Assembly (NCBI RefSeq): GCF_963666525.1
Contig: NZ_OY762905.1
Location: 4,195,501-4,259,500 of the forward strand
Length of the DNA stretch: 64,000 nt
Direction of reading: 5' to 3'
From: an uncultured Cohaesibacter sp.
Lineage (GTDB): Bacteria > Pseudomonadota > Alphaproteobacteria > Rhizobiales > Cohaesibacteraceae
In this document: in pieces, positions 1-64,000 of the stretch
Layout of the letters: each line of letters begins with the position of its first letter
Position numbering within the stretch: position 1 is the stretch's first letter
The notes under the pieces: model-generated
What the model was told of the DNA's origin: nothing
Database searches by the model: none
The model's input: the letters and a program-made list of their open reading frames with translations, nothing else
Translations under genes and position numbers: made by a program

Positions 1-21
1 CCGCTGTCATAGTCTTTCCCG

Positions 22-1545
22 CTAGGTGCCACAATAGGTGACAAACGGCCCGAAATCACTCGGGGCGGGGCGGGCGAATGCGTCCAGCCCTTCCCGTTCG
101 TCATATGGGTGCGAGACCACCTCAAGCAAACGCTGAACCGCTCTGAAGTCGCCAAAGTCCTCAGCTTCCTGCAAGGCTCGCTCGACCATGTGGTTGCGTG
201 GGATATAAAGCGGGTTCACCTGTGCCATGTCGCGCGCGATGGTTTCCAAGGGGCTTGTCTCGACAGCAAGCCGGGCATGCCATTCCGCAAGCCAGCTGGC
301 GATGGACTCCGGATCCTCAAACAACGCCAGCAGGCCGGCCTTGCCTTCCTCGCCCGTGAGGCTTTCACCAAGGCGGCGGAAGAACTGGGTGAAATCGATC
401 TTCTCACCCTGCAATGTGCCAAGCAGGATCTGGATCAGCGCCGTATCCCTGCCACTCGCCGCAGGCAGCCCGATTTTCCTGCCCATACCGGACAGCCATG
501 CCTGCTTGTAGGTGGCCATATAGTCGGAAAGGGCATCGGTCAGCATCTCGGCTGCCCGGTTATGATCATCGGGCGCTACCAGCGGCACCAGTGTTTCGGC
601 AAACCGGGCCAGATTCCACTGCCCCGCCTGCGGTTGATTGGCATAGGCATAGCGTCCCTGCCGATCAATCGAACTGAAGACGGTCTGCGGATCATACTGA
701 TCCATGAAGGCACAGGGGCCGTAATCGATAGTCTCGCCGGAAATTGCCATGTTGTCGGTGTTCATCACGCCATGGATGAAGCCCACCTGCATCCACTGTG
801 CGATCAACCTGGCCTGACGGTCTGCAACGGCCTGAAAGAAGGCCAGATAGCGGTTTTCCTTTTCCATCAAATCGGGGTAGTGACGGGTAATGGTATAGTC
901 GGCCAGTTTTGTAAGGCTGTCCCAAGCTCCACGGGCGGCAAAAAACTGGAAAGTTCCGACGCGGATATGGCTGGAGGCCACCCTTGCAAGCACGGCGCCG
1001 GGTTTCAGCCCCTGTCGCCGGATCTGCTCACCGGTTGTCACTGCCGCCAGCGCCCGGGTGGTCGGAATGCCGAGCGCATGCATCGCCTCGCCCATGATAT
1101 ATTCCCGCAGCACCGGGCCGAGCACCGCCTTGCCGTCGCCTCCGCGCGAGAAGGGTGTCGGCCCCGATCCCTTGAGGTGGATATCGAAGCGGTTTCCGTC
1201 CTTGTCGAGCACTTCACCGAGCAGCAGCGCCCGTCCGTCACCAAGCTGGGGGGAAAAACCGCCGAACTGATGCCCCGCATAGGCCATGGCGATTGGCTCC
1301 GAGCCTTCCGCCACCCGGCTGCCCGCAAGAATTTCCGCCAACACCACATCCTGTGTGTCCAGTGACAGCCCGAGCTTGTCAGCCAGCGCATCATTGAACA
1401 GGACAATGCGTGGCTGCGGCGCCTCGGCGCCCTGCCAGGTGACATAGAAGCCCTCAAGCGAACGCGCAAAGCTGTTGTCAAAGGAAAAGGCGCGTGTGGG
1501 TATCCTGATTGGTTCAACCATGGCGATCCGGTCTGCTCCCCTCAT
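22..1545 (-). CDS. selO: Protein adenylyltransferase SelO (YdiU/UPF0061 family)
   Basis: SelO is a pseudokinase-fold enzyme that transfers AMP from ATP to Ser, Thr or Tyr of target proteins and is tied to redox homeostasis. The 507-residue protein has the usual bacterial length and reaches the C-terminal TYCGT typical of the family, so it is complete. Recognisable family blocks are YAGHQFGGFSPQLGDGRA near residue 90, LKGSGPTPFSRGGDGKA near 125, and GVMNTDNM with YGPCAFMD in the middle, which carry the nucleotide- and metal-binding residues. A second ATG eight codons in (1521) is an equally possible start; neither has a well-spaced ribosome site. It diverges from the bisC-like gene across 143 bp that must hold both promoters. 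The family call is firm; targets are unknown. Confidence 0.93.
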   Translation of the reverse strand: MRGADRIAMVEPIRIPTRAFSFDNSFARSLEGFYVTWQGAEAPQPRIVLFNDALADKLGLSLDTQDVVLAEILAGSRVAEGSEPIAMAYAGHQFGGFSPQLGDGRALLLGEVLDKDGNRFDIHLKGSGPTPFSRGGDGKAVLGPVLREYIMGEAMHALGIPTTRALAAVTTGEQIRRQGLKPGAVLARVASSHIRVGTFQFFAARGAWDSLTKLADYTITRHYPDLMEKENRYLAFFQAVADRQARLIAQWMQVGFIHGVMNTDNMAISGETIDYGPCAFMDQYDPQTVFSSIDRQGRYAYANQPQAGQWNLARFAETLVPLVAPDDHNRAAEMLTDALSDYMATYKQAWLSGMGRKIGLPAASGRDTALIQILLGTLQGEKIDFTQFFRRLGESLTGEEGKAGLLALFEDPESIASWLAEWHARLAVETSPLETIARDMAQVNPLYIPRNHMVERALQEAEDFGDFRAVQRLLEVVSHPYDEREGLDAFARPAPSDFGPFVTYCGT

Positions 1546-1688
1546 ACGGGTTTTTATCTATTCCATAACATATAGGGTGTTTCGCGAAGTAAATCCAATC
1601 TCTTGCACACCAATGCTCCAAAATGCTAGCGGTTGTAAGACAGCCCGTCGAACATTGAATTCCATCCTGCCGCCAAGGACAAGCCGCC

Positions 1689-3944
1689 ATGAAATACACC
1701 GCTGCGCACTGGGGTACCTATGAAATCCATGACAATGATCTCAAGCCCGTCGGCGATGATCCGGCCCCGTCGCGTATCGGCAAGGGGTGGCTGAGTGCCT
1801 CGTGCAACCTCGACAGCCGTATTCTCCGCCCGGCCATCCGCAAGGGCTGGCTGGAAGGCGACGGTGGCAAGAATCGTCTTGATGACGTATTTGTCGAAGT
1901 CAGTTGGGACGAGGCGGCAACCCGCGTTGCTGAAGAGCTGACCCGGATCGGCAGGGAGCATGGCAATGGTGCCATCTATGGCGGCTCCTACGGCTGGGCC
2001 AGTGCCGGGCGCTTCCATCACGCCCAGAGCCAGCTCAAGCGTTTCCTCAATCTGGCGGGCGGCTTTGTGCGGGCACGGGAAACCTATTCCCATGCGGCGG
2101 GCGAAGTGCTCATCCCCCATATTCTGGGCATGCCTCAGGGGGATTTTCAGGATCAGATGACCAGTTGGGAGCATATCACCGAACATTGCACCCTGCTGGT
2201 TGCCTTCGGTGGCATTTCCGGTCGTCCGGCGCAGGTTGCCTCTTCCGGCACCGCCAAACACCACACCGAAAACTGGCTCAGGCAGATGAAGGGCCGGATG
2301 ATCAATGTCTCGCCGCAGAAAAGCGACATGCCGAATGCCGAGTGGGTTTCCATCCGCCCGGGAACTGACGCGGCGCTGATGCTGGCGCTTTGCCATACGC
2401 TGCTCGTTGAAGGGCTGCATAATGAAGCCTTCCTGACACGCTATACCTCCGGCTGGCCAAAGCTGCGTGCCTATCTGCTCGGCGAGAGCGACGGACAGAC
2501 GCGGAGTGCGGACTGGGCGGCGACGATCTGTGATGTCGATGCCGAGGCCATCCGCCAGTTGGCGCGGGACATGGCCTCCAGTCGCACCATGATCAACGTT
2601 GCCTGGGGCGTGCAGCGCACCGACCATGGCGAACAGCCGATATGGGCAGGTCTGGCGCTTGCCTCAATGCTCGGGCAGATCGGCAAACCGGGCACGGGCT
2701 ATGGCTTTGGCTATGGCTGCGTGGCATCCATCGGGCGCTCGACCAAGAATGTCTATTGGCCTTCGATCCCGCAGGGCAGGAATGCGGTTGACGATTTCAT
2801 CCCCGTCGCTCGCGTCACCGACATGCTGCTGCATCCCGGCGAGCGCTATGCCTACAACGGCACGACGCGCACCTATCCCGATATCCGCATGGTGGTGTGG
2901 TCGGGGGGCAACCCCTATCACCATCATCAGGACCTTTTGCGGCTCGAGAAAGGCTGGCAGAAGCCGGAAACCGTGGTGGTGTTCGAACAGGGCTGGACGG
3001 CAACCGCTCGCCGCTCCGATATCGTGTTGCCGGCAACCACGCCGCTTGAACGCACTGACATCATGCTAAGCAAGACAGAACCGACCCTCATCTATATGTC
3101 GCCGGTACATGCCCCGGTGGGCGAGGCAAAGGACGATCATGAGATCCTCAAGCTGATCGCCGCCAAGATGGGGCTGGAAGAGGCCTTTACCGAAGGCAGG
3201 TCGCAGGAAGACTGGCTCCGCTGGCTCTGGGACCAGTCCGCAACTCTCGTTGCCGGGCAGGGCATGGAATTGCCTGATTTCGAAAGCTTCCGCCAGCAGG
3301 GACGGTTCAATCTGGACCGGGACGAAGAAACCCGCATTGCGCTCGCTGACTTCATCGCCGACCCTGTGGCCCACCCGCTTGGCACCGAGAGTGGCAGGAT
3401 CACGCTCTTCAATGAGAAGATTGCCGCCTTCGGTCTTGATGACTGTCCAGGCCATCCTGCCTGGTTGCAGCCGGTCGAAAGCACGCTGGATGCACCACAA
3501 GGCGCGCTCCACATGATCTCGGCTCAGTCGGACACGCGTCTGCACAGTCAGAATGATCAGGGCTCGGAATCCCTCGACAGCAAGATCGAGGGCAGGGAGG
3601 TCTGTCGCCTCCACCCCGACACCGCTGCGGAACGGGGCATTGCAGAAGGGTCCATCGTCCGCTTGTTCAACAGCCGCGGCGCAACGTTGGCCGGGGTCGC
3701 CTTTGATGGCGACCTGCGTCGGGATTGCATCGCCCTGCAAACGGGGGCCTGGTTCGATGCTGCCGAGGTTGACGGCGTGCGCATGGATATCCATGGCAAC
3801 CCGAATGCCCTGACCATCGACAAGGGTACGTCCTCGCTGGCGCAGGGTAACATCGGCCACACAGCGCTGGTCTTCGTCGAGCCATGGACAAAGCCTTTGC
3901 CTCCGCTCAAGGTTTCAAAGGCACCGGACTTCGTCGAACGGTGA
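1689..3944 (+). CDS. bisC: Molybdopterin oxidoreductase, biotin/methionine sulfoxide reductase (BisC) type
   Basis: This is a 751-residue DMSO-reductase-family enzyme with a bis-MGD molybdenum cofactor, most like BisC, which reduces biotin sulfoxide and free methionine sulfoxide. The start TAAHWG, the block GGSYGWASAGRFH at 98-110 (Ser105 is the likely Mo ligand), GVQRTDHGEQ, GGNPYHHHQD and DIVLPATTPLERTD are all family landmarks. No twin-arginine or other export leader precedes the domain, so it should be cytoplasmic, unlike periplasmic TorA or DorA. No N-terminal 4Fe-4S Cys motif is present, as expected for this subfamily. It stands alone, diverges from selO and ends at a strong hairpin terminator. 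The exact substrate (biotin, methionine or another S- or N-oxide) cannot be decided from sequence. Confidence 0.88.
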   Translation: MKYTAAHWGTYEIHDNDLKPVGDDPAPSRIGKGWLSASCNLDSRILRPAIRKGWLEGDGGKNRLDDVFVEVSWDEAATRVAEELTRIGREHGNGAIYGGSYGWASAGRFHHAQSQLKRFLNLAGGFVRARETYSHAAGEVLIPHILGMPQGDFQDQMTSWEHITEHCTLLVAFGGISGRPAQVASSGTAKHHTENWLRQMKGRMINVSPQKSDMPNAEWVSIRPGTDAALMLALCHTLLVEGLHNEAFLTRYTSGWPKLRAYLLGESDGQTRSADWAATICDVDAEAIRQLARDMASSRTMINVAWGVQRTDHGEQPIWAGLALASMLGQIGKPGTGYGFGYGCVASIGRSTKNVYWPSIPQGRNAVDDFIPVARVTDMLLHPGERYAYNGTTRTYPDIRMVVWSGGNPYHHHQDLLRLEKGWQKPETVVVFEQGWTATARRSDIVLPATTPLERTDIMLSKTEPTLIYMSPVHAPVGEAKDDHEILKLIAAKMGLEEAFTEGRSQEDWLRWLWDQSATLVAGQGMELPDFESFRQQGRFNLDRDEETRIALADFIADPVAHPLGTESGRITLFNEKIAAFGLDDCPGHPAWLQPVESTLDAPQGALHMISAQSDTRLHSQNDQGSESLDSKIEGREVCRLHPDTAAERGIAEGSIVRLFNSRGATLAGVAFDGDLRRDCIALQTGAWFDAAEVDGVRMDIHGNPNALTIDKGTSSLAQGNIGHTALVFVEPWTKPLPPLKVSKAPDFVER

Positions 3945-3977
3945 CAAACTTATTGCTGTTCTAAACTAAAAATGAGG

Positions 3978-4010
3978 AAAAAGGCGTTGAACAACAATGC
4001 CTTTTTGTTT
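3978..4010 (+). terminator. Rho-independent terminator after the bisC-like gene
   Basis: The eight-base arms at 3978-3985 and 3999-4006 pair perfectly, and the stem extends inward to about 12 bp around a five-base loop. The right arm ends in five T and is followed by GTTT. Because the arms are A5 and T5, it could also stop transcription from the opposite side. It isolates the sulfoxide reductase from the small gene at 4123. Confidence 0.85.
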
Positions 4011-4122
4011 GTTATGCATTTAATGCAATGCAGCAGTTTTAGATAAGCTCTTTTTGCTTGGCTGGTTTGGGACTATTCTGGTCTCAGTTAAAATGCTTAC
4101 CAAACAAAGAGAGGATCAAATC

Positions 4123-4278
4123 ATGTTTGACAGCATCAAAGGTGTAGCAGGCGCAGTAGGTAGCGTGTTCATGTCTCTTCCGGCAGCAGCTCGCGTCAGC
4201 AACGACGTACAGAACGGCCGTCAGCCAAACGAACAGGACCTGCTCATTCTCGGTCTGCGCGACAGCTTCAACCAGTAA
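4123..4278 (+). CDS. Small protein of 51 residues, unknown function
   Basis: I do not recognise a named family. The predicted protein has a hydrophobic, Gly/Ala-rich first half (about residues 5-24) and a polar second half with GRQPNEQDLLILGLRD. The pattern Gly-Arg-x-Pro followed by Asp-Leu and Leu-Gly recalls other tiny alphaproteobacterial proteins of unknown role. The ATG at 4123 is preferred over an upstream ATG at 4054 because AGAGAGG lies eight bases before it and the upstream extension looks non-coding. It sits alone between the bisC terminator and a long gene-free stretch, so it is probably a single-gene transcript. Strong ribosome site and clean stop support a real gene; conservation would settle it. 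Confidence 0.6.
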   Translation: MFDSIKGVAGAVGSVFMSLPAAARVSNDVQNGRQPNEQDLLILGLRDSFNQ

Positions 4279-4704
4279 GCTCTGGCGCTTTCGCTGGCGC
4301 ACTCTGACAAGACTGCCCGGTCATATGGATCGGACAGATGACACCGGGACATGATCAGCCAGTTGGGCTGATGATCTACTGCCCGAATACGGATCGCGAT
4401 ATCAGAAAAGCCCGCTCAGGGCACAGGCCCGCCCCAGGAGCCTTGACCGGCTTCAGGCTGGTCCGCTTCCGATCCACCTTCTCTTTTCTTTCCAATCGAG
4501 CCTTGAAACCCAACCGACTGAGCCGGAACTCGGTGCTTCAGGCGCGATTTTACCGCTTTCTTCTTTTGTCGAGTGTCCCCCGAGTGTGGTGGTCAATCGG
4601 CATTTTCCGTCCTATTCTGGCTGAAAGTCCGCGCAAACGAGCAAGACTCGAAAGCGGCGATCAGCCCCATAAAGGTGACCGGAAACCAGCAAGAAGGAAG
4701 CCCG
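4279..4704. other. Gene-free spacer before beta-mannosidase
   Basis: No convincing gene is present in these 426 bases. A hairpin with seven-base arms at 4354-4360 and 4366-4372 lies about 75 bases after the small gene; it lacks a T run and is at best a weak terminator. The remainder should contain the beta-mannosidase promoter, but I see no clear operator. Confidence 0.5.
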
Positions 4705-7170
4705 ATGATAACGCAAGTATCCCCGCTTACCACTGAGCAGCCTCTTAATGAGGGGTGGTCCATCAGTTCTCTTGCCAGCGCACAAGATGCCAGGGTGAGT
4801 GTTCCCTTTCCGATTCCCGGCGATCTGCACTCGGCGCTTCTGGCCGAGGAGATCATTGCTGATCCCTATTGGCGCGACACGGAAACGAGCCTTGACTGGA
4901 TCCACGAGAGTGAATGGCGTGCAGAAACACGGTTCACCTTCGATGGCGATCCGGCTGATCCTCACGTACTGACCTTCACCCATGTCGATTGTCAGGCCAT
5001 CGTTTCGCTCAACGAGGTGGAGATCGGGCGCTGCGAAAGCCAGTTTCTGCGTTATGACTTTCCGTTGGGCTCGGCGTTGAAGAAGGGCGAGAATCGCCTC
5101 GTTGTCCGCTTTCTCTCCAATAGCAGGGCTGCGCTTTCCGCCTGCAAGGCCTTCCCTTTTGCGGTGCCTTACATCTTCTGGAATTGCCGTCTGCCACATT
5201 ACAATTTCCTCCGCAAGGCCCAGTGTCATGCTGGCTGGGACTGGAATATCGCGCTCTCTCCGTTGGGTATCTATGGCGGTGTCACTCTGAGGCGGATCAA
5301 CAAGCTGCGCCTTGATGATCTGCTCGTGCGCCAGCACCATGAAGAGGGGCGGGTCCTTGTCGATATGACCATCCATTATGAGGCCTTCGAGCCGGCCGAG
5401 CTGACATTGGCCGCCAATTTCGATGGCCGAGTGGTTTCCGATCTTGTTACTGTCTGGCCCGGAAAAGGCTCTGCCTCGCTGCAGATCGAGGTGACCAAGC
5501 CGCGTCTCTGGTGGCCGAGGGGGCAAGGTGATCAGCCCCTTTATGACCTGACGGTGATGATTGATGGCCAGAGTATCAGCCGGCGGGTCGGTCTCCGGAA
5601 GGTCGAGCTTGTCACCGACCAGGATTCCGTCGGCAAGCGGTTTGCCTTCCGCATCAACGGGCGCGAGATCTTTGCACGCGGTGCCAACTGGATCCCTGCC
5701 GATGCCCTGCCATCCCGCGCCACGCCCGAAGCGGTGCGCGATCTGTTGACCTCGGCCGTAGAGGCCAACATGAACATGATCCGGATCTGGGGCGGTGGCC
5801 AATATGAGGAAGACTGGTTCTACGAGCTGTGCTCGGAACTGGGGTTGATGGTCTGGCACGACTTCATGTTCGCCTGCAATCTCTATCCCGCTGCCGATCA
5901 CCACTGGCTCGATCTGGTACGCCGGGAGGCGCGGCAACAGGTGCGGCGACTGTCTGGCTATCCCTGCATGACGCTGTGGTGCGGCGACAACGAACTTGTT
6001 GGTGCCATCAACTGGTTCGAGGAAAGCAAGAGGGATCGAGATCGCTATCTTGCCATGTACGAACGTCTCAATTTCGTGCTCGAGGAGTGTCTCATGGAAG
6101 AAGCGCCGGGCGTTCCGTTCTGGCCATCCTCGCCCTCTGTCGGGCTCTTCAACTTCGGCGATGGCTGGCACGATGACACCGCTGGCGACATGCACTTCTG
6201 GGATGTCTGGCACTCAGCCAAGGACTTCGAACACTATCGCACGGTGCTCCCGCGTTTCTGCTCCGAATTCGGCTTCCAGTCCTTCCCCTCGATGCGCGTG
6301 ATCGAGAGTTTCACCGAGCTAGAAGACCGCAATGTATCGTCGCCGGTCATGGATGTGCATCAGCGCAACGAGGGCGGCAACAGCCGCATTGTAGAAACCA
6401 TCGCTCGCTATTTCCGCTTTCCCGACAGTTTCGCAGAGATGGTCTATCTCAGCCAGATCGGCCAGGGGCTGGCGATGAAAACCGCCATCGAATTCTGGCG
6501 GATCAACAAGCCGCGCACCATGGGTACACTATATTGGCAACTCAATGACACATGGCCGGTGGCGAGCTGGTCGAGCCTAGAATATGGCGGCGGCTGGAAA
6601 CTGGTCCACTATCTTGCCCGGCGTTTCAATGCTCCGGTCCTTGTCTCCGCCCAGCCCGCGCCGGATGAGGGATTGGTGATCATCCATGCGGTCAATGATA
6701 CGCCAGAGCCGGTTGCCCTGACCATCCGTTTCGAGGCGGTTGGAATGTCCGGTGCCATCCGCTCGCTGGGCGAATTTGTCATCGATGTGCCAACGGACCG
6801 CTCTGTCGAAGTGGCCAGTCTGACACTGGAGGAAATCGGTGCGGACGCGATCCTGCATTTCTCCTGGCGGAGTGCCAATGGAGCCATCACTGGCGAGAAT
6901 GACTATTGGCCCAAGCGGCCCAAGGACTATCGTCTTGTAACTCCGGTCATTGAGGCGACAGAGCGGACGACCGCAAATGGCGACACGGAAATCGAACTGA
7001 GGACAGACAAACCTGCCTTTTTCGTCACCTATCATCATGGTGGAGACCGGCTCTACTCGGACAATTGCTTCACCCTTTTGCCGGGGCGCCCCAAGCACTT
7101 GACCATTTTACGCCAGCGTCGCTCCCATTTGCCGCCCATTACGGCGGAGGTGGACTATCTGAAAGGTTAG
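4705..7170 (+). CDS. Beta-mannosidase, glycoside hydrolase family 2
   Basis: This enzyme should remove terminal beta-D-mannose from manno-oligosaccharides with retention of configuration. The 821-residue protein has the GH2 order: N-terminal sugar-binding jelly roll, an immunoglobulin-like domain, and a TIM barrel. Glu430 in LWCGDNE is the acid/base and Glu521 in RFCSEFGFQSFPS the nucleophile; FWNCRLPHYNFLRKAQCHAGWDW and MNMIRIWGGGQYE are typical of beta-mannosidases rather than beta-galactosidases. No signal peptide is seen, so it acts on imported oligosaccharides in the cytoplasm. ATG 4705 is chosen because AAGAAGGAAG precedes it and alignable sequence starts there; an upstream in-frame ATG at 4573 adds 44 unrelated residues. 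No transporter adjoins it. Confidence 0.9.
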   Translation: MITQVSPLTTEQPLNEGWSISSLASAQDARVSVPFPIPGDLHSALLAEEIIADPYWRDTETSLDWIHESEWRAETRFTFDGDPADPHVLTFTHVDCQAIVSLNEVEIGRCESQFLRYDFPLGSALKKGENRLVVRFLSNSRAALSACKAFPFAVPYIFWNCRLPHYNFLRKAQCHAGWDWNIALSPLGIYGGVTLRRINKLRLDDLLVRQHHEEGRVLVDMTIHYEAFEPAELTLAANFDGRVVSDLVTVWPGKGSASLQIEVTKPRLWWPRGQGDQPLYDLTVMIDGQSISRRVGLRKVELVTDQDSVGKRFAFRINGREIFARGANWIPADALPSRATPEAVRDLLTSAVEANMNMIRIWGGGQYEEDWFYELCSELGLMVWHDFMFACNLYPAADHHWLDLVRREARQQVRRLSGYPCMTLWCGDNELVGAINWFEESKRDRDRYLAMYERLNFVLEECLMEEAPGVPFWPSSPSVGLFNFGDGWHDDTAGDMHFWDVWHSAKDFEHYRTVLPRFCSEFGFQSFPSMRVIESFTELEDRNVSSPVMDVHQRNEGGNSRIVETIARYFRFPDSFAEMVYLSQIGQGLAMKTAIEFWRINKPRTMGTLYWQLNDTWPVASWSSLEYGGGWKLVHYLARRFNAPVLVSAQPAPDEGLVIIHAVNDTPEPVALTIRFEAVGMSGAIRSLGEFVIDVPTDRSVEVASLTLEEIGADAILHFSWRSANGAITGENDYWPKRPKDYRLVTPVIEATERTTANGDTEIELRTDKPAFFVTYHHGGDRLYSDNCFTLLPGRPKHLTILRQRRSHLPPITAEVDYLKG

Positions 7171-7203
7171 GGCGCCACACGGCTTCGCTTTTGTTTACGA
7201 CAT

Positions 7204-7218
7204 ATGCGAAATTCGCAT
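7204..7218. promoter_or_regulatory. Perfect 15-bp palindrome downstream of beta-mannosidase
   Basis: ATGCGAA-A-TTCGCAT is a perfect inverted repeat 34 bases after the mannosidase stop and about 450 bases before adhE. It has no T run, so it is more like a dimeric regulator site than a terminator. No known regulator can be assigned. Confidence 0.4.
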
Positions 7219-7466
7219 GGCAGGTATGCGACAGAATGTGTTTGGACTAGGAAAAAGAAGGAAAATTCAGAAAATTAACTGTTAGGGAAAATGAGTCACA
7301 GATTTTTGAAATTAGGAAAAATTTGTTTACTCATTGGAATGGCTTGCTTTTTTTCTCCCGCATGAGTGGTGCTTCTGCGCTATTACTGTCCAAAATGCGC
7401 TCTTACGTAGACCTCCTTAATTCGTCAGGCGCAGGAACGCGCTAAACTGGCATCACTGTCAAGGCG

Positions 7467-7582
7467 GTCGGGATCGTTACACGCAAAGGGTAACGAGGAG
7501 GACCCGACAGAGGAAGGTTTCCTGTATGGCATTCAGGGCCTTCTCGCCGGAGCAGGGCGCGTGGCACCCGTATGGGCACGCG
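7467..7582 (+). promoter_or_regulatory. Structured 5' leader of adhE with three hairpins
   Basis: Three helices are visible. Nested helices GTCGGG (7467-7472)/CCCGAC (7503-7508) and TCGTTAC (7474-7480)/GTAACGA (7490-7496) form the first. AGGAA/TTCCT (7511-7523) forms the second. A nine-pair stem with a three-base bulge around a GTAT loop (7558-7582) forms the third. They lie 83 bases upstream of adhE, in an unusually long (494-base) gap with no reading frame of note. This could be a riboswitch, attenuator or protein-binding leader. I could not match it to a known riboswitch consensus. Confidence 0.5.
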
Positions 7583-7664
7583 AAAATCATCTACTGGCGT
7601 CATCCATCACCGGGAGTCTTTAGGCCTCGGAACGGGTCCGTGCGCCTTGAAAACGGAGTAACAA

Positions 7665-10370
7665 ATGTCTGTTACCAATGCCGAAGAGCTTGATCGTCAC
7701 ATTGCCCGCGTCAAGGCCGCGCAATTGAAATTTGCAAGCTTCTCCCAGGAACAAGTTGATCGTATTTTCCGCCAGGCTGCTTTTGCTGCTGCCAATGCGC
7801 GCATTCCGCTCGCAATGATGGCCGCCGAAGAAACCGGTATGGGTGTCGTTGAAGACAAGGTGATCAAGAACCACTTTGCTTCCGAGTACATCTACAACAA
7901 ATACAAGGACACCCTGACGTGCGGTATCCTTGAAGAGGATGAGTTGGGCGGTACGATTACCATTGCCGAGCCTGTTGGCGTCATTTGCGGCATCGTGCCG
8001 ACGACCAACCCGACCTCTACGGCCATCTTCAAGGCCCTGATTTCTCTCAAGACCCGCAACGGCATCATTTTCAGCCCGCATCCGCGCGCCAAGAAGGCGA
8101 CATGCGAGGCTGCCAGACTGGTTCTGGAAGCGGCCGTTGCTGCGGGCGCTCCCAAGGACATCATCGGCTGGATCGATGAACCGACCCTTGAGCTGTCCAA
8201 TGCCCTGATGCGCCATCCTGCCATCAACCTCATTCTGGCCACCGGTGGCCCGGGCATGGTCAAGGCTGCCTATTCGTCCGGCAAACCTGCCATCGGCGTG
8301 GGCGCGGGCAACGCCCCTGTGGTGATTGACGAGCATGCCGACATCAAGCGCGCCGTCTCTTCGATCCTGATGTCCAAGACCTTCGACAACGGCATGATCT
8401 GCGCATCCGAACAGGCTGTGGTGATCGTTGATGCCGTCTATGATGCTGTTCTTGAACGATTTTCCAAATATGGCGGCTGTATCCTGTCGCCAAAGCAGAC
8501 CGACGCCCTGCGCAAGACCGTCTTTCCGGATGGTCGCCTCAACAGCGAGATCGTCGGCCAGTCTGCCGCCAAAATTGCCGACTTGGCAGGCTTCGGCGTA
8601 CCACCCGAAACCAAGGTCCTGATGGCCGAGGTTGACGGTGTCGAAGACGAGCCTTTCGCGCACGAAAAGCTCTCTCCAACCATCGCCCTCTATCGCCGCA
8701 AGGATTACAAGGAAGCAGCCGACACTGCAGCCCGGCTGGTCGCTCTTGGTGGCATTGGGCACACCTCCGTTCTCTATACCGATCAGGACCGCTGTTCCGA
8801 TCGCGTCGAAGATTTCGGCAAGAGAATGAAGACCGCTCGCATTCTGGTCAACATGCCATCCTCGCAGGGCGGCATCGGCGATCTCTACAACTTCAATGTC
8901 GCGCCATCCCTCACACTCGGGTGCGGCTCATGGGGTGGTAACTCGATTTCTGAAAACGTGGGACCCAAGCATCTCATCAACAAGAAGATCGTAGCGAAGC
9001 GCGAGGAAAACATGCTTTGGCACAAGGTTCCGAAGTCCATCTACTTCCGTCGCGGATGTCTGGCCGAAGCATTCAAGGACCTCAAGGGCAAGAAACGGGC
9101 GATGATCGTCACCGACCGCTTCCTGTTCACCAACGGTTACGTTGATGAAGCCGTCCGTCTGCTCAAGGGGCAGGGGATTGATGTCGATATCTTTGCCGAT
9201 GTCGAGGCCGATCCGACCCTCTCGATTGTCCGCAAGGGCACCGAGAAATGCCGCGCTTTCAACCCTGACCTGATCATCGCCATCGGTGGCGGTTCGCCGA
9301 TGGATGCCGCAAAGATCATGTGGGTGATGTATGAGCATCCGGATGTCAGCTTCAAGGATCTGGCGTTGCGCTTCATGGACATTCGCAAGCGCATCTACAA
9401 GTTCCCCAAGATGGGCACCAAGGCAATGATGATTGCCATCCCGACCACCTCCGGTACTGGCTCGGAAGCCACTCCGTTTGCTGTGGTGACGGATGACGTC
9501 AGTGGCCAGAAATACCCGCTGGCCGACTATGAGCTGACGCCTGACATGGCAATCGTGGATGCCAACCTCGTCATGAACATGCCAAAGTCCCTTACGGCTT
9601 TCGGCGGTATTGATGCGGTCACGCATGCTCTTGAAGCCTATGTATCGGTCATGGCCAACGAATTCTCAGATGGTCAGGCCCTGATGGCCCTCAAGCTGCT
9701 CAAGGAAAACCTGCCGTCGGCCTATGAGAATGGCGCCAATGATCCGGTTGCCCGTGAGCATGTTCACAGCGGTGCAACCATTGCCGGGATCGCCTTTGCC
9801 AACGCCTTTCTCGGTGTCTGCCATTCCATGGCGCACAAGTTGGGCGCGGCCTTCCACCTGCCACATGGTCTGGCCAATGCGTTGCTGATTTCCAACGTCA
9901 TTCGCTATAACGCCACCAACAACCCGACCAAGCAGACGGCTTTCTCCCAGTATGACCGGCCCAAGGCACGGGCCCGTTATGCCGAGATCGCCCATCATCT
10001 GGGGTTGGGCGGTGAACGCACTCAGCACAAGGTCGAGAATCTGATTGCCTGGGTCGAGGAACTGAAAGCCGATCTCGAAATCCCGGCCAGCATTCAGGCT
10101 GCCGGTATTGCTGAAGCGGACTTCCTCGCCAAGATCGATGAAGTGGCCGTTGCTGCCTTTGATGATCAGTGCACCGGCGCCAACCCGCGCTTCCCGCTGA
10201 TCTCCGAACTCAAGCAGATCATGATGGACAGCTACTATGGCCGTCCGTTCATCGAGGCCTATGAGCGCGACGTGGCAAAGGCTGACGCAGTTGCAAAACC
10301 GGAACAGACCGCCAAGCCGCAAGGTGCCAGCGTTGTTTCCCTCAAGACGGAGAAAAAGAGACCCGCATAA
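7665..10370 (+). CDS. adhE: Bifunctional acetaldehyde-CoA / alcohol dehydrogenase AdhE
   Basis: AdhE reduces acetyl-CoA to acetaldehyde and then to ethanol, re-oxidising two NADH during fermentation. The 901-residue length matches the fused enzyme. The N-terminal aldehyde dehydrogenase half has FDNGMICASEQ with the catalytic Cys246, the same number as in E. coli. The C-terminal iron-dependent alcohol dehydrogenase half has AIGGGSPMDAAK, TTSGTGSEATPF and the metal-ligand region CHSMAHKLGAAFHLPHG. A Lys/Gln-rich C-terminal tail of about 25 residues follows. GGAG before ATG 7665 supports the start. The gene is transcribed alone, behind a structured leader and ahead of a strong terminator, and implies growth under oxygen limitation. 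AdhE normally forms long filaments called spirosomes. Confidence 0.97.
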   Translation: MSVTNAEELDRHIARVKAAQLKFASFSQEQVDRIFRQAAFAAANARIPLAMMAAEETGMGVVEDKVIKNHFASEYIYNKYKDTLTCGILEEDELGGTITIAEPVGVICGIVPTTNPTSTAIFKALISLKTRNGIIFSPHPRAKKATCEAARLVLEAAVAAGAPKDIIGWIDEPTLELSNALMRHPAINLILATGGPGMVKAAYSSGKPAIGVGAGNAPVVIDEHADIKRAVSSILMSKTFDNGMICASEQAVVIVDAVYDAVLERFSKYGGCILSPKQTDALRKTVFPDGRLNSEIVGQSAAKIADLAGFGVPPETKVLMAEVDGVEDEPFAHEKLSPTIALYRRKDYKEAADTAARLVALGGIGHTSVLYTDQDRCSDRVEDFGKRMKTARILVNMPSSQGGIGDLYNFNVAPSLTLGCGSWGGNSISENVGPKHLINKKIVAKREENMLWHKVPKSIYFRRGCLAEAFKDLKGKKRAMIVTDRFLFTNGYVDEAVRLLKGQGIDVDIFADVEADPTLSIVRKGTEKCRAFNPDLIIAIGGGSPMDAAKIMWVMYEHPDVSFKDLALRFMDIRKRIYKFPKMGTKAMMIAIPTTSGTGSEATPFAVVTDDVSGQKYPLADYELTPDMAIVDANLVMNMPKSLTAFGGIDAVTHALEAYVSVMANEFSDGQALMALKLLKENLPSAYENGANDPVAREHVHSGATIAGIAFANAFLGVCHSMAHKLGAAFHLPHGLANALLISNVIRYNATNNPTKQTAFSQYDRPKARARYAEIAHHLGLGGERTQHKVENLIAWVEELKADLEIPASIQAAGIAEADFLAKIDEVAVAAFDDQCTGANPRFPLISELKQIMMDSYYGRPFIEAYERDVAKADAVAKPEQTAKPQGASVVSLKTEKKRPA

Positions 10371-10564
10371 GAATAACAAGAATGGTGACGACCGGATGAG
10401 CCACTCGTGCTTGTCACTTCCACCCGCATGGGCGAGGGGTCCTTTCGGTCCGCCAGGTTCCAAAAAGCCTGCCCCAGGTAACTCACCGACAGGTCATGGT
10501 CGGTAGATGGTCAGAGTGAACGGGTCGGGCATTTGGGCCACAAGCAAAACTGATATCAAACTGA
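10371..10564 (+). other. Long 3' untranslated stretch between adhE and its terminator
   Basis: About 190 bases separate the adhE stop from its terminator, longer than needed. I see no credible gene. A CACCC-GCAT-GGGC element near 10422 resembles the CACCC-GTAT-GGGC hairpin tip in the adhE leader. The stretch may be a 3' UTR or the template of a 3'-derived small RNA; no known RNA family was recognised. Confidence 0.3.
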
Positions 10565-10596
10565 AAGCCCCGTAGGTCATGACGGGGCTTTTTTTT
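10565..10596 (+). terminator. Rho-independent terminator of adhE
   Basis: AAGCCCCGT (10565-10573) pairs perfectly with ACGGGGCTT (10582-10590) around an eight-base loop, and the right arm runs into eight T (10589-10596). Confidence 0.93.
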
Positions 10597-10666
10597 GCCC
10601 CCATGACGGTAACGGGAGGGGACCTATGCTGGCTTCCGGGCGCACCGGGCGGGCGCTTGCAAAGGA

Positions 10667-10692
10667 AAACCCGGATCACGAGACCCGGGTTT
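10667..10692 (-). terminator. Terminator of the minus-strand pectin operon
   Basis: Eight-base arms at 10667-10674 and 10685-10692 pair perfectly. Read on the minus strand the stem is followed by TTCCTTTG, a short pyrimidine-rich tail. It lies about 80 bases beyond the GH105 stop and faces the adhE terminator, as expected between convergent units. Confidence 0.65.
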
Positions 10693-10772
10693 GCAGTCGA
10701 CTGGCGCATGACCAGCAAATATTGTTTTTGGTGCAAGCCATGTAGGGGCTAACCGCAGGGCTTGAAGGTTGG

Positions 10773-11858
10773 CTATTTCTTCTCTCTGAGCAGCTTCTCC
10801 GCCGAGGCCATCATGAACGGGCCAACGCCCTTGACGTCGTCAGGTTTGATCATCTCGCCGACATAATAGGACGGCGTGCCTGTGCGGTAGTTGCCATCGA
10901 AGCCGCCAAGCCCTGCCACACAGACGATGTGGGGCAGAACCTGCGGATCACTGTCGATGACCAGCTGTTCCAGATAGGCGAGGCCCTTGAGGCCGACACG
11001 GACAAACTGGTCGCAGAGATCAGCGGCAAGCCCGAGGCGAGAGGCTTTCAACAGTGCGTAGCAGAACATGGCGCTTGCCGAGCTTTCCAGATAGTTGCCT
11101 TCCAGATCCGGCTGGTCGATCACCTGCAACCAGGCCCCCTTGTCCTGCTGCAGTTTGACAATCTCGGCGAGCAGCTTGACAGTGCGCTCGGCCAGTGGGC
11201 CCATTGCCTCTGTCCCCACCAGCTCGCAAATATCGACGAGGGCGACGGTCAACCAGCCAATGGCCCGGGCCCAGTGGGCAGGAGAAAGGCCGGTTTCCTT
11301 GTCAGACCAAGCCTGCTCGCGGGATTCGTCATAGCCATGGGCATAGAGCCCGTTCTGTCCGACGCTCATCAGCGTCAGCGCCTGTTCCATCTGGGACAAC
11401 GCATCGTTGACCATGGCTTCGTCGTTCGTCAACTGGCCATATTCGATCTGGAAAGGCAGCCCCATATAGAGGCCGTCGAGCCAGACCTGATGCGGGTAGC
11501 GCTGCTTGTGCCAGTAGTTGCCAGCCTTGGTCTTGGGGTGTGTCTCCAACTGGCTTGCTAGCGTCTGGCTGGCTTTCAGATAGCGTTCGTCACCGGTTTC
11601 CCTGTAAAGGAAGAGGAAGGCGCGTCCAGAGAGAATGTTGTCGATATTGTATTCTTCAAGCACATAGCCTGTCATCGCCCCGTCCGGGGCAACCTGCTTC
11701 TGCGCAAAGGAGATCAGGATGTCGAGCCAGCTTTTTTCGCCGGTGGCCTCATAAAGCGTGATCAGCCCCCGATACAGGCAACCGTCTTCATAACAGACGG
11801 GACCGCTCTTGTAGGCGCTATAGCTCTCTGCGTAATGGCGGAAATAGGAAGTCAACAT
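10773..11858 (-). CDS. Unsaturated rhamnogalacturonyl hydrolase, glycoside hydrolase family 105 (YteR/RhiN type)
   Basis: GH105 enzymes remove the 4,5-unsaturated galacturonic acid left at the non-reducing end of oligosaccharides after pectate or rhamnogalacturonan lyase action. The 361-residue protein has the (alpha/alpha)6-barrel signature HQVWLDGLYMGLPF, whose Asp128 corresponds to the catalytic Asp of YteR, and SPAHWARAIGWLTVALVDI. There is no signal peptide, so it is cytoplasmic. It is the last gene of the minus-strand operon, and its start overlaps the end of the GH28 gene by seven bases, indicating translational coupling. Context with GH28 and a sugar importer points to degradation of imported pectic oligosaccharides. 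Whether it prefers rhamnose- or glucuronate-linked substrates cannot be read from sequence. Confidence 0.88.
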   Translation of the reverse strand: MLTSYFRHYAESYSAYKSGPVCYEDGCLYRGLITLYEATGEKSWLDILISFAQKQVAPDGAMTGYVLEEYNIDNILSGRAFLFLYRETGDERYLKASQTLASQLETHPKTKAGNYWHKQRYPHQVWLDGLYMGLPFQIEYGQLTNDEAMVNDALSQMEQALTLMSVGQNGLYAHGYDESREQAWSDKETGLSPAHWARAIGWLTVALVDICELVGTEAMGPLAERTVKLLAEIVKLQQDKGAWLQVIDQPDLEGNYLESSASAMFCYALLKASRLGLAADLCDQFVRVGLKGLAYLEQLVIDSDPQVLPHIVCVAGLGGFDGNYRTGTPSYYVGEMIKPDDVKGVGPFMMASAEKLLREKK

Positions 11859-13384
11859 GTCTCTGCCTGTTCTTGTTCAGAGGAAAGTGGGAAAAATTCA
11901 TGCCCGTCGTGGAAATGCAATTCGGCGAATTCCGTCGTGAATCCAACGTGATGGCAAACCGGGACCTGGAGCGCCATGACCGGCACATCGCCTTCGAGAC
12001 TGTCATCGAAGCTGGCATGAACATTTTTGATGGAGATGGCGCGAATGGGCATTTCCGGCAGGCCATAGAAGGCCCCGATTGCAACGCGCACGTCGTGGAT
12101 GAAGAGATCGCTGATATCGATGTCGTGGATCGAGGGGGTGGAGGCGTCAACCGGATAGGGCTGCCGTGACTGCACCCATTCCGAGCGGCCATCATGGTCA
12201 CAGAAATAGAAGCAGTTGGCCACGATCGCCGAATGGACGCCCCGCATCACGATATTGTGGCAGCGGACATGCGCGATCTCGCCGCCGCGCCCGCGCCGGG
12301 TCTTGAGGCGCAAACCACGGTCGGTGCCGAGAAATTCGCAATGCTCGATGGTGACATGGCGCACCGAGCCACTCATCTCCGAGCCAATCACCACGGCGCC
12401 ATGCCCGCGTTCCATGTAGCAATGGCGCACGGTGATATTCTCGCAAGGCTTGAGATGGGCCGCCGCGCCGTCATCGGCGCGCTTGCAGGCTTTGATGGCA
12501 ATACAGTCGTCACCGACCGTGAAGTGGATGCCTTCCAGCAGAACGCCGTCGCAGCATTCCGGATCCAGGCCGTCGGTGTTGGGTGAATTGGGAGGGTTCT
12601 TGACCGCCAGCCCGACAAATTCGATGTCGCGGCAGTAGAGCGGATGGATTGTCCAGGATGGAGAGTTCTGCACGGTGATACCGGACACCGTTACGGCCTC
12701 ACACAGGTGCAGGAACAGGGTCCGTGCACGCCTTGCGCCATTGCGGCGTTCCTTCGGCCAGCTCCACCAGTCACCCTCGGCACCGGAGCCATCCAGCGTA
12801 CCCGAGCCGGTGATTTCGAGATTGACGCAACCGATGGCGGTGATGATGGACGCATAGCTGGCGTCGGGCAGTCCTTCCCATGACCCGAGCATCTTGCCGT
12901 CGCTCAGATGCGGCGGCAGAATGGGGATCTGGTCACGATCAGTAATGAATTTCAGCGTTGCCCCCGGTTCCAGATGCAAAGTCATGTCACTCTTGAGGAA
13001 TAGCGGGCCGGTGTGCCAGCAGCCACTGGGGATGGCCAGCGTCCCTCCGACAGGAACAGCGGCGAGCGCAGCTGCGATGGCAAGGGCATTGTTGGTGGAG
13101 TCGGGGCGGGCGCCAAAATCGGAAATGTCGATGCGTCCGGCACAGTCTGCCGTGGTAAAGGCAAACTGCTCTCCCGCATCTGTTTCGAAGACATAGCGTG
13201 TTGACGGGTCGAGACAGTCGAGAAACGTGATCACCCGGTCCGTTTCACCGGAGCGAACGATTTCCCCATTCCTGTAAAGCGTCCAGGCGCTCGCCTTCGG
13301 CAAGAAAAATCGGGATTTCCCATCCGGATTGAGACATAGCGCAACTGTTCGCGCGGTGATTGCCGACGCGGTGATAGTCATCAT
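11852..13384 (-). CDS. Polygalacturonase-like glycoside hydrolase family 28
   Basis: GH28 enzymes hydrolyse galacturonan or rhamnogalacturonan by inversion. The 510-residue parallel beta-helix protein carries the four family signatures: NTDGLDPE (catalytic Asp271), GDD (Asp292 and Asp293), GHG (His328) and RLK (359-361). A short N-terminal fibronectin-like beta domain (about 1-80) precedes the helix, as in exo-acting bacterial forms. No export signal is visible, so it probably works on imported oligomers with the coupled GH105 enzyme. The start at 13384 (adjacent ATG at 13381) is preferred to 13405 because GAGCGAG lies just upstream. About 200 bases with two hairpins separate it from the transporter ATPase gene, so its expression may be set separately from the importer. 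Confidence 0.9.
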   Translation of the reverse strand: MMTITASAITARTVALCLNPDGKSRFFLPKASAWTLYRNGEIVRSGETDRVITFLDCLDPSTRYVFETDAGEQFAFTTADCAGRIDISDFGARPDSTNNALAIAAALAAVPVGGTLAIPSGCWHTGPLFLKSDMTLHLEPGATLKFITDRDQIPILPPHLSDGKMLGSWEGLPDASYASIITAIGCVNLEITGSGTLDGSGAEGDWWSWPKERRNGARRARTLFLHLCEAVTVSGITVQNSPSWTIHPLYCRDIEFVGLAVKNPPNSPNTDGLDPECCDGVLLEGIHFTVGDDCIAIKACKRADDGAAAHLKPCENITVRHCYMERGHGAVVIGSEMSGSVRHVTIEHCEFLGTDRGLRLKTRRGRGGEIAHVRCHNIVMRGVHSAIVANCFYFCDHDGRSEWVQSRQPYPVDASTPSIHDIDISDLFIHDVRVAIGAFYGLPEMPIRAISIKNVHASFDDSLEGDVPVMALQVPVCHHVGFTTEFAELHFHDGHEFFPLSSEQEQAETC

Positions 13385-13501
13385 GAATTCTCGCTCATCT
13401 TGCAAAAAAGGGGCATCGGGCGAGGGGCGCCGTCCGATGCGGTCTAGTGCAGCAGGGCCGTTTCATTTGTCTTGGGCCAAAAGCCATTCTTAAGCCGGTA
13501 A

Positions 13502-13573
13502 GCCCCACCCGGTGGGAGGAGAGTCGACCGGGCGGGGCGACCGGACACCGCTGGCGACTGGGCTCGCCAGCGG
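13502..13573 (-). promoter_or_regulatory. Two intercistronic hairpins between transporter and glycosidase genes
   Basis: One stem pairs 13548-13557 with 13564-13573 (ten perfect pairs, six-base loop). A second pairs 13502-13512 with 13528-13538 with a single mismatch. Neither has a T run. They lie between the ABC ATPase stop and the GH28 start and could stabilise the upstream message or limit read-through into the glycosidase genes. Confidence 0.55.
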
Positions 13574-13586
13574 GGAATAACTCAGT

Positions 13587-14708
13587 TCAGCTCAGCGAAA
13601 TGTTCTTTCCGCTTACCCGGTCGAAGACATGGGCACGGGCCTCGTTGACCTTCAACGTCACCTTGGATCCGCGGACCTTGGAGGAATCGTATTCCTCGCC
13701 CGGCACGACCACGATCAGCGAATTGCCTTCCACATTGACGTGCAGATAGACTTCGTGACCCATGAACTCGAGGGCAGAGACTTCGCCGGTCAGGGTGTCG
13801 GGTGTGCCGTCATCCACCAGATGGAAGTGCTGCGGACGAATGCCGAAGGTTACCTCGCTGACATCGCCAGAGCTCTTGATGCGGGCAGCCAGACTTGCGT
13901 CCAGACTGATGGTCTGGGAACCGACCTTCAAGGTGTGGGCGCCGGTGCTCGACAACTCTGCCGGCATCAGGTTCATTTCCGGCGTGCCGATGAAGCCGGC
14001 CACGAAGGCATTGTCGGGCTTGTCGTAGAGGGTAACCGGATCGGCAACCTGCATGATGTGGCCTTCCTTCATGACGCAGATGCGATCGCCCATGGTCATG
14101 GCTTCGGTCTGGTCATGGGTCACATAGATGACGGTCGCCGGGCGGCCTTCTTCCTTGAGGCGACGGTGCAGATCGGTGATGCGGACGCGCATCGAGGCGC
14201 GCAGCTTGGCATCAAGGTTCGAAAGCGGTTCGTCGAACAGGAAGACTTCCGGCTTCTTGATGAGCGCACGGCCAAGGGCCACGCGCTGGGCCTGACCACC
14301 GGAAAGTTCCTTCGGCAGGCGTTCCAGCAGCTGACCGATTTCAAGGATGTCGGCCACTTCTGCCGTTGCAGCCTCGATCTCGTCTTTCGGGCGACCGGCC
14401 AGTCGCAGGCCGAAGGACAGGTTGTTCTTGACCTTCATGTGCGGGTAGAGCGCGTAGTTCTGGAACACCATGGCAATGCCGCGGCGACCCGGAGCCAGCG
14501 TGTTGACCACCTGATTGCCGATACGGATCTCGCCGCCGGTGACCGTCTCGAGCCCGGCAACCATGCGCAGGGTGGTGGATTTCGCACAGCCGGACGGGCC
14601 GACCAGCACCATGAACTCTCCGTCCTGAACATCTAGATCAATGCCGTGGACAGCCTCGAAGCCGTTGGGATAGCGTTTTACGAGTTTCTTAAGTTGAAGG
14701 TGTGCCAT
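13587..14708 (-). CDS. Sugar ABC transporter ATP-binding protein, MalK/UgpC family
   Basis: This subunit energises import of a carbohydrate through the two permeases encoded just upstream. The 373-residue protein has Walker A GPSGCAKST (37-45), the signature LSGGQAQRVALGRAL, Walker B VFLFDEPLSNLD, the switch THDQTEAM, and a C-terminal OB-fold regulatory domain (about 240-373). The Walker A motif has Ala42 where GCGKST is usual; this variant is known in UgpC homologues and keeps the essential Lys-Ser. It lies four bases after the permease gene and ahead of GH28 and GH105, so the likely cargo is pectic oligosaccharide. Such ATPases often serve several importers. The family is certain; the substrate is inferred from context. 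Confidence 0.93.
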   Translation of the reverse strand: MAHLQLKKLVKRYPNGFEAVHGIDLDVQDGEFMVLVGPSGCAKSTTLRMVAGLETVTGGEIRIGNQVVNTLAPGRRGIAMVFQNYALYPHMKVKNNLSFGLRLAGRPKDEIEAATAEVADILEIGQLLERLPKELSGGQAQRVALGRALIKKPEVFLFDEPLSNLDAKLRASMRVRITDLHRRLKEEGRPATVIYVTHDQTEAMTMGDRICVMKEGHIMQVADPVTLYDKPDNAFVAGFIGTPEMNLMPAELSSTGAHTLKVGSQTISLDASLAARIKSSGDVSEVTFGIRPQHFHLVDDGTPDTLTGEVSALEFMGHEVYLHVNVEGNSLIVVVPGEEYDSSKVRGSKVTLKVNEARAHVFDRVSGKNISLS

Positions 14709-14711
14709 GAT

Positions 14712-15614
14712 TTACCCTTTAACCCCTCCGGATGAGATGCCTTCGATGAAGTATTTCTGCGCCACGAAGAAGACAACCAACGCAGGTGTGATTGCGAGCA
14801 CGGACATTGCCAGGATCTGGTTCCAGTCAAAGGCTTCCGTCGTGTCGATGGATAGTTTCAGCGCCAGGGAGACAGGGAACTTGTCTACCGATGACAGATA
14901 GATGAGTGGGCCAAGGAAGTCGTTCATGGTCCACATGAACTGGAACAGGGCGACCGAGATCAGCGCCGGAGCCAGCAAGGGAGTGACGATGTACCACAGA
15001 GTCTGCAGGCTGTTGGCACCATCCACCCGGGCTGCTTCCTCCATGTCGCGGGGAATGCCTCGCAGGAACTGAACCAGCATGAAGGTGAAGAACGCATCCC
15101 CGGCAAGTGCCGAAGGCACCCACAGCGGCAGGAAGGTATCAAGCCAGCCCATGTCGCGGAACAGCAGATACTGCGGGATGCGGGTCACCACGTTCGGCAG
15201 CAGCAGGGTGGCGATGAGCAGCGAGAAGAAGACCTTCTTCATCGGGAACTCGAAGCGAGCAAAGCCGTAGGCCACCAGCGTGGCGCTGATGCATGTGCCC
15301 ACGGTCTTGGGCAGGATGATCAGGAAGGTGTTCCAGAAGAAATGCCCGAAGGTGTAGGGCGTGGACGTCTGCCATCCCTTGACATAGCCGCTGATGGTCG
15401 GCTCCTTTGGCCAAAAGCCGGGATTGGAGAAGATCTCCGAGTTGGTCTTGAAAGAGGCCCCGATCAGCCAGATCAGAGGATAGAGCATCACGAACCCGAC
15501 GACGATCAGCAGCACATAGCGGATCACGGAGTTGATCTTGTGGCGACGTGCGATCATCTGGTTGACGCGTTCCATCTCCTCGACAGTCGAAACATTTGTC
15601 GTTGCAATGGTCAT
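14712..15614 (-). CDS. Sugar ABC transporter permease, MalG family
   Basis: This inner-membrane subunit forms half of the carbohydrate channel. The 300-residue protein has six predicted membrane segments and the EAA loop EEAARVDGANSLQTLWYIV that contacts the ATPase, followed by the typical C-terminal helix. ATG 15614 is chosen because AAAGGAGCTG precedes it; a longer frame to 15653 would overlap the upstream permease by more than 30 bases. The upstream permease stops six bases before this start and the ATPase gene follows after three bases, giving a tight importer operon. It is likely to transport pectin-derived sugars together with its partner, judging from the adjacent GH28 and GH105 genes. 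Confidence 0.92.
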   Translation of the reverse strand: MTIATTNVSTVEEMERVNQMIARRHKINSVIRYVLLIVVGFVMLYPLIWLIGASFKTNSEIFSNPGFWPKEPTISGYVKGWQTSTPYTFGHFFWNTFLIILPKTVGTCISATLVAYGFARFEFPMKKVFFSLLIATLLLPNVVTRIPQYLLFRDMGWLDTFLPLWVPSALAGDAFFTFMLVQFLRGIPRDMEEAARVDGANSLQTLWYIVTPLLAPALISVALFQFMWTMNDFLGPLIYLSSVDKFPVSLALKLSIDTTEAFDWNQILAMSVLAITPALVVFFVAQKYFIEGISSGGVKG

Positions 15615-15619
15615 TGTGA

Positions 15620-16504
15620 TCAGCTCCTTTTGTCGCCAGCGTAATAGACCCACTTCTTGGAAGACCAGAAAGCGACAACGGTCAGGATCATGATCATGGT
15701 GAACAGGATCCAGGCGATCGCCGAGGCGTAGCCCATCTCGAAGTTCTTGAAGGCCTTGTCATAGATGTAGAGTGGCAACAGGTAGGTGGATTTCAGCGGG
15801 CCGCCGTTGGTGATGATGTAGGGGCCGTTGAATTCCTGAAAGGCCTGAACGCTCTGCATGATCAGGTTGAAGAAGATCACCGGAGTGATCAGCGGCAACG
15901 TGATATGGCGGAACACCTGCCACGGGTTGGCATTGTCCACGGCGGCGGCCTCGTAGAGCGACTTGTCGACGCCTTGCAGGGCGGCAAGGAAGATCACCAT
16001 AGCCGAGCCAAACTGCCAGCAGCGCAACAGCGTGATGGTGAACAACGCGTTGGTCGGATCGCCGAACCAGTTGACCGCCTCAAGGCCAAAGGCTTCCAGC
16101 ACCATGTTGACCAGACCCGTGTCGGCAAAGACATAACGCCACAGAACGGCAATCGCGATCGAGCCACCAAGGATGGACGGCACATAATAGGCGGTACGGA
16201 AGAAGTTGATGGCCTTCAGCTTGTAGTTCAGGATCACTGCGATGAACAGCGCGAAGACCAGTTTGAGCGGAACCGTCGAGAACACATAGATCAGGGTCAC
16301 CTTCAGTGACTTGTCAAAGGTGCGGTCCCGGGTGAACAACTTGGTGTAGTTGTCCAGACCAACCCATTCCGGCGAGCTCATCAGCGAATAGTCGGTGAAA
16401 CTCAGATAGAATGAGTAGGCAAAGGGAAAAGCCGTAAAGACCAGCAGCCCTATGATGTAGGGCGACAGGTAGGCAAGACCGAGATAGCGATTTTCGCCGC
16501 CCAA
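15620..16504 (-). CDS. Sugar ABC transporter permease, MalF/UgpA family
   Basis: This is the partner permease of the pectin-locus importer and the first gene of the minus-strand operon. The 294-residue protein has six membrane segments and the EAA loop YEAAAVDNANPWQVFRHITL. Translation seems to start at TTG 16504: GGAGG lies eight bases upstream, and a stop codon is in frame just before, with no ATG in between. A TTG start may lower translation. Unusually, no solute-binding protein gene precedes or follows it; most operons of this family start with one. The missing receptor must be encoded elsewhere or shared with another system. Confidence 0.92.
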   Translation of the reverse strand: MGGENRYLGLAYLSPYIIGLLVFTAFPFAYSFYLSFTDYSLMSSPEWVGLDNYTKLFTRDRTFDKSLKVTLIYVFSTVPLKLVFALFIAVILNYKLKAINFFRTAYYVPSILGGSIAIAVLWRYVFADTGLVNMVLEAFGLEAVNWFGDPTNALFTITLLRCWQFGSAMVIFLAALQGVDKSLYEAAAVDNANPWQVFRHITLPLITPVIFFNLIMQSVQAFQEFNGPYIITNGGPLKSTYLLPLYIYDKAFKNFEMGYASAIAWILFTMIMILTVVAFWSSKKWVYYAGDKRS

Positions 16505-16870
16505 GGCTCTATCCTCCCATTAGTGGTTTAACCAAGGATGATGGCCGCACGTGTGGCTCATCACCGTGAAGTGAGCTGTCCCGAACTGGAGTCCAACACT
16601 CCTCCCGACAGCAAGTCTATTCGAAACCTCCGGAAGAGTCTGGAGGCTTCGCCGAAATCCGAGAAGCATTACCAAAGGTCAAGGCACGAAAAGACAACTG
16701 CATATTGACATGTATATGTAGGATGTTCATTTTAGTGCACATCGTCGGGGTGAGATTGACGCCAACCCTTTCGATTTTACCACCAGAGGCAAGGGACCTC
16801 TTCTGATTTCCGCCAGTATTCTTGTTTCGCGCATATGATCATGACGTGAATGCGAATGGAATGAAGGATT
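16505..16870. promoter_or_regulatory. Divergent promoter region between the pectin operon and the AraC gene
   Basis: These 366 bases must hold promoters for both the minus-strand importer operon and the plus-strand AraC regulator. A consensus -35 hexamer TTGACA lies at 16705-16710 on the plus strand, next to the AT-rich run TGTATATGTAGG. No exact palindrome was seen, which suits AraC proteins, since they bind direct repeats. I could not define the operators. Confidence 0.5.
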
Positions 16871-17770
16871 ATGAACAAAATCATGGATAAAACCGAACAT
16901 TCGATTTTGGAGGGAATTCCTGCCAACTCTCTCAATCTGAATCTCTCCAGATCAACCATCAAAATGCGTCATTCCTCGACCTGGAGTGTCCACAAATCAA
17001 ACGACGTTCATGACCTTGTGGTCTGCCTGACTGGTGGGGCGCAGTATTTTCTCGACGGGGTCGAGGTCCGTCAGCAGCGCGGTGAAGCGATGCTCATTCC
17101 CGCAGGCGCACGCTTCGAGGGGCGGCTTGATCACGGCGATCAATATACTGGAGTTGCTCAGCATTTTACGTTGACCCTGTTCGACAATGTCGATCTCATC
17201 CAGCAGATGGAGCTCAAACCTGTGGTCCAGTTGCCCAACTGGGAGCAGCTGGAATCTCTGGTGCGCTACTACCGCTCCATCGCCCCGGCCTCTTCCACGA
17301 CATTGCAGCAGGTGCATCTGTTCATGGTCATCCTGCTGGCCTATCTCGACTGTGCCTTCGTGCGCTGGAGCGAGGATTCCCTGCAGAACCTCGGTGGGCA
17401 GGATGCACTTTCTCTCCATGTCATGCTGATCGCCGCCCAGATCTCGCGCGACCCGCTGGACAAGGATGAGGCCGAGCGCCTCATTGCCTCGGTGCCCTAC
17501 AATGACGATTACTTCCGTCGGGCGTTCAAGGCCAAGATCGGCTATACGCCTAGAAAATTCATGGAATTCAAGCGGATGGAGAAGGCAATGAACATTCTCC
17601 TGACCGGCAAGAGCGTCAATGCAACGGCCGTCGCAGTGGGTTACAATGACGTCTATTTCTTCTCGCGCATGTTCAAGCAATATCTGGGCGTTAGCCCCTC
17701 CTACTACCGCGTCTCGGCAGATCGCCGCAAGTTCCTGACGACAGGGGATATCTATCACTATAACGACTAG
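16871..17770 (+). CDS. AraC-family transcriptional regulator
   Basis: The 299-residue protein has an N-terminal cupin-like sensing domain (about 30-120, with AMLIPAGARFEG) and a C-terminal pair of helix-turn-helix motifs (about 195-295). The second contains NATAVAVGYNDVYFFSRMFKQ and ends in GVSPSYYR, the AraC hallmark. It diverges from the sugar importer, GH28 and GH105 operon across 366 bp, the usual arrangement for a ligand-responsive activator of a catabolic operon. The inducer is presumably a pectin-derived sugar acid or oligomer. ATG 16871 is supported by AAGGA just upstream; a second Met follows at codon 5. Confidence 0.9.
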   Translation: MNKIMDKTEHSILEGIPANSLNLNLSRSTIKMRHSSTWSVHKSNDVHDLVVCLTGGAQYFLDGVEVRQQRGEAMLIPAGARFEGRLDHGDQYTGVAQHFTLTLFDNVDLIQQMELKPVVQLPNWEQLESLVRYYRSIAPASSTTLQQVHLFMVILLAYLDCAFVRWSEDSLQNLGGQDALSLHVMLIAAQISRDPLDKDEAERLIASVPYNDDYFRRAFKAKIGYTPRKFMEFKRMEKAMNILLTGKSVNATAVAVGYNDVYFFSRMFKQYLGVSPSYYRVSADRRKFLTTGDIYHYND

Positions 17771-18075
17771 TCTGAGCCAGATTTCTGATCAATCCGGACT
17801 CTGACGGGCAAATGAGACTTGGCTCTGATCGTGCGTGCTGGCTGTTCTCAACAGTTTTTCTGTTGCCGTGAAGCCTGCGGTCTGACGCGCATCTGAAGGG
17901 TACCTCATGCATGGCTGTTCCGTTACTTTACGGACTGACAGGGCCGCCATCTGGGCGTAAGCTTCCAGTGTAAAGCCGGATCGCTCCAGAGATTGCGAAG
18001 GTCGAACGCTTGACGTTTTTCCATTGCCTGCTGGTTTGTGGACCGGGATCGAATATGAAATTCGAGGGAATGGAC
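17771..18075. other. Spacer with no recognisable gene
   Basis: About 300 bases follow the AraC gene. I see no convincing gene, operator or strong terminator; the part nearest 18055 could hold the start of the next small gene if an earlier ATG is used. Confidence 0.4.
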
Positions 18076-18297
18076 ATGGGTTCTTATACGGCAACGATCT
18101 TTCAGGGAAGTTGGGATTCTCTCGGCCTTGGACTGGTGATTGCCGTAGCCATTGGCTATCTCTATATCCGGCTCTGGAAGGGGCGCAAAAGCTGCCATGC
18201 CTGCCCGAGCAATGGCGCTGGCTGTTCCAGTTGCCATGTCCTTGGCGGCGGTGACGACGGATCAACCAACAAGACCAGTCCCGACAAACACGCCTGA
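18076..18297 (+). CDS. Small single-pass membrane protein with Cys-rich tail
   Basis: The 73-residue product has one hydrophobic helix (GLGLVIAVAIGYLYIRLW) followed by a basic stop and a Cys/His-rich tail with CHACPSNGAGCSSCH. Two CxxC pairs and two His could bind iron or zinc. The layout resembles the small FeoB-associated Cys-rich membrane proteins, but no feo gene is in view, so I leave it unnamed. ATG 18076 is chosen because GAGGGA lies six bases before it; in-frame ATGs at 18055 and 18070 are alternatives. It lies between the AraC gene and a decayed ATPase gene. The membrane anchor with a metal-binding cytoplasmic tail is seen directly; a role in metal handling is inference. Confidence 0.55.
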   Translation: MGSYTATIFQGSWDSLGLGLVIAVAIGYLYIRLWKGRKSCHACPSNGAGCSSCHVLGGGDDGSTNKTSPDKHA

Positions 18298-18318
18298 GCC
18301 ACGCTCGCATCGGCTTTT

Positions 18319-18819
18319 TTGATCAAACAGAGGCCAGCAAACGCAAATGTGCCGAGATCGCTTTCGGGTGGCCAACGCCAGCGTGTTGTCATGGGCCACG
18401 CCATTGCCCGCAATACCTCGACCTTCCTGATGGATGAGCTGCTCTCCAACCTCGACAACGCCCTGTGCGTGGCCATGCGCACCGAGATCAAGGCGTTGCA
18501 CAGCCAGCTCGGTGCGATCATCATCCACGTCCCTCATGATCAGACGGAAGCCTTGTCTCTGGCCGACCGGATCGCCGTGATAAAGGGCGGAATTCTGCAA
18601 CAGTTCGGCACGCATGACAGCCCGCCTGGTGCGCACCGAAGAGGCGTCCTGCTGGCGTCGATGCTGGATGGCGAGGATCTTTCCTGCCAGATCCGTCTGT
18701 TGCCGGAAAAACTGGCGCAACTGTCGCCGCAGGATGTGATCTGGCTCAATCGCTTTCGCAAACCAATAAGCGTGTTGCAGGACATCATGCGTCGGATGTG
18801 CGAATTGCCGCCTCCCTAG
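18319..18819 (+). pseudogene. Decayed sugar ABC ATPase fragment (MalK/UgpC family)
   Basis: The reading frame matches only the middle of a MalK/UgpC ATPase. It keeps the signature SLSGGQRQRVVMGHAIARN, but Walker B reads TFLMDELLSNLD where FLFDEPLSNLD is expected, and the switch reads VPHDQTEA where VTHDQ is usual. The Walker A domain (normally about 130 residues before the signature) is absent, and after about residue 100 similarity fades into unrelated sequence. The upstream 20 bases contain a run of T and no proper start. A functional ATPase cannot be made from this. It may be the last trace of a third sugar importer between the pectin and arabinan loci. Conceivably a short protein is still translated. 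Confidence 0.75.
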
Positions 18820-19102
18820 GTGAGGCTGGGTAGCCACAGACACAGGTCGTGCCGATGACCATAGCCAATGCCGCCATCCTCGATCTGGATTCTGTCGATG
18901 ATGATCACACCATGCAGGCACTCTCTGATTTCAAGAGCTTGCGCTCCGATCTTGGCAACCGTTTCCTTTAGAATGAAGGCTCTCTGACCCGTTTGCCTGT
19001 TCCTAAGGGCAGGTGCCGTCCTTTCTTCTTTGAAAAAATCAAGAAATTAGATATATATCAAATATGCAAGAAGAGAGAACGGTAAGCCATTGGGGAAGAG
19101 GG

Positions 19103-20023
19103 ATGAACAAACGCTATTTGCTGATCACGCCGGAAAACGGGATTGAAATCCTCAAGAGCCTTGCGGCGCCGGCGCGTCTTTCGATCCTTACCTTGCTCAA
19201 TGAGCGCGGTCCGCTCAACGTCAATGACATCGCAGAGCTGCTCGACCTGCCGCAATCCTCTACCTCGACCCATGTGAACTCGCTGGAAAAGTCGGGTTTG
19301 ATCGAAACCGAGAGCCAGAAAGCCAAGAAGGGCAGTCAGAAAATCTGTCGGACGACTTATGACGAGGTCGTGCTTTCCTTCAAGGAAACGCGCAAGACGG
19401 ATCAGGATCTCATAGAAGTGGCCATGCCGGTCGGGCTGTATTCGGGTTGCAACACCACGGCACCGTGTGGGCTTTGTTCGACCGAGGGCATCATTGGTTT
19501 TCTTGACAGTCCGGATACCTTCCATTCGCCCGAGCGCATGAAGGCGGGTCTTCTCTGGTTCACCAAGGGCTATGTGCGCTATCAGTTTCCCAACAATGCC
19601 CGCATCGCCGGCAAGGAAATCAAGGAACTGGAACTGCAGCTTGAGCTGTCATCAGAGGTGCCTGGCACTTCCGATGACTGGCCGTCTGATATCAATGTGT
19701 CCATCAATGACAAGCTGATCGCGGTCTGGACAGCGCCAGGCGACTATGGCGACCAGCGTGGCAAATATACTCCGGACTGGTGGAAGCTGGCGGGCTCTCA
19801 ATATGGCCATCTCAAGAGCTTCCGCGTGACGCCGGATGGAACCTTCGTCGATGGCATTCGCGTGTCGGACATCACGCTGGCCGATCTTGAGCTTAATGAC
19901 CATCGCTCGATCCGGGTTCGGATCGCGGTGCCTGATGGGGCAAAGAATCCCGGCGGGCTCAATATTTTCGGAAGGGGCTTTGGCAATTATGATCAGGACA
20001 TCGTGCTTCGACTGCGGACCTAG
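19103..20023 (+). CDS. ArsR-type winged-helix regulator with large C-terminal domain
   Basis: The 306-residue protein starts with a winged helix (about 14-92) whose recognition region is NDIAELLDLPQSSTSTHVNSL. A C-terminal domain of about 200 residues follows, rich in beta strands and resembling a sugar-binding sandwich. Cys116, Cys122 and Cys125 (SGCNTTAPCGLC) between the domains may form a metal site. Classic ArsR repressors are about 100 residues, so this is a distinct long form. It lies upstream and in the same direction as the GH51 and arabinose-type importer genes, whose promoter has a 17-bp palindrome. I infer it represses them until a sugar binds. The start at 19103 follows GGGGAAG; an ATG at 19064 has no ribosome site. 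Confidence 0.8.
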   Translation: MNKRYLLITPENGIEILKSLAAPARLSILTLLNERGPLNVNDIAELLDLPQSSTSTHVNSLEKSGLIETESQKAKKGSQKICRTTYDEVVLSFKETRKTDQDLIEVAMPVGLYSGCNTTAPCGLCSTEGIIGFLDSPDTFHSPERMKAGLLWFTKGYVRYQFPNNARIAGKEIKELELQLELSSEVPGTSDDWPSDINVSINDKLIAVWTAPGDYGDQRGKYTPDWWKLAGSQYGHLKSFRVTPDGTFVDGIRVSDITLADLELNDHRSIRVRIAVPDGAKNPGGLNIFGRGFGNYDQDIVLRLRT

Positions 20024-20168
20024 GGGCGACTGGTTGCTGGAAAGTTAATCCGCATTTCGGATAAATGATGGCGAAGATCAAGAGGATACCAATTCTAGGC
20101 TGCTCTTATTTGTCAGATTGGCAATTTATATCGGAAATTAGGTTTTAAATACTCTTCCGAACACCCTA

Positions 20169-20198
20169 TTGACGGTGAATTGCAGTCTCTGTTAGTAT
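20169..20198 (+). promoter_or_regulatory. Candidate promoter of the GH51 operon
   Basis: TTGACG (20169-20174) and TAGTAT (20193-20198) are separated by 18 bases and lie 51 bases upstream of the GH51 start. They match sigma-70 boxes well. The palindrome at 20215 would overlap the first transcribed bases. Confidence 0.55.
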
Positions 20199-20214
20199 CA
20201 TGATTGCTGAAGAA

Positions 20215-20231
20215 TATCATAATTTATGATA
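20215..20231. promoter_or_regulatory. 17-bp palindromic operator before the GH51 gene
   Basis: TATCATAA-T-TTATGATA is a perfect inverted repeat just downstream of the candidate promoter. A further half-site TATCATGA at 20196-20203 overlaps the -10 box. The position suits repression by the ArsR-type protein encoded immediately upstream. Confidence 0.65.
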
Positions 20232-20248
20232 CATAATGGAGGGCCAGC

Positions 20249-21754
20249 ATGCGTGCATCAGTCACCGCGCACAAAGATTTCACCGTCGCAAAAATTGATC
20301 CTCGCTTGTATGGCTCGTTTATCGAGCATTTGGGGCGTGCTGTCTATACTGGCATTTATGAGCCCGGCCACGAAACTGCCGATGAACAGGGCTTCCGGCA
20401 GGATGTCCTCGATCTGGTCAGGGAACTGAACGTTCCCGTGGTGCGCTATCCCGGCGGCAACTTCGTTTCTGCCTATAACTGGGAAGATGGTATCGGCCCG
20501 CGCGAAGAGCGCCCGGTACGTCTCGATCTGGCCTGGCATACCTCGGAGAGCAACCAGATCGGCATCCACGAATTTGCCGACTGGGCCGAGAAGGCCGAAA
20601 CCGAAATGATGCTGGCGGTCAATCTGGGCTCGCGCGGCCTTGATGAGGCCCGCGCCTTCCTAGAATATGTCAACCATCCGGGCGGCTCCTACTGGTCGGA
20701 CCTGCGCCGTCAGAATGGCCGCGAGGAGCCTTGGGGCGTCAAGCTCTGGTGTCTTGGCAACGAGATGGATGGCCCCTGGCAGATTGGTCAGAAGACGGCA
20801 GCCGAATATGGCCGCACCGCCTTTGAGACCGCCAAGGCCATGCGTGCCTTTGACAAGAATATCGAGCTGGTCGTCTGTGGCTCGTCGACTCCGAACATGC
20901 CGACCTATCCGGAATGGGAGTATACAGTCCTCGACTATACCTATGACAGCGTCGATTACATCTCGCTGCATATGTATTTCGACAATCACGAACAGAACAC
21001 CCGGAATTTCCTCGCCAAGTCGCGGCTGTTGGAAACCTATATCGAGACCATCGCCAGCGTCATCAAGACCATAAAGGCCAAGAAGCGCTCCAAGAAGGAT
21101 GTCTATATCTCCTTTGATGAATGGAACGTCTGGTATCACTCCGCCGAGCAGGACAAGCCGATCCTTGAAGGCAAGCATGGATGGCCGCACGCCCCGGCTC
21201 TGCTGGAAGATATCTATGACTTTGCCGATGTGCTGGTGGTCGGCTGCATTCTCAATACCTTCATCCGCCGCTCGGACGTCGTCAAGGTCGGCTGCCTTGC
21301 CCAGTTGGTCAACGTGATTGCGCCGATCATGACCGTCGAGAACGGACCGGCATGGCGCCAGACCACCTTCTATCCCTATCTCTTCGCTTCGCAATACGGT
21401 CGAGGCACGGCGCTCGATCTGGCTGTCGAAGTGGAGGGCTATGATACCGACTTCGCCAAGGCTGTGCCCTATCTGGATGTTGCCGGTGTGCTGACAGAAA
21501 CCGACGGGGGCTTGAGCTTCTTCCTCGTGAACCGTCATGAAACGGAAGCACTGGATGTGGACGTGTCCCTTGAGGGCTTTGCCCATTCGACCGTGGCGAT
21601 GGACAAGGAGCTGGGTGGCCATGCGCTTGATCTGGCCAACGGGCCGGATGGCGAGGCTGTCGCACCGACCGACGGAGAGGGGACAACCGTGGCCGATGGC
21701 AAGCTGTCCGTCCAGATGGCACCGCTCAGCTACCGCATGATCCGTCTGGCCTAG
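20249..21754 (+). CDS. Alpha-L-arabinofuranosidase, glycoside hydrolase family 51
   Basis: GH51 enzymes release L-arabinofuranose from arabinan, arabinoxylan or their oligosaccharides with retention. The 501-residue protein has the family length, with acid/base Glu172 in WCLGNEMDG and nucleophile Glu291 in SFDEWNVWY, plus YGSFIEHLGRAVYTGIYEP at the N-terminus. There is no signal peptide, so it acts on imported oligosaccharides. GGAGG precedes ATG 20249 by a good distance. An ABC importer of sugar type follows in the same direction after 90 bases, and an ArsR-type regulator precedes it. Together they form an arabino-oligosaccharide uptake and cleavage locus. Family and activity are firm; the exact oligomer is not known. 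Confidence 0.95.
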   Translation: MRASVTAHKDFTVAKIDPRLYGSFIEHLGRAVYTGIYEPGHETADEQGFRQDVLDLVRELNVPVVRYPGGNFVSAYNWEDGIGPREERPVRLDLAWHTSESNQIGIHEFADWAEKAETEMMLAVNLGSRGLDEARAFLEYVNHPGGSYWSDLRRQNGREEPWGVKLWCLGNEMDGPWQIGQKTAAEYGRTAFETAKAMRAFDKNIELVVCGSSTPNMPTYPEWEYTVLDYTYDSVDYISLHMYFDNHEQNTRNFLAKSRLLETYIETIASVIKTIKAKKRSKKDVYISFDEWNVWYHSAEQDKPILEGKHGWPHAPALLEDIYDFADVLVVGCILNTFIRRSDVVKVGCLAQLVNVIAPIMTVENGPAWRQTTFYPYLFASQYGRGTALDLAVEVEGYDTDFAKAVPYLDVAGVLTETDGGLSFFLVNRHETEALDVDVSLEGFAHSTVAMDKELGGHALDLANGPDGEAVAPTDGEGTTVADGKLSVQMAPLSYRMIRLA

Positions 21755-21844
21755 GAGGCTGTTCAGCCCGGCAGGCAAGGTCTTTCTGACAGTGATCTGC
21801 CGGCTCCATCGATCCACTGAAGCGTTTCGAGAAAAGAGAGACCC

Positions 21845-22957
21845 ATGTCTGCAACCATTGACATCAACAATGTGACCAAGGCCTACGGCGCCCTGACGGT
21901 GCTGGATACCATATCCCTGAGCATTGAGGCTGGTGAATTTGTTGTCTTTCTGGGCCCCTCTGGCTGTGGCAAGTCCACGCTGTTGCGGATGATCGCCGGT
22001 CTCGAATCCGTCGACAAGGGAACCATATCCATTGGCGGCGAACGCATTGATACCCTGCCTCCCGGCAAGCGAGGTGTGGCCATGGTGTTCCAGACCTATG
22101 CCCTCTATCCGCATATGACGGTCGCTCAGAACATGGCCTTCGGTCTGGAGAACCTGAAGGTCGACAAGGCCGAGATCGACCGGCGCGTCAAGGCAGCTGC
22201 CGAGACCCTTGAGATGGCCCACCTGCTGGATCGAAGACCCGCCAAGCTTTCGGGTGGTCAGCGCCAGCGCGTAGCCATCGGCCGGGCCATCGTCAAGGAG
22301 CCCAAGGCCTTCCTGTTCGATGAACCTCTGTCCAACCTGGATGCCGCATTGCGAAGCCGCACCCGGCTGGAACTGGCACAGCTGCACCAGCGCCTCGGCT
22401 CGACCATGATCTTCGTTACCCACGACCAGGTGGAAGCCATGACGCTGGCGCACCGTATTGTTGTCATGCATGACAAGAAGATCGAGCAGATCGGCACGCC
22501 GATGCAGATCTATCAGCGCCCGGCCACCCGCTTCGTTGCCGAATTTGTCGGCTCACCTGCGATGTCGATGCTGCCAATCCTGAGTGTCGTCGGCAATCAG
22601 TCCGCCGACCATCAGGGCGCACTGCTTGAAGTCGAAGGCGTGGGGGCGATCCCGACCTCCGTGAGCCTGCCGGACGGCTTCCGGCTGGATGGTGCCGTGA
22701 TGGGCATCCGCTCGGAGGACACGCGCGTGGTCGCGCCGGATGAAGGCGGTCTGGCACTGACAGTGACCGTTGTCGAACGCCTTGGCGAGCGAACCCTCCT
22801 TTACGGCAAGCTTGCAACCGGGCATGACATGATTGTCGAAGACAGCGGTCGTTCCATGGTGCGGGCAGGGGAGACTGTCCGGTTCGATTTTGACCGCTCC
22901 GCACTGCATGTCTTTGATGGCGATGGCCTTGCCTATCACGTGGCAGAGGAGGCGTGA
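21845..22957 (+). CDS. Sugar ABC transporter ATP-binding protein, MalK/UgpC family
   Basis: This is the ATPase of the importer that follows the GH51 gene. The 370-residue protein has a canonical Walker A GPSGCGKST (37-45), signature KLSGGQRQRVAIGRAI, Walker B FLFDEPLSNLD, switch THDQVEAM, and a C-terminal regulatory OB domain. Its stop is one base before the start of the first permease gene. Order here is ATPase, permease, permease, solute-binding protein, the reverse of common UgpBAEC order. The context with arabinofuranosidase implies uptake of arabinose-containing oligosaccharides. AGAGAG lies upstream of ATG 21845. Confidence 0.94.
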   Translation: MSATIDINNVTKAYGALTVLDTISLSIEAGEFVVFLGPSGCGKSTLLRMIAGLESVDKGTISIGGERIDTLPPGKRGVAMVFQTYALYPHMTVAQNMAFGLENLKVDKAEIDRRVKAAAETLEMAHLLDRRPAKLSGGQRQRVAIGRAIVKEPKAFLFDEPLSNLDAALRSRTRLELAQLHQRLGSTMIFVTHDQVEAMTLAHRIVVMHDKKIEQIGTPMQIYQRPATRFVAEFVGSPAMSMLPILSVVGNQSADHQGALLEVEGVGAIPTSVSLPDGFRLDGAVMGIRSEDTRVVAPDEGGLALTVTVVERLGERTLLYGKLATGHDMIVEDSGRSMVRAGETVRFDFDRSALHVFDGDGLAYHVAEEA

Positions 22958-22958
22958 C

Positions 22959-23834
22959 ATGGCTCAGTCCTATCGTCGCTCGCGCTGGTCCAACGCCCTG
23001 TTCATCCTGCCCTACATGACGGTCTTTCTGGCACTGCTGGTCTTTCCGCTGTTCTGGGGCATGTGGCTGTCGCTCAACAAGACCGACCTCTTCGGTGGTG
23101 CCCGCTTCATCGGGCTTAAGAATTATGCCCGTGTCTTCAGTGATCCGGTCTTCGGGCAGGCAGTCTGGAATACCGTTGTTTTCGTGCTGATATCGGTGCC
23201 GACGCTGGTGGCGCTCGGACTGTTTCTGTCTTTGGCGCTCAATCGTACCACCCGCGCCTCGACCTGGCTCAGGGGCCTGTTCTTCTCCTCCACGGTGCTG
23301 TCGGTGACCATCGTCACACTGATCTGGCGCTTTGTCTTCATCCCGGGGGATGGTCTTCTGGCGCTGCTGTTTGACAAGATGGGCTGGGAACAGATCGGCT
23401 TTCTGTCCACCGAAGGTTGGTCGCTGTTCTCGGTTGGCGTAGCCACGGTCTGGTGGTGTCTGGGCCTGCCGATGATGCTGTTTCTGGCGGCACTCCAGCA
23501 GATCCCGGCTGATCTCTATGAAGCTGCAGCACTCGACAACGCCAGCCGTTGGCGGGTGTTGACGCGCATCACCCTGCCGTCCATCAAGTCCACCATCGTG
23601 CTGGTGGCCATTGTCCAGATCGTCATGCAGTTCCAGCTGTTCGGACAGGCCCAACTGATGACCAACGGCGGACCTGCCGGGTCCTCGCGGCCGATCGTTC
23701 TCTATATTTTCGATACCAGCTTCATTCGCTGGGATGTCGGCATGGGCACAGCAGCCTCGGAGGTGCTGTTCCTGATCATCCTGCTGGCGGCAATGGTTCA
23801 ATACTGGGTGACGTCACGCAAAGGGGAGGCTTGA
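22959..23834 (+). CDS. Sugar ABC transporter permease, MalF/UgpA family
   Basis: The 291-residue inner-membrane protein has six predicted helices and the EAA loop YEAAALDNASRWRVLTRITL. The start at 22959 is set by GAGGAGG upstream and by the ATPase stop one base earlier; a longer frame starting inside the ATPase gene is not credible. It pairs with the next permease to form the channel. The one-base gap and matching neighbours make translational coupling likely. The cargo is inferred from the GH51 gene in the same unit. Confidence 0.93.
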   Translation: MAQSYRRSRWSNALFILPYMTVFLALLVFPLFWGMWLSLNKTDLFGGARFIGLKNYARVFSDPVFGQAVWNTVVFVLISVPTLVALGLFLSLALNRTTRASTWLRGLFFSSTVLSVTIVTLIWRFVFIPGDGLLALLFDKMGWEQIGFLSTEGWSLFSVGVATVWWCLGLPMMLFLAALQQIPADLYEAAALDNASRWRVLTRITLPSIKSTIVLVAIVQIVMQFQLFGQAQLMTNGGPAGSSRPIVLYIFDTSFIRWDVGMGTAASEVLFLIILLAAMVQYWVTSRKGEA

Positions 23835-23837
23835 GCC

Positions 23838-24698
23838 ATGGCTGTGCTGAACAGAAAGAACAGGAGCTTTTCGCCCGACAGCCTCACCTCCAACAAGACC
23901 CTTTTCTGGGCTGCGGCGCTGTTTGCTGTCATCATGGTTGCGCCGGTGCTGTGGGTGCTGGGGCTGTCCTTCAAGGACAACACGCTGTTGATGCGCGGCT
24001 CGGAGGCTGTCTTCTCTGCGCCCTATACTCTCAAGAACTATACCGACCTGTTCCATTCCAGTCTGGTCTTTCGCTGGTTCTTCAATTCCATGGTGGTTGC
24101 CGTGGGGCAGACGGTCGGCGTGCTGACACTGTCGTCCCTTGCCGGTTACGCCTTTGCCCGCCTCGAGTTTCCGTTCCGCAAGACGCTCTTCGTCATCGTG
24201 CTGTTCGGACTGGCCGTGCCGGAGCAGGCGGTCATCATCGCCCGTCACCAGATGTTCAGCTGGCTTGATCTGCACAATAGCTACCTCGGACTGATGCTGC
24301 CTGGTATGTCATCTGCCTTCGGTGTGTTCCTCATGACGCAGTTCTTTCGCGCCATCCCCAAGGAGATTGATGAGGCTGCGCTGCTCGACAATACCCCGCG
24401 CTTTCGCATCTTCTGGAAGGTGCTGCTGCCGCTGACCATGCCTGCGCAGGCGACCCTTGGCATTTTCACCTTCCTTTTGGCATGGAACGACTATTGGTGG
24501 CCGCTGATCTCGGCGACCAAGAAGGACATGTATACGCTGACCATCGGCATTGCATCGTCTCAGCGCAATTTTGCCCAGACCGAGGGGTTGGGCTTTTTGG
24601 CCGCGCAGGCCGTATTCGCCTCGCTGCCGGTCATCATCGTCTACATATTTTTCCAGCGGAATATTGTGACCGCTGTTTCGGGAGGAGCCGTCAAATAG
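23838..24698 (+). CDS. Sugar ABC transporter permease, MalG family
   Basis: The 286-residue protein is the second channel subunit of the arabinoside importer. Six membrane segments are expected, and the loop DEAALLDNTPRFRIFWKVLLP contacts the ATPase. It begins three bases after the first permease stop. The C-terminus ends in FQRNIVTAVSGGAVK, typical of MalG-like permeases. The solute-binding protein gene follows after 95 bases, a gap that contains the ribosome site AGGGAGAGA for that gene. Confidence 0.93.
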   Translation: MAVLNRKNRSFSPDSLTSNKTLFWAAALFAVIMVAPVLWVLGLSFKDNTLLMRGSEAVFSAPYTLKNYTDLFHSSLVFRWFFNSMVVAVGQTVGVLTLSSLAGYAFARLEFPFRKTLFVIVLFGLAVPEQAVIIARHQMFSWLDLHNSYLGLMLPGMSSAFGVFLMTQFFRAIPKEIDEAALLDNTPRFRIFWKVLLPLTMPAQATLGIFTFLLAWNDYWWPLISATKKDMYTLTIGIASSQRNFAQTEGLGFLAAQAVFASLPVIIVYIFFQRNIVTAVSGGAVK

Positions 24699-24793
24699 CG
24701 GCGGCTGACACAATCGGCAGTCTTCAGCAAGAGGGAAGAGCGAAGGCAGGCCGGTCATTCAAGGGGTGCAAGCCCCATCATAGGGAGAGAAAA

Positions 24794-26104
24794 ATGAAAT
24801 CCATTCTATTGGCAACGGCCTCTGCTGCACTGCTCGGCATGGCCACCATGGCTCAAGCCGATACGACGATTGAATTGCAGCGCTTCTTCGGTGCCTGTGA
24901 CGCCGACTACGGGTCCTTGACAGACGTCTCCAAGGCCGTTGGCGAATGTGGCATCATCACGTCACTGGTCAACAAGTTCGAAGCGGAAAATCCCGGTATC
25001 AAGGTCAATGTGACCACCGTCGAATGGCCCGGCTACAATCAGCTCAACGCCCAGCTTGCTTCCAACGCAGCGCCAGACGTGGTGTCTGTGCACTATTCCG
25101 CCATTTCCGACTATTCCACCCGCGGGCTTTTCATGCCGCTTGACGAGTTGCTGGCCTCCGCTGGCATCAACCCGGACGATTTTTCCGATGCGGCCAGGGG
25201 CGGCGTCACCAAGGAGGGTAAAATGTATGCCCTGCCGTTCGACAACTGGACCATGTTGTTCCATGTCAACCTCAACCTGATGAAGGAAGCCGGTCTGGTG
25301 AAGGCCGATGGCACGCCAGTTCTGCCAACCTCGGTGGACGAATTCTTCGCTCAGGGCAAGCAGTTCAAGGAAAAGACAGGCAAGCCCTATCTGGTTCAGA
25401 TCTATGCCAACGAAACCGCCGCCTACATGCGCATTTTCTACACCCTGATGATGCAGCAGAATTATGACTTCTTCAAAGACCCGATGAAAATCGATCTTTC
25501 CGGTCCGGAAGCCAAGGCCGCGCTTGAATTCATGAAGAAGATCCATGACGAGGGGCTGTCCACCCTTGATATGGACTATTCCGCGGCGGTCTCGGGCTTC
25601 TCGTCCGGCGAGGGCGGCATCGAGGTGAACGGCACCTGGCTCATCGGTGATCTCGATGCCCAGTCCAAGGAAGCGGGCAATGCGCTGTCCGGCGGCTATA
25701 CGGTCTATCCGGTGCCGCAATTCTTCCCGGCCAAGGACGCCACCTATGTGGATGGTCATGGCTGGGCCGTGCCGCGTGGCGATCGGGACGACGAGAAGAT
25801 GGCTGCCATCGGCAAACTCTTCAAGTTCCTTGAAACCAACGACTTCGAATGGGCTCGTACCGGTCACCTTCCTGCTGTCAAGGCCGTGTTCGACATGCCG
25901 GAATTCAAGGCGTTGCCGCACCGGGACAATATCGAGAAGATCTCCCGGATCGGTCAGACCCTGCCGGATGGTGTCATGCGTCAGTTCGCCCTGCAGGACA
26001 TCGTGGGCGAAGAGCTGGCCGCCGCGATCAATGGCAACAAGTCGGTTGACGAAGCGCTCAAGCGCATTGAAGAGCGTGTCAACGATCTGCTGGGGAACCT
26101 GTGA
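24794..26104 (+). CDS. Sugar ABC transporter solute-binding protein, family 1
   Basis: This periplasmic receptor captures the sugar for the importer encoded just upstream. The 436-residue precursor has a Sec signal peptide with cleavage likely after MAQA (about residue 22) and a two-lobe type II fold. Typical blocks are VTTVEWPGYNQLNAQL, NAAPDVVSVH and MYALPFDNWTMLFHVN. A Cys pair (about 33 and 50) near the mature N-terminus may form a disulfide. ATG 24794 with AGGGAGAGA upstream replaces a longer frame that would overlap the permease. Placement at the end of the operon, just before a hairpin terminator, is less common than first place. Ligand inferred: arabinose-containing oligosaccharides. 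Confidence 0.92.
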   Translation: MKSILLATASAALLGMATMAQADTTIELQRFFGACDADYGSLTDVSKAVGECGIITSLVNKFEAENPGIKVNVTTVEWPGYNQLNAQLASNAAPDVVSVHYSAISDYSTRGLFMPLDELLASAGINPDDFSDAARGGVTKEGKMYALPFDNWTMLFHVNLNLMKEAGLVKADGTPVLPTSVDEFFAQGKQFKEKTGKPYLVQIYANETAAYMRIFYTLMMQQNYDFFKDPMKIDLSGPEAKAALEFMKKIHDEGLSTLDMDYSAAVSGFSSGEGGIEVNGTWLIGDLDAQSKEAGNALSGGYTVYPVPQFFPAKDATYVDGHGWAVPRGDRDDEKMAAIGKLFKFLETNDFEWARTGHLPAVKAVFDMPEFKALPHRDNIEKISRIGQTLPDGVMRQFALQDIVGEELAAAINGNKSVDEALKRIEERVNDLLGNL

Positions 26105-26230
26105 TCCGCATTTCCTTGCGGAAAAGGCGGGGCTGTATTTCTGATGGGTGCCAAAGGGTGTTTCCCCTCCCTTAATCCTTTCATCGGGAACAACCGGCGA
26201 CTCCCATCGTGAGGGGAATGCAGCAAACAG

Positions 26231-26281
26231 GGAAGCCTGCCCCTGAAGGGTCTCCTATCAAGGCCCGGGCAGGCTTCCTTC
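26231..26281 (+). terminator. Terminator after the arabinoside importer
   Basis: Twelve-base arms at 26231-26242 and 26267-26278 pair perfectly, with a 24-base loop, and are followed by TTCTT. The T tract is short, but stem strength and position, 127 bases after the last gene, support termination. The rest of the 444-base gap to tctC holds the direct repeat listed next and the tctC promoter. Confidence 0.6.
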
Positions 26282-26472
26282 TTGTCCATAGAGTTTGGGG
26301 AATCATTTTGCTGAGTCGGTGCCGCTTCGCTGCCAACCCAATGCCGCAAGGAACGGCGAAGAAGACCGGAAGATTTTCGGTCTGAGCCTTGAAACTAGAC
26401 TTAAGTCCTAAGGATGTTTGCTAGAATATCGCCGGATCCGCAACAATAGTTTGTCCGGTGACAGCTTCATGT

Positions 26473-26488
26473 CAGACTAGCAGACTAG
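26473..26488. promoter_or_regulatory. Tandem 8-bp direct repeat upstream of tctC
   Basis: CAGACTAG occurs twice in direct succession about 60 bases before tctC; a related AACTAGAC is at 26392. OmpR-type regulators such as TctD bind direct repeats, and a TctD-like protein is encoded at 38940, so this is a candidate activation site. Confidence 0.4.
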
Positions 26489-26548
26489 TATCGCCTCCGA
26501 TGGCCCGCCGAAAACAGATAAGGCTGGCTTTTTTGTGGAGGAGAAATC

Positions 26549-27532
26549 ATGATTTCCAAAGTGGTCCGCGCAGCCCTCGCTGTCGCCGCAATGTCGCTCG
26601 CCCCTGTAGCCGCACAGGCTTTTGAACCTGAAAACCCAGAATGTATTGCTCCTGCCAACCCGGGCGGTGGCTGGGACTTCACTTGCCGTCAGGTCGGCAA
26701 GACGCTTCAGGATCTTGGTCTCATCGGTTCTACCATGCAGGTTACCAACCTTGCTGGTGGCGGCGGCGGCGTTGCCTATGCGTCAGTGGTCAACAAGCGC
26801 GGCGATGACAACGATCTGATCGTTGCAGCTTCTTCGGCAACCGCTACCCGTCTTGCTCAGGGTGCCTATCCGGGCAACACCATGGACCAGGTTCGCTGGG
26901 TTGGTGCTGTCGGCGCTGACTATGGCGTGATCGCCGTTGCTGCCAAGAGCCCGATCCAGAACCTCACTGAACTGATGGATCAGATGAAGGAAAAACCGGC
27001 TTCCATCGCAATCGCCGGTGGTTCTGCAGTGGGTGGCTGGGACCATCTCAAGGTGCTGATCGCTGCCAACGCTGCTGGTATTGAAGACGTGCGCAAAGTC
27101 AAATACATCGCCTTCAACGGTGGTGGCGAAGCCGTGACCCAGCTGCTGGCCGGTTCCGTTCAGGCTTTCTCCGGCGATATCTCTGAAGCCAAGGGCTTCG
27201 TGGACTCCGGCGATATCCGCGTGGTTGCCGTTCTGTCTCCGGAACGTCTGGAAGGCGACTATGCTGCATTCCCGACCGCCAAGGAACAGGGTATCGATGC
27301 AATCGGTGCCAACTGGCGCGGTTTCTACGCTCCAAAGAACATGAGCGACGAAGCCTATAACTTCTGGGTATCCAAGATCGACGAACTTTATGCTACGCCG
27401 GAATGGAAAAACGTCATGAAGAACAACGGTCTGGCACCGCTTGATCTGCAAGGTGCAGAATTCGAGAAGTTCGTATCGGAATCTGTTGCCAAGATCCAGC
27501 AGATCTCCCGCAATATCGGGATCATCAAATAA
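26549..27532 (+). CDS. tctC: Tripartite tricarboxylate transporter receptor TctC
   Basis: TctC-type periplasmic proteins bind citrate or related carboxylates and deliver them to the TctAB membrane pair. The 327-residue precursor has a Sec signal peptide ending near AQA (about residue 25). Family blocks follow: ECIAPANPGGGWDFTCR, QVTNLAGGGGGVAYA and AIAGGSAVGGWDHLKV. GGAGGAG precedes ATG 26549. tctB and tctA follow with a strong hairpin between tctC and tctB, probably keeping receptor mRNA more abundant. Many TctC paralogues bind other acids, but the citrate lyase genes downstream make citrate the best guess here. Some members bind only C4-dicarboxylates, so the ligand is inference. Confidence 0.9.
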   Translation: MISKVVRAALAVAAMSLAPVAAQAFEPENPECIAPANPGGGWDFTCRQVGKTLQDLGLIGSTMQVTNLAGGGGGVAYASVVNKRGDDNDLIVAASSATATRLAQGAYPGNTMDQVRWVGAVGADYGVIAVAAKSPIQNLTELMDQMKEKPASIAIAGGSAVGGWDHLKVLIAANAAGIEDVRKVKYIAFNGGGEAVTQLLAGSVQAFSGDISEAKGFVDSGDIRVVAVLSPERLEGDYAAFPTAKEQGIDAIGANWRGFYAPKNMSDEAYNFWVSKIDELYATPEWKNVMKNNGLAPLDLQGAEFEKFVSESVAKIQQISRNIGIIK

Positions 27533-27550
27533 CAATAATCAAGTCCCCGT

Positions 27551-27576
27551 TGCGGCGACCTTTCATGGTCGCCGCA
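27551..27576 (+). promoter_or_regulatory. Intercistronic hairpin between tctC and tctB
   Basis: TGCGGCGACC and GGTCGCCGCA form a perfect ten-pair stem around a six-base loop, 18 bases after the tctC stop. No T run follows. It probably protects the tctC message from 3' decay or reduces read-through, giving more receptor than membrane subunit. Confidence 0.7.
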
Positions 27577-27601
27577 CACTCCGTCTAACGAGGGAATGAT
27601 C

Positions 27602-28033
27602 ATGAGTGATCGTATCTTCGGAGCTGTTGGGCTCCTTCTTGCCGCACTCTTCGCCTATTCTGCCATGATAATCGAGGAGAGTTTCCTCTCCGACGCAGTA
27701 GGCCCCAAGGCCTTCCCGCTGATTATCGCCGCCATTCTCGCAATCTGCTCACTGACCATCCTGCTGAAGCCGGATGTTGCCCCGAAGTGGCCGACGCTGC
27801 CACGGTTCGTTGAACTGGTCGCGTCGATTGTCGTGATGGTGCTGTATGCCGAGTTCCTGCCGATCGTCGGTTTCGTGATCGCCACCGCTCTGGCCTCCGC
27901 CTATCTGACTTGGCGCCTTGGCACGTCCGCCATCCAGTCCGTCGTGGTCGGTATATCCATCGCCGTCGGCATCTATATCATTTTCCACCTTCTCTTTGGC
28001 CTTTCTCTGGCCAAGGGCCCTCTTGGTTTCTAA
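27602..28033 (+). CDS. tctB: Tripartite tricarboxylate transporter small membrane subunit TctB
   Basis: The 143-residue protein has four hydrophobic segments and the conserved GPKAFPLIIAAIL after the first, as in TctB. It is the small subunit of the tripartite secondary transporter that uses an ion gradient to import carboxylates. ATG 27602 is preferred to 27596 because GAGGG lies at a better distance. It ends 12 bases before tctA, and both were probably translated from one message. On its own TctB is poorly conserved; its identity rests on size, topology, the PKAFP motif and position between tctC and tctA. Confidence 0.88.
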   Translation: MSDRIFGAVGLLLAALFAYSAMIIEESFLSDAVGPKAFPLIIAAILAICSLTILLKPDVAPKWPTLPRFVELVASIVVMVLYAEFLPIVGFVIATALASAYLTWRLGTSAIQSVVVGISIAVGIYIIFHLLFGLSLAKGPLGF

Positions 28034-28045
28034 GGAGCTCGGATT

Positions 28046-29587
28046 ATGGACACTCTTTCGTCTCTCGCGGACGGCTTCGTGATCGCGATGACCTTTCAGA
28101 ACCTCATCCTTGCCTTGCTCGGGTGTTTTCTGGGAACCATCATGGGCGCATTGCCCGGCCTCGGCCCCTCAAACGGGGTTGCCATCCTCATTCCGCTGGC
28201 CTTTTCGCTGGGCCTTGGCGCAACGCCATCTCTCATTCTGCTGACATCGGTCTACTACGGCGCCATGTATGGCGGCCGTATCTCTTCGATCCTGCTCAAC
28301 ATCCCCGGTGACGCACCGGCCCTGATGACCTGTATCGATGGCTATCCGATGGCTCAGAACGGTCGGGGCGGCGAAGCCTTGGCACTGTCGGGCTTTGCAT
28401 CCTTTATCGGCTCGTTCCTGGCGACCTGGGGGCTGGTGCTGCTGGCTCCGCAGCTGGTGAAAATCGCATTGGCCTTCGGTCCGGCCGAATATTTCGCCTT
28501 GTTTGCGCTGGCCTTTGCCACATTGGGTGGCGTGTCATCCACCAATCAGGCCAAATCGGCCTTTGCTGCGATGATCGGCCTCGGCCTTGCCATGGTTGGT
28601 GTTGACACCCAGACCGGTGTGCCGCGCTTCACCTTTGGCATCGTGCATTTCTACGACGGTATCGACTTCCTTGTCGCGATCGTTGGTCTGTTCGCCATCT
28701 CAGAAGTCTTCATCTTCATCGAGAACCGCCATGGCAGTGCCGACGCAGAAGGCAAGAAGGTCGAGCTTGGTCGCCTGACACCATCCTGGAAAACCTTCTG
28801 GGGTAGCTTCCCGACGATCCTGAGGACCAGTGTTGTCGGCTTCCTGGCCGGTGTTCTGCCCGGTGCCGGTGCCTCTCTCGGCTCGTTCATTTCCTATTCC
28901 ATGGAAAAGCGTCTGCTCGACAAGGAAGGCACTTTCGGCAAGGGCGATCCTCGCGGTGTGGCTGCTCCTGAAGCAGGCAACAACGCTGCCGCCGGTGGTG
29001 CTCTGGTGCCGATGCTGGCGCTCGGTGTTCCCGGTTCGGGCACGACCGCCGTTCTGCTCGCCGTGCTTCTGGCCCTCAACATCACCCCCGGGCCGTTGCT
29101 CTTTGCCAACAACCCGGATGTGGTCTGGGGTCTGATTGCAGCCCTGTTCATCGGCAACTTCATCCTGCTGCTGCTCAACATTCCGTTCGTCGGTATCTTC
29201 ATCCGCGTTCTGCTTGTTCCGCCGCGCATCCTGATGCCAGTCGTTGCGATGGTCAGCTTCGTGGGTATCTACGGCATTGCCGGCTCCACTTTCGACCTTG
29301 TCGTGATGGTTGGTTTCGGTGCTCTTGGCTGGCTGTTCCGCAAGATGGATGTGCCTCTGGTGCCGATCATTCTTGGTGTCCTGCTGGGCAACAACATGGA
29401 GAGTAACCTGCGTCGTGCCATCACCATTTCCGATGGCGACTGGTCGGTGCTGTTCAGCAGCCCTCTGTCCATGACGCTGTGGGCGATTTCCATCATCGGA
29501 TTTGTTCTGCCGATCTTCGTTGGCCGCTTCATGCCGAAAAAGGCAAAGAAGCTGCCTGACACCGTTGAAGAGGAAATCTCCAACTGA
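28046..29587 (+). CDS. tctA: Tripartite tricarboxylate transporter large membrane subunit TctA
   Basis: TctA is the translocating subunit. The 513-residue protein has about 11-12 membrane segments and the two family signatures: GALPGLGPSNGVAILIPLAF near the N-terminus and GVPGSGTTAVLLAVLL in the second half. AAGGAG precedes ATG 28046. With TctC and TctB it forms a complete carboxylate importer that takes the place of the CitS/CitT carriers usually paired with citrate lyase operons. Hairpins follow its stop before citC. Sodium- or proton-coupled uptake is known for relatives; the coupling ion cannot be told from sequence. Confidence 0.94.
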   Translation: MDTLSSLADGFVIAMTFQNLILALLGCFLGTIMGALPGLGPSNGVAILIPLAFSLGLGATPSLILLTSVYYGAMYGGRISSILLNIPGDAPALMTCIDGYPMAQNGRGGEALALSGFASFIGSFLATWGLVLLAPQLVKIALAFGPAEYFALFALAFATLGGVSSTNQAKSAFAAMIGLGLAMVGVDTQTGVPRFTFGIVHFYDGIDFLVAIVGLFAISEVFIFIENRHGSADAEGKKVELGRLTPSWKTFWGSFPTILRTSVVGFLAGVLPGAGASLGSFISYSMEKRLLDKEGTFGKGDPRGVAAPEAGNNAAAGGALVPMLALGVPGSGTTAVLLAVLLALNITPGPLLFANNPDVVWGLIAALFIGNFILLLLNIPFVGIFIRVLLVPPRILMPVVAMVSFVGIYGIAGSTFDLVVMVGFGALGWLFRKMDVPLVPIILGVLLGNNMESNLRRAITISDGDWSVLFSSPLSMTLWAISIIGFVLPIFVGRFMPKKAKKLPDTVEEEISN

Positions 29588-29595
29588 TGCAATTT

Positions 29596-29724
29596 CCCGT
29601 CGGTCCGAGCAAACCAGCATGACCAGACGACCGACGGGTCAAACACCATGATACCGGGCAAGGCGGCGACCAACTCCGCCGTCTTGCCCGACAAGGCCTT
29701 CGAAATGCAATTTCGTCGATTTTT
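29596..29724 (+). terminator. Hairpin cluster downstream of tctA
   Basis: Three stems follow tctA: 29596-29605 with 29629-29638 (ten perfect pairs), 29655-29668 with 29677-29690 (14 pairs including one G-T), and CGAAAT/ATTTCG at 29701-29715 followed by TCGATTTTT. Together they probably end or attenuate tctCBA transcription. The remaining 330 bases to citC hold no convincing gene and likely a citC promoter. Confidence 0.6.
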
Positions 29725-30052
29725 CCTGTCAAAATCACAGCTTTTTGCTGCGAAACGCCTGCCCAAATGACCTTGGTCAGGGACATGACAGAAAAGTCGG
29801 ATAAAAAGGCTGATAAAAAGATTGCCGCCATGTCTTGTGCAAGCAGGGCAGGCGAAAAACCGGCAATCGTCGAGGGTGGATACAACCGCAATCAACAAGG
29901 AATGAGAATATCCATTGTCACTGCAATGCCTCTGGGCGAAACACTTCTGGAAAACCGGTTTCCGGCACGGTCTGATCGGGACATGCTTTTGATCTACCAG
30001 ACCGAGTGACAATGTAAATTCTGATTGCTCAAACGGCTAGAGGAATGTGCTA

Positions 30053-31081
30053 GTGAGCGACGGATTGGAATTCTTGACGGTTGAACCGGCCTCTGACCCC
30101 GCGGCGCGAAAGGAAATCGTCGACCTGCTGGCCAGATGCGGTCTCGATTACGAGAAGCATATCGAATTTTTCGTAACCGCGCGCCAGGAAGGCAAACTGG
30201 TGGCCTGCGCCGGTTTCGAAAAGGGCATCATCAAGGATGTTGCCATTTGCCAGACATTGAGGGGCAGTTCGATCAGTCTCAGACTGGTGAGCGAAGTCAC
30301 CTATCTTGCCCACAGTCAGGGCTATCAGATCCTGTTTGTCTATACCGAACCACACAACGCCGATTTCTTTCTCGGCTGCGGCTTCTACCCGCTGGTGGAG
30401 GTGCCCGGCCAGACGGCTTTGCTGGAAAACACCCCGGTCGGTATCAAGAACTATTGTGCCTCACTGGCCAAGCTGCGCGTCGAGGCGGACAAGATCGGCT
30501 GCGTCGTGGCCAACGCCAACCCCTTCACTCTTGGCCATCTCTATCTCATAGAGGAGGCCGCCAGATCCTGCGACTGGCTGCATCTGTTCATCGTCAAGGA
30601 AGATGCCTCGCTGTTCTCCTACCACGACCGCTTCCAGCTGGCTAAGGAGATGACGAAGGACATTGCGAACCTGACGTTGCACGAGGGGTCGAAATACATG
30701 GTCTCGCGGGCGACTTTCCCGGCCTATTTCTTCAAGGACAAGGGCATGGTGGGCCAGTGCCGGACAGCCGTCGACCTTTTGCTTTTCCGCAAATATATCG
30801 CACCGGCGCTCGGGGTGACCCATCGGTTCGTCGGCACCGAACCCTTCTGCGACACAACGCGCAAATATAACAATGACATGAAGTTCTGGCTGCAGGAGCC
30901 AAGCGCCGTCGCCCATCCGATCGAGGTGGTCGAGCTGGAGCGGACCAAGCGTAGCGGTATCGCCGTCTCCGCTTCCCATGTCCGCCATCTGCTGGCCGCC
31001 GGGAATTTCGAGAAGATCAAGGAATTCGTGCCACAGCCGACCTTCGATCTCATCATGAAGAAATATGCCAATTCTATCTGA
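30053..31081 (+). CDS. citC: Citrate lyase ligase (acetate:CoA-ACP ligase) CitC
   Basis: CitC activates citrate lyase by acetylating the thiol of the prosthetic group on CitD, using acetate and ATP. The 342-residue protein has an N-terminal acetyltransferase-like domain (about 1-130, with FLGCGFYPL) and a C-terminal nucleotidyltransferase domain with NANPFTLGHLYLIEEAA and, near the end, GIAVSASHVRHLL. Translation probably starts at GTG 30053, with AGAGGAA seven bases upstream; a GTG six bases earlier is too close to that site. It opens the run citC-D-E-F-G-X and lies 465 bases after tctA. Confidence 0.93.
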   Translation: MSDGLEFLTVEPASDPAARKEIVDLLARCGLDYEKHIEFFVTARQEGKLVACAGFEKGIIKDVAICQTLRGSSISLRLVSEVTYLAHSQGYQILFVYTEPHNADFFLGCGFYPLVEVPGQTALLENTPVGIKNYCASLAKLRVEADKIGCVVANANPFTLGHLYLIEEAARSCDWLHLFIVKEDASLFSYHDRFQLAKEMTKDIANLTLHEGSKYMVSRATFPAYFFKDKGMVGQCRTAVDLLLFRKYIAPALGVTHRFVGTEPFCDTTRKYNNDMKFWLQEPSAVAHPIEVVELERTKRSGIAVSASHVRHLLAAGNFEKIKEFVPQPTFDLIMKKYANSI

Positions 31082-31142
31082 CTGTCCGACGGCAAAAGCC
31101 GCTGTGGCATGACCAAATTCTGAATATCAAGAGGAGCGAAAC

Positions 31143-31439
31143 ATGCAGATCATACAGGAGGCGTTGGCGGGGACACTCGAATCGAGCGATCTCTTCGTCA
31201 GGGTCTCGCCATCCGAGGGTGCGCTCGAACTGATCCTGAACAGTGAAGTCCAGAACCAGTTTGGCGACCAGATCAAGAAGGTCGTGGAAGCGACCCTGGC
31301 CAAATTGGGCGTGTCCGAAGGCGCGACCGTGATCATCGAGGACAAAGGCGCACTCGATTGCGTCATCGAAGCCCGCGTCGAGGCAGCCCTGTTGCGGGCC
31401 GCAGGTGACAAATCCGTAGATTGGGAGTCCATGTCATGA
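31143..31439 (+). CDS. citD: Citrate lyase acyl carrier protein (gamma subunit) CitD
   Basis: CitD carries the 2'-(5''-phosphoribosyl)-3'-dephospho-CoA group on which citrate is cleaved. The 98-residue protein aligns from end to end with Klebsiella Cit[11 protein letters not shown] places the attachment Ser at position 14, the same number, and [20 protein letters not shown] matches the family's C-terminal block. GAGGAG precedes ATG 31143. Its stop overlaps the start of citE as ATGA, so CitD and CitE are translationally coupled, which suits subunits made in equal amounts. Confidence 0.96.
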
Positions 31440-32308
31440 CCCTGCGTCGTTCCATGCTGTTCATTCCGGGCTCCAACGCCGCAATGATTTCGACCGCTTT
31501 CGTGTTCAAACCCGACTCGGTCATGTTCGATCTGGAAGATGCAGTGTCCTTGCGCGAAAAGGATGCCGCCCGTCTTCTCGTCTATCACACGCTCAAGTCG
31601 TCGCTTTATGATGGCATCGAGCGCGTTGTCCGCATCAACCCGCTGTCCACGCCATTCGGCAGGGATGATCTCGAGGCCGCCGTGCGTGGCGGCGCCGACG
31701 TCATTCGTCTGCCCAAGACCGAAACCGCGGATGATGTGAAGGAACTGGAGGTCTGCGTCGAGGAGCTCGAGCGCAAATGTGGTCGCGAAGTCGGCTCGAC
31801 CTTGTTGATGGCCGCCATCGAATCCGCTTCCGGCGTGATCAACTCGGTTGCCATCGCCAACGCATCCAAGCGCCTGATGGGCATTGCTGTTGCCGGCTTC
31901 GACTATGTTGTTGACATGCAGACTGAGCGCGGCGACGGGTCCGAGCTGTTTTATGCCCGCTGCGCCGTTCTGCATGCGGCCCGTGCCGCCAAGATCGATG
32001 CCTTCGACGTGGTCTATTCCGACATCAACAACGAGGAAGGTTTCCTCAAGGAAGTGGATGTCATCAAGCGACTGGGCTTCAACGGCAAGTCACTGATTAA
32101 CCCGCGTCAGATCGAACTGTTGCACAACGCCTATGCGCCAACGCAGGAAGACGTCGATTATGCCAACCGCGTGGTTGCCGCTGCTGCAAAGGCCGAAGCC
32201 GACGGGTTGGGCGTCATTTCGCTCAACGGCAAGATGATTGATGCGCCCATCGTGGACAGCGCCAGGCGGGTTCTGAGCCGTGCTCAGGCTTCCGGCGTCA
32301 GACGATAG
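31436..32308 (+). CDS. citE: Citrate lyase beta subunit (citryl-ACP lyase) CitE
   Basis: CitE cleaves citryl-ACP to oxaloacetate and acetyl-ACP. The 290-residue TIM-barrel protein of the HpcH/HpaI family starts with [14 protein letters not shown], has [17 protein letters not shown] with metal-binding acidic residues, and [15 protein letters not shown] towards the C-terminus. Its ATG lies within the citD stop. CitE-like proteins also occur outside citrate lyase, but here citD and citF flank it, so identity is firm. The enzyme is cytoplasmic as part of the CitDEF complex. Confidence 0.95.
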
Positions 32309-32321
32309 GGAGCGCTTCAAG

Positions 32322-33842
32322 ATGGACAAGAACAATCAATCGGCTCCAGGGAGGAGCGAGACGGTGGCTGAACCGGAACTGTTTCAGGGTTTTGCAGCAA
32401 AAAATCCCTATCTGGCTGATCCGGTGGCAAAGCTGGACCGCAAGCTCGTCGATACGGTCCAGGAGGCCGTCCGGCGCGTAGGCCTCAAGGACGGCATGAC
32501 CATTTCCTTTCACCACGCCTATCGCGAGGGGGACAAGGTCATCAACATGGTCGTCGCCATTCTCGCCGACATGGGGTTCAAGGATCTGACGCTGGCCTCC
32601 TCGTCGCTGGTTTCGGCCAACGCTCCACTGATCGAGCATATCAGGAATGGCGTCATCCGGAAGATCTACACCTCCGGCATGCGCGGCAAGCTGGCTGACG
32701 CCATCTCCCACGGCCTGATGGATGAACCGATCACCGTGCATTCCCACGGTGGCCGCTGCGCTCTTATCGAGACCGGTGAAATCAATATTGACGTTGCCTT
32801 CATCGGCGTGTCGGCCTGTGATGCCTATGGCAACGCCAATGGATTCTCCGGGCGCTCCCGCTGCGGCTCGCTGGGCTACGCCATGGTGGATGCCCATTTC
32901 GCCAAGAGCGTCATCATGCTGACCGAAGAGATAGTTGCCTATCCCAACGCACCGGCCAGCATCCGGCAGGATCAGGTGGATTGGATCGTGCAGGTGGATG
33001 AGGTCGGTGACCCGGCCAAGATCTCTGTCGGTGCGGCCCGTGCCACCACCAACCCGCGCGAATTGCTGATCGCCCGCCTGTCGGCGGAGGTGATGGAATA
33101 TGGCGGCTACTTCAATGACGGCTTTTCCATGCAGACCGGCACCGGTGGCTCGTCCACGGCGACGGTCCGCTTTCTGGAAGACCGCATGCGGCATCTCGAC
33201 ATCAAGGCAGCATGGGCCCTTGGCGGCCAGACCGGCGGCATGGTCGACCTGCACAACAAGGGGCTGATCGGCACACTGCTCGATACCCAGAGCTTTGATG
33301 CGGTGGCGGCTCGCTCGCTCGAGTCCTCGCCCAACCACGTCGAGATCTCGGCTCATTATTATGCCAGCCCGATGTCCAAGGGCGCCGTGGTGGATCGACT
33401 TGACATGGTCATCCTGTCGGCACTGGAAATCGATCTTGATTTCAACGTCAACGTTCTGACCGGGTCTGACGGGGTCATGCGTGGTGCTTCCGGTGGTCAT
33501 TGCGACACCGCAGCCGGTGCCAAGCTGTCCATCGTGACGGCGCCGCTCATCCGCTCCCGCATTCCCACCGTGGTCAAGAAGGTGACGACGCGGGTGACGC
33601 CGGGCGAAACCATTGGCGTTCTGGTGACGGACCACGGCATCGCGGTCAACCCGAACCGGCCCGATGTGGAAGAGCGCCTGCGCGCGGCAAACCTGCCGGT
33701 CCGCTCCATCGAAGAGCTCTACCAGCGGGCAATCTCGATCACGGGGGAACCCAAGCCGATCGAGTTCCTCGACAAGGTGGTTGGCGTCGTGCGCTATCGC
33801 GATGGCACGGTGATTGATACCGTGCGTCAGGTTGCCAAATGA
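32322..33842 (+). CDS. citF: Citrate lyase alpha subunit (citrate-ACP transferase) CitF
   Basis: CitF swaps the acetyl group on CitD for citrate, forming citryl-ACP. The 506-residue protein has the two-domain CoA-transferase fold with GMTISFHHAYREGDKVINMV, HSHGGRCALIETGEI and GASGGHCDTAAGAKLSI, all typical of CitF. AGGGAG precedes ATG 32322; a GTG at 32280 would overlap citE by 29 bases. Its stop overlaps the next start (ATGA). With CitD and CitE it completes the lyase, which yields oxaloacetate and acetate from citrate without oxygen. Confidence 0.96.
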   Translation: MDKNNQSAPGRSETVAEPELFQGFAAKNPYLADPVAKLDRKLVDTVQEAVRRVGLKDGMTISFHHAYREGDKVINMVVAILADMGFKDLTLASSSLVSANAPLIEHIRNGVIRKIYTSGMRGKLADAISHGLMDEPITVHSHGGRCALIETGEINIDVAFIGVSACDAYGNANGFSGRSRCGSLGYAMVDAHFAKSVIMLTEEIVAYPNAPASIRQDQVDWIVQVDEVGDPAKISVGAARATTNPRELLIARLSAEVMEYGGYFNDGFSMQTGTGGSSTATVRFLEDRMRHLDIKAAWALGGQTGGMVDLHNKGLIGTLLDTQSFDAVAARSLESSPNHVEISAHYYASPMSKGAVVDRLDMVILSALEIDLDFNVNVLTGSDGVMRGASGGHCDTAAGAKLSIVTAPLIRSRIPTVVKKVTTRVTPGETIGVLVTDHGIAVNPNRPDVEERLRAANLPVRSIEELYQRAISITGEPKPIEFLDKVVGVVRYRDGTVIDTVRQVAK

Positions 33843-34894
33843 CGGCAGGCGCTCCAATGGACAAGACCACAAGGCTGGCCGTGCCTGAGGATGCCGCCTG
33901 CGCAGCGTCTGATGGCATGGAGGCGGACGGGAGCTGTTCCCCCGTCCTGCCGCAGTTTCCTTTCTCCCTGCCGAGGCTATCCTCGGTCGAGCCTCTGGGA
34001 AGGCCCGTATCGGGGGGAGAGGAACTGGCGGATCGCCTTGCGCATCTTGTCCATGAGGCGCTCGTCATCGAGGCAACCCTCACGCCCAAACCGGGGCTTG
34101 TCGACGGGCGCAACGATGGCGCCCACAAGGATATGACGCTGGCGACCTTTCTTGCCAGCGCCGCTGCCCTGAGGCCACATCTGGCGGCATTCGTCACGGC
34201 GGGGGTCAAGGCTGCCTTCGAGCCTGCAGCCGATGCGCTGCTGCCGCTTCGGGCACAGGGTATTGTCTGCGAAGAGGCCATGAATACGGCGACAGCTGGT
34301 GTCAACACTCACAAGGGCGGCATCTTTGCCTTCGGCCTTTTGCTTGGCGCCGCGGGCCGCTGTCATGGGCGTGGCGGCGCCCTCACGGTCGAGGCTCTGT
34401 GTGCCGAGGTGGCGCTGCTTGCCGATGGTCTTGTCGGCAAGGAACTGGCCTGCCGCCGCAGAACGGCTAGTACGGCAGGGGAATATATTTACCGGCGATA
34501 CGGTCTCACCGGTGCCCGAGGCGAGGCCGAGAGCGGCTTTGCACTGGCCCGGCATTGTGCGCTTCCCGCCTATCTGGCAGCAAGACGGAGAGGGCAGGAT
34601 GGCGAAACAGCACTGCTTGCAGCCCTGCTGGAGCTTCTCATCCACAACAGGGATACCAATCTGGTGGCCCGTGGCGGAATTGATGGTCTGACTTTTGTGC
34701 GCAACGAGGCGGTGCGGTTGAAGCGCCTTGGCGGCGTTTCATCGCCCGACTTCATAGCCCGCTTGATGGCGCTGGACGAGGCGATGATCGACCGCAACCT
34801 CAGTCCGGGCGGTAGCGCTGATCTGCTTGCCGTCACATGGTTTCTGGCCCAGCTCGGCTCCTTCGGTCTTGATGGCCGGGGAGGGCTGGCGTGA
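33839..34894 (+). CDS. citG: Triphosphoribosyl-dephospho-CoA synthase CitG
   Basis: CitG makes the prosthetic-group precursor from ATP and dephospho-CoA. The 351-residue protein has family blocks EATLTPKPGLVDGRNDGAHKDM, GVNTHKGGIFAFGLLLGAAG and LLIHNRDTNLVARGG. The first 65 or so residues are Pro/Ser/Ala-rich and absent from most CitG proteins. ATG 33839 overlaps the citF stop; an alternative ATG at 33857 removes only six residues, so the extension remains either way unless a start near 34020 is used. citX follows with a TGATG overlap. Order citG-citX is the reverse of the enterobacterial citX-citG. Confidence 0.92.
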   Translation: MTAGAPMDKTTRLAVPEDAACAASDGMEADGSCSPVLPQFPFSLPRLSSVEPLGRPVSGGEELADRLAHLVHEALVIEATLTPKPGLVDGRNDGAHKDMTLATFLASAAALRPHLAAFVTAGVKAAFEPAADALLPLRAQGIVCEEAMNTATAGVNTHKGGIFAFGLLLGAAGRCHGRGGALTVEALCAEVALLADGLVGKELACRRRTASTAGEYIYRRYGLTGARGEAESGFALARHCALPAYLAARRRGQDGETALLAALLELLIHNRDTNLVARGGIDGLTFVRNEAVRLKRLGGVSSPDFIARLMALDEAMIDRNLSPGGSADLLAVTWFLAQLGSFGLDGRGGLA

Positions 34895-35463
34895 TGGTGG
34901 ACCTTGAAGGCTGGCTTGTCGGTGATGAGGTTGCGCTTCCGGCCATGCTGGCTGCACGCGAAGCCCGGGTGCGTCGGCGTGAGGACGGCCTGGCCCATTA
35001 TCGTCAGCCAACCCTCACACTGTCCGTGGTCATGTCCGGCCCGGTGAAGCTCTGTCCGCTCACCAGCCTGCTGTTTGACGAGGCCCTGAAGGCTGTGCCG
35101 CAGGCATTTGCGGCGCACGGTATCGCGTTCGAGAAGCTCTGGAGCGGAAGCCCCGCCACCGGCCCGGAGGCGCTGTTCACCGTCGATACCGATGGGGAGG
35201 ATCTCAAACGAGCCATGGTCGCTCTTGAAGAGACCCATCCGCTGGGGCGACTGTGGGATCTGGATGTGCATGGATCGGACGGTCGCAGCATTTCCCGCCG
35301 CGACCTTGGTCTTGCCCCGCGACGCTGCCTTATCTGTGAGGAAGCCGCTCACGCCTGCGCACGATCACGACGCCATGGGCTCGAAGATGTCTGGGCGACG
35401 ATGGTCCGGTTTGTCTGCGTCTGGCAGGAAGAGGCAGAAAAAGGCGCTAACTTTTCATCTTAG
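34894..35463 (+). CDS. citX: Apo-citrate lyase phosphoribosyl-dephospho-CoA transferase CitX
   Basis: CitX attaches the prosthetic group made by CitG to Ser14 of CitD. The 189-residue protein has SGPVKLCPLTSLLFDEAL and the strongly conserved run HPLGRLWDLDV, SRRDLGLAPRRCLICEEAA and a following CAR, almost as in enterobacterial CitX. The start ATG 34894 shares its first base with the citG stop (TGATG); a GTG three bases earlier is also possible. It ends the citC-D-E-F-G-X run, so every gene needed to build active citrate lyase is present. No oxaloacetate decarboxylase gene is in the window. Confidence 0.9.
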   Translation: MVDLEGWLVGDEVALPAMLAAREARVRRREDGLAHYRQPTLTLSVVMSGPVKLCPLTSLLFDEALKAVPQAFAAHGIAFEKLWSGSPATGPEALFTVDTDGEDLKRAMVALEETHPLGRLWDLDVHGSDGRSISRRDLGLAPRRCLICEEAAHACARSRRHGLEDVWATMVRFVCVWQEEAEKGANFSS

Positions 35464-35675
35464 GGTCACATGGCTCTTACAACAGACCCTCAGCCCTTGA
35501 GTTGAGGGCGACGCGAAGGAAAGGATAAAGACAGGCTCTGGCTGTCTGGCAAGGCGCACCGGCAAAGGCCAGATTGAAGCAAGTGAAACATCTCTCAAGC
35601 GGGAGTTGAAGATTGGGCGCATTGGGAATAGATTACCGATGCATTGGTTGAAACTGTTTTTCGTGGAGTTCCTTT

Positions 35676-36269
35676 TTGATTAAGAAATTGACGGATCCTG
35701 AGGTTCTCAAAGCACTCGAGGCCCACGCGGAACAGTTCGACTTCATTCTCGTGCCCGGTTTCAAGAACAGCGGCCCGGAGCATTGGCAGAGCTTCTGGGA
35801 ACGGGAAATCGAATTGTTTCACAGGATTGAACAGAGCAAATGGGAACAGCGCGACATCGTGCTGTGGATCGACGCCATCGGGCGGATGCTGGCCAAGCGC
35901 AAGCGCCCGGCGATTCTCATCGGGCATTCCCTTGGTGCGCTGGCCTCATCCTGTGTCATCGCCAGGGGTGATCTCGATATTGTTGGCGGCATGTTTGTGG
36001 CACCTGCCGAGCCGATGCGCTTTGCAGCCGAAGACCGAGTGCCCCATCAGAAGCTGCCGGTGCCGACGGTGGTGGTTGCCAGCCACAATGACAAGCTGAT
36101 TTCCTTTGGCCGTGCCAAGTCGTTGGCCGATGGCTGGGGTGCCGACTTCATCGATGTTGGTGAAGCCGGCCACATCAATTCCGAGGCAGGCTTTGGCCGC
36201 TGGCCCTATGGGCTGACAATCCTCAAGGAACTGGCTGACCGTATCGTCGCGAGCCAGAAGGCCGACTGA
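35676..36269 (+). CDS. Alpha/beta hydrolase of the RBBP9/YdeN family
   Basis: The 197-residue protein is a small serine hydrolase. The nucleophile Ser85 lies in LIGHSLGALASS, with Asp139 (SHNDKLISFG) and His166 (EAGHINSEAGFGRWPYG) completing the triad. This last block is diagnostic of the RBBP9/YdeN group. Natural substrates of bacterial members are unknown. Translation apparently starts at TTG 35676 with GGAG eight bases before; no ATG lies nearby. It stands alone between citX (213 bases upstream) and the convergent solute-binding protein gene. Although the gene lies near citrate genes, nothing links it to citrate metabolism. Confidence 0.85.
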   Translation: MIKKLTDPEVLKALEAHAEQFDFILVPGFKNSGPEHWQSFWEREIELFHRIEQSKWEQRDIVLWIDAIGRMLAKRKRPAILIGHSLGALASSCVIARGDLDIVGGMFVAPAEPMRFAAEDRVPHQKLPVPTVVVASHNDKLISFGRAKSLADGWGADFIDVGEAGHINSEAGFGRWPYGLTILKELADRIVASQKAD

Positions 36270-36402
36270 CAGGCCGTCCGGTCTGGTCGCCCGTTAAGGC
36301 TTTCAGTGATGCGCAGTGCTTCCAAGACCGTCGCAATCCCTTGCAGCTTTTTCCAGGTTCGATAGTACACCGTTCGAACCACCCGGTGCAGGCGCTCATC
36401 CC

Positions 36403-37482
36403 TCACTCGGATTCAGGCTTTTTGAAAAGACTGTTCCAGACATCAAGAAAATACCGCCGCTTCAACGTATCCTGATAGGTCAGCAGTGCAATCCCCATCT
36501 TGATGGGCAGGTAGGCGTTGGTGGAATTCTGCGGCAACTTGAGCCGCCGCTGGTCCGGTGCGATCGGGATCAGCGAGGTATCCTGCGCCATCTTTTGCTG
36601 GCCTGCGTCCGACAGCAGATATTCCATGAAGCGCTCCGCCTCTGCCCGCTTGTTCGAATATTTGTAGATGAAGGCGGTACGCGACATGACGATTGTGTAG
36701 TCTTCAAACTGGAAGATGCCGACATTCGGGTCGCGGGAAGCCAGCTCCAGCGCATAGGTTCCAATCACATTATAGCCAAGGATGAGGTTGCCCGACGCCA
36801 CAGCATCCAGAATCGCCGATGTGAAGCCATAGGTTCGCATCTTGGCTCGGCTCAGAGCCTCGATGACCCGGAAGATCTTGTCACTCTGGATCGCATCCTG
36901 TGTGAAAAACAGATAGCCAGCACCGGATGAGGCCGCATCATAGGTGCCGACCTTGCCCTCGAAGGTTGGCAGGTTGTTGATCAACAGATCGGCAAGGTCC
37001 GAATGGGTGCGGGGCAGCGGATAGCCCTCGAAGGCGGCCTTGTTGTAGACCAGCACGATCGGCTCATAGGTGAAGCCGTAAAGCTCGTTGCGCCATTGTG
37101 CCCATAGCGGTGTCGAGCCTGCCTTGTCGGCACTGAAGGGGGAGGCAAGTCCCTCGTTCACCAGCTTGACCTGCAGGTCCATGGCCGAACTGATCACCAG
37201 GTCGATCTTGCTGTCCCGGCGTTCCCTTGCTGTGATGACATGGTCATAGAGTTCATTGGTCGTCACTTCGTGATAGGAGACCGAAATGTCGGGATTGGCC
37301 TGCTCAAAGGCGCGGATCAGGCTTTGAAAGGCGGCTGTGTCGGTTGTGCTCCAGATGTCGATTGCAGTCCTGTCCTGAGCCCGAGCTGCTTGAGAGAGAA
37401 CGCTGCAGAGCAGCACGGCAACGACCGTTACCACGGCACGCCATCTGGCAATCATCCCCTTGTGGTGAGCTCTAACCATCAT
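36403..37482 (-). CDS. Extracytoplasmic solute-binding protein linked to a TctDE-type sensor
   Basis: The 359-residue protein resembles family 1 or iron-type (AfuA/FbpA) ABC receptors, with a signal peptide ending near QAARA (about 35) and blocks AIDIWSTTDTAAFQSLIRAFEQ (start of the mature lobe) and GYNVIGTYALELA. No permease or ATPase gene adjoins it. Instead its start overlaps the histidine kinase stop by four bases (ATGA), so it is the third gene of a response regulator, kinase, receptor operon. Similar trios occur in Rhizobiales and Brucella relatives. I infer it acts as a periplasmic co-sensor that presents a ligand to the kinase. A transport role with distant membrane subunits remains possible. 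Confidence 0.8.
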   Translation of the reverse strand: MMVRAHHKGMIARWRAVVTVVAVLLCSVLSQAARAQDRTAIDIWSTTDTAAFQSLIRAFEQANPDISVSYHEVTTNELYDHVITARERRDSKIDLVISSAMDLQVKLVNEGLASPFSADKAGSTPLWAQWRNELYGFTYEPIVLVYNKAAFEGYPLPRTHSDLADLLINNLPTFEGKVGTYDAASSGAGYLFFTQDAIQSDKIFRVIEALSRAKMRTYGFTSAILDAVASGNLILGYNVIGTYALELASRDPNVGIFQFEDYTIVMSRTAFIYKYSNKRAEAERFMEYLLSDAGQQKMAQDTSLIPIAPDQRRLKLPQNSTNAYLPIKMGIALLTYQDTLKRRYFLDVWNSLFKKPESE

Positions 37483-38912
37483 GTGTCCCCCGGCTTTCTC
37501 GAGAAAATCATGCGCACACTGAGGCCTCCCAGAGCGGAATCCCCCAGTTGCAGGCGTGCCCTGTGGCTGCGTATGACCTCGTCCACAATGCTGAGGCCAA
37601 GTCCCGAGCCCTCGGAGGCGGCTTCCGTGGTGTAGAAGCGCTCCAGGACCTTCTCCCGCTTGTCCTCCGGAATGCCCGGGCCGGCGTCATCCACCTGCAG
37701 GATGAGCTGGTTGAGCCTCTTGCCGGTCTTGGCGAACAGCGAGATATCGATCTTGTTGCTGGCGGGGCCATGCTTGATGGCATTGTCGATGACGTTGCTG
37801 AGCGCCTCGCGCATGGAGATCACGTCGCCGGCAATGAGGTCGGCATCCGGGCCGCCGTCCTCGATCTCCGGGGCGATGGAAACCGAAAAGTCGATGTCCG
37901 ATTTCATGTGTTCCCTGAGCAGGGACTGCAAGACGGTCTTGATGAGATCGCCAAGGTGAATGTCGGATACGATCTTCTGATCAGCCCGATGGATCACCAT
38001 CGCGTGGGCGAGAAGCTGGTTGGTCAGGTGAATGGTCTTGCGGCTCTGCCGCTCTGCCTTGTCCACCCGTCCCTGCCGCATGTCGGGATCCTGCTCCTTG
38101 CTGGCGAGCTCCAGTTGCCCCTGCAGGGCGGAGAGAGCCGTGCGGATCTGATGGGTCACGTCGGCGATGAAGATCTGGGAATGGTCCAGATTGTTCTTCA
38201 GGCGCGATATGAAGCCGTTGATCGACAGGATCAGGCTGGCCACCTCGCGAGGCGGGGTCACGGGCAAGGGCGTGAAGTCGGAAATATCCCTCTGACGCAG
38301 ATTCTGTTCCACGTCGATCAGAGGATGCAGGGCCCGGTTGATGGCGATCCAGACAAACAGCAGTCCGACCACCGTGATGAACAGCGCCACGGCGAACCCG
38401 CGCCAGAAAAGATCGGCCACCATATCGTGTCGCGCGATGCAGGTCTGCCCGAATTCGACGATCAGCCAGAGCGAACGGGCATCTCCCGTGAGGAAACGGG
38501 CCTGCTGCATGAAGCGGACCGTCTCGCCGCTATAGGCATCATCCCAATAGACCGGCCGCTCGCTGGGCTTGTAATTGGCCGCCGGGCGCAGATCGTGCGA
38601 GGCTGTAATGGTCTCGTTGTCCTGGGTGAAGATCCGATAGAAAACGCGGTCCTGCTTGGCAAGGCCGAGGATCTCGAAGGCCGAATAGGGAATGTCCACC
38701 CGCACTTCGCCCGACGTCAGGTTGGCGCGCTCCAGAATCGCCAGTGCCGCTCCATGCAGCAGTCGGTCATAGGATTCGTTTGCCGCCTGTTGCGCATAGC
38801 CCCATAGCCCGATGCATATCACCGTCAGGATGGCCAGAAACCCGGCCCCCATGCTCAGGATGAGCCGGTGGCGCATGGACTTCTGCGTGAGGCGCTTGGC
38901 GGACTGTCTCAT
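37479..38912 (-). CDS. tctE: Sensor histidine kinase, TctE type
   Basis: The 477-residue kinase has a membrane helix at about 18-40, a periplasmic 2CSK_N domain typical of TctE (block YDRLLHGAALAILERA, then VDIPYSAFEIL and RVFYRIF), a second helix at about 170-192, and a HAMP-like segment. The catalytic core follows with phospho-acceptor His254 in DVTHQIRTALSAL, N-box NVIDNAIKHG, G1 DDAGPGIP and G2 GSGLGLSIV. The H-box has Ala where RTPL is normal. It lies 27 bases after the response regulator gene and overlaps the receptor gene. TctE homologues control tripartite carboxylate transporters, so tctCBA about 10 kb away is the likely target. Confidence 0.88.
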   Translation of the reverse strand: MRQSAKRLTQKSMRHRLILSMGAGFLAILTVICIGLWGYAQQAANESYDRLLHGAALAILERANLTSGEVRVDIPYSAFEILGLAKQDRVFYRIFTQDNETITASHDLRPAANYKPSERPVYWDDAYSGETVRFMQQARFLTGDARSLWLIVEFGQTCIARHDMVADLFWRGFAVALFITVVGLLFVWIAINRALHPLIDVEQNLRQRDISDFTPLPVTPPREVASLILSINGFISRLKNNLDHSQIFIADVTHQIRTALSALQGQLELASKEQDPDMRQGRVDKAERQSRKTIHLTNQLLAHAMVIHRADQKIVSDIHLGDLIKTVLQSLLREHMKSDIDFSVSIAPEIEDGGPDADLIAGDVISMREALSNVIDNAIKHGPASNKIDISLFAKTGKRLNQLILQVDDAGPGIPEDKREKVLERFYTTEAASEGSGLGLSIVDEVIRSHRARLQLGDSALGGLSVRMIFSRKPGDT

Positions 38913-38939
38913 CTGTGCATCGCGCTCCGGCGGTCTGGT

Positions 38940-39611
38940 TCAGCTCTCATCGATATGGCCGATATAGCCGAGCCCGCGGATCGTCTTGATCATGAAGGGC
39001 GATCCATCCAGCTTCTTGCGCAGGCGCGTGATGGTCTGTTCGATGGCATTGAAACTTGGCGCTTCATCGAAATTGTAGATCTTGTCCGCGATCTCTTCCT
39101 TGGTTAGAACGCGATCCGGATTGGTCAGGAACAGCTCGAACAGCTGCACCTCCTTGTTACGCAGCTCGATGTCCTGACCATCAACATTGGCCAGCTTCGT
39201 GCCCCAGTCGAAGGTGAGATTGCCTGCCTTGAACAAATTGCGGGCAAGGCCTGACTTGCGCCGTGCCAACGCCCGGCAACGGGCAATCAGTTCACGGAAG
39301 TCGAATGGCTTGGTCATGTAGTCGTCGGCACCGGCATCCAGCCCGACCACGCGATCATCGATTTCCGACCGGGCCGAAAGCACCAGAACCGGCGTGTCGA
39401 GATTGCGCGCTCGAATGGAGCGCAACAGTTCGAAGCCGTTGCGTCCGGGCAGGTTGATATCCAGCAGGACGAGATCGAATTGCTTGTGACGCAGGATATA
39501 GTCCGCCTCGTCCCCGTCACTTTCGTGATCGATCACGTGGCCTTCCTTGCGGAAGCGCTCGACGACGGTTTCCGCCAGCGCCATGTTATCTTCGACAAAA
39601 AGTACGCGCAT
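38940..39611 (-). CDS. tctD: OmpR-family response regulator, TctD type
   Basis: The 223-residue protein has a receiver domain with acidic pocket EDN (7-9) and phospho-acceptor Asp51 in VLLDINLPGRNGFELL, a Lys in DYMTKPFDFRELIA, and a C-terminal winged helix ending in TIRGLGYIG. It partners the downstream TctE-type kinase. ATG 39611 starts exactly at the conserved MRVLFVEDN; in-frame codons upstream to 39713 add 34 residues unlike a receiver. As an OmpR-type protein it should bind direct repeats; a tandem CAGACTAG lies before tctC at 26473. Confidence 0.92.
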   Translation of the reverse strand: MRVLFVEDNMALAETVVERFRKEGHVIDHESDGDEADYILRHKQFDLVLLDINLPGRNGFELLRSIRARNLDTPVLVLSARSEIDDRVVGLDAGADDYMTKPFDFRELIARCRALARRKSGLARNLFKAGNLTFDWGTKLANVDGQDIELRNKEVQLFELFLTNPDRVLTKEEIADKIYNFDEAPSFNAIEQTITRLRKKLDGSPFMIKTIRGLGYIGHIDES

Positions 39612-40029
39612 TCCTGATGCTAGATCCTTGATCCCCCCAAGCATCTGGGCTGTCTTGCTATACCGGTCCTCCCAGAGCGTGTTCAGAGTAGGTTTCAACC
39701 TGGTCCGGGTCAATAAGCCTCGCCATATAGCCTGTGATATCTGGAAAAATTCTGATCTTGCCTGAAGGCTGAACTGGCCTGGCCCGGCGATCCGTTTCTA
39801 GTCAAGGTGGTGGTGCCTTGCCGGGCATGAGAAATTGTTGTTCGGTTGCCAAAGGAGAAGGCTGCAAGCCCTCCGTGTTTGAGAAAAATGGTCGTCATGA
39901 ACCTGATCCTGTAAGTATATCAAATGATTGAGAGTACAAATTCAACGATATTTCGAATAAATCGAAATTTAACCCACCGCGCTTAGTATCAAGTTCGTTT
40001 CAACTTCTGTTCGGTGTTGATTGGCGACT
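39612..40029. promoter_or_regulatory. Divergent region between the tctD-like gene and the Amt fusion gene
   Basis: These 418 bases lie between oppositely transcribed genes and must contain both promoters. The half next to the Amt gene is AT-rich and holds an inverted repeat ATTTCG-N7-CGAAAT at 39950-39968, a candidate operator. I see no sigma-54 promoter motif of the kind found before amtB genes. Confidence 0.45.
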
Positions 40030-43000
40030 ATGCGTATTAAACCAGTAATTGTTTCCTCGCTAATATTGTCAGTGTTCTTGACGGGGGCTGCTTATGCTTC
40101 CGACGCATCAACGCTCAGGGCTGATATCGATCTGACGTGGGTCATGTCGGCGGCAGCCCTTGTGATGTTCATGCAGGTCGGCTTCCTGATGCTGGAAGCC
40201 GGAATGGTGCGGTCCAAGAACTCCATCAACGTGGCGCAGAAGAACCTGCTCGATTTCGTTTTCTCGGTGGCTGCCTTTACCGTCGTGGGCTTCATGATTG
40301 CCTTCGGACGTTCCTATGGTGTGATCGGGCTCGACTGGCGCTATTTTGGCCTCCAGCAACTGACCTCGCACGAGGCTGCCTTTTTTGTCTTCCAGATCAT
40401 GTTCTGCGGCACGGCTGCGACGATCGTTTCCGGCGCGGTTGCCGAACGGATCCGGCTGTCTTCCTATGTTCTGGCGTCTGTCTTCCTGTCGGCGATCATC
40501 TTTCCCGTTTATGCCCACTGGGTTTGGGGCAGTGCGCTCTTTCCCAATGAAGGTGCCTTTCTGGCCAACATGGGCTTCATCGATTTTGCCGGGTCTTCGG
40601 TTGTTCACTCGACGGGCGGCTGGGTGTCACTGGCGGGCTGCCTCCTGCTTGGCCCGCGTGACGGGCGTTTCGATGCCAAGGGTAACCCCGTGCGTCTTGC
40701 CGGCCACAGCCCTGTTCTGGCAACCACTGGCGCGTTGCTGCTGTTCATCGGTTGGCTCGGTTTCAATGGCGGCTCGACGCTGACGGCCAGCGAAAATGTC
40801 GCCTATATCATCCTCAATACCGTTCTCGCAGGCGGCTTTGGTACCATCGCCGGATTCAGTCTCGGGTATTTCCAGGACGGCCACTATCTGCCAGAGAAGT
40901 CTCTTGCGGGTCTCATCGGTGGTCTGGTTGCCGTGACTGCCGGCTGTGCCGTTCTCACGCCACTAGGCGCGATTGTCATCGGTACACTTGGCGGTCTGGT
41001 CGCTGTCATCGCCAACCGCATATTGGAAACCCGTTGGAAGATTGATGACGCGGTGGGGGCAATCGGGGCGCATGGCTTTGCCGGGCTGATCGGAACCGTG
41101 GGTCTTGCCTTGCTGGCTCCCGCCCATCTGTTCGAACACGGTCGCCAGTACCAGATCCTGATCCAGATGCTCGGGGCAGGTCTCAATTTCGTTGTCAGCT
41201 TCGGGCTCGGCTTCCTCTGCTTCTGGTTCCTCAAACGCTTCCTGCGTCTGCGTGCCAGCCGTGAAGAGGAATTGGTCGGCCTCAACATTGCCGAACATGC
41301 AACGCGCATCGGTGTCGGTCATGTCGAAGAAGCGATGGAAAAGCTGCTCTCCGGCCAAAGCGGGTTCTCGCAGCGATTGCCGGCCGTAGCCGGTGACGAA
41401 GCCGAGAATCTGACCAGTCTGTTCAACAATCTCATGGTCAATCTCGAGGCTGAGCACAACAAGCTGAGCGAGCTGGAAATGCTCAAGGCGCAGTCGGAAG
41501 AATCCGAACGCATCGCCGCCCTGTCGAATGCCACATTCGAAGGCATCGCCATCCACCACAATGGCATGGTGATCGACGGCAATCGCCAGATCGCGGAATT
41601 GCTCGACTACAGCCTTGACGAGGTCATTGGCAAGAACATCATGCAGTTTGCCGATGAAAAGCATCGCGGACGCATCGAGCGCTCGATTGCCGAAAACTGC
41701 GTTGAACCCTATGAAGCCGTGCTGCTGTCCAAAACCGGAGAGCGGATTCCCGTTGCCATCCGTGGCCGCATGATCAACTACCGGGGGCGGGATGTTCGCA
41801 TTTCCTGTTTCGTTGACCTGAGGGAACGCAAGGCAGCGGAAGAACACATCCGTATCATGGCCCAACATGACGCGCTGACCGGTGTTGCCAACCGGTCGCT
41901 GTTCAACACCCAGCTGGAAAATGCCGTCAGAACCGCTACAGAACAGCGCGCCATAGCCCTGATCCTCATCGATCTTGACCGCTTCAAGAACGTCAACGAC
42001 GTCTATGGCCATCCGGCCGGAGATATCGTCATCAAGGAAACAGCGGCGCGCCTCAAGGCAATCGCCGGGGTCAATGACAGTGTCGCCCGTCTTGGTGGTG
42101 ATGAATTTGCAATCATCCAGCGCAATATCCTCTTCACCAACCAGGCCGCCGATACCGGGCACCGGATTGTCAACGAATTGTCGCGACCGATCCAGATCGA
42201 CGAAAACACGTCCGTTCTGATCGGTGCCAGCGTCGGCATAGCCCTCAGCCCGGAACATGCCAAGGACGCAGAGACCATCTTCTCTCGTGCCGACATCGCG
42301 CTCTATCATTCCAAGAACACTGGCCGCAACATCTCCAATCTCTATCGCTCTGGCCTCAACAAGCTGATGGAGAAACGGCGCGCACTGCAGGCCAGCCTTG
42401 AAAAAGCGCTCAAGAACGACGAGTTCGAGCTCTACTATCAGCCGCGGGTCGATGCCAGAACGCTGGAAATCAATTCCTATGAAGTCCTGTTGCGCTGGAA
42501 CCATCCGAAAAAGGGCGTCATCAGCCCCGGTGAATTCATCCCGGTCGCAGAAGCCAGCGGCCTGATCGTCGGCATCGATGCCTGGGTCTTCCGCCGCGCC
42601 TGCGAAGATGCTGCCAAGCACCTCAAAGGCTATCGGATCAGCGTCAACATCAGCCCGCTCGCCTTCCTGCAGCGAGACTTCGTGAAGTCGATCCAGACGA
42701 TGCTTGAACAAACCGGTGCAATACCAGAGCAGATCGAGCTGGAACTGACGGAGAGCATGCTCATCGAGGATGACGAGCGCGGACTTGCCGTCATGAAGCA
42801 GCTCAAGGCGCTCGGGCTGGCTCTGGCATTGGATGACTTCGGCACCGGCTATTCGTCGCTGTCCTACCTGTCCAAATATCCGTTCGATACCATCAAGATC
42901 GACCGCAACTTCGTTGTGGCACTCGGTCAGGAGAAAAGCGCGACGGCGATCATGAAGGTTATCATTGGCCTGGGCAAGGGCCTCGGCATGGACATTGTGG

Positions 43001-43284
43001 CCGAAGGCGTCGAGACTCTTGAAGAGGCTGCATTCCTTCGCGAGCATGAATGCGACCAGCTGCAGGGCTACCTGATCAGTCGGCCAGTTCCCATCGAAAG
43101 CATCATGCGCAAAGTGCCGGAGGAAGCGCGTAGGGCAATCCTGACAGCAGAACGGGACTTGCAGGCCGACCGACAGGTCGCCGCCCTGAGATCGCTGGAT
43201 CGATCAAAGGACCACACCAGGGATGGTGAAACTGGAGACGATCATGACACCTCCGGCGATGATCACGCATTTGCCCATCGCTGA
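40030..43284 (+). CDS. Ammonium transporter domain fused to PAS, GGDEF and EAL domains
   Basis: The 1084-residue protein joins an Amt channel (about 1-420, 11-12 helices) to PAS (about 505-600), GGDEF (about 610-775) and EAL (about 785-1040) domains. Channel residues are intact: the two pore histidines His193 (VVHSTGG) and His348 (GAHGFAG), FIDFAG, FVFQIMF and GWLGFNGGST. GGDEF at 689-693 is canonical and no RxxD inhibitory site precedes it. The EAL motif reads EVL at 818-820, with DDFGTGYSSL from 935, so phosphodiesterase activity is plausible. I infer that ammonium binding or flow at the membrane changes cyclic di-GMP levels. Related Amt-kinase fusions are known sensors. Start: ATG 40030; a TTG three codons earlier is possible. 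No glnK gene adjoins. Confidence 0.9.
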   Translation: MRIKPVIVSSLILSVFLTGAAYASDASTLRADIDLTWVMSAAALVMFMQVGFLMLEAGMVRSKNSINVAQKNLLDFVFSVAAFTVVGFMIAFGRSYGVIGLDWRYFGLQQLTSHEAAFFVFQIMFCGTAATIVSGAVAERIRLSSYVLASVFLSAIIFPVYAHWVWGSALFPNEGAFLANMGFIDFAGSSVVHSTGGWVSLAGCLLLGPRDGRFDAKGNPVRLAGHSPVLATTGALLLFIGWLGFNGGSTLTASENVAYIILNTVLAGGFGTIAGFSLGYFQDGHYLPEKSLAGLIGGLVAVTAGCAVLTPLGAIVIGTLGGLVAVIANRILETRWKIDDAVGAIGAHGFAGLIGTVGLALLAPAHLFEHGRQYQILIQMLGAGLNFVVSFGLGFLCFWFLKRFLRLRASREEELVGLNIAEHATRIGVGHVEEAMEKLLSGQSGFSQRLPAVAGDEAENLTSLFNNLMVNLEAEHNKLSELEMLKAQSEESERIAALSNATFEGIAIHHNGMVIDGNRQIAELLDYSLDEVIGKNIMQFADEKHRGRIERSIAENCVEPYEAVLLSKTGERIPVAIRGRMINYRGRDVRISCFVDLRERKAAEEHIRIMAQHDALTGVANRSLFNTQLENAVRTATEQRAIALILIDLDRFKNVNDVYGHPAGDIVIKETAARLKAIAGVNDSVARLGGDEFAIIQRNILFTNQAADTGHRIVNELSRPIQIDENTSVLIGASVGIALSPEHAKDAETIFSRADIALYHSKNTGRNISNLYRSGLNKLMEKRRALQASLEKALKNDEFELYYQPRVDARTLEINSYEVLLRWNHPKKGVISPGEFIPVAEASGLIVGIDAWVFRRACEDAAKHLKGYRISVNISPLAFLQRDFVKSIQTMLEQTGAIPEQIELELTESMLIEDDERGLAVMKQLKALGLALALDDFGTGYSSLSYLSKYPFDTIKIDRNFVVALGQEKSATAIMKVIIGLGKGLGMDIVAEGVETLEEAAFLREHECDQLQGYLISRPVPIESIMRKVPEEARRAILTAERDLQADRQVAALRSLDRSKDHTRDGETGDDHDTSGDDHAFAHR

Positions 43285-43300
43285 AACGGCCTCGTTTGGT

Positions 43301-43324
43301 TGCCAGCGGCAAGGCCCGCTGGCA
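43301..43324. terminator. Hairpin between convergent Amt-fusion and tamB genes
   Basis: TGCCAGCGG and CCGCTGGCA pair perfectly over nine bases around a six-base loop in the 57-base gap between the two stops. There is no long T run on either side, so it is a likely but weak bidirectional terminator. Confidence 0.55.
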
Positions 43325-43341
43325 GCACTCTTCAACAATGC

Positions 43342-46300
43342 TCAGTAATCTCGCTCGAAGAACAGGCCTGCCTTGGTCTCGCCATCAGAGCTTGCTTCGC
43401 CGTGGGCCTTGATCTGATCGGTGATATCAAGATCGATGCTCACCTTGCCGGCATCACTTGCCGTGCTCTTCTCGACATTGATATAGGTCCGGTCGTTGAT
43501 ATAGCGCCCGACGCCGACGGTGGTCTCGTTGGTTTCCGCATCGGACTTGATGTCGATGTTATCGATGCCTGCCATGTTGCGCAAACGGTCAAGCACACCC
43601 GGCCCGGAGTTGACCCCGCTCAGTGTGGCAACAGCGTTGGCCAGTTGCGCCAGCTGGATTGCCGAGAGTTCTGAAAGATCCTTGTCAAAGAACAGATGCG
43701 CCAGGATTTCGTCTTCCGGCATGGTCGGGGATGAGCTCAGTGCGATTTCCGGCGCAGAGGCATAGCCCCCGACCGTAACCGTGTAGGTGGTGCCGCTATT
43801 GGTAGAACTTGCGGAGAAATCTAGCGCCGGATCGAGTGTTCCGGCAAAGCTGACCGTGCCATTGTCGAAGTCGAGCCGCTTGGTCAGGATCTCGAGCCGA
43901 CCTCGCTGCATGGCAATAGTGCCCAGCGGACGTGGATCAGCCGTCGTGCCGCCGATCTTGATGGTGCCGCCAAGCTCGGCGTCCATCCCTCGGCCGCGAA
44001 TATAGATGCTGCGTGGTGCGCGGATATCGAGATCAAGCTGCATGGCGGGGCCGTTGCTGGCGCTGCTGGTATCCTTGGGTGCGAACTTCTCCGCCTGTTC
44101 GGCAACCCGTCCTTGGGCGTTCTTGTGGGACACATCGACCGGTGACAGGGTTTCGGGCAGCTTTTCCGGGATCAGGATTTCCGTGGTCTTGAGGTCGACG
44201 CGACCGGAGATCACCGAATCGCCGGTAAGCGGCCCCTTGAGGGTCACCGTGCCGTTGAACAGGCTGCTTAGAATCTCTTCGTATTTATAGGTGCCATCCT
44301 TGATGGAAACGGTGATGTCTGCCGGCAATCCGGCCTTTGCATCAATCCCGACGGTGCCATTGACCGTTAGCGTTCCTTTCTGGCCAAGGCGACCGGTGAT
44401 GTTCTGGATGCTGGCCTTCTGCCCTTCGAGGCGGATGGTGCCCCCCAGGTCGCGCAGCACAAGCCCGGAGGAAAACTCCGAGAAACGGGCGCCCTTGGTG
44501 GTGATGGTGCCATTGATGTCGGGGGTGGTGAAGCTGCCGGTCACATTGGCCGAGAGCGTCGCGCCACCATCCAGTTGCAATCCCGCATCGGCGAGGCTTC
44601 TGGCCGCAAGCGAAAATGGCACCGATCCCTTGACCGCGATGCTCATGGTCTGGCGTGCAAGCCCGACACTGCCGGTCACATCGAGATCGGCCCCGCCGCC
44701 GGACAGGCGGTTCTGCATGGTGATGGCATTGTTCTCGAAGCGGCCCGACGTGCTGATGGCCATTTGCGGCACACCGGCCTGTCGCGTCGAGCGCACGGAA
44801 AGGCCACTGACGGCGCCTTTCCAGCTGGCTGCCGGATTGGACGACGAACCACTGATTGTTGCAGTGAGATCCAGTTGTCCGGTCGGAGTTTCGCCAGTCG
44901 GAGCAATTTTCTCGGCAATCGCCAGCGGCAAAGCCTTGAGGGCAACGCCGAGGTCCAGTTGATCACCGGCAGAGCCGGAAACCGTGACAAGGCCGTTGTC
45001 AACCTTCAGCTTCAATGGTGTCTTGAATGTGGCCCCGTTAGTCAGATCGATATCGACCGAGTCTACCAGAGCCAGTGCGACGGACTTCCAGCTGCCGGTG
45101 AAGCGCTTGAGAGCAAGGGCGGTCTGGCCGTTCTGCTGCAACAGTGTGCCGTCCAACGCAACAGGGGCGTTCGCGACACTGGCGGTCAATGAGAAGGGCA
45201 GGGAGCCGTTGCCGCCGGTCATCTTGGCGCTAATCGAGCGAACCGTCTCTCCCGAGGCTGTGATCCGGTCGACTGCAAGACTTGAATTCATTGTCATCAC
45301 ACCGGTTGCGTCATTGATGGCCGCATTGAGCCGGAGCGCCGTCAGCGACAGGGCTTTCATCGTGAGCTGCGGCACGGTTGCCTCGACCGAGACCGACTGC
45401 TTGCCATCGGTTGCTGCGAGGCCCACATCCGCCTTGAGCGAACCGGTAAGGTCCGGCTGTAGCAATAGCGGACCGAAGGCGGCAAAATCGGCGATGGTGG
45501 CAACAAGGTTGCCAGAGGCCAGCCCTTCAGGCGTCAACGCCAGTGCGCCGGTCACCTCTGCTCCGGGCGCCGAAACGGACAGGCGCTTGATGGACCGGCT
45601 GCCATCCTCGTTGGTTGCCAGTTCGATGGCACTTTCAAGGGGCGACCCGTCATAGAGAGCCGACAAGGTAAGGGTTGCGTCGGGGGCGGCATTAGACGCA
45701 AGATCCAGCTTCAGCTCGGTAATGGGCTTGTCGTAGACCTTGAGAGACTGTCCCCGCATGGCAACGGTCAGACTCGGCGCCTGCGCCGAGCCGTCAACGG
45801 CAAAGTCGCCGGACAGAGCCCCGGTGAGTCCCTCGTTCAGCGGTCTGAGATTGGCCAACCCAAGTGTGCCCTTCAAAACCAGAGCGTCAGGGGTATAGCT
45901 GCCCTCGGCCGCAACGGAGGCCTGTCCCGCAGTCAGCTCTGCCTTGTCGAGCCGAATGGCCTCGCCATCGAGCACGCTTTCAATGACCACTGTCTTGTCG
46001 CCCTTGAGGATGGCATCAACAGGAATCGAGCCGGTGGCAAGATCAGCAATCGCAAGGTTGGCCATGATGGCTCCTTTGCGGTTTTCGATATCGAGTTCCG
46101 GCGCAGTCACCGACAGGGAGGCCCCATCGAGAGTGAGGGTATCCTGAGACAGGCTGTCGACGGAGCCATCAAGCGTCAAGGCCGCCTTGGTCAGCGTACC
46201 GGTTATCCGTCCCTTGAGACCCACATGGCCGATGATCAGGGACGGGGCGTCCTGTTGCTGCATTTCGATCCGTGTGCCTTCGGAGCCAAGGTCGAACTGC

Positions 46301-47331
46301 ATCGCCATGTCGAGGCTCTTGTTCCGGTTGTCGACAAAGCCGCTGGCCGTGAGGCTGGCCAGCCCGGAGGCGAAGGAGAATTGCTTGAGCGCGATCACAT
46401 TGTCGCTGGACTGTTCGATCGAGAGGTCGACGTTGCTGGTGCCTGCGACCAGTGGAATGACGGCCTTCGGCAGGAAGGGCGAAAGCTTGCCGAGCAGTTT
46501 GGCATTGACCCGAGAGCTGCCATCGGCAATCCCCACGATCACCTGCCCGCTGACAGTGGTCTGACCGTCTAGTTTGACCGTCAGGTCGGAGCGCCAGTCA
46601 TTGGCCGGTCCGTCGCCCTTGAGCGCAACATCGATGGCAGGAAGATCGGCAATGTCGATCAGCCGGGCCGCAAGACCGCCGCGCGGTTCCGAAAGACTGA
46701 GTGACAGCTGGCGACGATTGTCCGTTGGGTTGAGGTCCCAACTGGCAGCAAAGCCTCCCTCATTGGCCCCCAGATGATGGATGTCGAGCGATCCTTCGGT
46801 CAGGAAAGGGTTGCCCAGCAGTGCCATGTTGCCCGAAAGGGTGAGGTCTGCAGCCTTGCCGAGCAGCGCTTCGCCAAGCGAGATTTTCGCGATGGAAAGA
46901 CTGTCGATCCGCGCCGCGACTGCGGGCAGAGTCGGAATGAGCGAGCCATCGCTGCTGGTATCCGCAGGCTGGGTGCTGGCCATGGGGGGACGAACAACCG
47001 ATAGCTCCGAAAGCGACAAGTCATCCACCGACAGGCTGAGGCGCAGAAGATCGGACAGCGAATAGTGGCCGGAAAGACCTTTGGCTTCGAGCCATGTGCC
47101 GTCCTTGTCAGACAGCGCAACCTTGCCGATCTTGACCTCACCCAGAAGGCTGTCAACGCCTGACAATTCAACCCTCTGTTCATCAGTGCTGGCCAGTGCA
47201 TTGACCATCGAGGCTGTCATCGACAGGCCGAAGCGTGTCGACAGCATCAGATAGCCAACCAGCAGAAGTGCCAGCAGCGTGAAGAGCAGGATGAAAAGAC
47301 CTCGTGTCGCCAAGGTGCGTGCAGACGTCAT
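43342..47331 (-). CDS. tamB: Translocation and assembly module protein TamB
   Basis: TamB is an inner-membrane-anchored, periplasm-spanning AsmA-like protein with a long hydrophobic beta groove. It works with TamA in outer-membrane protein insertion and in phospholipid transport. The 1329-residue protein has one N-terminal membrane helix (about 11-32), a long repetitive beta-rich body, and a C-terminal DUF490/TamB domain with RGRGMDAELGGTIKIGG, RLDFDNGTVSFAG and PEDEILAHLFFDKDLSELSA. It ends in the aromatic residues ERDY. It lies 51 bases after tamA on the same strand, the conserved arrangement, so the two are co-transcribed. Confidence 0.95.
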   Translation of the reverse strand: MTSARTLATRGLFILLFTLLALLLVGYLMLSTRFGLSMTASMVNALASTDEQRVELSGVDSLLGEVKIGKVALSDKDGTWLEAKGLSGHYSLSDLLRLSLSVDDLSLSELSVVRPPMASTQPADTSSDGSLIPTLPAVAARIDSLSIAKISLGEALLGKAADLTLSGNMALLGNPFLTEGSLDIHHLGANEGGFAASWDLNPTDNRRQLSLSLSEPRGGLAARLIDIADLPAIDVALKGDGPANDWRSDLTVKLDGQTTVSGQVIVGIADGSSRVNAKLLGKLSPFLPKAVIPLVAGTSNVDLSIEQSSDNVIALKQFSFASGLASLTASGFVDNRNKSLDMAMQFDLGSEGTRIEMQQQDAPSLIIGHVGLKGRITGTLTKAALTLDGSVDSLSQDTLTLDGASLSVTAPELDIENRKGAIMANLAIADLATGSIPVDAILKGDKTVVIESVLDGEAIRLDKAELTAGQASVAAEGSYTPDALVLKGTLGLANLRPLNEGLTGALSGDFAVDGSAQAPSLTVAMRGQSLKVYDKPITELKLDLASNAAPDATLTLSALYDGSPLESAIELATNEDGSRSIKRLSVSAPGAEVTGALALTPEGLASGNLVATIADFAAFGPLLLQPDLTGSLKADVGLAATDGKQSVSVEATVPQLTMKALSLTALRLNAAINDATGVMTMNSSLAVDRITASGETVRSISAKMTGGNGSLPFSLTASVANAPVALDGTLLQQNGQTALALKRFTGSWKSVALALVDSVDIDLTNGATFKTPLKLKVDNGLVTVSGSAGDQLDLGVALKALPLAIAEKIAPTGETPTGQLDLTATISGSSSNPAASWKGAVSGLSVRSTRQAGVPQMAISTSGRFENNAITMQNRLSGGGADLDVTGSVGLARQTMSIAVKGSVPFSLAARSLADAGLQLDGGATLSANVTGSFTTPDINGTITTKGARFSEFSSGLVLRDLGGTIRLEGQKASIQNITGRLGQKGTLTVNGTVGIDAKAGLPADITVSIKDGTYKYEEILSSLFNGTVTLKGPLTGDSVISGRVDLKTTEILIPEKLPETLSPVDVSHKNAQGRVAEQAEKFAPKDTSSASNGPAMQLDLDIRAPRSIYIRGRGMDAELGGTIKIGGTTADPRPLGTIAMQRGRLEILTKRLDFDNGTVSFAGTLDPALDFSASSTNSGTTYTVTVGGYASAPEIALSSSPTMPEDEILAHLFFDKDLSELSAIQLAQLANAVATLSGVNSGPGVLDRLRNMAGIDNIDIKSDAETNETTVGVGRYINDRTYINVEKSTASDAGKVSIDLDITDQIKAHGEASSDGETKAGLFFERDY

Positions 47332-47382
47332 AGTTCCCTCATTTCTGGAGAGCCGAAGAATCAGTTCAGCAGATGATTACAA

Positions 47383-49374
47383 CTAGAAAGCCTGACCTAG
47401 GCCCAAATAAACACCAAATTTGGGCTCGTCCTTGATTTTCTTGAGCGGTACGGCGACATCGAGCCGCAGGGGGCCGATCGGGGTCAGGTAGCGCACACCC
47501 GCGCCAACGCCGGTGTACCATTCATCCTTGAATTGCGGCATCGAGCTGTTGAAGGTGTTGCCCGCGTCGACAAAGGCGGCAAGGCCAATGGTGTCCGTGA
47601 CCTTCATGCGCGCTTCAAGCGAAGCGGTGATGTAGGAACGGCCCCCGGTCGGGTCGTTGTTGGAATCCCTGGGGCCTGCCATCTGATAGGAATAGCCGCG
47701 AATGCTGCCGCCCCCGCCGGTAAAGAAGCGGCGGTCTGTGGGCACATCGCTCTTGGACGCACCGACAATGGAGCCGGCGGAGATCTTCCCGGCGAGCACG
47801 AAGCGCTTGGCCGCATCGATTGCCTGATAGGCTGACAGGGTGGCGCTTGACTTCAGGAAGGCGAGCGAGCCATCGCTGCTGATGGTCGGCTCGGCATCGA
47901 TGAGCGCATAGAAGCCCTCGGTCGGATCGAGCTTGCTGTCGCGCTTGTCATAGGCCAGTTCCAGCGGCGTCGAGAACAGCAGGTTGCTGTCGGTGCCGGT
48001 GCTGTCGGTGATGCGGGCATATTCGGTCTTGAACGCCGCACGGGTCGAAAGCGCGTCCGTCCACTGGTAGCTCAGCCCGACCTCGCCGCTGACGGCTCGC
48101 TTCTGATAAGCATCCGGATTGGTGAAGTCGACCGACAGTTTGGCATCGAACGTGCTGGCAGGGCCGATCACACCGGGTTTCTTGAAGATGATGTCGGCGT
48201 TGTAGTCGAGGTCCTTGACGTCATTCTGACCGATATTGGCAATGGAGCCCTGAACGCGCAGGCTTTCCGCGCCGCCGAACAGGTTGCGATGGACCCAGTA
48301 GCCCTCCAGCCCGACGCCATCAAGGTTGCCGATGGTAATACCGGCACCGATGGTGCGGAACTTGCGTTCCTTGACTGAAATCTCGATGGGTAGCGAGCCA
48401 TCCGCAAACACTCCATCCGCCGGCTTGACAATGACACTGTCGAACACGCCGAGCGCCCGAAGGTTGCGGTTGGCCTTGGCAACGGCGGCCGGGCTGTAGG
48501 TCTCGCCAACCGGAATGGCGGCCTGCTGTACGATGAGGTCGGTGTCGACATCCTCGTTGCCGGTGATCGTCACCTGACCGAAGCGGGCCAGAGGACCATG
48601 ATCAACGCGCAGGGTAACATCCAGCTTGCCAGTCTTGTGATCGGCGGCGAGGGACCGCTCTTCGATTTTGGCAAGGGCGAAGCCGCGGTCTCGATAGTCC
48701 GCAAGAATGGCGTCTTCGGCATCAAGTACAAGCTGGGAATAGGCAGGAGCCCCGGCAATCACGCCATAGCGCTGAAGATCGACCGGCGCGCCGTCGCTCA
48801 ACTGGGCGTCCGGTTTGGAAAAGGTGAACACCGGCCCTGGTTTGACAGCAATGGCGACCTTGACGGATGCGGCTTTGGTCAGGTCCTCATCCAGCGGAAC
48901 CTTGTCATAGCGCACGTCATTGACGGTGATGTCGACGGTGCCGCCATAGAGCCCCTTGCGATAGAGGGCTGCGATCAGCCGCTTCTGGTCACTGCGAGCG
49001 CGCATCAGAAGACCCGTTGTGCCGGAGGCTGGCTCTTCCTTCTTCTCGATCAGCAGGGAAGCGGCTTTCAGCTCATCAGTCAACGCCTCGTCGGCGCTGG
49101 TAAGCGAAACGCTGTAGGTGACTGGATCAGGAATGTCGGCTGTCGGCTTGGCTTTGGATACGGCCTCGATGCCGCTGGTGCTGAACTTGTAGCCAAACAG
49201 CTCAAAGGCCGAGGCCTGTCCGCTCCAGCTCGCCGAGAGCATGGTGGTTGCAAGGCATAAGGACATCGTGGACGCACGCCAGCCCCGGTTGCGCCCCGAA
49301 AGCGCACCGAACCTGTGGTCTTTCCGCAATGTCAGCCGAGACAGCAAAACTGCAAACTCCAAACTCAATGGCAT
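47383..49374 (-). CDS. tamA: Translocation and assembly module outer-membrane protein TamA
   Basis: TamA is a BamA/Omp85-family 16-stranded barrel with N-terminal POTRA domains. The 663-residue protein has POTRA repeats (about 90-340, e.g. FGQVTITGNEDVDTDLI) and a C-terminal surface-antigen barrel with FFTGGGGSIRGYSYQ, which includes the lid-lock RGY motif, and ends in GVYLGLGQAF with a terminal Phe as required for barrel assembly. A hydrophobic export segment MSLCLATTMLSASWSGQASA lies about 37 residues in, so the true start could be ATG 49266; ATG 49374 and TTG 49416 are alternatives, none with a clear ribosome site. tamB follows directly. Confidence 0.92.
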   Translation of the reverse strand: MPLSLEFAVLLSRLTLRKDHRFGALSGRNRGWRASTMSLCLATTMLSASWSGQASAFELFGYKFSTSGIEAVSKAKPTADIPDPVTYSVSLTSADEALTDELKAASLLIEKKEEPASGTTGLLMRARSDQKRLIAALYRKGLYGGTVDITVNDVRYDKVPLDEDLTKAASVKVAIAVKPGPVFTFSKPDAQLSDGAPVDLQRYGVIAGAPAYSQLVLDAEDAILADYRDRGFALAKIEERSLAADHKTGKLDVTLRVDHGPLARFGQVTITGNEDVDTDLIVQQAAIPVGETYSPAAVAKANRNLRALGVFDSVIVKPADGVFADGSLPIEISVKERKFRTIGAGITIGNLDGVGLEGYWVHRNLFGGAESLRVQGSIANIGQNDVKDLDYNADIIFKKPGVIGPASTFDAKLSVDFTNPDAYQKRAVSGEVGLSYQWTDALSTRAAFKTEYARITDSTGTDSNLLFSTPLELAYDKRDSKLDPTEGFYALIDAEPTISSDGSLAFLKSSATLSAYQAIDAAKRFVLAGKISAGSIVGASKSDVPTDRRFFTGGGGSIRGYSYQMAGPRDSNNDPTGGRSYITASLEARMKVTDTIGLAAFVDAGNTFNSSMPQFKDEWYTGVGAGVRYLTPIGPLRLDVAVPLKKIKDEPKFGVYLGLGQAF

Positions 49375-49810
49375 GTTAGCCTGATCAGCTAACCTTAGCT
49401 TAACCAAACTTTCCAAATAAAATGTATCTTTTCATCAGAAATGGCCTTGTTCCATGCAGATTCAATAGCACATTGAATATTATTGAGAAAGCTTTGCAGG
49501 CAGAAACCGTGTCGCAGAGCACAGGGGGCTGCGGGCGGAAATGACCGGAAAGCTCTTTTGGTGTTCTAAGGAACGTCAGGACCATCCCTCATTGTTGGCA
49601 GAAACAGGCGAATGTGTCGCTGTTACGGGTTTCCGCATAGGCATTGACAGCGACAGGGGAGCCTGTGGATGGTCTTGCCCTGGCTCGATCCTGCCATCAC
49701 CAAAGCACCTGATTTGATCCGTCGCAGCAAGAAGATTTGACAAAAAATTGAATTTCGCCTTAGCTCATGGGGTCAATTTTTTGCCGTCTTTTCAAATCAG
49801 GTCATGTTCA
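49375..49810. other. Divergent spacer between tamA and the LysR gene
   Basis: No gene is evident in these 436 bases. One notable element is a two-step inverted repeat: outer arms ACAGGC (49604-49609) and GCCTGT (49661-49666), inner arms TGTCGCTGT (49615-49623) and ACAGCGACA (49647-49655). It could form a branched RNA or cruciform. Promoters for tamA and the LysR gene should lie at the two ends. Confidence 0.45.
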
Positions 49811-50758
49811 ATGGATATTCGCAACTACACCAGCTTTGTCGCTGTTGCCGAATTGATGAATTTTACCAAGGCTGCCGAGCGTCTCAATATTACCCAATCG
49901 GCCCTTTCCCGACAGGTCAAGGCTCTTGAGGATTATCTCGGGGTCAAACTGTTCGAGAAGACAGGCCGCAATATCCGCTTCACCCCGCAAGGGGAAGCAT
50001 TGTTGGCCAAGATCAATAATGTTCTGGTCGCGGACCGGGAACTCAGAACCTTTGCCGGCGATCTGACAGGCGGAGAATCCGGACTTCTGAAGATCGGTGC
50101 CTGCTCTCAGCTGATCGAGCGCTATATGCCGTCTTTTCTCAAACGGTGGACGGAAGACAATCCGGATATCGAGATCCGTCTCGAGGACGGCGGCGGACCG
50201 GAACTGGCCAGCAAGCTCGTGGACGGGGTCTTTCACCTGACGATCAGTGCCGAACCATCGGCCCCGATCGACATTCTGGAAAGCCGTCCGCTGGGCCAAC
50301 TCGGGTTTCTGGCTGTTGGCAACGCCGAATTCCTAGGTGATGCCCAGGAGCCGATAGAGATTGAGGAATTGCTGTCTCTTCCGGTGCTGACGCTGAACAC
50401 CAAGCATGTGTCCCGCGAGGTCTTCGATGCTGCCTGTCGCGTCAGCGGCGTGGTGCCGCGAGTCGTTCTGGAGAGCAACTCTCCCCATACCCTGCTTGCC
50501 ATGGCGATCGGAGGCAACGGCGTCGCCGTTGTTCCTTCCTCAACCCGGCCACGGGAGCCAAAACTGCGCAGCAGGCCCATTTCCCTCAAGGGAGAACCGA
50601 TCCGTTTTGGCATTTGCGCGATGTGGAACATCCGCCAGCCGCTCCCGGCCTACGGCCAGCGTTTCATTGATTCCCTCGGAGAGCACATTTTCTCTGAGCA
50701 ACATCAGGAAGAATTTCCGGCTCAATTCGCACAATATGGATACCTTCAGGTCATATAA
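49811..50758 (+). CDS. LysR-family transcriptional regulator
   Basis: The 315-residue protein has the LysR winged helix at its N-terminus (MDIRNYTSFVAVAELMNFTK, then AAERLNITQSALSRQVKALE) and a co-inducer-binding domain (about 90-300). It belongs broadly to the CynR/CbbR-like group. ATG 49811 begins the conserved domain; a frame from 49748 would add 21 unrelated residues. It lies upstream of, and in the same direction as, the nine-gene importer and enzyme operon, with a 29-bp near-perfect palindrome in between. LysR genes usually diverge from their targets, so the parallel layout is less usual, but the palindrome supports control of that operon. The co-inducer is unknown. Confidence 0.9.
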   Translation: MDIRNYTSFVAVAELMNFTKAAERLNITQSALSRQVKALEDYLGVKLFEKTGRNIRFTPQGEALLAKINNVLVADRELRTFAGDLTGGESGLLKIGACSQLIERYMPSFLKRWTEDNPDIEIRLEDGGGPELASKLVDGVFHLTISAEPSAPIDILESRPLGQLGFLAVGNAEFLGDAQEPIEIEELLSLPVLTLNTKHVSREVFDAACRVSGVVPRVVLESNSPHTLLAMAIGGNGVAVVPSSTRPREPKLRSRPISLKGEPIRFGICAMWNIRQPLPAYGQRFIDSLGEHIFSEQHQEEFPAQFAQYGYLQVI

Positions 50759-50781
50759 TCTGTTGTTTTTTGCGCGAAACT

Positions 50782-50810
50782 CAAATCCATGCAAATCGCG
50801 CATGGGTTTG
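50782..50810. promoter_or_regulatory. 29-bp near-perfect palindrome, candidate LysR operator
   Basis: Arms CAAATCCATGC (50782-50792) and GCATGGGTTTG (50800-50810) are complementary with one mismatch around seven bases; the core ATGC-N7-GCAT fits the LysR T-N11-A pattern. It starts 24 bases after the LysR stop and lies 250 bases before the importer operon. A terminator role for the LysR gene is less likely because no T run follows. The remaining gap to 51060 holds no gene. Confidence 0.6.
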
Positions 50811-51059
50811 CGATGAAAATATTCATTGGACGCGCAGAATAAACTGACGCTACGTTGCTCATTGTTTAGGCAAGATGGGTAGCTGCTTCAATATTATGCA
50901 GCTTCAGGCATGTGTCTTTCTTCCTCCCTTTAGGTTGCCATCCGGCTGGCCAAGAGAATGTGGGCAGGCAAAAGACATACGCCCCAACAATGAAAACAGA
51001 GCGGGTCCTGTAACAAGAGAACGACTGGCGCGCTCTGGGCATGGAGTAGGGTCGCGCAT

Positions 51060-52031
51060 ATGAGTTTCTTGAAAAACCTCAATCAGGAGAGCATCGTTCT
51101 GGCGATTACCATTGCGATCTTCGCATTGGCCTCGCTAATGTTGCCCGGGTTCTTCACCGCGAACAATCTGGTTGCCATCGTGCGCTCGGTCTCCGTACTG
51201 GGTATTCTGGCGTTGGGAATGGCGATGATTATCATCGGCCGTGGCATCGACCTGTCGATGGTTGCCATCATGGCGATGTCTGTTGCCTGTTATCTGCAGA
51301 TGCTCGGGTCGGGCATGGGGGAGGGCACGGCCCTGCTGCTGACGCTTGCCGGTGTCATTGCCATGGGCCTCATCAACGGCATTCTGGTCGCCTATGCCGA
51401 TGTTCCGGCCATTTTCGTGACCCTTGCCAGTTCTTCCTTCGTATTCGGCTTTGTGCGTTCCCAGCTGATCACCACCGATGCAGTCCCGGTCCCGACCGCC
51501 CATTGGGTGGAGATCCTCGGCGGCTTGCGCTTTTTCAGCGTGCCGGTGGAAGTCTTCATCTTTGCCGGGCTGGCGTTCGCCACCTTCCTGTTCCTGCGCT
51601 ACAGCAAATGGGGCCGTTATGTCTATTACGCCGGTGACAATCCGGAAGCCGCACGCAACTCCGGTATGCCCGTCCGGCCAATGATGGTTCTGCGCTATGT
51701 CATCTCGGCGCTCATTGCCTTCATTGCCGGTGTATTGACCGCTGCCAGCCTGCATTCCATCAACACCCGCATCGTCAACTCCAACCTGCTCTATGACATC
51801 GTGCTGATCACGGTGATCGGCGGCATCGGGCTGTCCGGCGGCAAGGGCGGCGTGCGCAATGTGCTGTTCGGCGCGGCGCTCATCGGCATCATGCTCAACG
51901 CCATGACAATCATCGACATTCCGCTGCTTTATCAGAATCTCATCAAGGCAGGCATCCTGCTCGGCGCCATCATCGTTGATGGCATCCTCAATCCGCGTGA
52001 CGAACAGACCGCGCAGCAGGGGGATATCTGA
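51060..52031 (+). CDS. Ribose-type ABC transporter permease
   Basis: The 323-residue membrane protein belongs to the RbsC/AraH group (BPD_transp_2), with 8-10 helices, GMAMIIIGRGIDLSMVAIMA and the loop AARNSGMPVRPMMVLRYVISA that meets the ATPase. It is the first gene of a long operon (51060-60392). A second permease of the same type is fused to another domain further down, so the channel is probably a heterodimer, unlike RbsC homodimers. GGAGTAGGG precedes ATG 51060. The cargo is not known; relatives take up pentoses, hexoses, autoinducer-2, purines or polyols. Confidence 0.9.
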   Translation: MSFLKNLNQESIVLAITIAIFALASLMLPGFFTANNLVAIVRSVSVLGILALGMAMIIIGRGIDLSMVAIMAMSVACYLQMLGSGMGEGTALLLTLAGVIAMGLINGILVAYADVPAIFVTLASSSFVFGFVRSQLITTDAVPVPTAHWVEILGGLRFFSVPVEVFIFAGLAFATFLFLRYSKWGRYVYYAGDNPEAARNSGMPVRPMMVLRYVISALIAFIAGVLTAASLHSINTRIVNSNLLYDIVLITVIGGIGLSGGKGGVRNVLFGAALIGIMLNAMTIIDIPLLYQNLIKAGILLGAIIVDGILNPRDEQTAQQGDI

Positions 52032-52130
52032 GCTTACCTACCCCCGCGTGGTCCGGGCATCAAACGCCAGAAGTCAAAACAACATCTGAAAACAATCGCA
52101 ATCAACACACCTTTCCAGAGAGGGACAGAC

Positions 52131-53159
52131 ATGAACATCATCAAGACCCTTATGGCCGCCACGGCGGCGCTCACCATCAGCTCCGCTGCGCTCGTCACCC
52201 AGGTGTCGGCCGCAGGCGACCCGGCACCGGAAATCTATGCCAAAGCCATGGCTGGCAAGCGCATCATGCTGGTGCCGATGGCCATGGGATTCGACCTTGC
52301 CCAGGGCTGGGCTGCCATCCTGAAGCGCGAAGTCGACGCCTTTGGCGGCATCTTTGAAACCCGCGACCCCAACTGGAGCGTTGAAGCCGGTGCACAGGCC
52401 ATCACCGAGGCCATTGCCTCCGAGAACAAGCCGGACGTGCTGATCATCATGTCACCTGACATGAACTCCTATTCCAAGCTCATGAAGCGTGCCCAGAAGG
52501 CTGGCATCTATGTGATCCTCGTGGACAATCCGGCCAATTTCAAGGCCGATGCCTATGTCGGCAGCGACTGGACACAGCTGGGTCGTCTCGAAGCCGAAGC
52601 CGTCGTCAAGGGCTGCGGTCCGGATTCCTCCAAGAAGATCGGTCTGGTGCAGGGCGATCAGGTCAACGCAACCAGCCTCTTCCAGTATGAAGGCATCATG
52701 GAAGTGCTTGCCAAATATCCCGAGTTTGAAGTGGTTGCCAAGCCGGACTCCAACTGGGACGCTACCACCTCGCGTAACGTGACCACCACAATGCTGCAGC
52801 AGAATCCGGAAATCTGCGGTGTCATCGACTTCTGGGATGGCGATGCCTCGGGTGCCGCTGCGGCCATTCGCGAAGCTGGAAAGCAGGATAGCGTCTTCCT
52901 CGTCACCACCGGTGGCGGCGAGAAGGCTGCCGATTGTGACCTGATTGCCGATGGCACCTACGGTGCCGTGGTCATGACCGATCTTGCCCAGGAAACCCAC
53001 AACATGGTGGCGATCATCAAGTATCTGCTCCAGAGCGGCCAGCCGGCAGGTACCGCAGCGCCATATATCTATACGCTGCTGAAGGCTACCACCAAGGAAA
53101 ACATGAAGCCTGACAGCTGCTGGGATCTTTCGGCTCTTCAGGCCGAAGCCGGACAATAA
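52131..53159 (+). CDS. Periplasmic binding protein type 1 (ribose-type ABC receptor)
   Basis: The 342-residue precursor has a Sec signal peptide ending near VSA (about 27) followed by a two-lobe type I binding fold. Blocks include KPDVLIIMSPDMNSYSKLMK, AGIYVILVDNP, KIGLVQGDQVNATSLFQYEG and VIDFWDGDASGAAAAIREAG. The last replaces the NDxMAxGA segment common in sugar receptors, so the ligand may not be a simple sugar. Two Cys in the mature protein (about 163 and 225) and a third pair near the C-terminus could form disulfides. A hairpin follows its stop, probably to boost its message over the other subunits. AGAGAGG precedes ATG 52131. Confidence 0.88.
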   Translation: MNIIKTLMAATAALTISSAALVTQVSAAGDPAPEIYAKAMAGKRIMLVPMAMGFDLAQGWAAILKREVDAFGGIFETRDPNWSVEAGAQAITEAIASENKPDVLIIMSPDMNSYSKLMKRAQKAGIYVILVDNPANFKADAYVGSDWTQLGRLEAEAVVKGCGPDSSKKIGLVQGDQVNATSLFQYEGIMEVLAKYPEFEVVAKPDSNWDATTSRNVTTTMLQQNPEICGVIDFWDGDASGAAAAIREAGKQDSVFLVTTGGGEKAADCDLIADGTYGAVVMTDLAQETHNMVAIIKYLLQSGQPAGTAAPYIYTLLKATTKENMKPDSCWDLSALQAEAGQ

Positions 53160-53169
53160 TGTCATGCGG

Positions 53170-53192
53170 GCAGGGGCCCTTGTGGCCTCTGC
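53170..53192 (+). promoter_or_regulatory. Intercistronic hairpin after the receptor gene
   Basis: GCAGGGGCC and GGCCTCTGC form a nine-pair stem (one G-T) around five bases, 10 bases after the receptor stop. Only CTTTC follows, so it is more likely an RNA-stabilising or partial-termination element than a full terminator. The same device occurs after tctC. Confidence 0.6.
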
Positions 53193-53358
53193 CTTTCATT
53201 CGCCGGTTCCGGACAGATCGCCTGCCCGAAACCCCACTGATCTGAAGGCCGGATGTTCGGTCTCTCTGTGTCGGTGTCGATGAAATTCATTTCCCAATCC
53301 GTCCCTTTCGGAACCCTCCCTCCGTGACGGATGGCTCAAGTCGTCGGAAATTTGATAG

Positions 53359-55482
53359 ATGGCCTTTCGTGAAAAACTGCAAGCATGGCGCTACAATGCC
53401 ATTCCCGATCACCTCATCGGGGAGATTCTGACCAAGAGATGGACGGATAACGCCATTCCCTTTCTTGCCCTGGTGATCACAGTGGCTGCCTTCGGATCGG
53501 CGATTCCGGGCTTCTTCAAACCCTATTCCTTGCAGGAGTCGACGCGCCAGCTCGGTGAATTCTCGCTTGTCGTGACCGGGCTTACGGTTGTCATGCTGGG
53601 GGGTGGTATCGACCTGTCGGTCGGCTCCATCTTTGCGCTTGCGACCTTTGCGTCGGTTGCCACCTTCTTCATATTCGAAGCCCCGGTCTGGGTCTGCCTG
53701 CTGGCGGCCATCGCTACCGGCGTCGCTTGCGGTGCGATCAATGGCTATCTCATCGGGTTCCTGCGTCTGCGCGCCTTCCTGACCACGCTCGTGACCTTCA
53801 TCATCGGACGGGCGCTGTTCGACATTCTGGTCGTGCAATATGGCGCTGCGACCCAGATGTCCTTTGCCTCCTCGGACCTTTGGGACTTCATCGGCGACGG
53901 TACGCTGTTTGGCTTCTCGATGCCGGTTCTGACCGCCATCGTGTTCGCGCTGATCACCCACATCGCCCTCACGCGCTCCCGTCCGGGCTGGCATGTGCAG
54001 GCGGTCGGCGGATCGCGCCGCTCTGCGCACAATGCCGGTATCCGGGTGCGGCGCATCGTCTTCATGACCTACATTTTTTCCGGCTTCTGTGCCGGAGTAT
54101 CCGGCTTCCTGATGGCAACACGCCTGTCAAGCGCAGGACCCGGCACCGGCAACGGGCTGGAAATCCTTGCGCTGACGGCTGCGGTGGTCGGTGGCAACTC
54201 TCTTGGCGGTGGGCGTGGCTCGGTGGCCAAGGGCATCATGGGGGCGGTCATCGTTCTGGTGATGACCAACGGCCTCATCCGCCTCGGTTTCGGTACTGGC
54301 ACCAACCAGATGGTACTCGGCATCATGCTGGCCTTCGCGGTGACCATCGATATCCGCTGGCTGAAGAACCGCCACAAGGTTCTCAACGAAATCTATGTCG
54401 CGCCGGTCTACCTCAAGATGGGCAAGGCCGAATCCGCAGAGCCGGGGTCTGGTTCCGCCTATGCCCTCAACAACAAGCTGTCCTCGGCCCAGCATATCGG
54501 CCTTGGCGAGCTGGAAGGGCCGGAAGACGTCATTCTCGACCGCAACGACAACCTCTATTGCGGCACGCGTCACGGCGAGATCGTCCGTTTCTTTGCTCCG
54601 GACTACAAGCGCTCGGAAGTCTTCGCCCATGTAGGCGGCTTCCCGCTCGGGCTGGCCTTTGACAAGGATGAAAACCTCATCTCCTGCGTCGGTGCCATGG
54701 GGCTCTACAAGATTTCACCGGATCGCGAGGTTACGCGGCTTTCAGCCGAGACCAGACGTTCACTGACCTCCATCGTCGATGACGCCCGTATGCGCGATCC
54801 CAACGACCTCGACATCGCACCGGATGGCAAGATCTATTTCACCGACAGTACCAAGCGTTACGATGCCCATGAATGGATGCTCGATTCCATCGAAAACCGT
54901 GGCACCGGTCGCCTGCTGGTCTATGATCCCAAGGATGGCTCCACCAAGACCCTGCTCGACGGCTATCGTTACACCAACGGTGTCTGCATCGCCCATGACG
55001 GTCAGTCTCTGTATTTCGCAGAGAGCTGGAGAAGCCGCATTCATCGCTACTGGATCGCCGGTCCCAAGGCGGGCACCGTGGAATGCGTCATCAAGGACAT
55101 GCCGGGCTACACTGACAACATCAACCGTGCTTCCGACGGCACCTACTGGATGGCCTGGCTTGGCATGCGCACTCCAAGCTTTGACTTGTCCCTGCGTCAT
55201 CCGGACATGCGCAAGCGTATGACCCGCCGACTGCCACAGGACGACTGGCTGTTCCCGAACATCAACACCGGCGGCATCGTCAAATTCGATGACAGTGGCA
55301 AGATCATCCAGACCATGGGCGATCTTACCGGTCAGAATCACCCGATGGTGACCTCGATGCGCGAGCACAAGGGCAAACTCTTCATCGGCGGCATCCTGAA
55401 CAACCGCATCGGTCTGTTTGACATCGAAGGTGCCGACCCGACATGGACCGGCATGACGTCCTATTGGGGAGAAAAAGCATGA
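53359..55482 (+). CDS. ABC permease fused to a strictosidine-synthase-like beta-propeller
   Basis: The 707-residue protein joins an RbsC-type permease (about 1-345, with GGGIDLSVGSIFALA and the coupling loop SAHNAGIRVRRIVFMTYI) through a linker to a six-bladed propeller (about 373-700). The propeller has the strictosidine-synthase-like/APMAP pattern: DPNDLDIAPDGKIYFTDS, GRLLVYDP, TNGVCIAHDG, SRIHRYWIAGPKAGT and MPGYTDNINRASDGTYW. Such propellers include calcium-dependent lactonases and arylesterases. The reading frame is continuous, and the stop overlaps the next start, so the fusion is real. RbsC C-termini are cytoplasmic, so the propeller should face the cytoplasm at the channel exit. Substrate channelling on entry is inference. 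Confidence 0.88.
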   Translation: MAFREKLQAWRYNAIPDHLIGEILTKRWTDNAIPFLALVITVAAFGSAIPGFFKPYSLQESTRQLGEFSLVVTGLTVVMLGGGIDLSVGSIFALATFASVATFFIFEAPVWVCLLAAIATGVACGAINGYLIGFLRLRAFLTTLVTFIIGRALFDILVVQYGAATQMSFASSDLWDFIGDGTLFGFSMPVLTAIVFALITHIALTRSRPGWHVQAVGGSRRSAHNAGIRVRRIVFMTYIFSGFCAGVSGFLMATRLSSAGPGTGNGLEILALTAAVVGGNSLGGGRGSVAKGIMGAVIVLVMTNGLIRLGFGTGTNQMVLGIMLAFAVTIDIRWLKNRHKVLNEIYVAPVYLKMGKAESAEPGSGSAYALNNKLSSAQHIGLGELEGPEDVILDRNDNLYCGTRHGEIVRFFAPDYKRSEVFAHVGGFPLGLAFDKDENLISCVGAMGLYKISPDREVTRLSAETRRSLTSIVDDARMRDPNDLDIAPDGKIYFTDSTKRYDAHEWMLDSIENRGTGRLLVYDPKDGSTKTLLDGYRYTNGVCIAHDGQSLYFAESWRSRIHRYWIAGPKAGTVECVIKDMPGYTDNINRASDGTYWMAWLGMRTPSFDLSLRHPDMRKRMTRRLPQDDWLFPNINTGGIVKFDDSGKIIQTMGDLTGQNHPMVTSMREHKGKLFIGGILNNRIGLFDIEGADPTWTGMTSYWGEKA

Positions 55483-56534
55483 TCCTCGATCCCATCCTCG
55501 ACATTTTCCGTGGCAAGGCGGTGACCATTCCGCCCATGGATGGCGCCTTCCGCCCCAACACGGTGCTCGATGAAGCCGATATCCTTACCCATCTGTCCGA
55601 GCCGGACAATCTGGCCATCTTCAAGGACGAGCTGATTGCCACTTCCGGTAATGCGATTTATGTCGTCAACAAGGGGGCCGAGCCGAAACTGCTGCGCGCT
55701 TTCGAATCGCCAATCACGGCCCTTGCCGTTTCGACCGATGACAAACTCGCGGTTGCTCTGGAAACCGGACAGCTGTTTGTCGACGGTGAACCCGTTCGTC
55801 TGCTGGAGGAAATCAAGGCGATCACGGCGCTGGCCTATTCCTACGACGGCTCCCTGTGGCTGGCCAATGGCTCATCCGAACATGCCTGCTCGGACTGGGC
55901 GGCCGACCTGATGAGCAAGAAGGCCTGCGGGTCCATCTGGGTGCGGCATTCGCCAAAGGAGGCCTTTGAGAAGGTTGCCGGAGGGCTGGCCTATCCCTAT
56001 GGCCTCTGTCCGCTGAGCGGAGGGCGCGTGGCTTTCTCGGAAAGCTGGCGTCACAGGGTGATGATCATGGACGCGGAGAAGAACATTTCCGTGCTGATCG
56101 ACCAGATTCCGGGCTATCCCGCCCGCATTATGCCAACAGCCGAGGGCGGTGCCATCCTGTCGGTGTTCGCGCCGCGCAACCGGCTTGTTGAGCTGGTGCT
56201 GCAGGAAAAGCACTATCGCCACGACATGATGGAAAGCGTGCCGCGTGAATACTGGATTGCTCCGGCGCTCTATTCCAACCGCAGTTTCCTTGAGCCGCTG
56301 CAGTGTGGTGGCATCCGCACCATGGGCGTCTACAAGGCATGGGCTCCGGCCCGTTCCTACGGCATGGTGGTGCGGCTCGGCAAGACCATGAACCCGCTCA
56401 CCAGCATGCACAGCCGAGCCAACGGCAACCGCCACGGCGTCTGCTGTGCCATCGAACATGATGGCCAGATCATTGTGGCCTCCAAGGGTGGGGATGTCCT
56501 GCTCGACATCGCAGATTTCAAGGTGGAGGGCTAA
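55479..56534 (+). CDS. Stand-alone strictosidine-synthase-like/SMP-30-like beta-propeller
   Basis: The 351-residue protein looks like a second six-bladed propeller related to the C-terminal half of the preceding fusion. Blade motifs include GGLAYPYGLCPLSGGRVAFS, SWRHRVMIMD and IPGYPARIMPTAEGGAILSV, and the C-terminus reads EHDGQIIVASKGGDVLLDI. There is no signal peptide, so it is cytoplasmic. ATG 55479 lies inside the previous stop (ATGA). The match to known lactonases is weaker than in the fusion protein, and I cannot identify metal ligands with confidence. It may be a degenerate paired subunit or an enzyme with a different substrate. The ATPase gene follows after four bases. Confidence 0.75.
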   Translation: MILDPILDIFRGKAVTIPPMDGAFRPNTVLDEADILTHLSEPDNLAIFKDELIATSGNAIYVVNKGAEPKLLRAFESPITALAVSTDDKLAVALETGQLFVDGEPVRLLEEIKAITALAYSYDGSLWLANGSSEHACSDWAADLMSKKACGSIWVRHSPKEAFEKVAGGLAYPYGLCPLSGGRVAFSESWRHRVMIMDAEKNISVLIDQIPGYPARIMPTAEGGAILSVFAPRNRLVELVLQEKHYRHDMMESVPREYWIAPALYSNRSFLEPLQCGGIRTMGVYKAWAPARSYGMVVRLGKTMNPLTSMHSRANGNRHGVCCAIEHDGQIIVASKGGDVLLDIADFKVEG

Positions 56535-56538
56535 GGAC

Positions 56539-58035
56539 ATGGATCCCATCATTCGCATGGAAAAGATCACCAAGGCCTACCGTGGCGTGCCTGCCATCAA
56601 GGACGTGGATTTCGAACTGCACAAGGGCGAGGTCCATGCGCTGCTTGGCGAAAATGGTGCGGGCAAATCGACCCTTACCAAAATGATGGCCGGTGTTGTC
56701 GAACCGACCGCAGGCAAGATGTTCCATCACGGCAAGGAAACGGTCTTTACCAACCCGAACGAGGCGCTGGAAGCCGGGATCGCCATGGTGTTTCAGGAGA
56801 CCAGTCTGGTGCCATCGATGACCGTGGCGCAGAACCTTTATCTGGGCTCGGAGAATTTCCTCAACCGACTGCGCGGCACCTTCATTTCCGCCCAGCAGTT
56901 CCTGCAGTCGCTGAACTTCTCTGTCGACCCCACAGCACTGGTGGCAACCCTCGGGGCGGCCAAGCGGCAGATGGTTGAAATCGCCCGTGCGGTGCATCAC
57001 AAGGCCGAAGTGATCATCTTCGACGAGCCGACGGCAACCCTGACGCCGGAAGAGAAACGCCATTTCTTCGCGCTCATTGAACGCCTCAAGAAGAGTGGCG
57101 TGTCGATCATCTTTATCAGCCACGCGCTCGAAGAGGCGCTGCAGATTTCCGACCGTATCACCATCCTGCGTGATGGCGAGCTGGTGGCCAGCGACAGGAC
57201 GGAGACCTTCACCCGCGAGTCAATCATTGCCGCCATGGTCGGCAGGACCCTCTCTGGCGAGCTCTACCGTGACCGTGGCGAAAGCGGCGTGCGCAAGGCT
57301 GGCAAGAAGGTGTTGTCCGTGCAGGACATCTCCATGGGAGCCATGGTCCGCAACAACTCCTTTTCGATCTTTGCAGGCCAGATCACCGGCGTCTTCGGGT
57401 TGATCGGCTCGGGCCGCACCGAGACCTTCAAGATCGTTTCCGGCATCTACAAGCGCGACTTCCTGCGTGGCGGCACCATCGTGCTCAACGAAAAGCCGAC
57501 CCGTTACTATGTGCCGCGCGAAGCGGTCAATGACGGCATCGTCTATGTGACCGAGGACCGCAAGAGCGAGGGCTTTTTCGAGACCATGTCGATTGCCGAG
57601 AATATCTACGCAGGACTGATCGCTGCCGGACACGACAAGGCATGGTATGTCAGCCACAAGGAGATGAAGGACGTCGCCGCCGACTGGTCGGGAAAACTCA
57701 ACGTCCGCGCCATCAACGACAATGCTCGCGTGGTCGAATTGTCCGGGGGCAACCAGCAGAAGGTGGTTATCGGCAAGGGCCTCGTGCAGCAGCCGAAACT
57801 GGTCATCTTCGATGAACCGACTCGCGGTGTAGACGTCGGCGCGATTGCCGAAATTCACCAGATCATCAACGATCTGGCCGATCAGGGTCTGGCCGTGGTG
57901 GTGATTTCGTCCTACCTGCCGGAGATCATGAACCTTTCTGATCGCATCCTGGTCTGCCGACAGGGGCGCATCGTGGAGGAATTCTCGCCCTCAGAGGCAA
58001 CAGAAGAGAAAATCATGTATGCGGCGGTCCATTGA
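56539..58035 (+). CDS. Ribose-type ABC transporter ATPase with two nucleotide domains
   Basis: The 498-residue protein has the RbsA/XylG layout of two fused nucleotide-binding domains. The first has Walker A LGENGAGKST and Walker B VIIFDEPTATLTPEEK, with its signature replaced by LGAAKRQMVEIARAV. The second has the usual degenerate Walker A GLIGSGRTE and a good signature LSGGNQQKVVIGKGL with IFDEPTRGVDVGA. It energises the two permeases upstream. GGAGGG precedes ATG 56539; a longer frame starting inside the previous gene is not credible. Its position after the propeller gene, not beside the permeases, shows the propeller genes are an integral part of the operon. Confidence 0.94.
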   Translation: MDPIIRMEKITKAYRGVPAIKDVDFELHKGEVHALLGENGAGKSTLTKMMAGVVEPTAGKMFHHGKETVFTNPNEALEAGIAMVFQETSLVPSMTVAQNLYLGSENFLNRLRGTFISAQQFLQSLNFSVDPTALVATLGAAKRQMVEIARAVHHKAEVIIFDEPTATLTPEEKRHFFALIERLKKSGVSIIFISHALEEALQISDRITILRDGELVASDRTETFTRESIIAAMVGRTLSGELYRDRGESGVRKAGKKVLSVQDISMGAMVRNNSFSIFAGQITGVFGLIGSGRTETFKIVSGIYKRDFLRGGTIVLNEKPTRYYVPREAVNDGIVYVTEDRKSEGFFETMSIAENIYAGLIAAGHDKAWYVSHKEMKDVAADWSGKLNVRAINDNARVVELSGGNQQKVVIGKGLVQQPKLVIFDEPTRGVDVGAIAEIHQIINDLADQGLAVVVISSYLPEIMNLSDRILVCRQGRIVEEFSPSEATEEKIMYAAVH

Positions 58036-58068
58036 CGGGCTTGCCGGACTTAATCAAGGAGTATGACA

Positions 58069-58923
58069 ATGGCTGCCAAGCGCGCAATGTGGACCTACTA
58101 CAAGGGTGAGTGGCATGAGGGTGATGTGCGCATTCTGGGCGCCGCGTCACACGGTACGTGGATCGGATCTCTGGTGTTTGACGGGGCGCGCCTGTTCGAG
58201 GGCGTCTCTCCGGACCTCGATCTGCACTGCCAGCGTGTCAACCGCTCGGCGGAAGCCCTGATGCTGAAGCCGACCCTCACCGGCGAGGAAATCGAAGCGC
58301 TCGCGATGGAGGGGATCAAGAAATTCGCTCCCAATACCGACGTCTACATCCGACCGATGTATTGGGCAGAGGAGGGGGATGTCGGCCTGCTGCCGCCGCT
58401 CGCATCGTCGACCGACTTCGCGCTCTGCCTTGAGGAAATCCCGATGGTTGAACCAACCGGTTTTTCCATCACCACAACCCAGTATCGCCGTCCGACCATT
58501 GCGGTTGCGCCAACCAATGCCAAGGCCGCCTGCCTCTATGCCAACAATGCCCGCATGGTGCGCGAGGCCCAGTTGAAGGGGTTCGACAATGCACTGGTGA
58601 CCGATTGTGCCGGCAATGTCGCAGAGCTTGCCACCGCCAACGTCTTCATGGTTCGCGGCGGGGAGGTCTTCACCTCAATCCCGAACGGCACTTTCCTTGC
58701 AGGCATCACCCGCAAGCGCGTGCTTGGACTGCTGCGCGGCGCTGGCTACACCGTCCACGAAATGACCCTGACGGTTCAGGACTTCATGGAAGCGGACGAA
58801 ATCTTTTCTACCGGCAACATCTCCAAGGTGATTCCGGTATCTCGCATAGAAGACCGGGAACTCGCATACGGGCCTATCACCAGGAAGGCCCGCTCTCTGT
58901 ACATGGAATGGGCACACGCCTAG
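58069..58923 (+). CDS. Class IV aminotransferase, branched-chain aminotransferase-like
   Basis: The 284-residue protein is a fold-type IV PLP enzyme. Lys152 in TNAKAACLYANNARM is the likely Schiff-base Lys, and GNVAELATANVFMV plus FLAGITRKRVL are the cofactor-binding blocks of IlvE-like proteins. Members transfer amino groups between branched-chain amino acids, D-amino acids or (R)-amines and keto acids. Here it lies in an importer operon, far from amino-acid biosynthesis genes, so a catabolic role on the imported compound is more likely than leucine, isoleucine or valine synthesis. ATG 58069 is chosen for its distance from AAGGAG; ATG 58063 is an alternative. The AhpD-like gene starts 12 bases later. 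Confidence 0.85.
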   Translation: MAAKRAMWTYYKGEWHEGDVRILGAASHGTWIGSLVFDGARLFEGVSPDLDLHCQRVNRSAEALMLKPTLTGEEIEALAMEGIKKFAPNTDVYIRPMYWAEEGDVGLLPPLASSTDFALCLEEIPMVEPTGFSITTTQYRRPTIAVAPTNAKAACLYANNARMVREAQLKGFDNALVTDCAGNVAELATANVFMVRGGEVFTSIPNGTFLAGITRKRVLGLLRGAGYTVHEMTLTVQDFMEADEIFSTGNISKVIPVSRIEDRELAYGPITRKARSLYMEWAHA

Positions 58924-58935
58924 GAGGAAACCAAG

Positions 58936-59343
58936 ATGGCAACTGTCAAATTGCTCACCAACGAAGAAGCCGACAAGATCCCGGCCGTAAAGGAAGTCTT
59001 TGACGAAATCCGCGACTTGCGCAAAACCGACTTCATCAACAATTTCTGGCGGGCGCTGGGCGCGGCCGATCCTGCCCTGCTGAAACGCACATGGGAAGGC
59101 CTCAAGGCTGTCATGATGACGCCGGGCAACATCGACCCGATGACCCGCGAGATGATCTATATCGCCGTATCGGCAGCCAACTCCTGCTCCTATTGCCTCC
59201 ATTCCCACACCGCTCAGGCCCGCGCCAAGGGCATGACGGACGACACCTATGCGGAGCTGTTGTCGATTGTGGGTCTGGCTGCCCAGACCAACCATCTGGT
59301 GACCGCAATGCAGGTCCCTGTCGACCCTGAATTCATGGCTTGA
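58936..59343 (+). CDS. AhpD/carboxymuconolactone decarboxylase-family protein
   Basis: The 135-residue all-helical protein has the CMD-family motif NSCSYCLHSHTAQARAKGMT with redox pair Cys84 and Cys87 and His91 in the AhpD arrangement. AhpD-type members act as alkyl hydroperoxidases, while CMD proper lacks the Cys pair; so a thiol-based peroxidase or disulfide role fits better than decarboxylation. GGAGGA precedes ATG 58936. It lies between the aminotransferase and quinone-oxidoreductase-like genes in the same operon. A role in removing peroxide or reactive products of the pathway is inference. Confidence 0.85.
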   Translation: MATVKLLTNEEADKIPAVKEVFDEIRDLRKTDFINNFWRALGAADPALLKRTWEGLKAVMMTPGNIDPMTREMIYIAVSAANSCSYCLHSHTAQARAKGMTDDTYAELLSIVGLAAQTNHLVTAMQVPVDPEFMA

Positions 59344-59420
59344 TCGCCAGCTTGACCAAATGACTTTGGCGCCGTCGCCGCTCCGGGGAGCTGGCGTCGG
59401 TGCAAAAATCGGAGAAGAAA

Positions 59421-60392
59421 ATGGATATGGCACTTGTCGCTTCCAGACCTGGCGGTCCGGAAGTCATGGAGTGGTGCGCGCTGGAAACAGGCACACCCGG
59501 CCCGAACGAGGCGCTGGTGCGCCACACCGCGATTGGCGTCAACTTTATCGATGTCTACAACCGCACGGGGCTCTACCCCTGGCCGGATAGCACAATGATC
59601 CCGGGAGCCGAGGCTGCTGGCGTGGTCGAAGCCATCGGTGAAGGGGTCGAAGGCCTCAAGGTTGGTGACAGGGTTGCCTATGTCCTCAAGTTTGGCGCCT
59701 ATCGCGAACGCCGTGTGCTTGCTGCCGACCGTCTGGTCGTGTTGCCCGATGGCGTCTCGGATGATCTTGCTGCATCTGTCATGCTGAAGGGGTTGACTGC
59801 GCAATATCTCGTCACCTCATCCTACGCAGTCAAGGCCGGGGACACAGTGCTGGTGCATGCCGCTGCTGGCGGGGTCGGGCTCATTCTGGGCCAGTGGCTG
59901 AAGGCGCTTGGTGCCCGCGCTATCGGCACGGCAGGCTCCGACGAGAAGGTGGCACTGGCGCTCAAGCATGGCTACAGCGACGTGATCAATTATCGCGAAG
60001 AGAATTTTGCCGAAAAGGTCATGGACCTGACCGGCAGGCAAGGGTGCGAAGTGGTCTACGACAGTGTCGGCAAGGATACATGGCGTGGATCGATTGCATG
60101 TCTCAAACCATTCGGAATGTTCGCAAATTTCGGCCAGTCGTCCGGCATGATCGATGATTTCAAGCTCTCAGATCTGGCCAGCGGGTCTAAGGCCGCCTGT
60201 CGTCCCGTTCTGTTCGATTATGTGGCCAAACGGGCTGATCTGGAAATGCGCGCTGCCGACCTGTTCGACCGACTCGTCAGCGGTGCGGTCAAGGCAGATG
60301 TCGTCGCATCCATGCCGCTCAAGGATGCCGCCGAGGCCCACAAGGCACTGGAAGGTCGCAAGACCACCGGCGCGACCATTCTTAAACCCTGA
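59421..60392 (+). CDS. Zinc-independent quinone oxidoreductase-like dehydrogenase (MDR superfamily)
   Basis: The 323-residue protein is a medium-chain reductase of the QOR/zeta-crystallin group. It has GVNFIDVYNRTGLYP near the N-terminus, VLVHAAAGGVGLILGQWLKALGA (start of the NADPH-binding fold, AAxGGVG motif) and GATILKP at the end. Zinc ligands of alcohol dehydrogenases are absent. Such enzymes reduce quinones or alpha,beta-unsaturated carbonyls with NADPH. GGAGAAG precedes ATG 59421. It is the last gene of the operon, followed by a strong terminator. With the aminotransferase and AhpD-like protein it suggests reduction of an enone or quinone intermediate. Confidence 0.9.
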   Translation: MDMALVASRPGGPEVMEWCALETGTPGPNEALVRHTAIGVNFIDVYNRTGLYPWPDSTMIPGAEAAGVVEAIGEGVEGLKVGDRVAYVLKFGAYRERRVLAADRLVVLPDGVSDDLAASVMLKGLTAQYLVTSSYAVKAGDTVLVHAAAGGVGLILGQWLKALGARAIGTAGSDEKVALALKHGYSDVINYREENFAEKVMDLTGRQGCEVVYDSVGKDTWRGSIACLKPFGMFANFGQSSGMIDDFKLSDLASGSKAACRPVLFDYVAKRADLEMRAADLFDRLVSGAVKADVVASMPLKDAAEAHKALEGRKTTGATILKP

Positions 60393-60459
60393 ATAATGGC
60401 CTTGCGCCTTGAAGAATCGCGCGCAAGCGCTCTTGAAAACAAGCACCGAGCAAAAGAAG

Positions 60460-60492
60460 CACCCGGAAGCGCGAGCCGCCCCGGGTGTTTTT
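60460..60492 (+). terminator. Rho-independent terminator of the importer and enzyme operon
   Basis: CACCCGG (60460-60466) pairs perfectly with CCGGGTG (60481-60487), followed by five T. It lies 68 bases after the last stop and faces the convergent amino-acid importer operon. Confidence 0.88.
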
Positions 60493-60537
60493 CGTTTGTG
60501 CCAGACTGATGCTTCAGACTGGCGAAGGAGACGGCTC

Positions 60538-61386
60538 TTAGTAGACGGTCACGTCAAAGCCGAACCATTTCATCGACAGTTCCTTGATGGTGCCGTCGTC
60601 GCGAGCCGAAGCGATGGCTTCATCGAACATGGCTTTCAGTTCGTCGGAGCCCTTGCGCAGGCCGAGCGAGCTGCCCTTGCCCAGAATGCCGCCCTGGAAA
60701 CGGGGACCAGCCAGAACCATGCCTTTGTTTGCCGGGTCTTTCATGGCGGTGGAGATGTAGGCGGTGGAGGCCATGATGGCATCGACACGGCCGGACATCA
60801 GGTCGAGGTCATGTTCCTGGGTCTTGCCATATTCACGGATCTCGGCAACGTCAGCCAGATTTTCCTGCAGGAAGCGTTCTGCAATGGCAGATGACTGCAC
60901 GCCAATGATCTTGCCTTTGAACAGGGGCTTGATTTCTTCGATGGCTTTCTTGGCTTCTTCCGGTTTGGAAGCAAGCGGGAAGACGTCGCCATTCAGCGGC
61001 AGCTTGGCAAGATCGGAATCTTCAAGCACGCCGAAGGTCTGGCCGGTAGAGCCATAAGGGATCGAGAAGTCGATCACTTCAGCGCGCTTGGCCGTTGCGG
61101 ACATGCCGGACATGATGGCGTCAAACTTGCCGGCGTTGAGTGCCGGAATGATGCCTTTCCAGTCCTGCACGACCCATTCGCATTCCACTTTCATGCGCTC
61201 GCAGAGGATCTTGCCAAGGTCGATTTCAAAGCCTTCCAGCGTGCCATCGGCATTGGTGGAGTTCCACGGAGGGAATGCCCCTTCGGTGCCCAGTTTGACG
61301 GTTTTGATGTCCGAAGCGAGGGCTGGCCCTGCCGCCAGCATTGCTGCTGTCATGGCCACCCCGAGAAGTCGGGTCCAGATTTTCAT
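60538..61386 (-). CDS. Polar amino-acid ABC transporter receptor (HisJ/ArgT family)
   Basis: The 282-residue precursor has a Sec signal peptide ending near ALA (about 24) and a type II family 3 binding fold. Blocks include LGTEGAFPPWNSTNADGTLEG, GFEIDLGKILCERMKVECEW and FDAIMSGMSATAKRAEVIDF, the last containing the ligand-binding Ser/Thr and Arg seen in HisJ and LAO proteins. Those residues bind the alpha-carboxylate and amino group of basic or polar amino acids and opines. It is the last gene of the minus-strand operon. AGGGAAAG precedes ATG 61386; a longer frame reaching into the ATPase gene is not credible. Confidence 0.92.
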   Translation of the reverse strand: MKIWTRLLGVAMTAAMLAAGPALASDIKTVKLGTEGAFPPWNSTNADGTLEGFEIDLGKILCERMKVECEWVVQDWKGIIPALNAGKFDAIMSGMSATAKRAEVIDFSIPYGSTGQTFGVLEDSDLAKLPLNGDVFPLASKPEEAKKAIEEIKPLFKGKIIGVQSSAIAERFLQENLADVAEIREYGKTQEHDLDLMSGRVDAIMASTAYISTAMKDPANKGMVLAGPRFQGGILGKGSSLGLRKGSDELKAMFDEAIASARDDGTIKELSMKWFGFDVTVY

Positions 61387-61456
61387 TTCGCTTTCCCTTC
61401 TGTGGTGATCGCCGGCCGACCGGGATGGCTTGGCCGGAGGTATTGATTGCGGCCTG

Positions 61457-62239
61457 TCAGCCTGCAATGAATTTCTGAAAACGGTCGTTGCTCTTGTCAT
61501 TGAAGAGATCTTCCGGGCTGCCTTCGGCATCAATCTGCCCCTGGTGCAGGAAGACGACGCGGTTGGAGACATCCCGTGCAAAGCCCATTTCGTGGGTGAC
61601 GACCAGCATGGTGCGACCTTCCTCGGCCAGCCCCCGCATGACGCGCAGCACTTCACCGACCAGCTCCGGGTCGAGCGCCGATGTCGGCTCGTCAAACAGC
61701 AGCACATCTGGGTGCTGTGCCAGCGCACGAGCGATGGCCGCGCGCTGTTGCTGGCCACCGGAAAGATGCGAAGGGTAGAAGTCTCGCTTATCGGCAATGC
61801 CGACCTTGTCGAGGATTTCCTTGGCTTCCTCGATGCAGTCCTGCCTGTCACGACCTTGCACATGAATAGGCGCCTCGATGACATTCTCGAGGATCGTCTT
61901 GTGGGACCAGAGATTGAACGACTGGAACACCATGCCGACACGAGTGCGCAGACGATCCACCTGCTTGCGGTCGGCGGGTTTGACGACGCCCTTTCTGTCC
62001 GTCACCAGCCTGATGGTCTCCGCTCCAACCGTAACCGTGCCGGAGGTCGGGATTTCCAGCATGTTGATACAGCGCAGCATCGTCGACTTGCCAGAGCCGG
62101 AAGAGCCGAGAATGGAAACCACTTCGCCTTCATGGGCCTTCAGGGTTACGCCCTTGAGGACTTCGAGATCGCCGAAATACTTGTGCAGATCAGTGAGGCT
62201 GACAGCGACAGCGCTGTTTTGGGAGGCGGGACCGGTCAC
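61457..62239 (-). CDS. Polar amino-acid ABC transporter ATPase (HisP/OccP family)
   Basis: The 260-residue protein has Walker [10 protein letters not shown], signature [16 protein letters not shown], Walker [15 protein letters not shown] and switch THEMGFAR. The insert [23 protein letters not shown] is typical of HisP, NocP and OccP. Translation starts at GTG 62239, overlapping the upstream permease stop by four bases. It serves the two permeases just upstream and the receptor downstream. The group imports basic amino acids and opines; the neighbouring M20 peptidase suggests an N-acylated or peptide-like amino acid could also be relevant. Confidence 0.94.
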
Positions 62240-62973
62240 GAGATTTCTCCAGCAGATTCATTTTCAAGGGCAAGGGCGTTGAGAATGCGTGGCTCGCGCA
62301 GATGCGGCGTCAGCTTGTATTCAAGCGCCATGACGATACGGGTGAGGATGAAGTTGATGGCCAGATAGATGGCCCCGGCCACGATGAAGACCTCGATCAC
62401 CCGGTAGGTCTCGGAGACCAGCTTGGCGGCAAGCCCTGTGATCTCCATGATGGTGATGATGGAGGCCAGAGAGGTTGCCTTGACCATCAGGATGAGCTCG
62501 GTGCCATAGGCTGGCAGAGCCTGCCTTATGGCCAGAGGAAAGACGATGCGGCGGAACAGCATGAAGCCCGACATGCCCGAGGCACGGGCCGCTTCCACCT
62601 GTCCATGGGGCACAGAGAGCAGGCCGCCGCGAATGACCTCACTGGCATAGGCTGCGGTGTTGAGGGTCAGCGCGATGATGGCGCACCAGTAGGGATCCCT
62701 CAGGAATGTCCATGCGAAGGAATGGCGCACCGCCGGAAACTGGCTGAGACCGTAATAGATGAGGAACAGCTGCACCAGCAGCGGCGAGCCGCGGAAGACA
62801 AAGAGATAGCCCTGCGCAAACCAGCCCAGTGGCCGGATGCCCGAGAGGCGCATCGTTGCCAGCAGCAGTGCAAGGAAGGCACCGAGGAAGGTCGACAGGA
62901 AGGCCAGCAGCAGGGTCAAAGGGATGCCGGGGATCAGGGTGATCAGCGACTCCCAGAAGAATTGCATATCCAT
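62236..62973 (-). CDS. Polar amino-acid ABC transporter permease (HisM family)
   Basis: The 245-residue inner-membrane protein has about five helices and the coupling loop [21 protein letters not shown], followed by [20 protein letters not shown], as in HisM/OccM. Its ATG lies in the stop of the preceding permease gene (ATGA), and its own stop overlaps the ATPase start, so all four importer genes are tightly coupled. The two permeases pair as HisQ-HisM. Substrate is presumably that of the HisJ-like receptor. Confidence 0.93.
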
Positions 62974-63683
62974 CAGCTTCGTCTCACCCCTTTGCTGAAC
63001 CGCTTCTCGGCGGTGTGGAAACTGATGCTGGAGATGGTCGTGATCACCAGATAGAGAATGGCCGCCGCGAAATAGAAGTCAAACGGTTGGCGGGTGGATC
63101 CGGCACCGACCTGACTTTGCCTGAGCAGCTCGACAACGCCCGTGACGGACACCAGCGCCGACTCCTTCAGCACGATCTGCCAGACGTTGCCCAGCCCCGG
63201 CAGGGCATGGCGTAGGACCAGCGGTGCAACGATGCGGCGAAACCGCATCATCCGGGGCATGCCACAGGCAACCGCCGCCTCGATTTCACCCTTGGCAACG
63301 GCCCGGTAGGCGCCTCGGAATACTTCCGTATGCTGGGCGCCCGAGGTGATGCCGATGGCCATGGCACCGGCCACAAAGCCGGGCAGGCCGATGAAACCAT
63401 CCGAGCCGAACAGACGCCCCAGCCATGTGAGAAAGGCGCTGCCGCCGAAATAGAACAGATAGATGACCAGAAGGTCCGGAATGCCGCGCAGGACCGTGGT
63501 GTAGACATCGGCCAGCGCCCGCCAGAAGCGGTTGCCCGATATCTTGGCCCATGCGGCAAAGGCGCCAAAGATGGCGCCGATGGTAAAGCCGCAAAGCGCC
63601 AGCACCATGGTGACCAGAGCGCCCAGCAACATGAAGGCTCCCCAGCCGCCTTCGCCGAAGCCCATCAGTTGAAAGAAGTTCAC
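62973..63683 (-). CDS. Polar amino-acid ABC transporter permease (HisQ family)
   Basis: The 236-residue inner-membrane protein has about five helices, TTVLRGIPDLLVIYLFYFGG and the coupling loop IEAAVACGMPRMMRFRRIVAP with RHALPGLGNVWQIVLKESAL, typical of HisQ/OccQ. AGGAG-like sequence precedes ATG 63683. It is the first importer gene after the M20 peptidase gene, which ends 120 bases upstream. A modest inverted repeat (63744-63749 with 63771-63776) sits in that gap and may limit read-through from the peptidase gene. Confidence 0.92.
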   Translation of the reverse strand: MNFFQLMGFGEGGWGAFMLLGALVTMVLALCGFTIGAIFGAFAAWAKISGNRFWRALADVYTTVLRGIPDLLVIYLFYFGGSAFLTWLGRLFGSDGFIGLPGFVAGAMAIGITSGAQHTEVFRGAYRAVAKGEIEAAVACGMPRMMRFRRIVAPLVLRHALPGLGNVWQIVLKESALVSVTGVVELLRQSQVGAGSTRQPFDFYFAAAILYLVITTISSISFHTAEKRFSKGVRRS

Positions 63684-63803
63684 GGGTTGCTTTCTCCTCG
63701 TCGGGACTGCACCGCCAAACAGCGCAATCGGGAAGTCAGGATTGACGGGGAGACCGGCCGGAGCCGGGATCCCGTCATCGGGTCCGTCTGTTGCTGGAAT
63801 TGC

Positions 63804-64000
63804 CTATTCTGCAGCGTCGGGAAGCTCCGGGTTGCAATAGTCAGGGATCGGGTTGATGAACGGGCGTCCGTTGAGCTTTTCGGCAAAGTCGGCCTTGGCC
63901 GCTTCGATCTTGGCCGGATCAAGGAAAAGCTCGCAGGCCGTTGCCGCCATCACCTTGGCGGTGTGTTCCATGCCTGCATGGGCTGCCGGGGTCTTGCCCT
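63804..64000 (-). CDS. C-terminal part of an M20 amidohydrolase, AbgB-like (runs off the window)
   Basis: Only the last 65 codons lie in the window; the gene continues past base 64000. The visible protein reads GKTPAAHAGMEHTAKVMAA and later GRPFINPIPDYCNPELP before the stop. It resembles the C-terminus of AbgB-type M20 peptidases, where a His/Gly-rich segment near GMxxAAK belongs to the metal and substrate site and the chain ends in a Pro-rich tail. AbgB takes part in cleaving p-aminobenzoyl-glutamate; relatives cleave other N-acyl amino acids. It shares strand with the amino-acid importer and probably the operon, suggesting cleavage of an imported N-acylated amino acid. The family call is moderate because so little is visible. 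Confidence 0.65.
   Translation of the reverse strand, partial: GKTPAAHAGMEHTAKVMAATACELFLDPAKIEAAKADFAEKLNGRPFINPIPDYCNPELPDAAE

Follow-up and report, generated by a model that had tools for sequence, protein, structure and literature searches.

The third gene of an eight-gene operon in an uncultured Cohaesibacter sp. encodes a single protein in which a ribose-type permease is joined to a propeller of the strictosidine-synthase/SMP-30 type. The importer core to which this fusion belongs is the conserved part of the operon, and the neighbouring enzymes are its cargo. We propose, with a probability of about 0.4, that the core constitutes a CUT2-type importer which would hydrolyse a lactone or an ester at its cytoplasmic exit by means of the propeller carried on one of its permeases. 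An active fused propeller would mean that a single protein combines uptake with the first step of catabolism, a situation which to our knowledge has been described for no ABC importer.

The window, i.e. the whole stretch of 64,000 nucleotides that was analyzed, contains the following features.

49811..50758 (about), + strand: LysR-type regulator (HTH_1 and LysR_substrate profiles)
51060..52031, + strand: perm1, CUT2-type permease, 323 aa (BPD_transp_2, E 1.7e-28)
52131..53159, + strand: SBP, periplasmic binding protein, 342 aa (Peripla_BP_4, E 1e-42)
53359..55482, + strand: permease::propeller fusion, 707 aa (BPD_transp_2 at 65-327; SSL_N, Str_synth and SGL within 367-602)
55479..56534, + strand: prop2, free propeller, 351 aa (similarity to the fused propeller, model, fold match)
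56539..58035, + strand: two-domain ABC ATPase (two ABC_tran stretches)
58063..58923, + strand: AT4, class IV aminotransferase, BCAT-like (NCBIfam PRK13356, 492.7 bits, cut-off 262)
58936..59343, + strand: AhpD-like protein with CxxC (SCSYC) (CMD; TIGR00778, 58.7 bits, cut-off 27.8)
59400..60392, + strand: QOR-like NAD(P)H reductase (ADH_zinc_N, ADH_N; PRK10754, 325.9 bits, under the cut-off of 348)
60456..60496, + strand: intrinsic terminator (hairpin at about 60456-60491, then a T run)

The ORF list of the window confirms eight reading frames on the plus strand within 51060-60392, and, as the preliminary description had stated, some of their ends overlap or nearly touch. In detail, with the chosen starts the stop of the fusion overlaps the start of prop2 (ATG at 55479) by 4 bases, and the gaps amount to 99 bases between perm1 and SBP, 199 between SBP and the fusion, 4 between prop2 and the ATPase, 27 between the ATPase and AT4, 12 between AT4 and AhpD and 56 between AhpD and QOR. 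The Pfam and NCBIfam families of these genes agree with those named in the same description, among them Aminotran_4 for the aminotransferase, CMD with the SCSYC cysteine pair for the AhpD protein and the ADH profiles for the reductase. Solved relatives are 4tvi and 4jxu for AT4 and 2ouw for the AhpD-like protein. The strong terminator reported behind the set was recovered as a hairpin of -20 kcal/mol (z -3.15; 1 of 200 shuffles equally good) with the core stem CACCCGG/CCGGGTG, followed by TTTTT. A simple terminator scanner with a loop limit of 8 did not list the hairpin at ~60456 on the plus strand, and the fold of 60393-60480, a segment that cuts the terminator stem, was not significant (z -0.74). 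The LysR gene, whose ORF is listed from 49748 and whose start at 49811 is our choice, ends 301 bases before the eight genes, and some of the relatives likewise have a LysR gene ahead of the core; judging from its position, it is likely to be the regulator of the operon.

The importer subunits belong to the families of CUT2 ABC importers such as RbsABC, AraFGH and AlsABC, with Peripla_BP_4 in the binding protein, BPD_transp_2 in the permeases and two ABC_tran domains in the ATPase. Perm1 shows 10 hydrophobic segments by hydropathy, and the closest PDB relatives of SBP (E about 1e-14) carry the name of ribose ABC binding proteins. In contrast to the known systems, one permease here is extended by a propeller, the gene of another propeller lies alongside, and permeases, binding protein and ATPase all remain under the substrate-specific NCBIfam cut-offs (for the ATPase, which is AraG/RbsA-like, among the best 25 of 190 matches). 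An assignment to a named sugar system (ribose, arabinose, allose, xylose, AI-2 or rhizopine) was rejected on the same grounds.

Two strictosidine-synthase-like propellers had been proposed for the operon and both are present, but the first is the C-terminal half of the 707-aa permease and no separate gene. The permease occupies about residues 1-340 and the propeller about 367-707, the latter exceeding the cut-offs for Str_synth, SGL and SSL_N. All of the 133 loci but L183 and L184 have both parts fused in frame (131/133), and the 134 fusions, which form 22 clusters at 70% identity, have a nearly constant junction (W334 and P388 are separated by 51-54 residues in 134/134). The permease half has no PDB relatives at E 1e-5, only 8 segments are seen in it by hydropathy, and the predicted model of the whole fusion is too poor (pLDDT 46.5) to show whether its propeller is six-bladed. 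The preliminary description mentions neither the fusion nor the loss of most site residues in prop2.

The core consists of permease, binding protein, permease::propeller, free propeller and ATPase. It is complete and in order in 122/133 loci, and nine of the 11 loci lacking the full core are cut by sequence ends, so that the arrangement exceeds chance. A conserved order in other genomes, suggested earlier as a check, was thus found for these five genes but not for AT4, AhpD and QOR. This count rests on tblastn matches, because a codon-based gene caller misses some prop2 genes. Two of 135 stretches were dropped beforehand as the propeller match was absent; of the 133 loci, 80 are the top 80 results of a single scan, with a bias towards Mesorhizobium, and the set includes overlapping stretches (L174 and L175, with an identical fusion) as well as one organism from two collections. 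Among 297 sampled genomes of the order, 35 contain the propeller at E 1e-80 or better. The importer is widespread, yet annotation hides the fusion, since it goes in plasmid records under the names of SMP-30-family protein, ABC transporter permease or RbsC. The open-access literature searched contained no paper on the fusion and no described pathway that matches the operon, in agreement with the earlier assessment.

Four residues of the fused propeller, E389, N540, D586 and N587, are invariant in 134/134 fusions and 22/22 clusters, and by sequence alignment, together with the residue numbering of paraoxonase and SMP-30, they match the metal site of propeller hydrolases of the SMP-30/paraoxonase type. 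In plant strictosidine synthase, the catalytic Glu is Glu309. As 62 of the 362 propeller columns are invariant across clusters, the four site columns alone are weak evidence. The nearest solved relative by sequence is the plant strictosidine-synthase-like protein TGW6 (8kg3; E 2e-22), which has the same site residues in the alignment, whereas the protein described here is bacterial and tethered to an ABC permease. TGW6 is reported as an IAA-glucose hydrolase whose crystal showed no Ca2+ (PMC10958001). SMP-30/gluconolactonase, Drp35, DFPase and paraoxonase are connected to the fused propeller by the SGL match and by a site pattern like the one given in PMC10958001, but the similarity is weak (paraoxonase, E 0.055) and the permease fusion sets it apart.

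According to the proposed mechanism, the binding protein, as its family suggests, would capture a small neutral sugar-like compound, e.g. a lactone or an ester, in the periplasm, and the two permeases and the ATPase would carry it inward. Judging from the topology of RbsC-type permeases and from a basic stretch that follows the last helix, the tethered propeller would face the cytoplasm, where it might hydrolyse the compound at the channel exit, so that the product would be a charged acid unable to leave. Prop2 may act as a structural or regulatory partner, and the product would pass to whichever enzymes adjoin the importer; next to the aminotransferase, the AhpD protein and the reductase of the window it could be a 2-oxo or a 2-amino acid. 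We count the in-frame fusion, the constant junction, the invariant site, the TGW6 match, the constant core with varying cargo and the loci with HMG-CoA reductase as pointing towards this mechanism, and the Ca2+-free TGW6 crystal, the number of invariant columns, the conserved propeller half, the low pLDDT and the 8 permease segments as speaking against it. A more tentative possibility is that these proteins represent a new class of ABC importers, in which translocation is coupled to hydrolysis, the substrate is trapped, a dead second propeller is the constant partner and the importer of one clade is dedicated to mevalonolactone. Such coupling of transport and hydrolysis would be the hydrolytic counterpart of group translocation.

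Regulatory C-terminal domains tune transport in some ABC importers, and it is conceivable, though somewhat less likely, that neither propeller is catalytic and that both tune transport in a comparable way, serving in the cytoplasm as a gate, a sensor or a platform for assembly and binding the solute, the product or a signal. Prop2 is called a propeller because of its 23% identity to the fused one (236 columns, E 2e-13) and its predicted model (mean pLDDT 84), for which strictosidine synthase is the closest fold in the PDB (TM-score 0.64 by query); it has no Pfam match at E 0.001 and no NCBIfam family match. Judged by the alignment, all that it retains of the metal site is the acidic character of the first position: D in 116/130 and E in 5/130 at the position of E389, A, S or G in 130/130 at that of D586 and R in 125/130 at that of N587. 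That its gene is nevertheless retained beside the fusion fits a non-catalytic role, as do the nearly constant linker length and the absence of detectable Ca2+ in TGW6 (PMC10958001). In addition, in 21/21 other cluster representatives the propeller half is nearer to its counterpart in the window than the permease half is, independent of cargo, which is also compatible with a structural role or with a single chemistry common to all clades. However, the invariance of the four residues in the fused but not in the free propeller would be difficult to account for if there were no site.

A less probable explanation is that the propeller strips one common group from conjugates, e.g. a sugar from acyl-sugar esters, comparable to TGW6 and IAA-glucose; an importer of the sugar type would then take up many acids in conjugated form, and the released acid and hence the cargo would vary. 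The sugar type of the importer, TGW6 as best solved relative, the conserved propeller beside varying cargo and the acyl-CoA ligases among the cargo of profiled loci agree with it, but the window operon contains no sugar kinase or isomerase, and a mevalonate conjugate is chemically less plausible than the lactone.

The earlier interpretation of a ribose-type importer with propellers of a hydrolase superfamily and a lactone or ester as plausible substrate is supported by our data, but its extension to one pathway with the three enzymes is not. AhpD is a marker of the near clade, being present in 74/75 near-relative loci with room versus 0/43 distant ones, where AT4 and QOR are equally absent (core's strand, at least 45% identity). 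AT4 occurs in 20 of the 75 near loci, in one of them (L044) far upstream of the core and non-adjacent, and QOR in 24. That both propellers hydrolyse the substrate of one dedicated pathway, which AT4, AhpD and QOR then transaminate and reduce, is very improbable, since the contiguity of the genes before a single terminator, the 17/75 near loci with all three enzymes and their position immediately ahead of the core in Shinella PSBB067 are outweighed by the 47/75 with AhpD only, the distant loci, the degenerate site of prop2 and the same-genus genome G219, which lacks AT4 between ATPase and AhpD. In G243, AT4-AhpD-QOR adjoin only a short ATPase remnant. AhpD was also rejected as a pathway clue: around 11 AhpD relatives, in stretches chosen because their 1.5-kb flanks lack the full core, genes within ~6 kb have little in common when compared by BLAST, mainly ABC ATPases (27-44% identity).

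Other cargo, profiled for selected genes or read in records and hence without a denominator, frequently has acids, alcohols or acyl-CoA as its substrates, which agrees with the importer mechanism proposed above; a synthetase::hydratase group comprises five loci, two profiled and three assigned by clustering. By their sequences, relatives of the importer adjoin genes for quite different compounds, mevalonate among them. Pseudomonas mevalonii catabolizes mevalonate via degradative HMG-CoA reductase and HMG-CoA lyase. The reductase is found in five loci (L125, L163, L175, L196 and, as a fragment, L162), and in three of them (L163, L175 and L162, the last one cut) the lyase follows the ATPase and both genes flank the same core, pointing to mevalonate or mevalonolactone as the substrate there. 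In this sister clade mevalonate would be oxidised by the reductase and split by the lyase, which offers a directly testable substrate in mevalonolactone. No paper on an ABC importer for mevalonate was found in the open-access literature searched. For the window itself mevalonate was rejected, as its genome (G000) gave 0 matches to degradative HMG-CoA reductase in a search that was positive in 5/14 control genomes.

The genome of the window contains a further locus (L185) in which an SGL propeller, a binding protein and importer genes adjoin an alcohol dehydrogenase. Here, in contrast to the fusion operon, the genes are separate and distant in sequence, and the locus reads like a sugar-oxidation operon.

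Eight co-directional genes occupy 51060 to 60392 of the window, and the hairpin followed by a T run at their 3' end, together with the open reading frames, confirms the preliminary description of a single run ending at a terminator. By Pfam and NCBIfam they encode a CUT2-type importer, propellers, a BCAT-like aminotransferase, an AhpD protein and a QOR-like reductase, and a LysR gene lies upstream. The presence of two propellers in an importer operon was borne out, but the first is not a separate gene: it forms the C-terminal part of a 707-aa permease protein. The relevant features are:

51060-60392, + strand: run of eight co-directional genes
53359-55482, + strand: gene 3, permease::propeller fusion
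55479-56534, + strand: second, free propeller (prop2)

The window's genome is a single contig of 5.18 Mb, and the nearest named relative, C. haloalkalitolerans, has a fusion protein 99.6% identical to that of the window. Convergent ORFs at 60538-63683 (- strand) resemble by eye an ABC importer for polar amino acids, with a binding protein, an ATPase and two permeases, and two large ORFs of 1329 and 677 aa at 43342-49416 (- strand) have, also by eye, the appearance of a TamB/TamA pair.

In the fusion protein an RbsC-type permease is followed by a strictosidine-synthase/SMP-30-type propeller (Pfam). Its length, counted from the aligned start, is 702-707 residues at 80 named genome loci. Among 134 fusions including that of the window (70 clusters at 90% identity, 22 at 70%), W334 and P388 are spaced 51-54 residues apart, and a basic stretch past the last helix, KNRHK, is mostly retained. 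RbsC-type permeases have ten helices with both termini inside. This topology, the ten hydrophobic segments found by hydropathy in the separate permease (perm1), the about ten long helices in a low-confidence structure model of the fusion and the KNRHK stretch suggest that the fused propeller lies on the cytoplasmic side, a placement we infer rather than observe, since hydropathy alone finds just 8 segments in the fused permease.

When the gene set was sought in other genomes, the importer core was recovered in order, but its accompaniment by all three enzymes was not general. Of 135 stretches compared, 133 contained a propeller match, and at 122 of these loci perm1, the periplasmic binding protein, the fusion, prop2 and the ATPase were all present, ordered and fused. 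Nine of the 11 remaining loci are cut by sequence ends; the other two (L183 and L184, from the window's phylum) have unfused propellers and no importer. At each of these two (genomes G809 and G781), the propeller is a 369-aa protein, 37-39% identical, with a distant QOR-like gene nearby. Distant named core loci are found on plasmids of Pantoea, Paraburkholderia, Shinella, Rhizobium, Sulfitobacter, Salipiger, Celeribacter and Paracoccus. The component parts are known families; the literature searched contained no description of a recurring five-gene importer with such a fusion and a free propeller beside it, and the accessible part of PMC12292504 mentions neither operon nor transporter.

Among 75 near-relative loci (propeller at least 70% identical to that of the window, with room downstream), the AhpD gene was present in 74, the reductase in 24 and the aminotransferase in 20, 19 of them near the core and one (L044) far upstream. 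In 43 more distant loci with room, none of the three was detected on the core's strand at an identity of at least 45%. AhpD is the sole neighbour gene tied firmly to the near-relative clade, and its close relatives are also found in genomes lacking the fusion; in the window genome, the best other relatives of the aminotransferase and reductase reach 56% and 49%. As the window aminotransferase is BCAT-like, a 2-oxo or 2-amino acid, derived for example from an amino-lactone, is suggested as substrate or product, but aminotransferase and reductase were not detected in the majority of near-relative loci.

At the distant loci, profiles or records gave acyl-CoA synthetases, a synthetase::enoyl-CoA hydratase, acyl-CoA dehydrogenase, alcohol, aldehyde and short-chain dehydrogenases and others, including an FGGY kinase at L177. 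The synthetase::hydratase, of about 885 aa, lies directly 3' of the importer ATPase at five loci (L190 and L173 assigned by profile; L187, L172 and L191 by clustering). In the fusion tree these five fall together in a single supported clade, a result equalled by 1 of 500 shuffles. Clustering of the HMG-CoA reductase and alcohol/aldehyde dehydrogenase groups, three rows each, was not beyond chance in this tree (equalled by 91 and 97 of 500 shuffles).

A degradative HMG-CoA reductase gene was found at five core loci, accompanied by HMG-CoA lyase at three (L162, L163 and L175). It lies directly 5' of perm1 at L125 (Shinella HZN7 plasmid) and L163, the latter with the lyase immediately 3' of the ATPase; L125 has two other genes downstream and no lyase. 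In the fusion tree these two form a starred set of four with L162 and L175, which, profiled after tree placement, both showed the reductase on the 5' side of the core and the lyase on its 3' side, those of L162 being cut by contig ends and scoring below curated cut-offs. Outside this set, L196 has the reductase, then a CoA-transferase and an enoyl-CoA hydratase. A divergent gene at L125, L163, L175 and L196 gave MocR-like profile matches below cut-offs. All five loci have the appearance of mevalonate-use operons. Since HMG-CoA reductase and lyase together constitute the known route of mevalonate catabolism, the gene neighbourhood suggests that importers of the reductase/lyase loci most likely bring in mevalonate. 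Because the fusion bears a hydrolase-type site, neutral mevalonolactone would be a natural candidate substrate there. No degradative HMG-CoA reductase was found in the window genome.

In the fused propeller E389, N540, D586 and N587 are invariant (134/134). Position 482 is occupied by N in 88 sequences and by D in 46; counted by cluster, 19 of 22 have D and 3 have N. We take these residues to have equivalents in paraoxonase and SMP-30. Of 130 prop2 sequences, 116 have D and 5 have E at the position matching E389; A, S or G replaces D586 in all 130, R replaces N587 in 125, T replaces N482 in 119, and 13 retain N540. Since four site residues are invariant in the fusion and the site is mostly lost in prop2, the former looks catalytic by sequence and the latter dead yet conserved. 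However, invariance among the clusters extends to 62 of the 362 propeller columns, so that the site columns by themselves prove little. In sequence alignment they match residues of TGW6, the plant strictosidine-synthase-like protein that is the best solved relative, and its paper, in the accessible part, sets those residues beside the ones that chelate Ca2+ in DFPase, gluconolactonase and Drp35 (PMC10958001). Against a catalytic reading, TGW6 has these same residues, yet according to the same part of the paper its crystal showed no Ca2+.

What is observed is which genes are present, that one is a fusion, how far it is conserved, the sequence of its putative site and the variety of neighbour genes; topology, hydrolysis, substrate class and import-hydrolysis coupling are our reading: the binding protein probably captures a substrate, the importer would move it in, the fused propeller may hydrolyse it at the exit, and neighbouring enzymes would receive the product. 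In every one of the 21 other cluster representatives the propeller half is nearer to that of the window than the permease half is, which sits badly with a hydrolase specific to each clade. This observation fits one chemistry shared across all clades or a structural role for the propeller.

Two genomes outside the 49 with a propeller match contain ATPase remnants, one with 79 residues matched and adjoining the aminotransferase, AhpD and reductase genes (G243, L246/L270), the other with 74 and adjoining AhpD alone (G229, L233); these look like loci whose importer decayed while the neighbour genes were retained. The window genome itself has a further locus (L185, about C1:1705040-1711960) in which an unfused SGL propeller is accompanied by genes for a CUT2 importer and by an alcohol dehydrogenase, an arrangement that resembles a sugar-oxidation operon.
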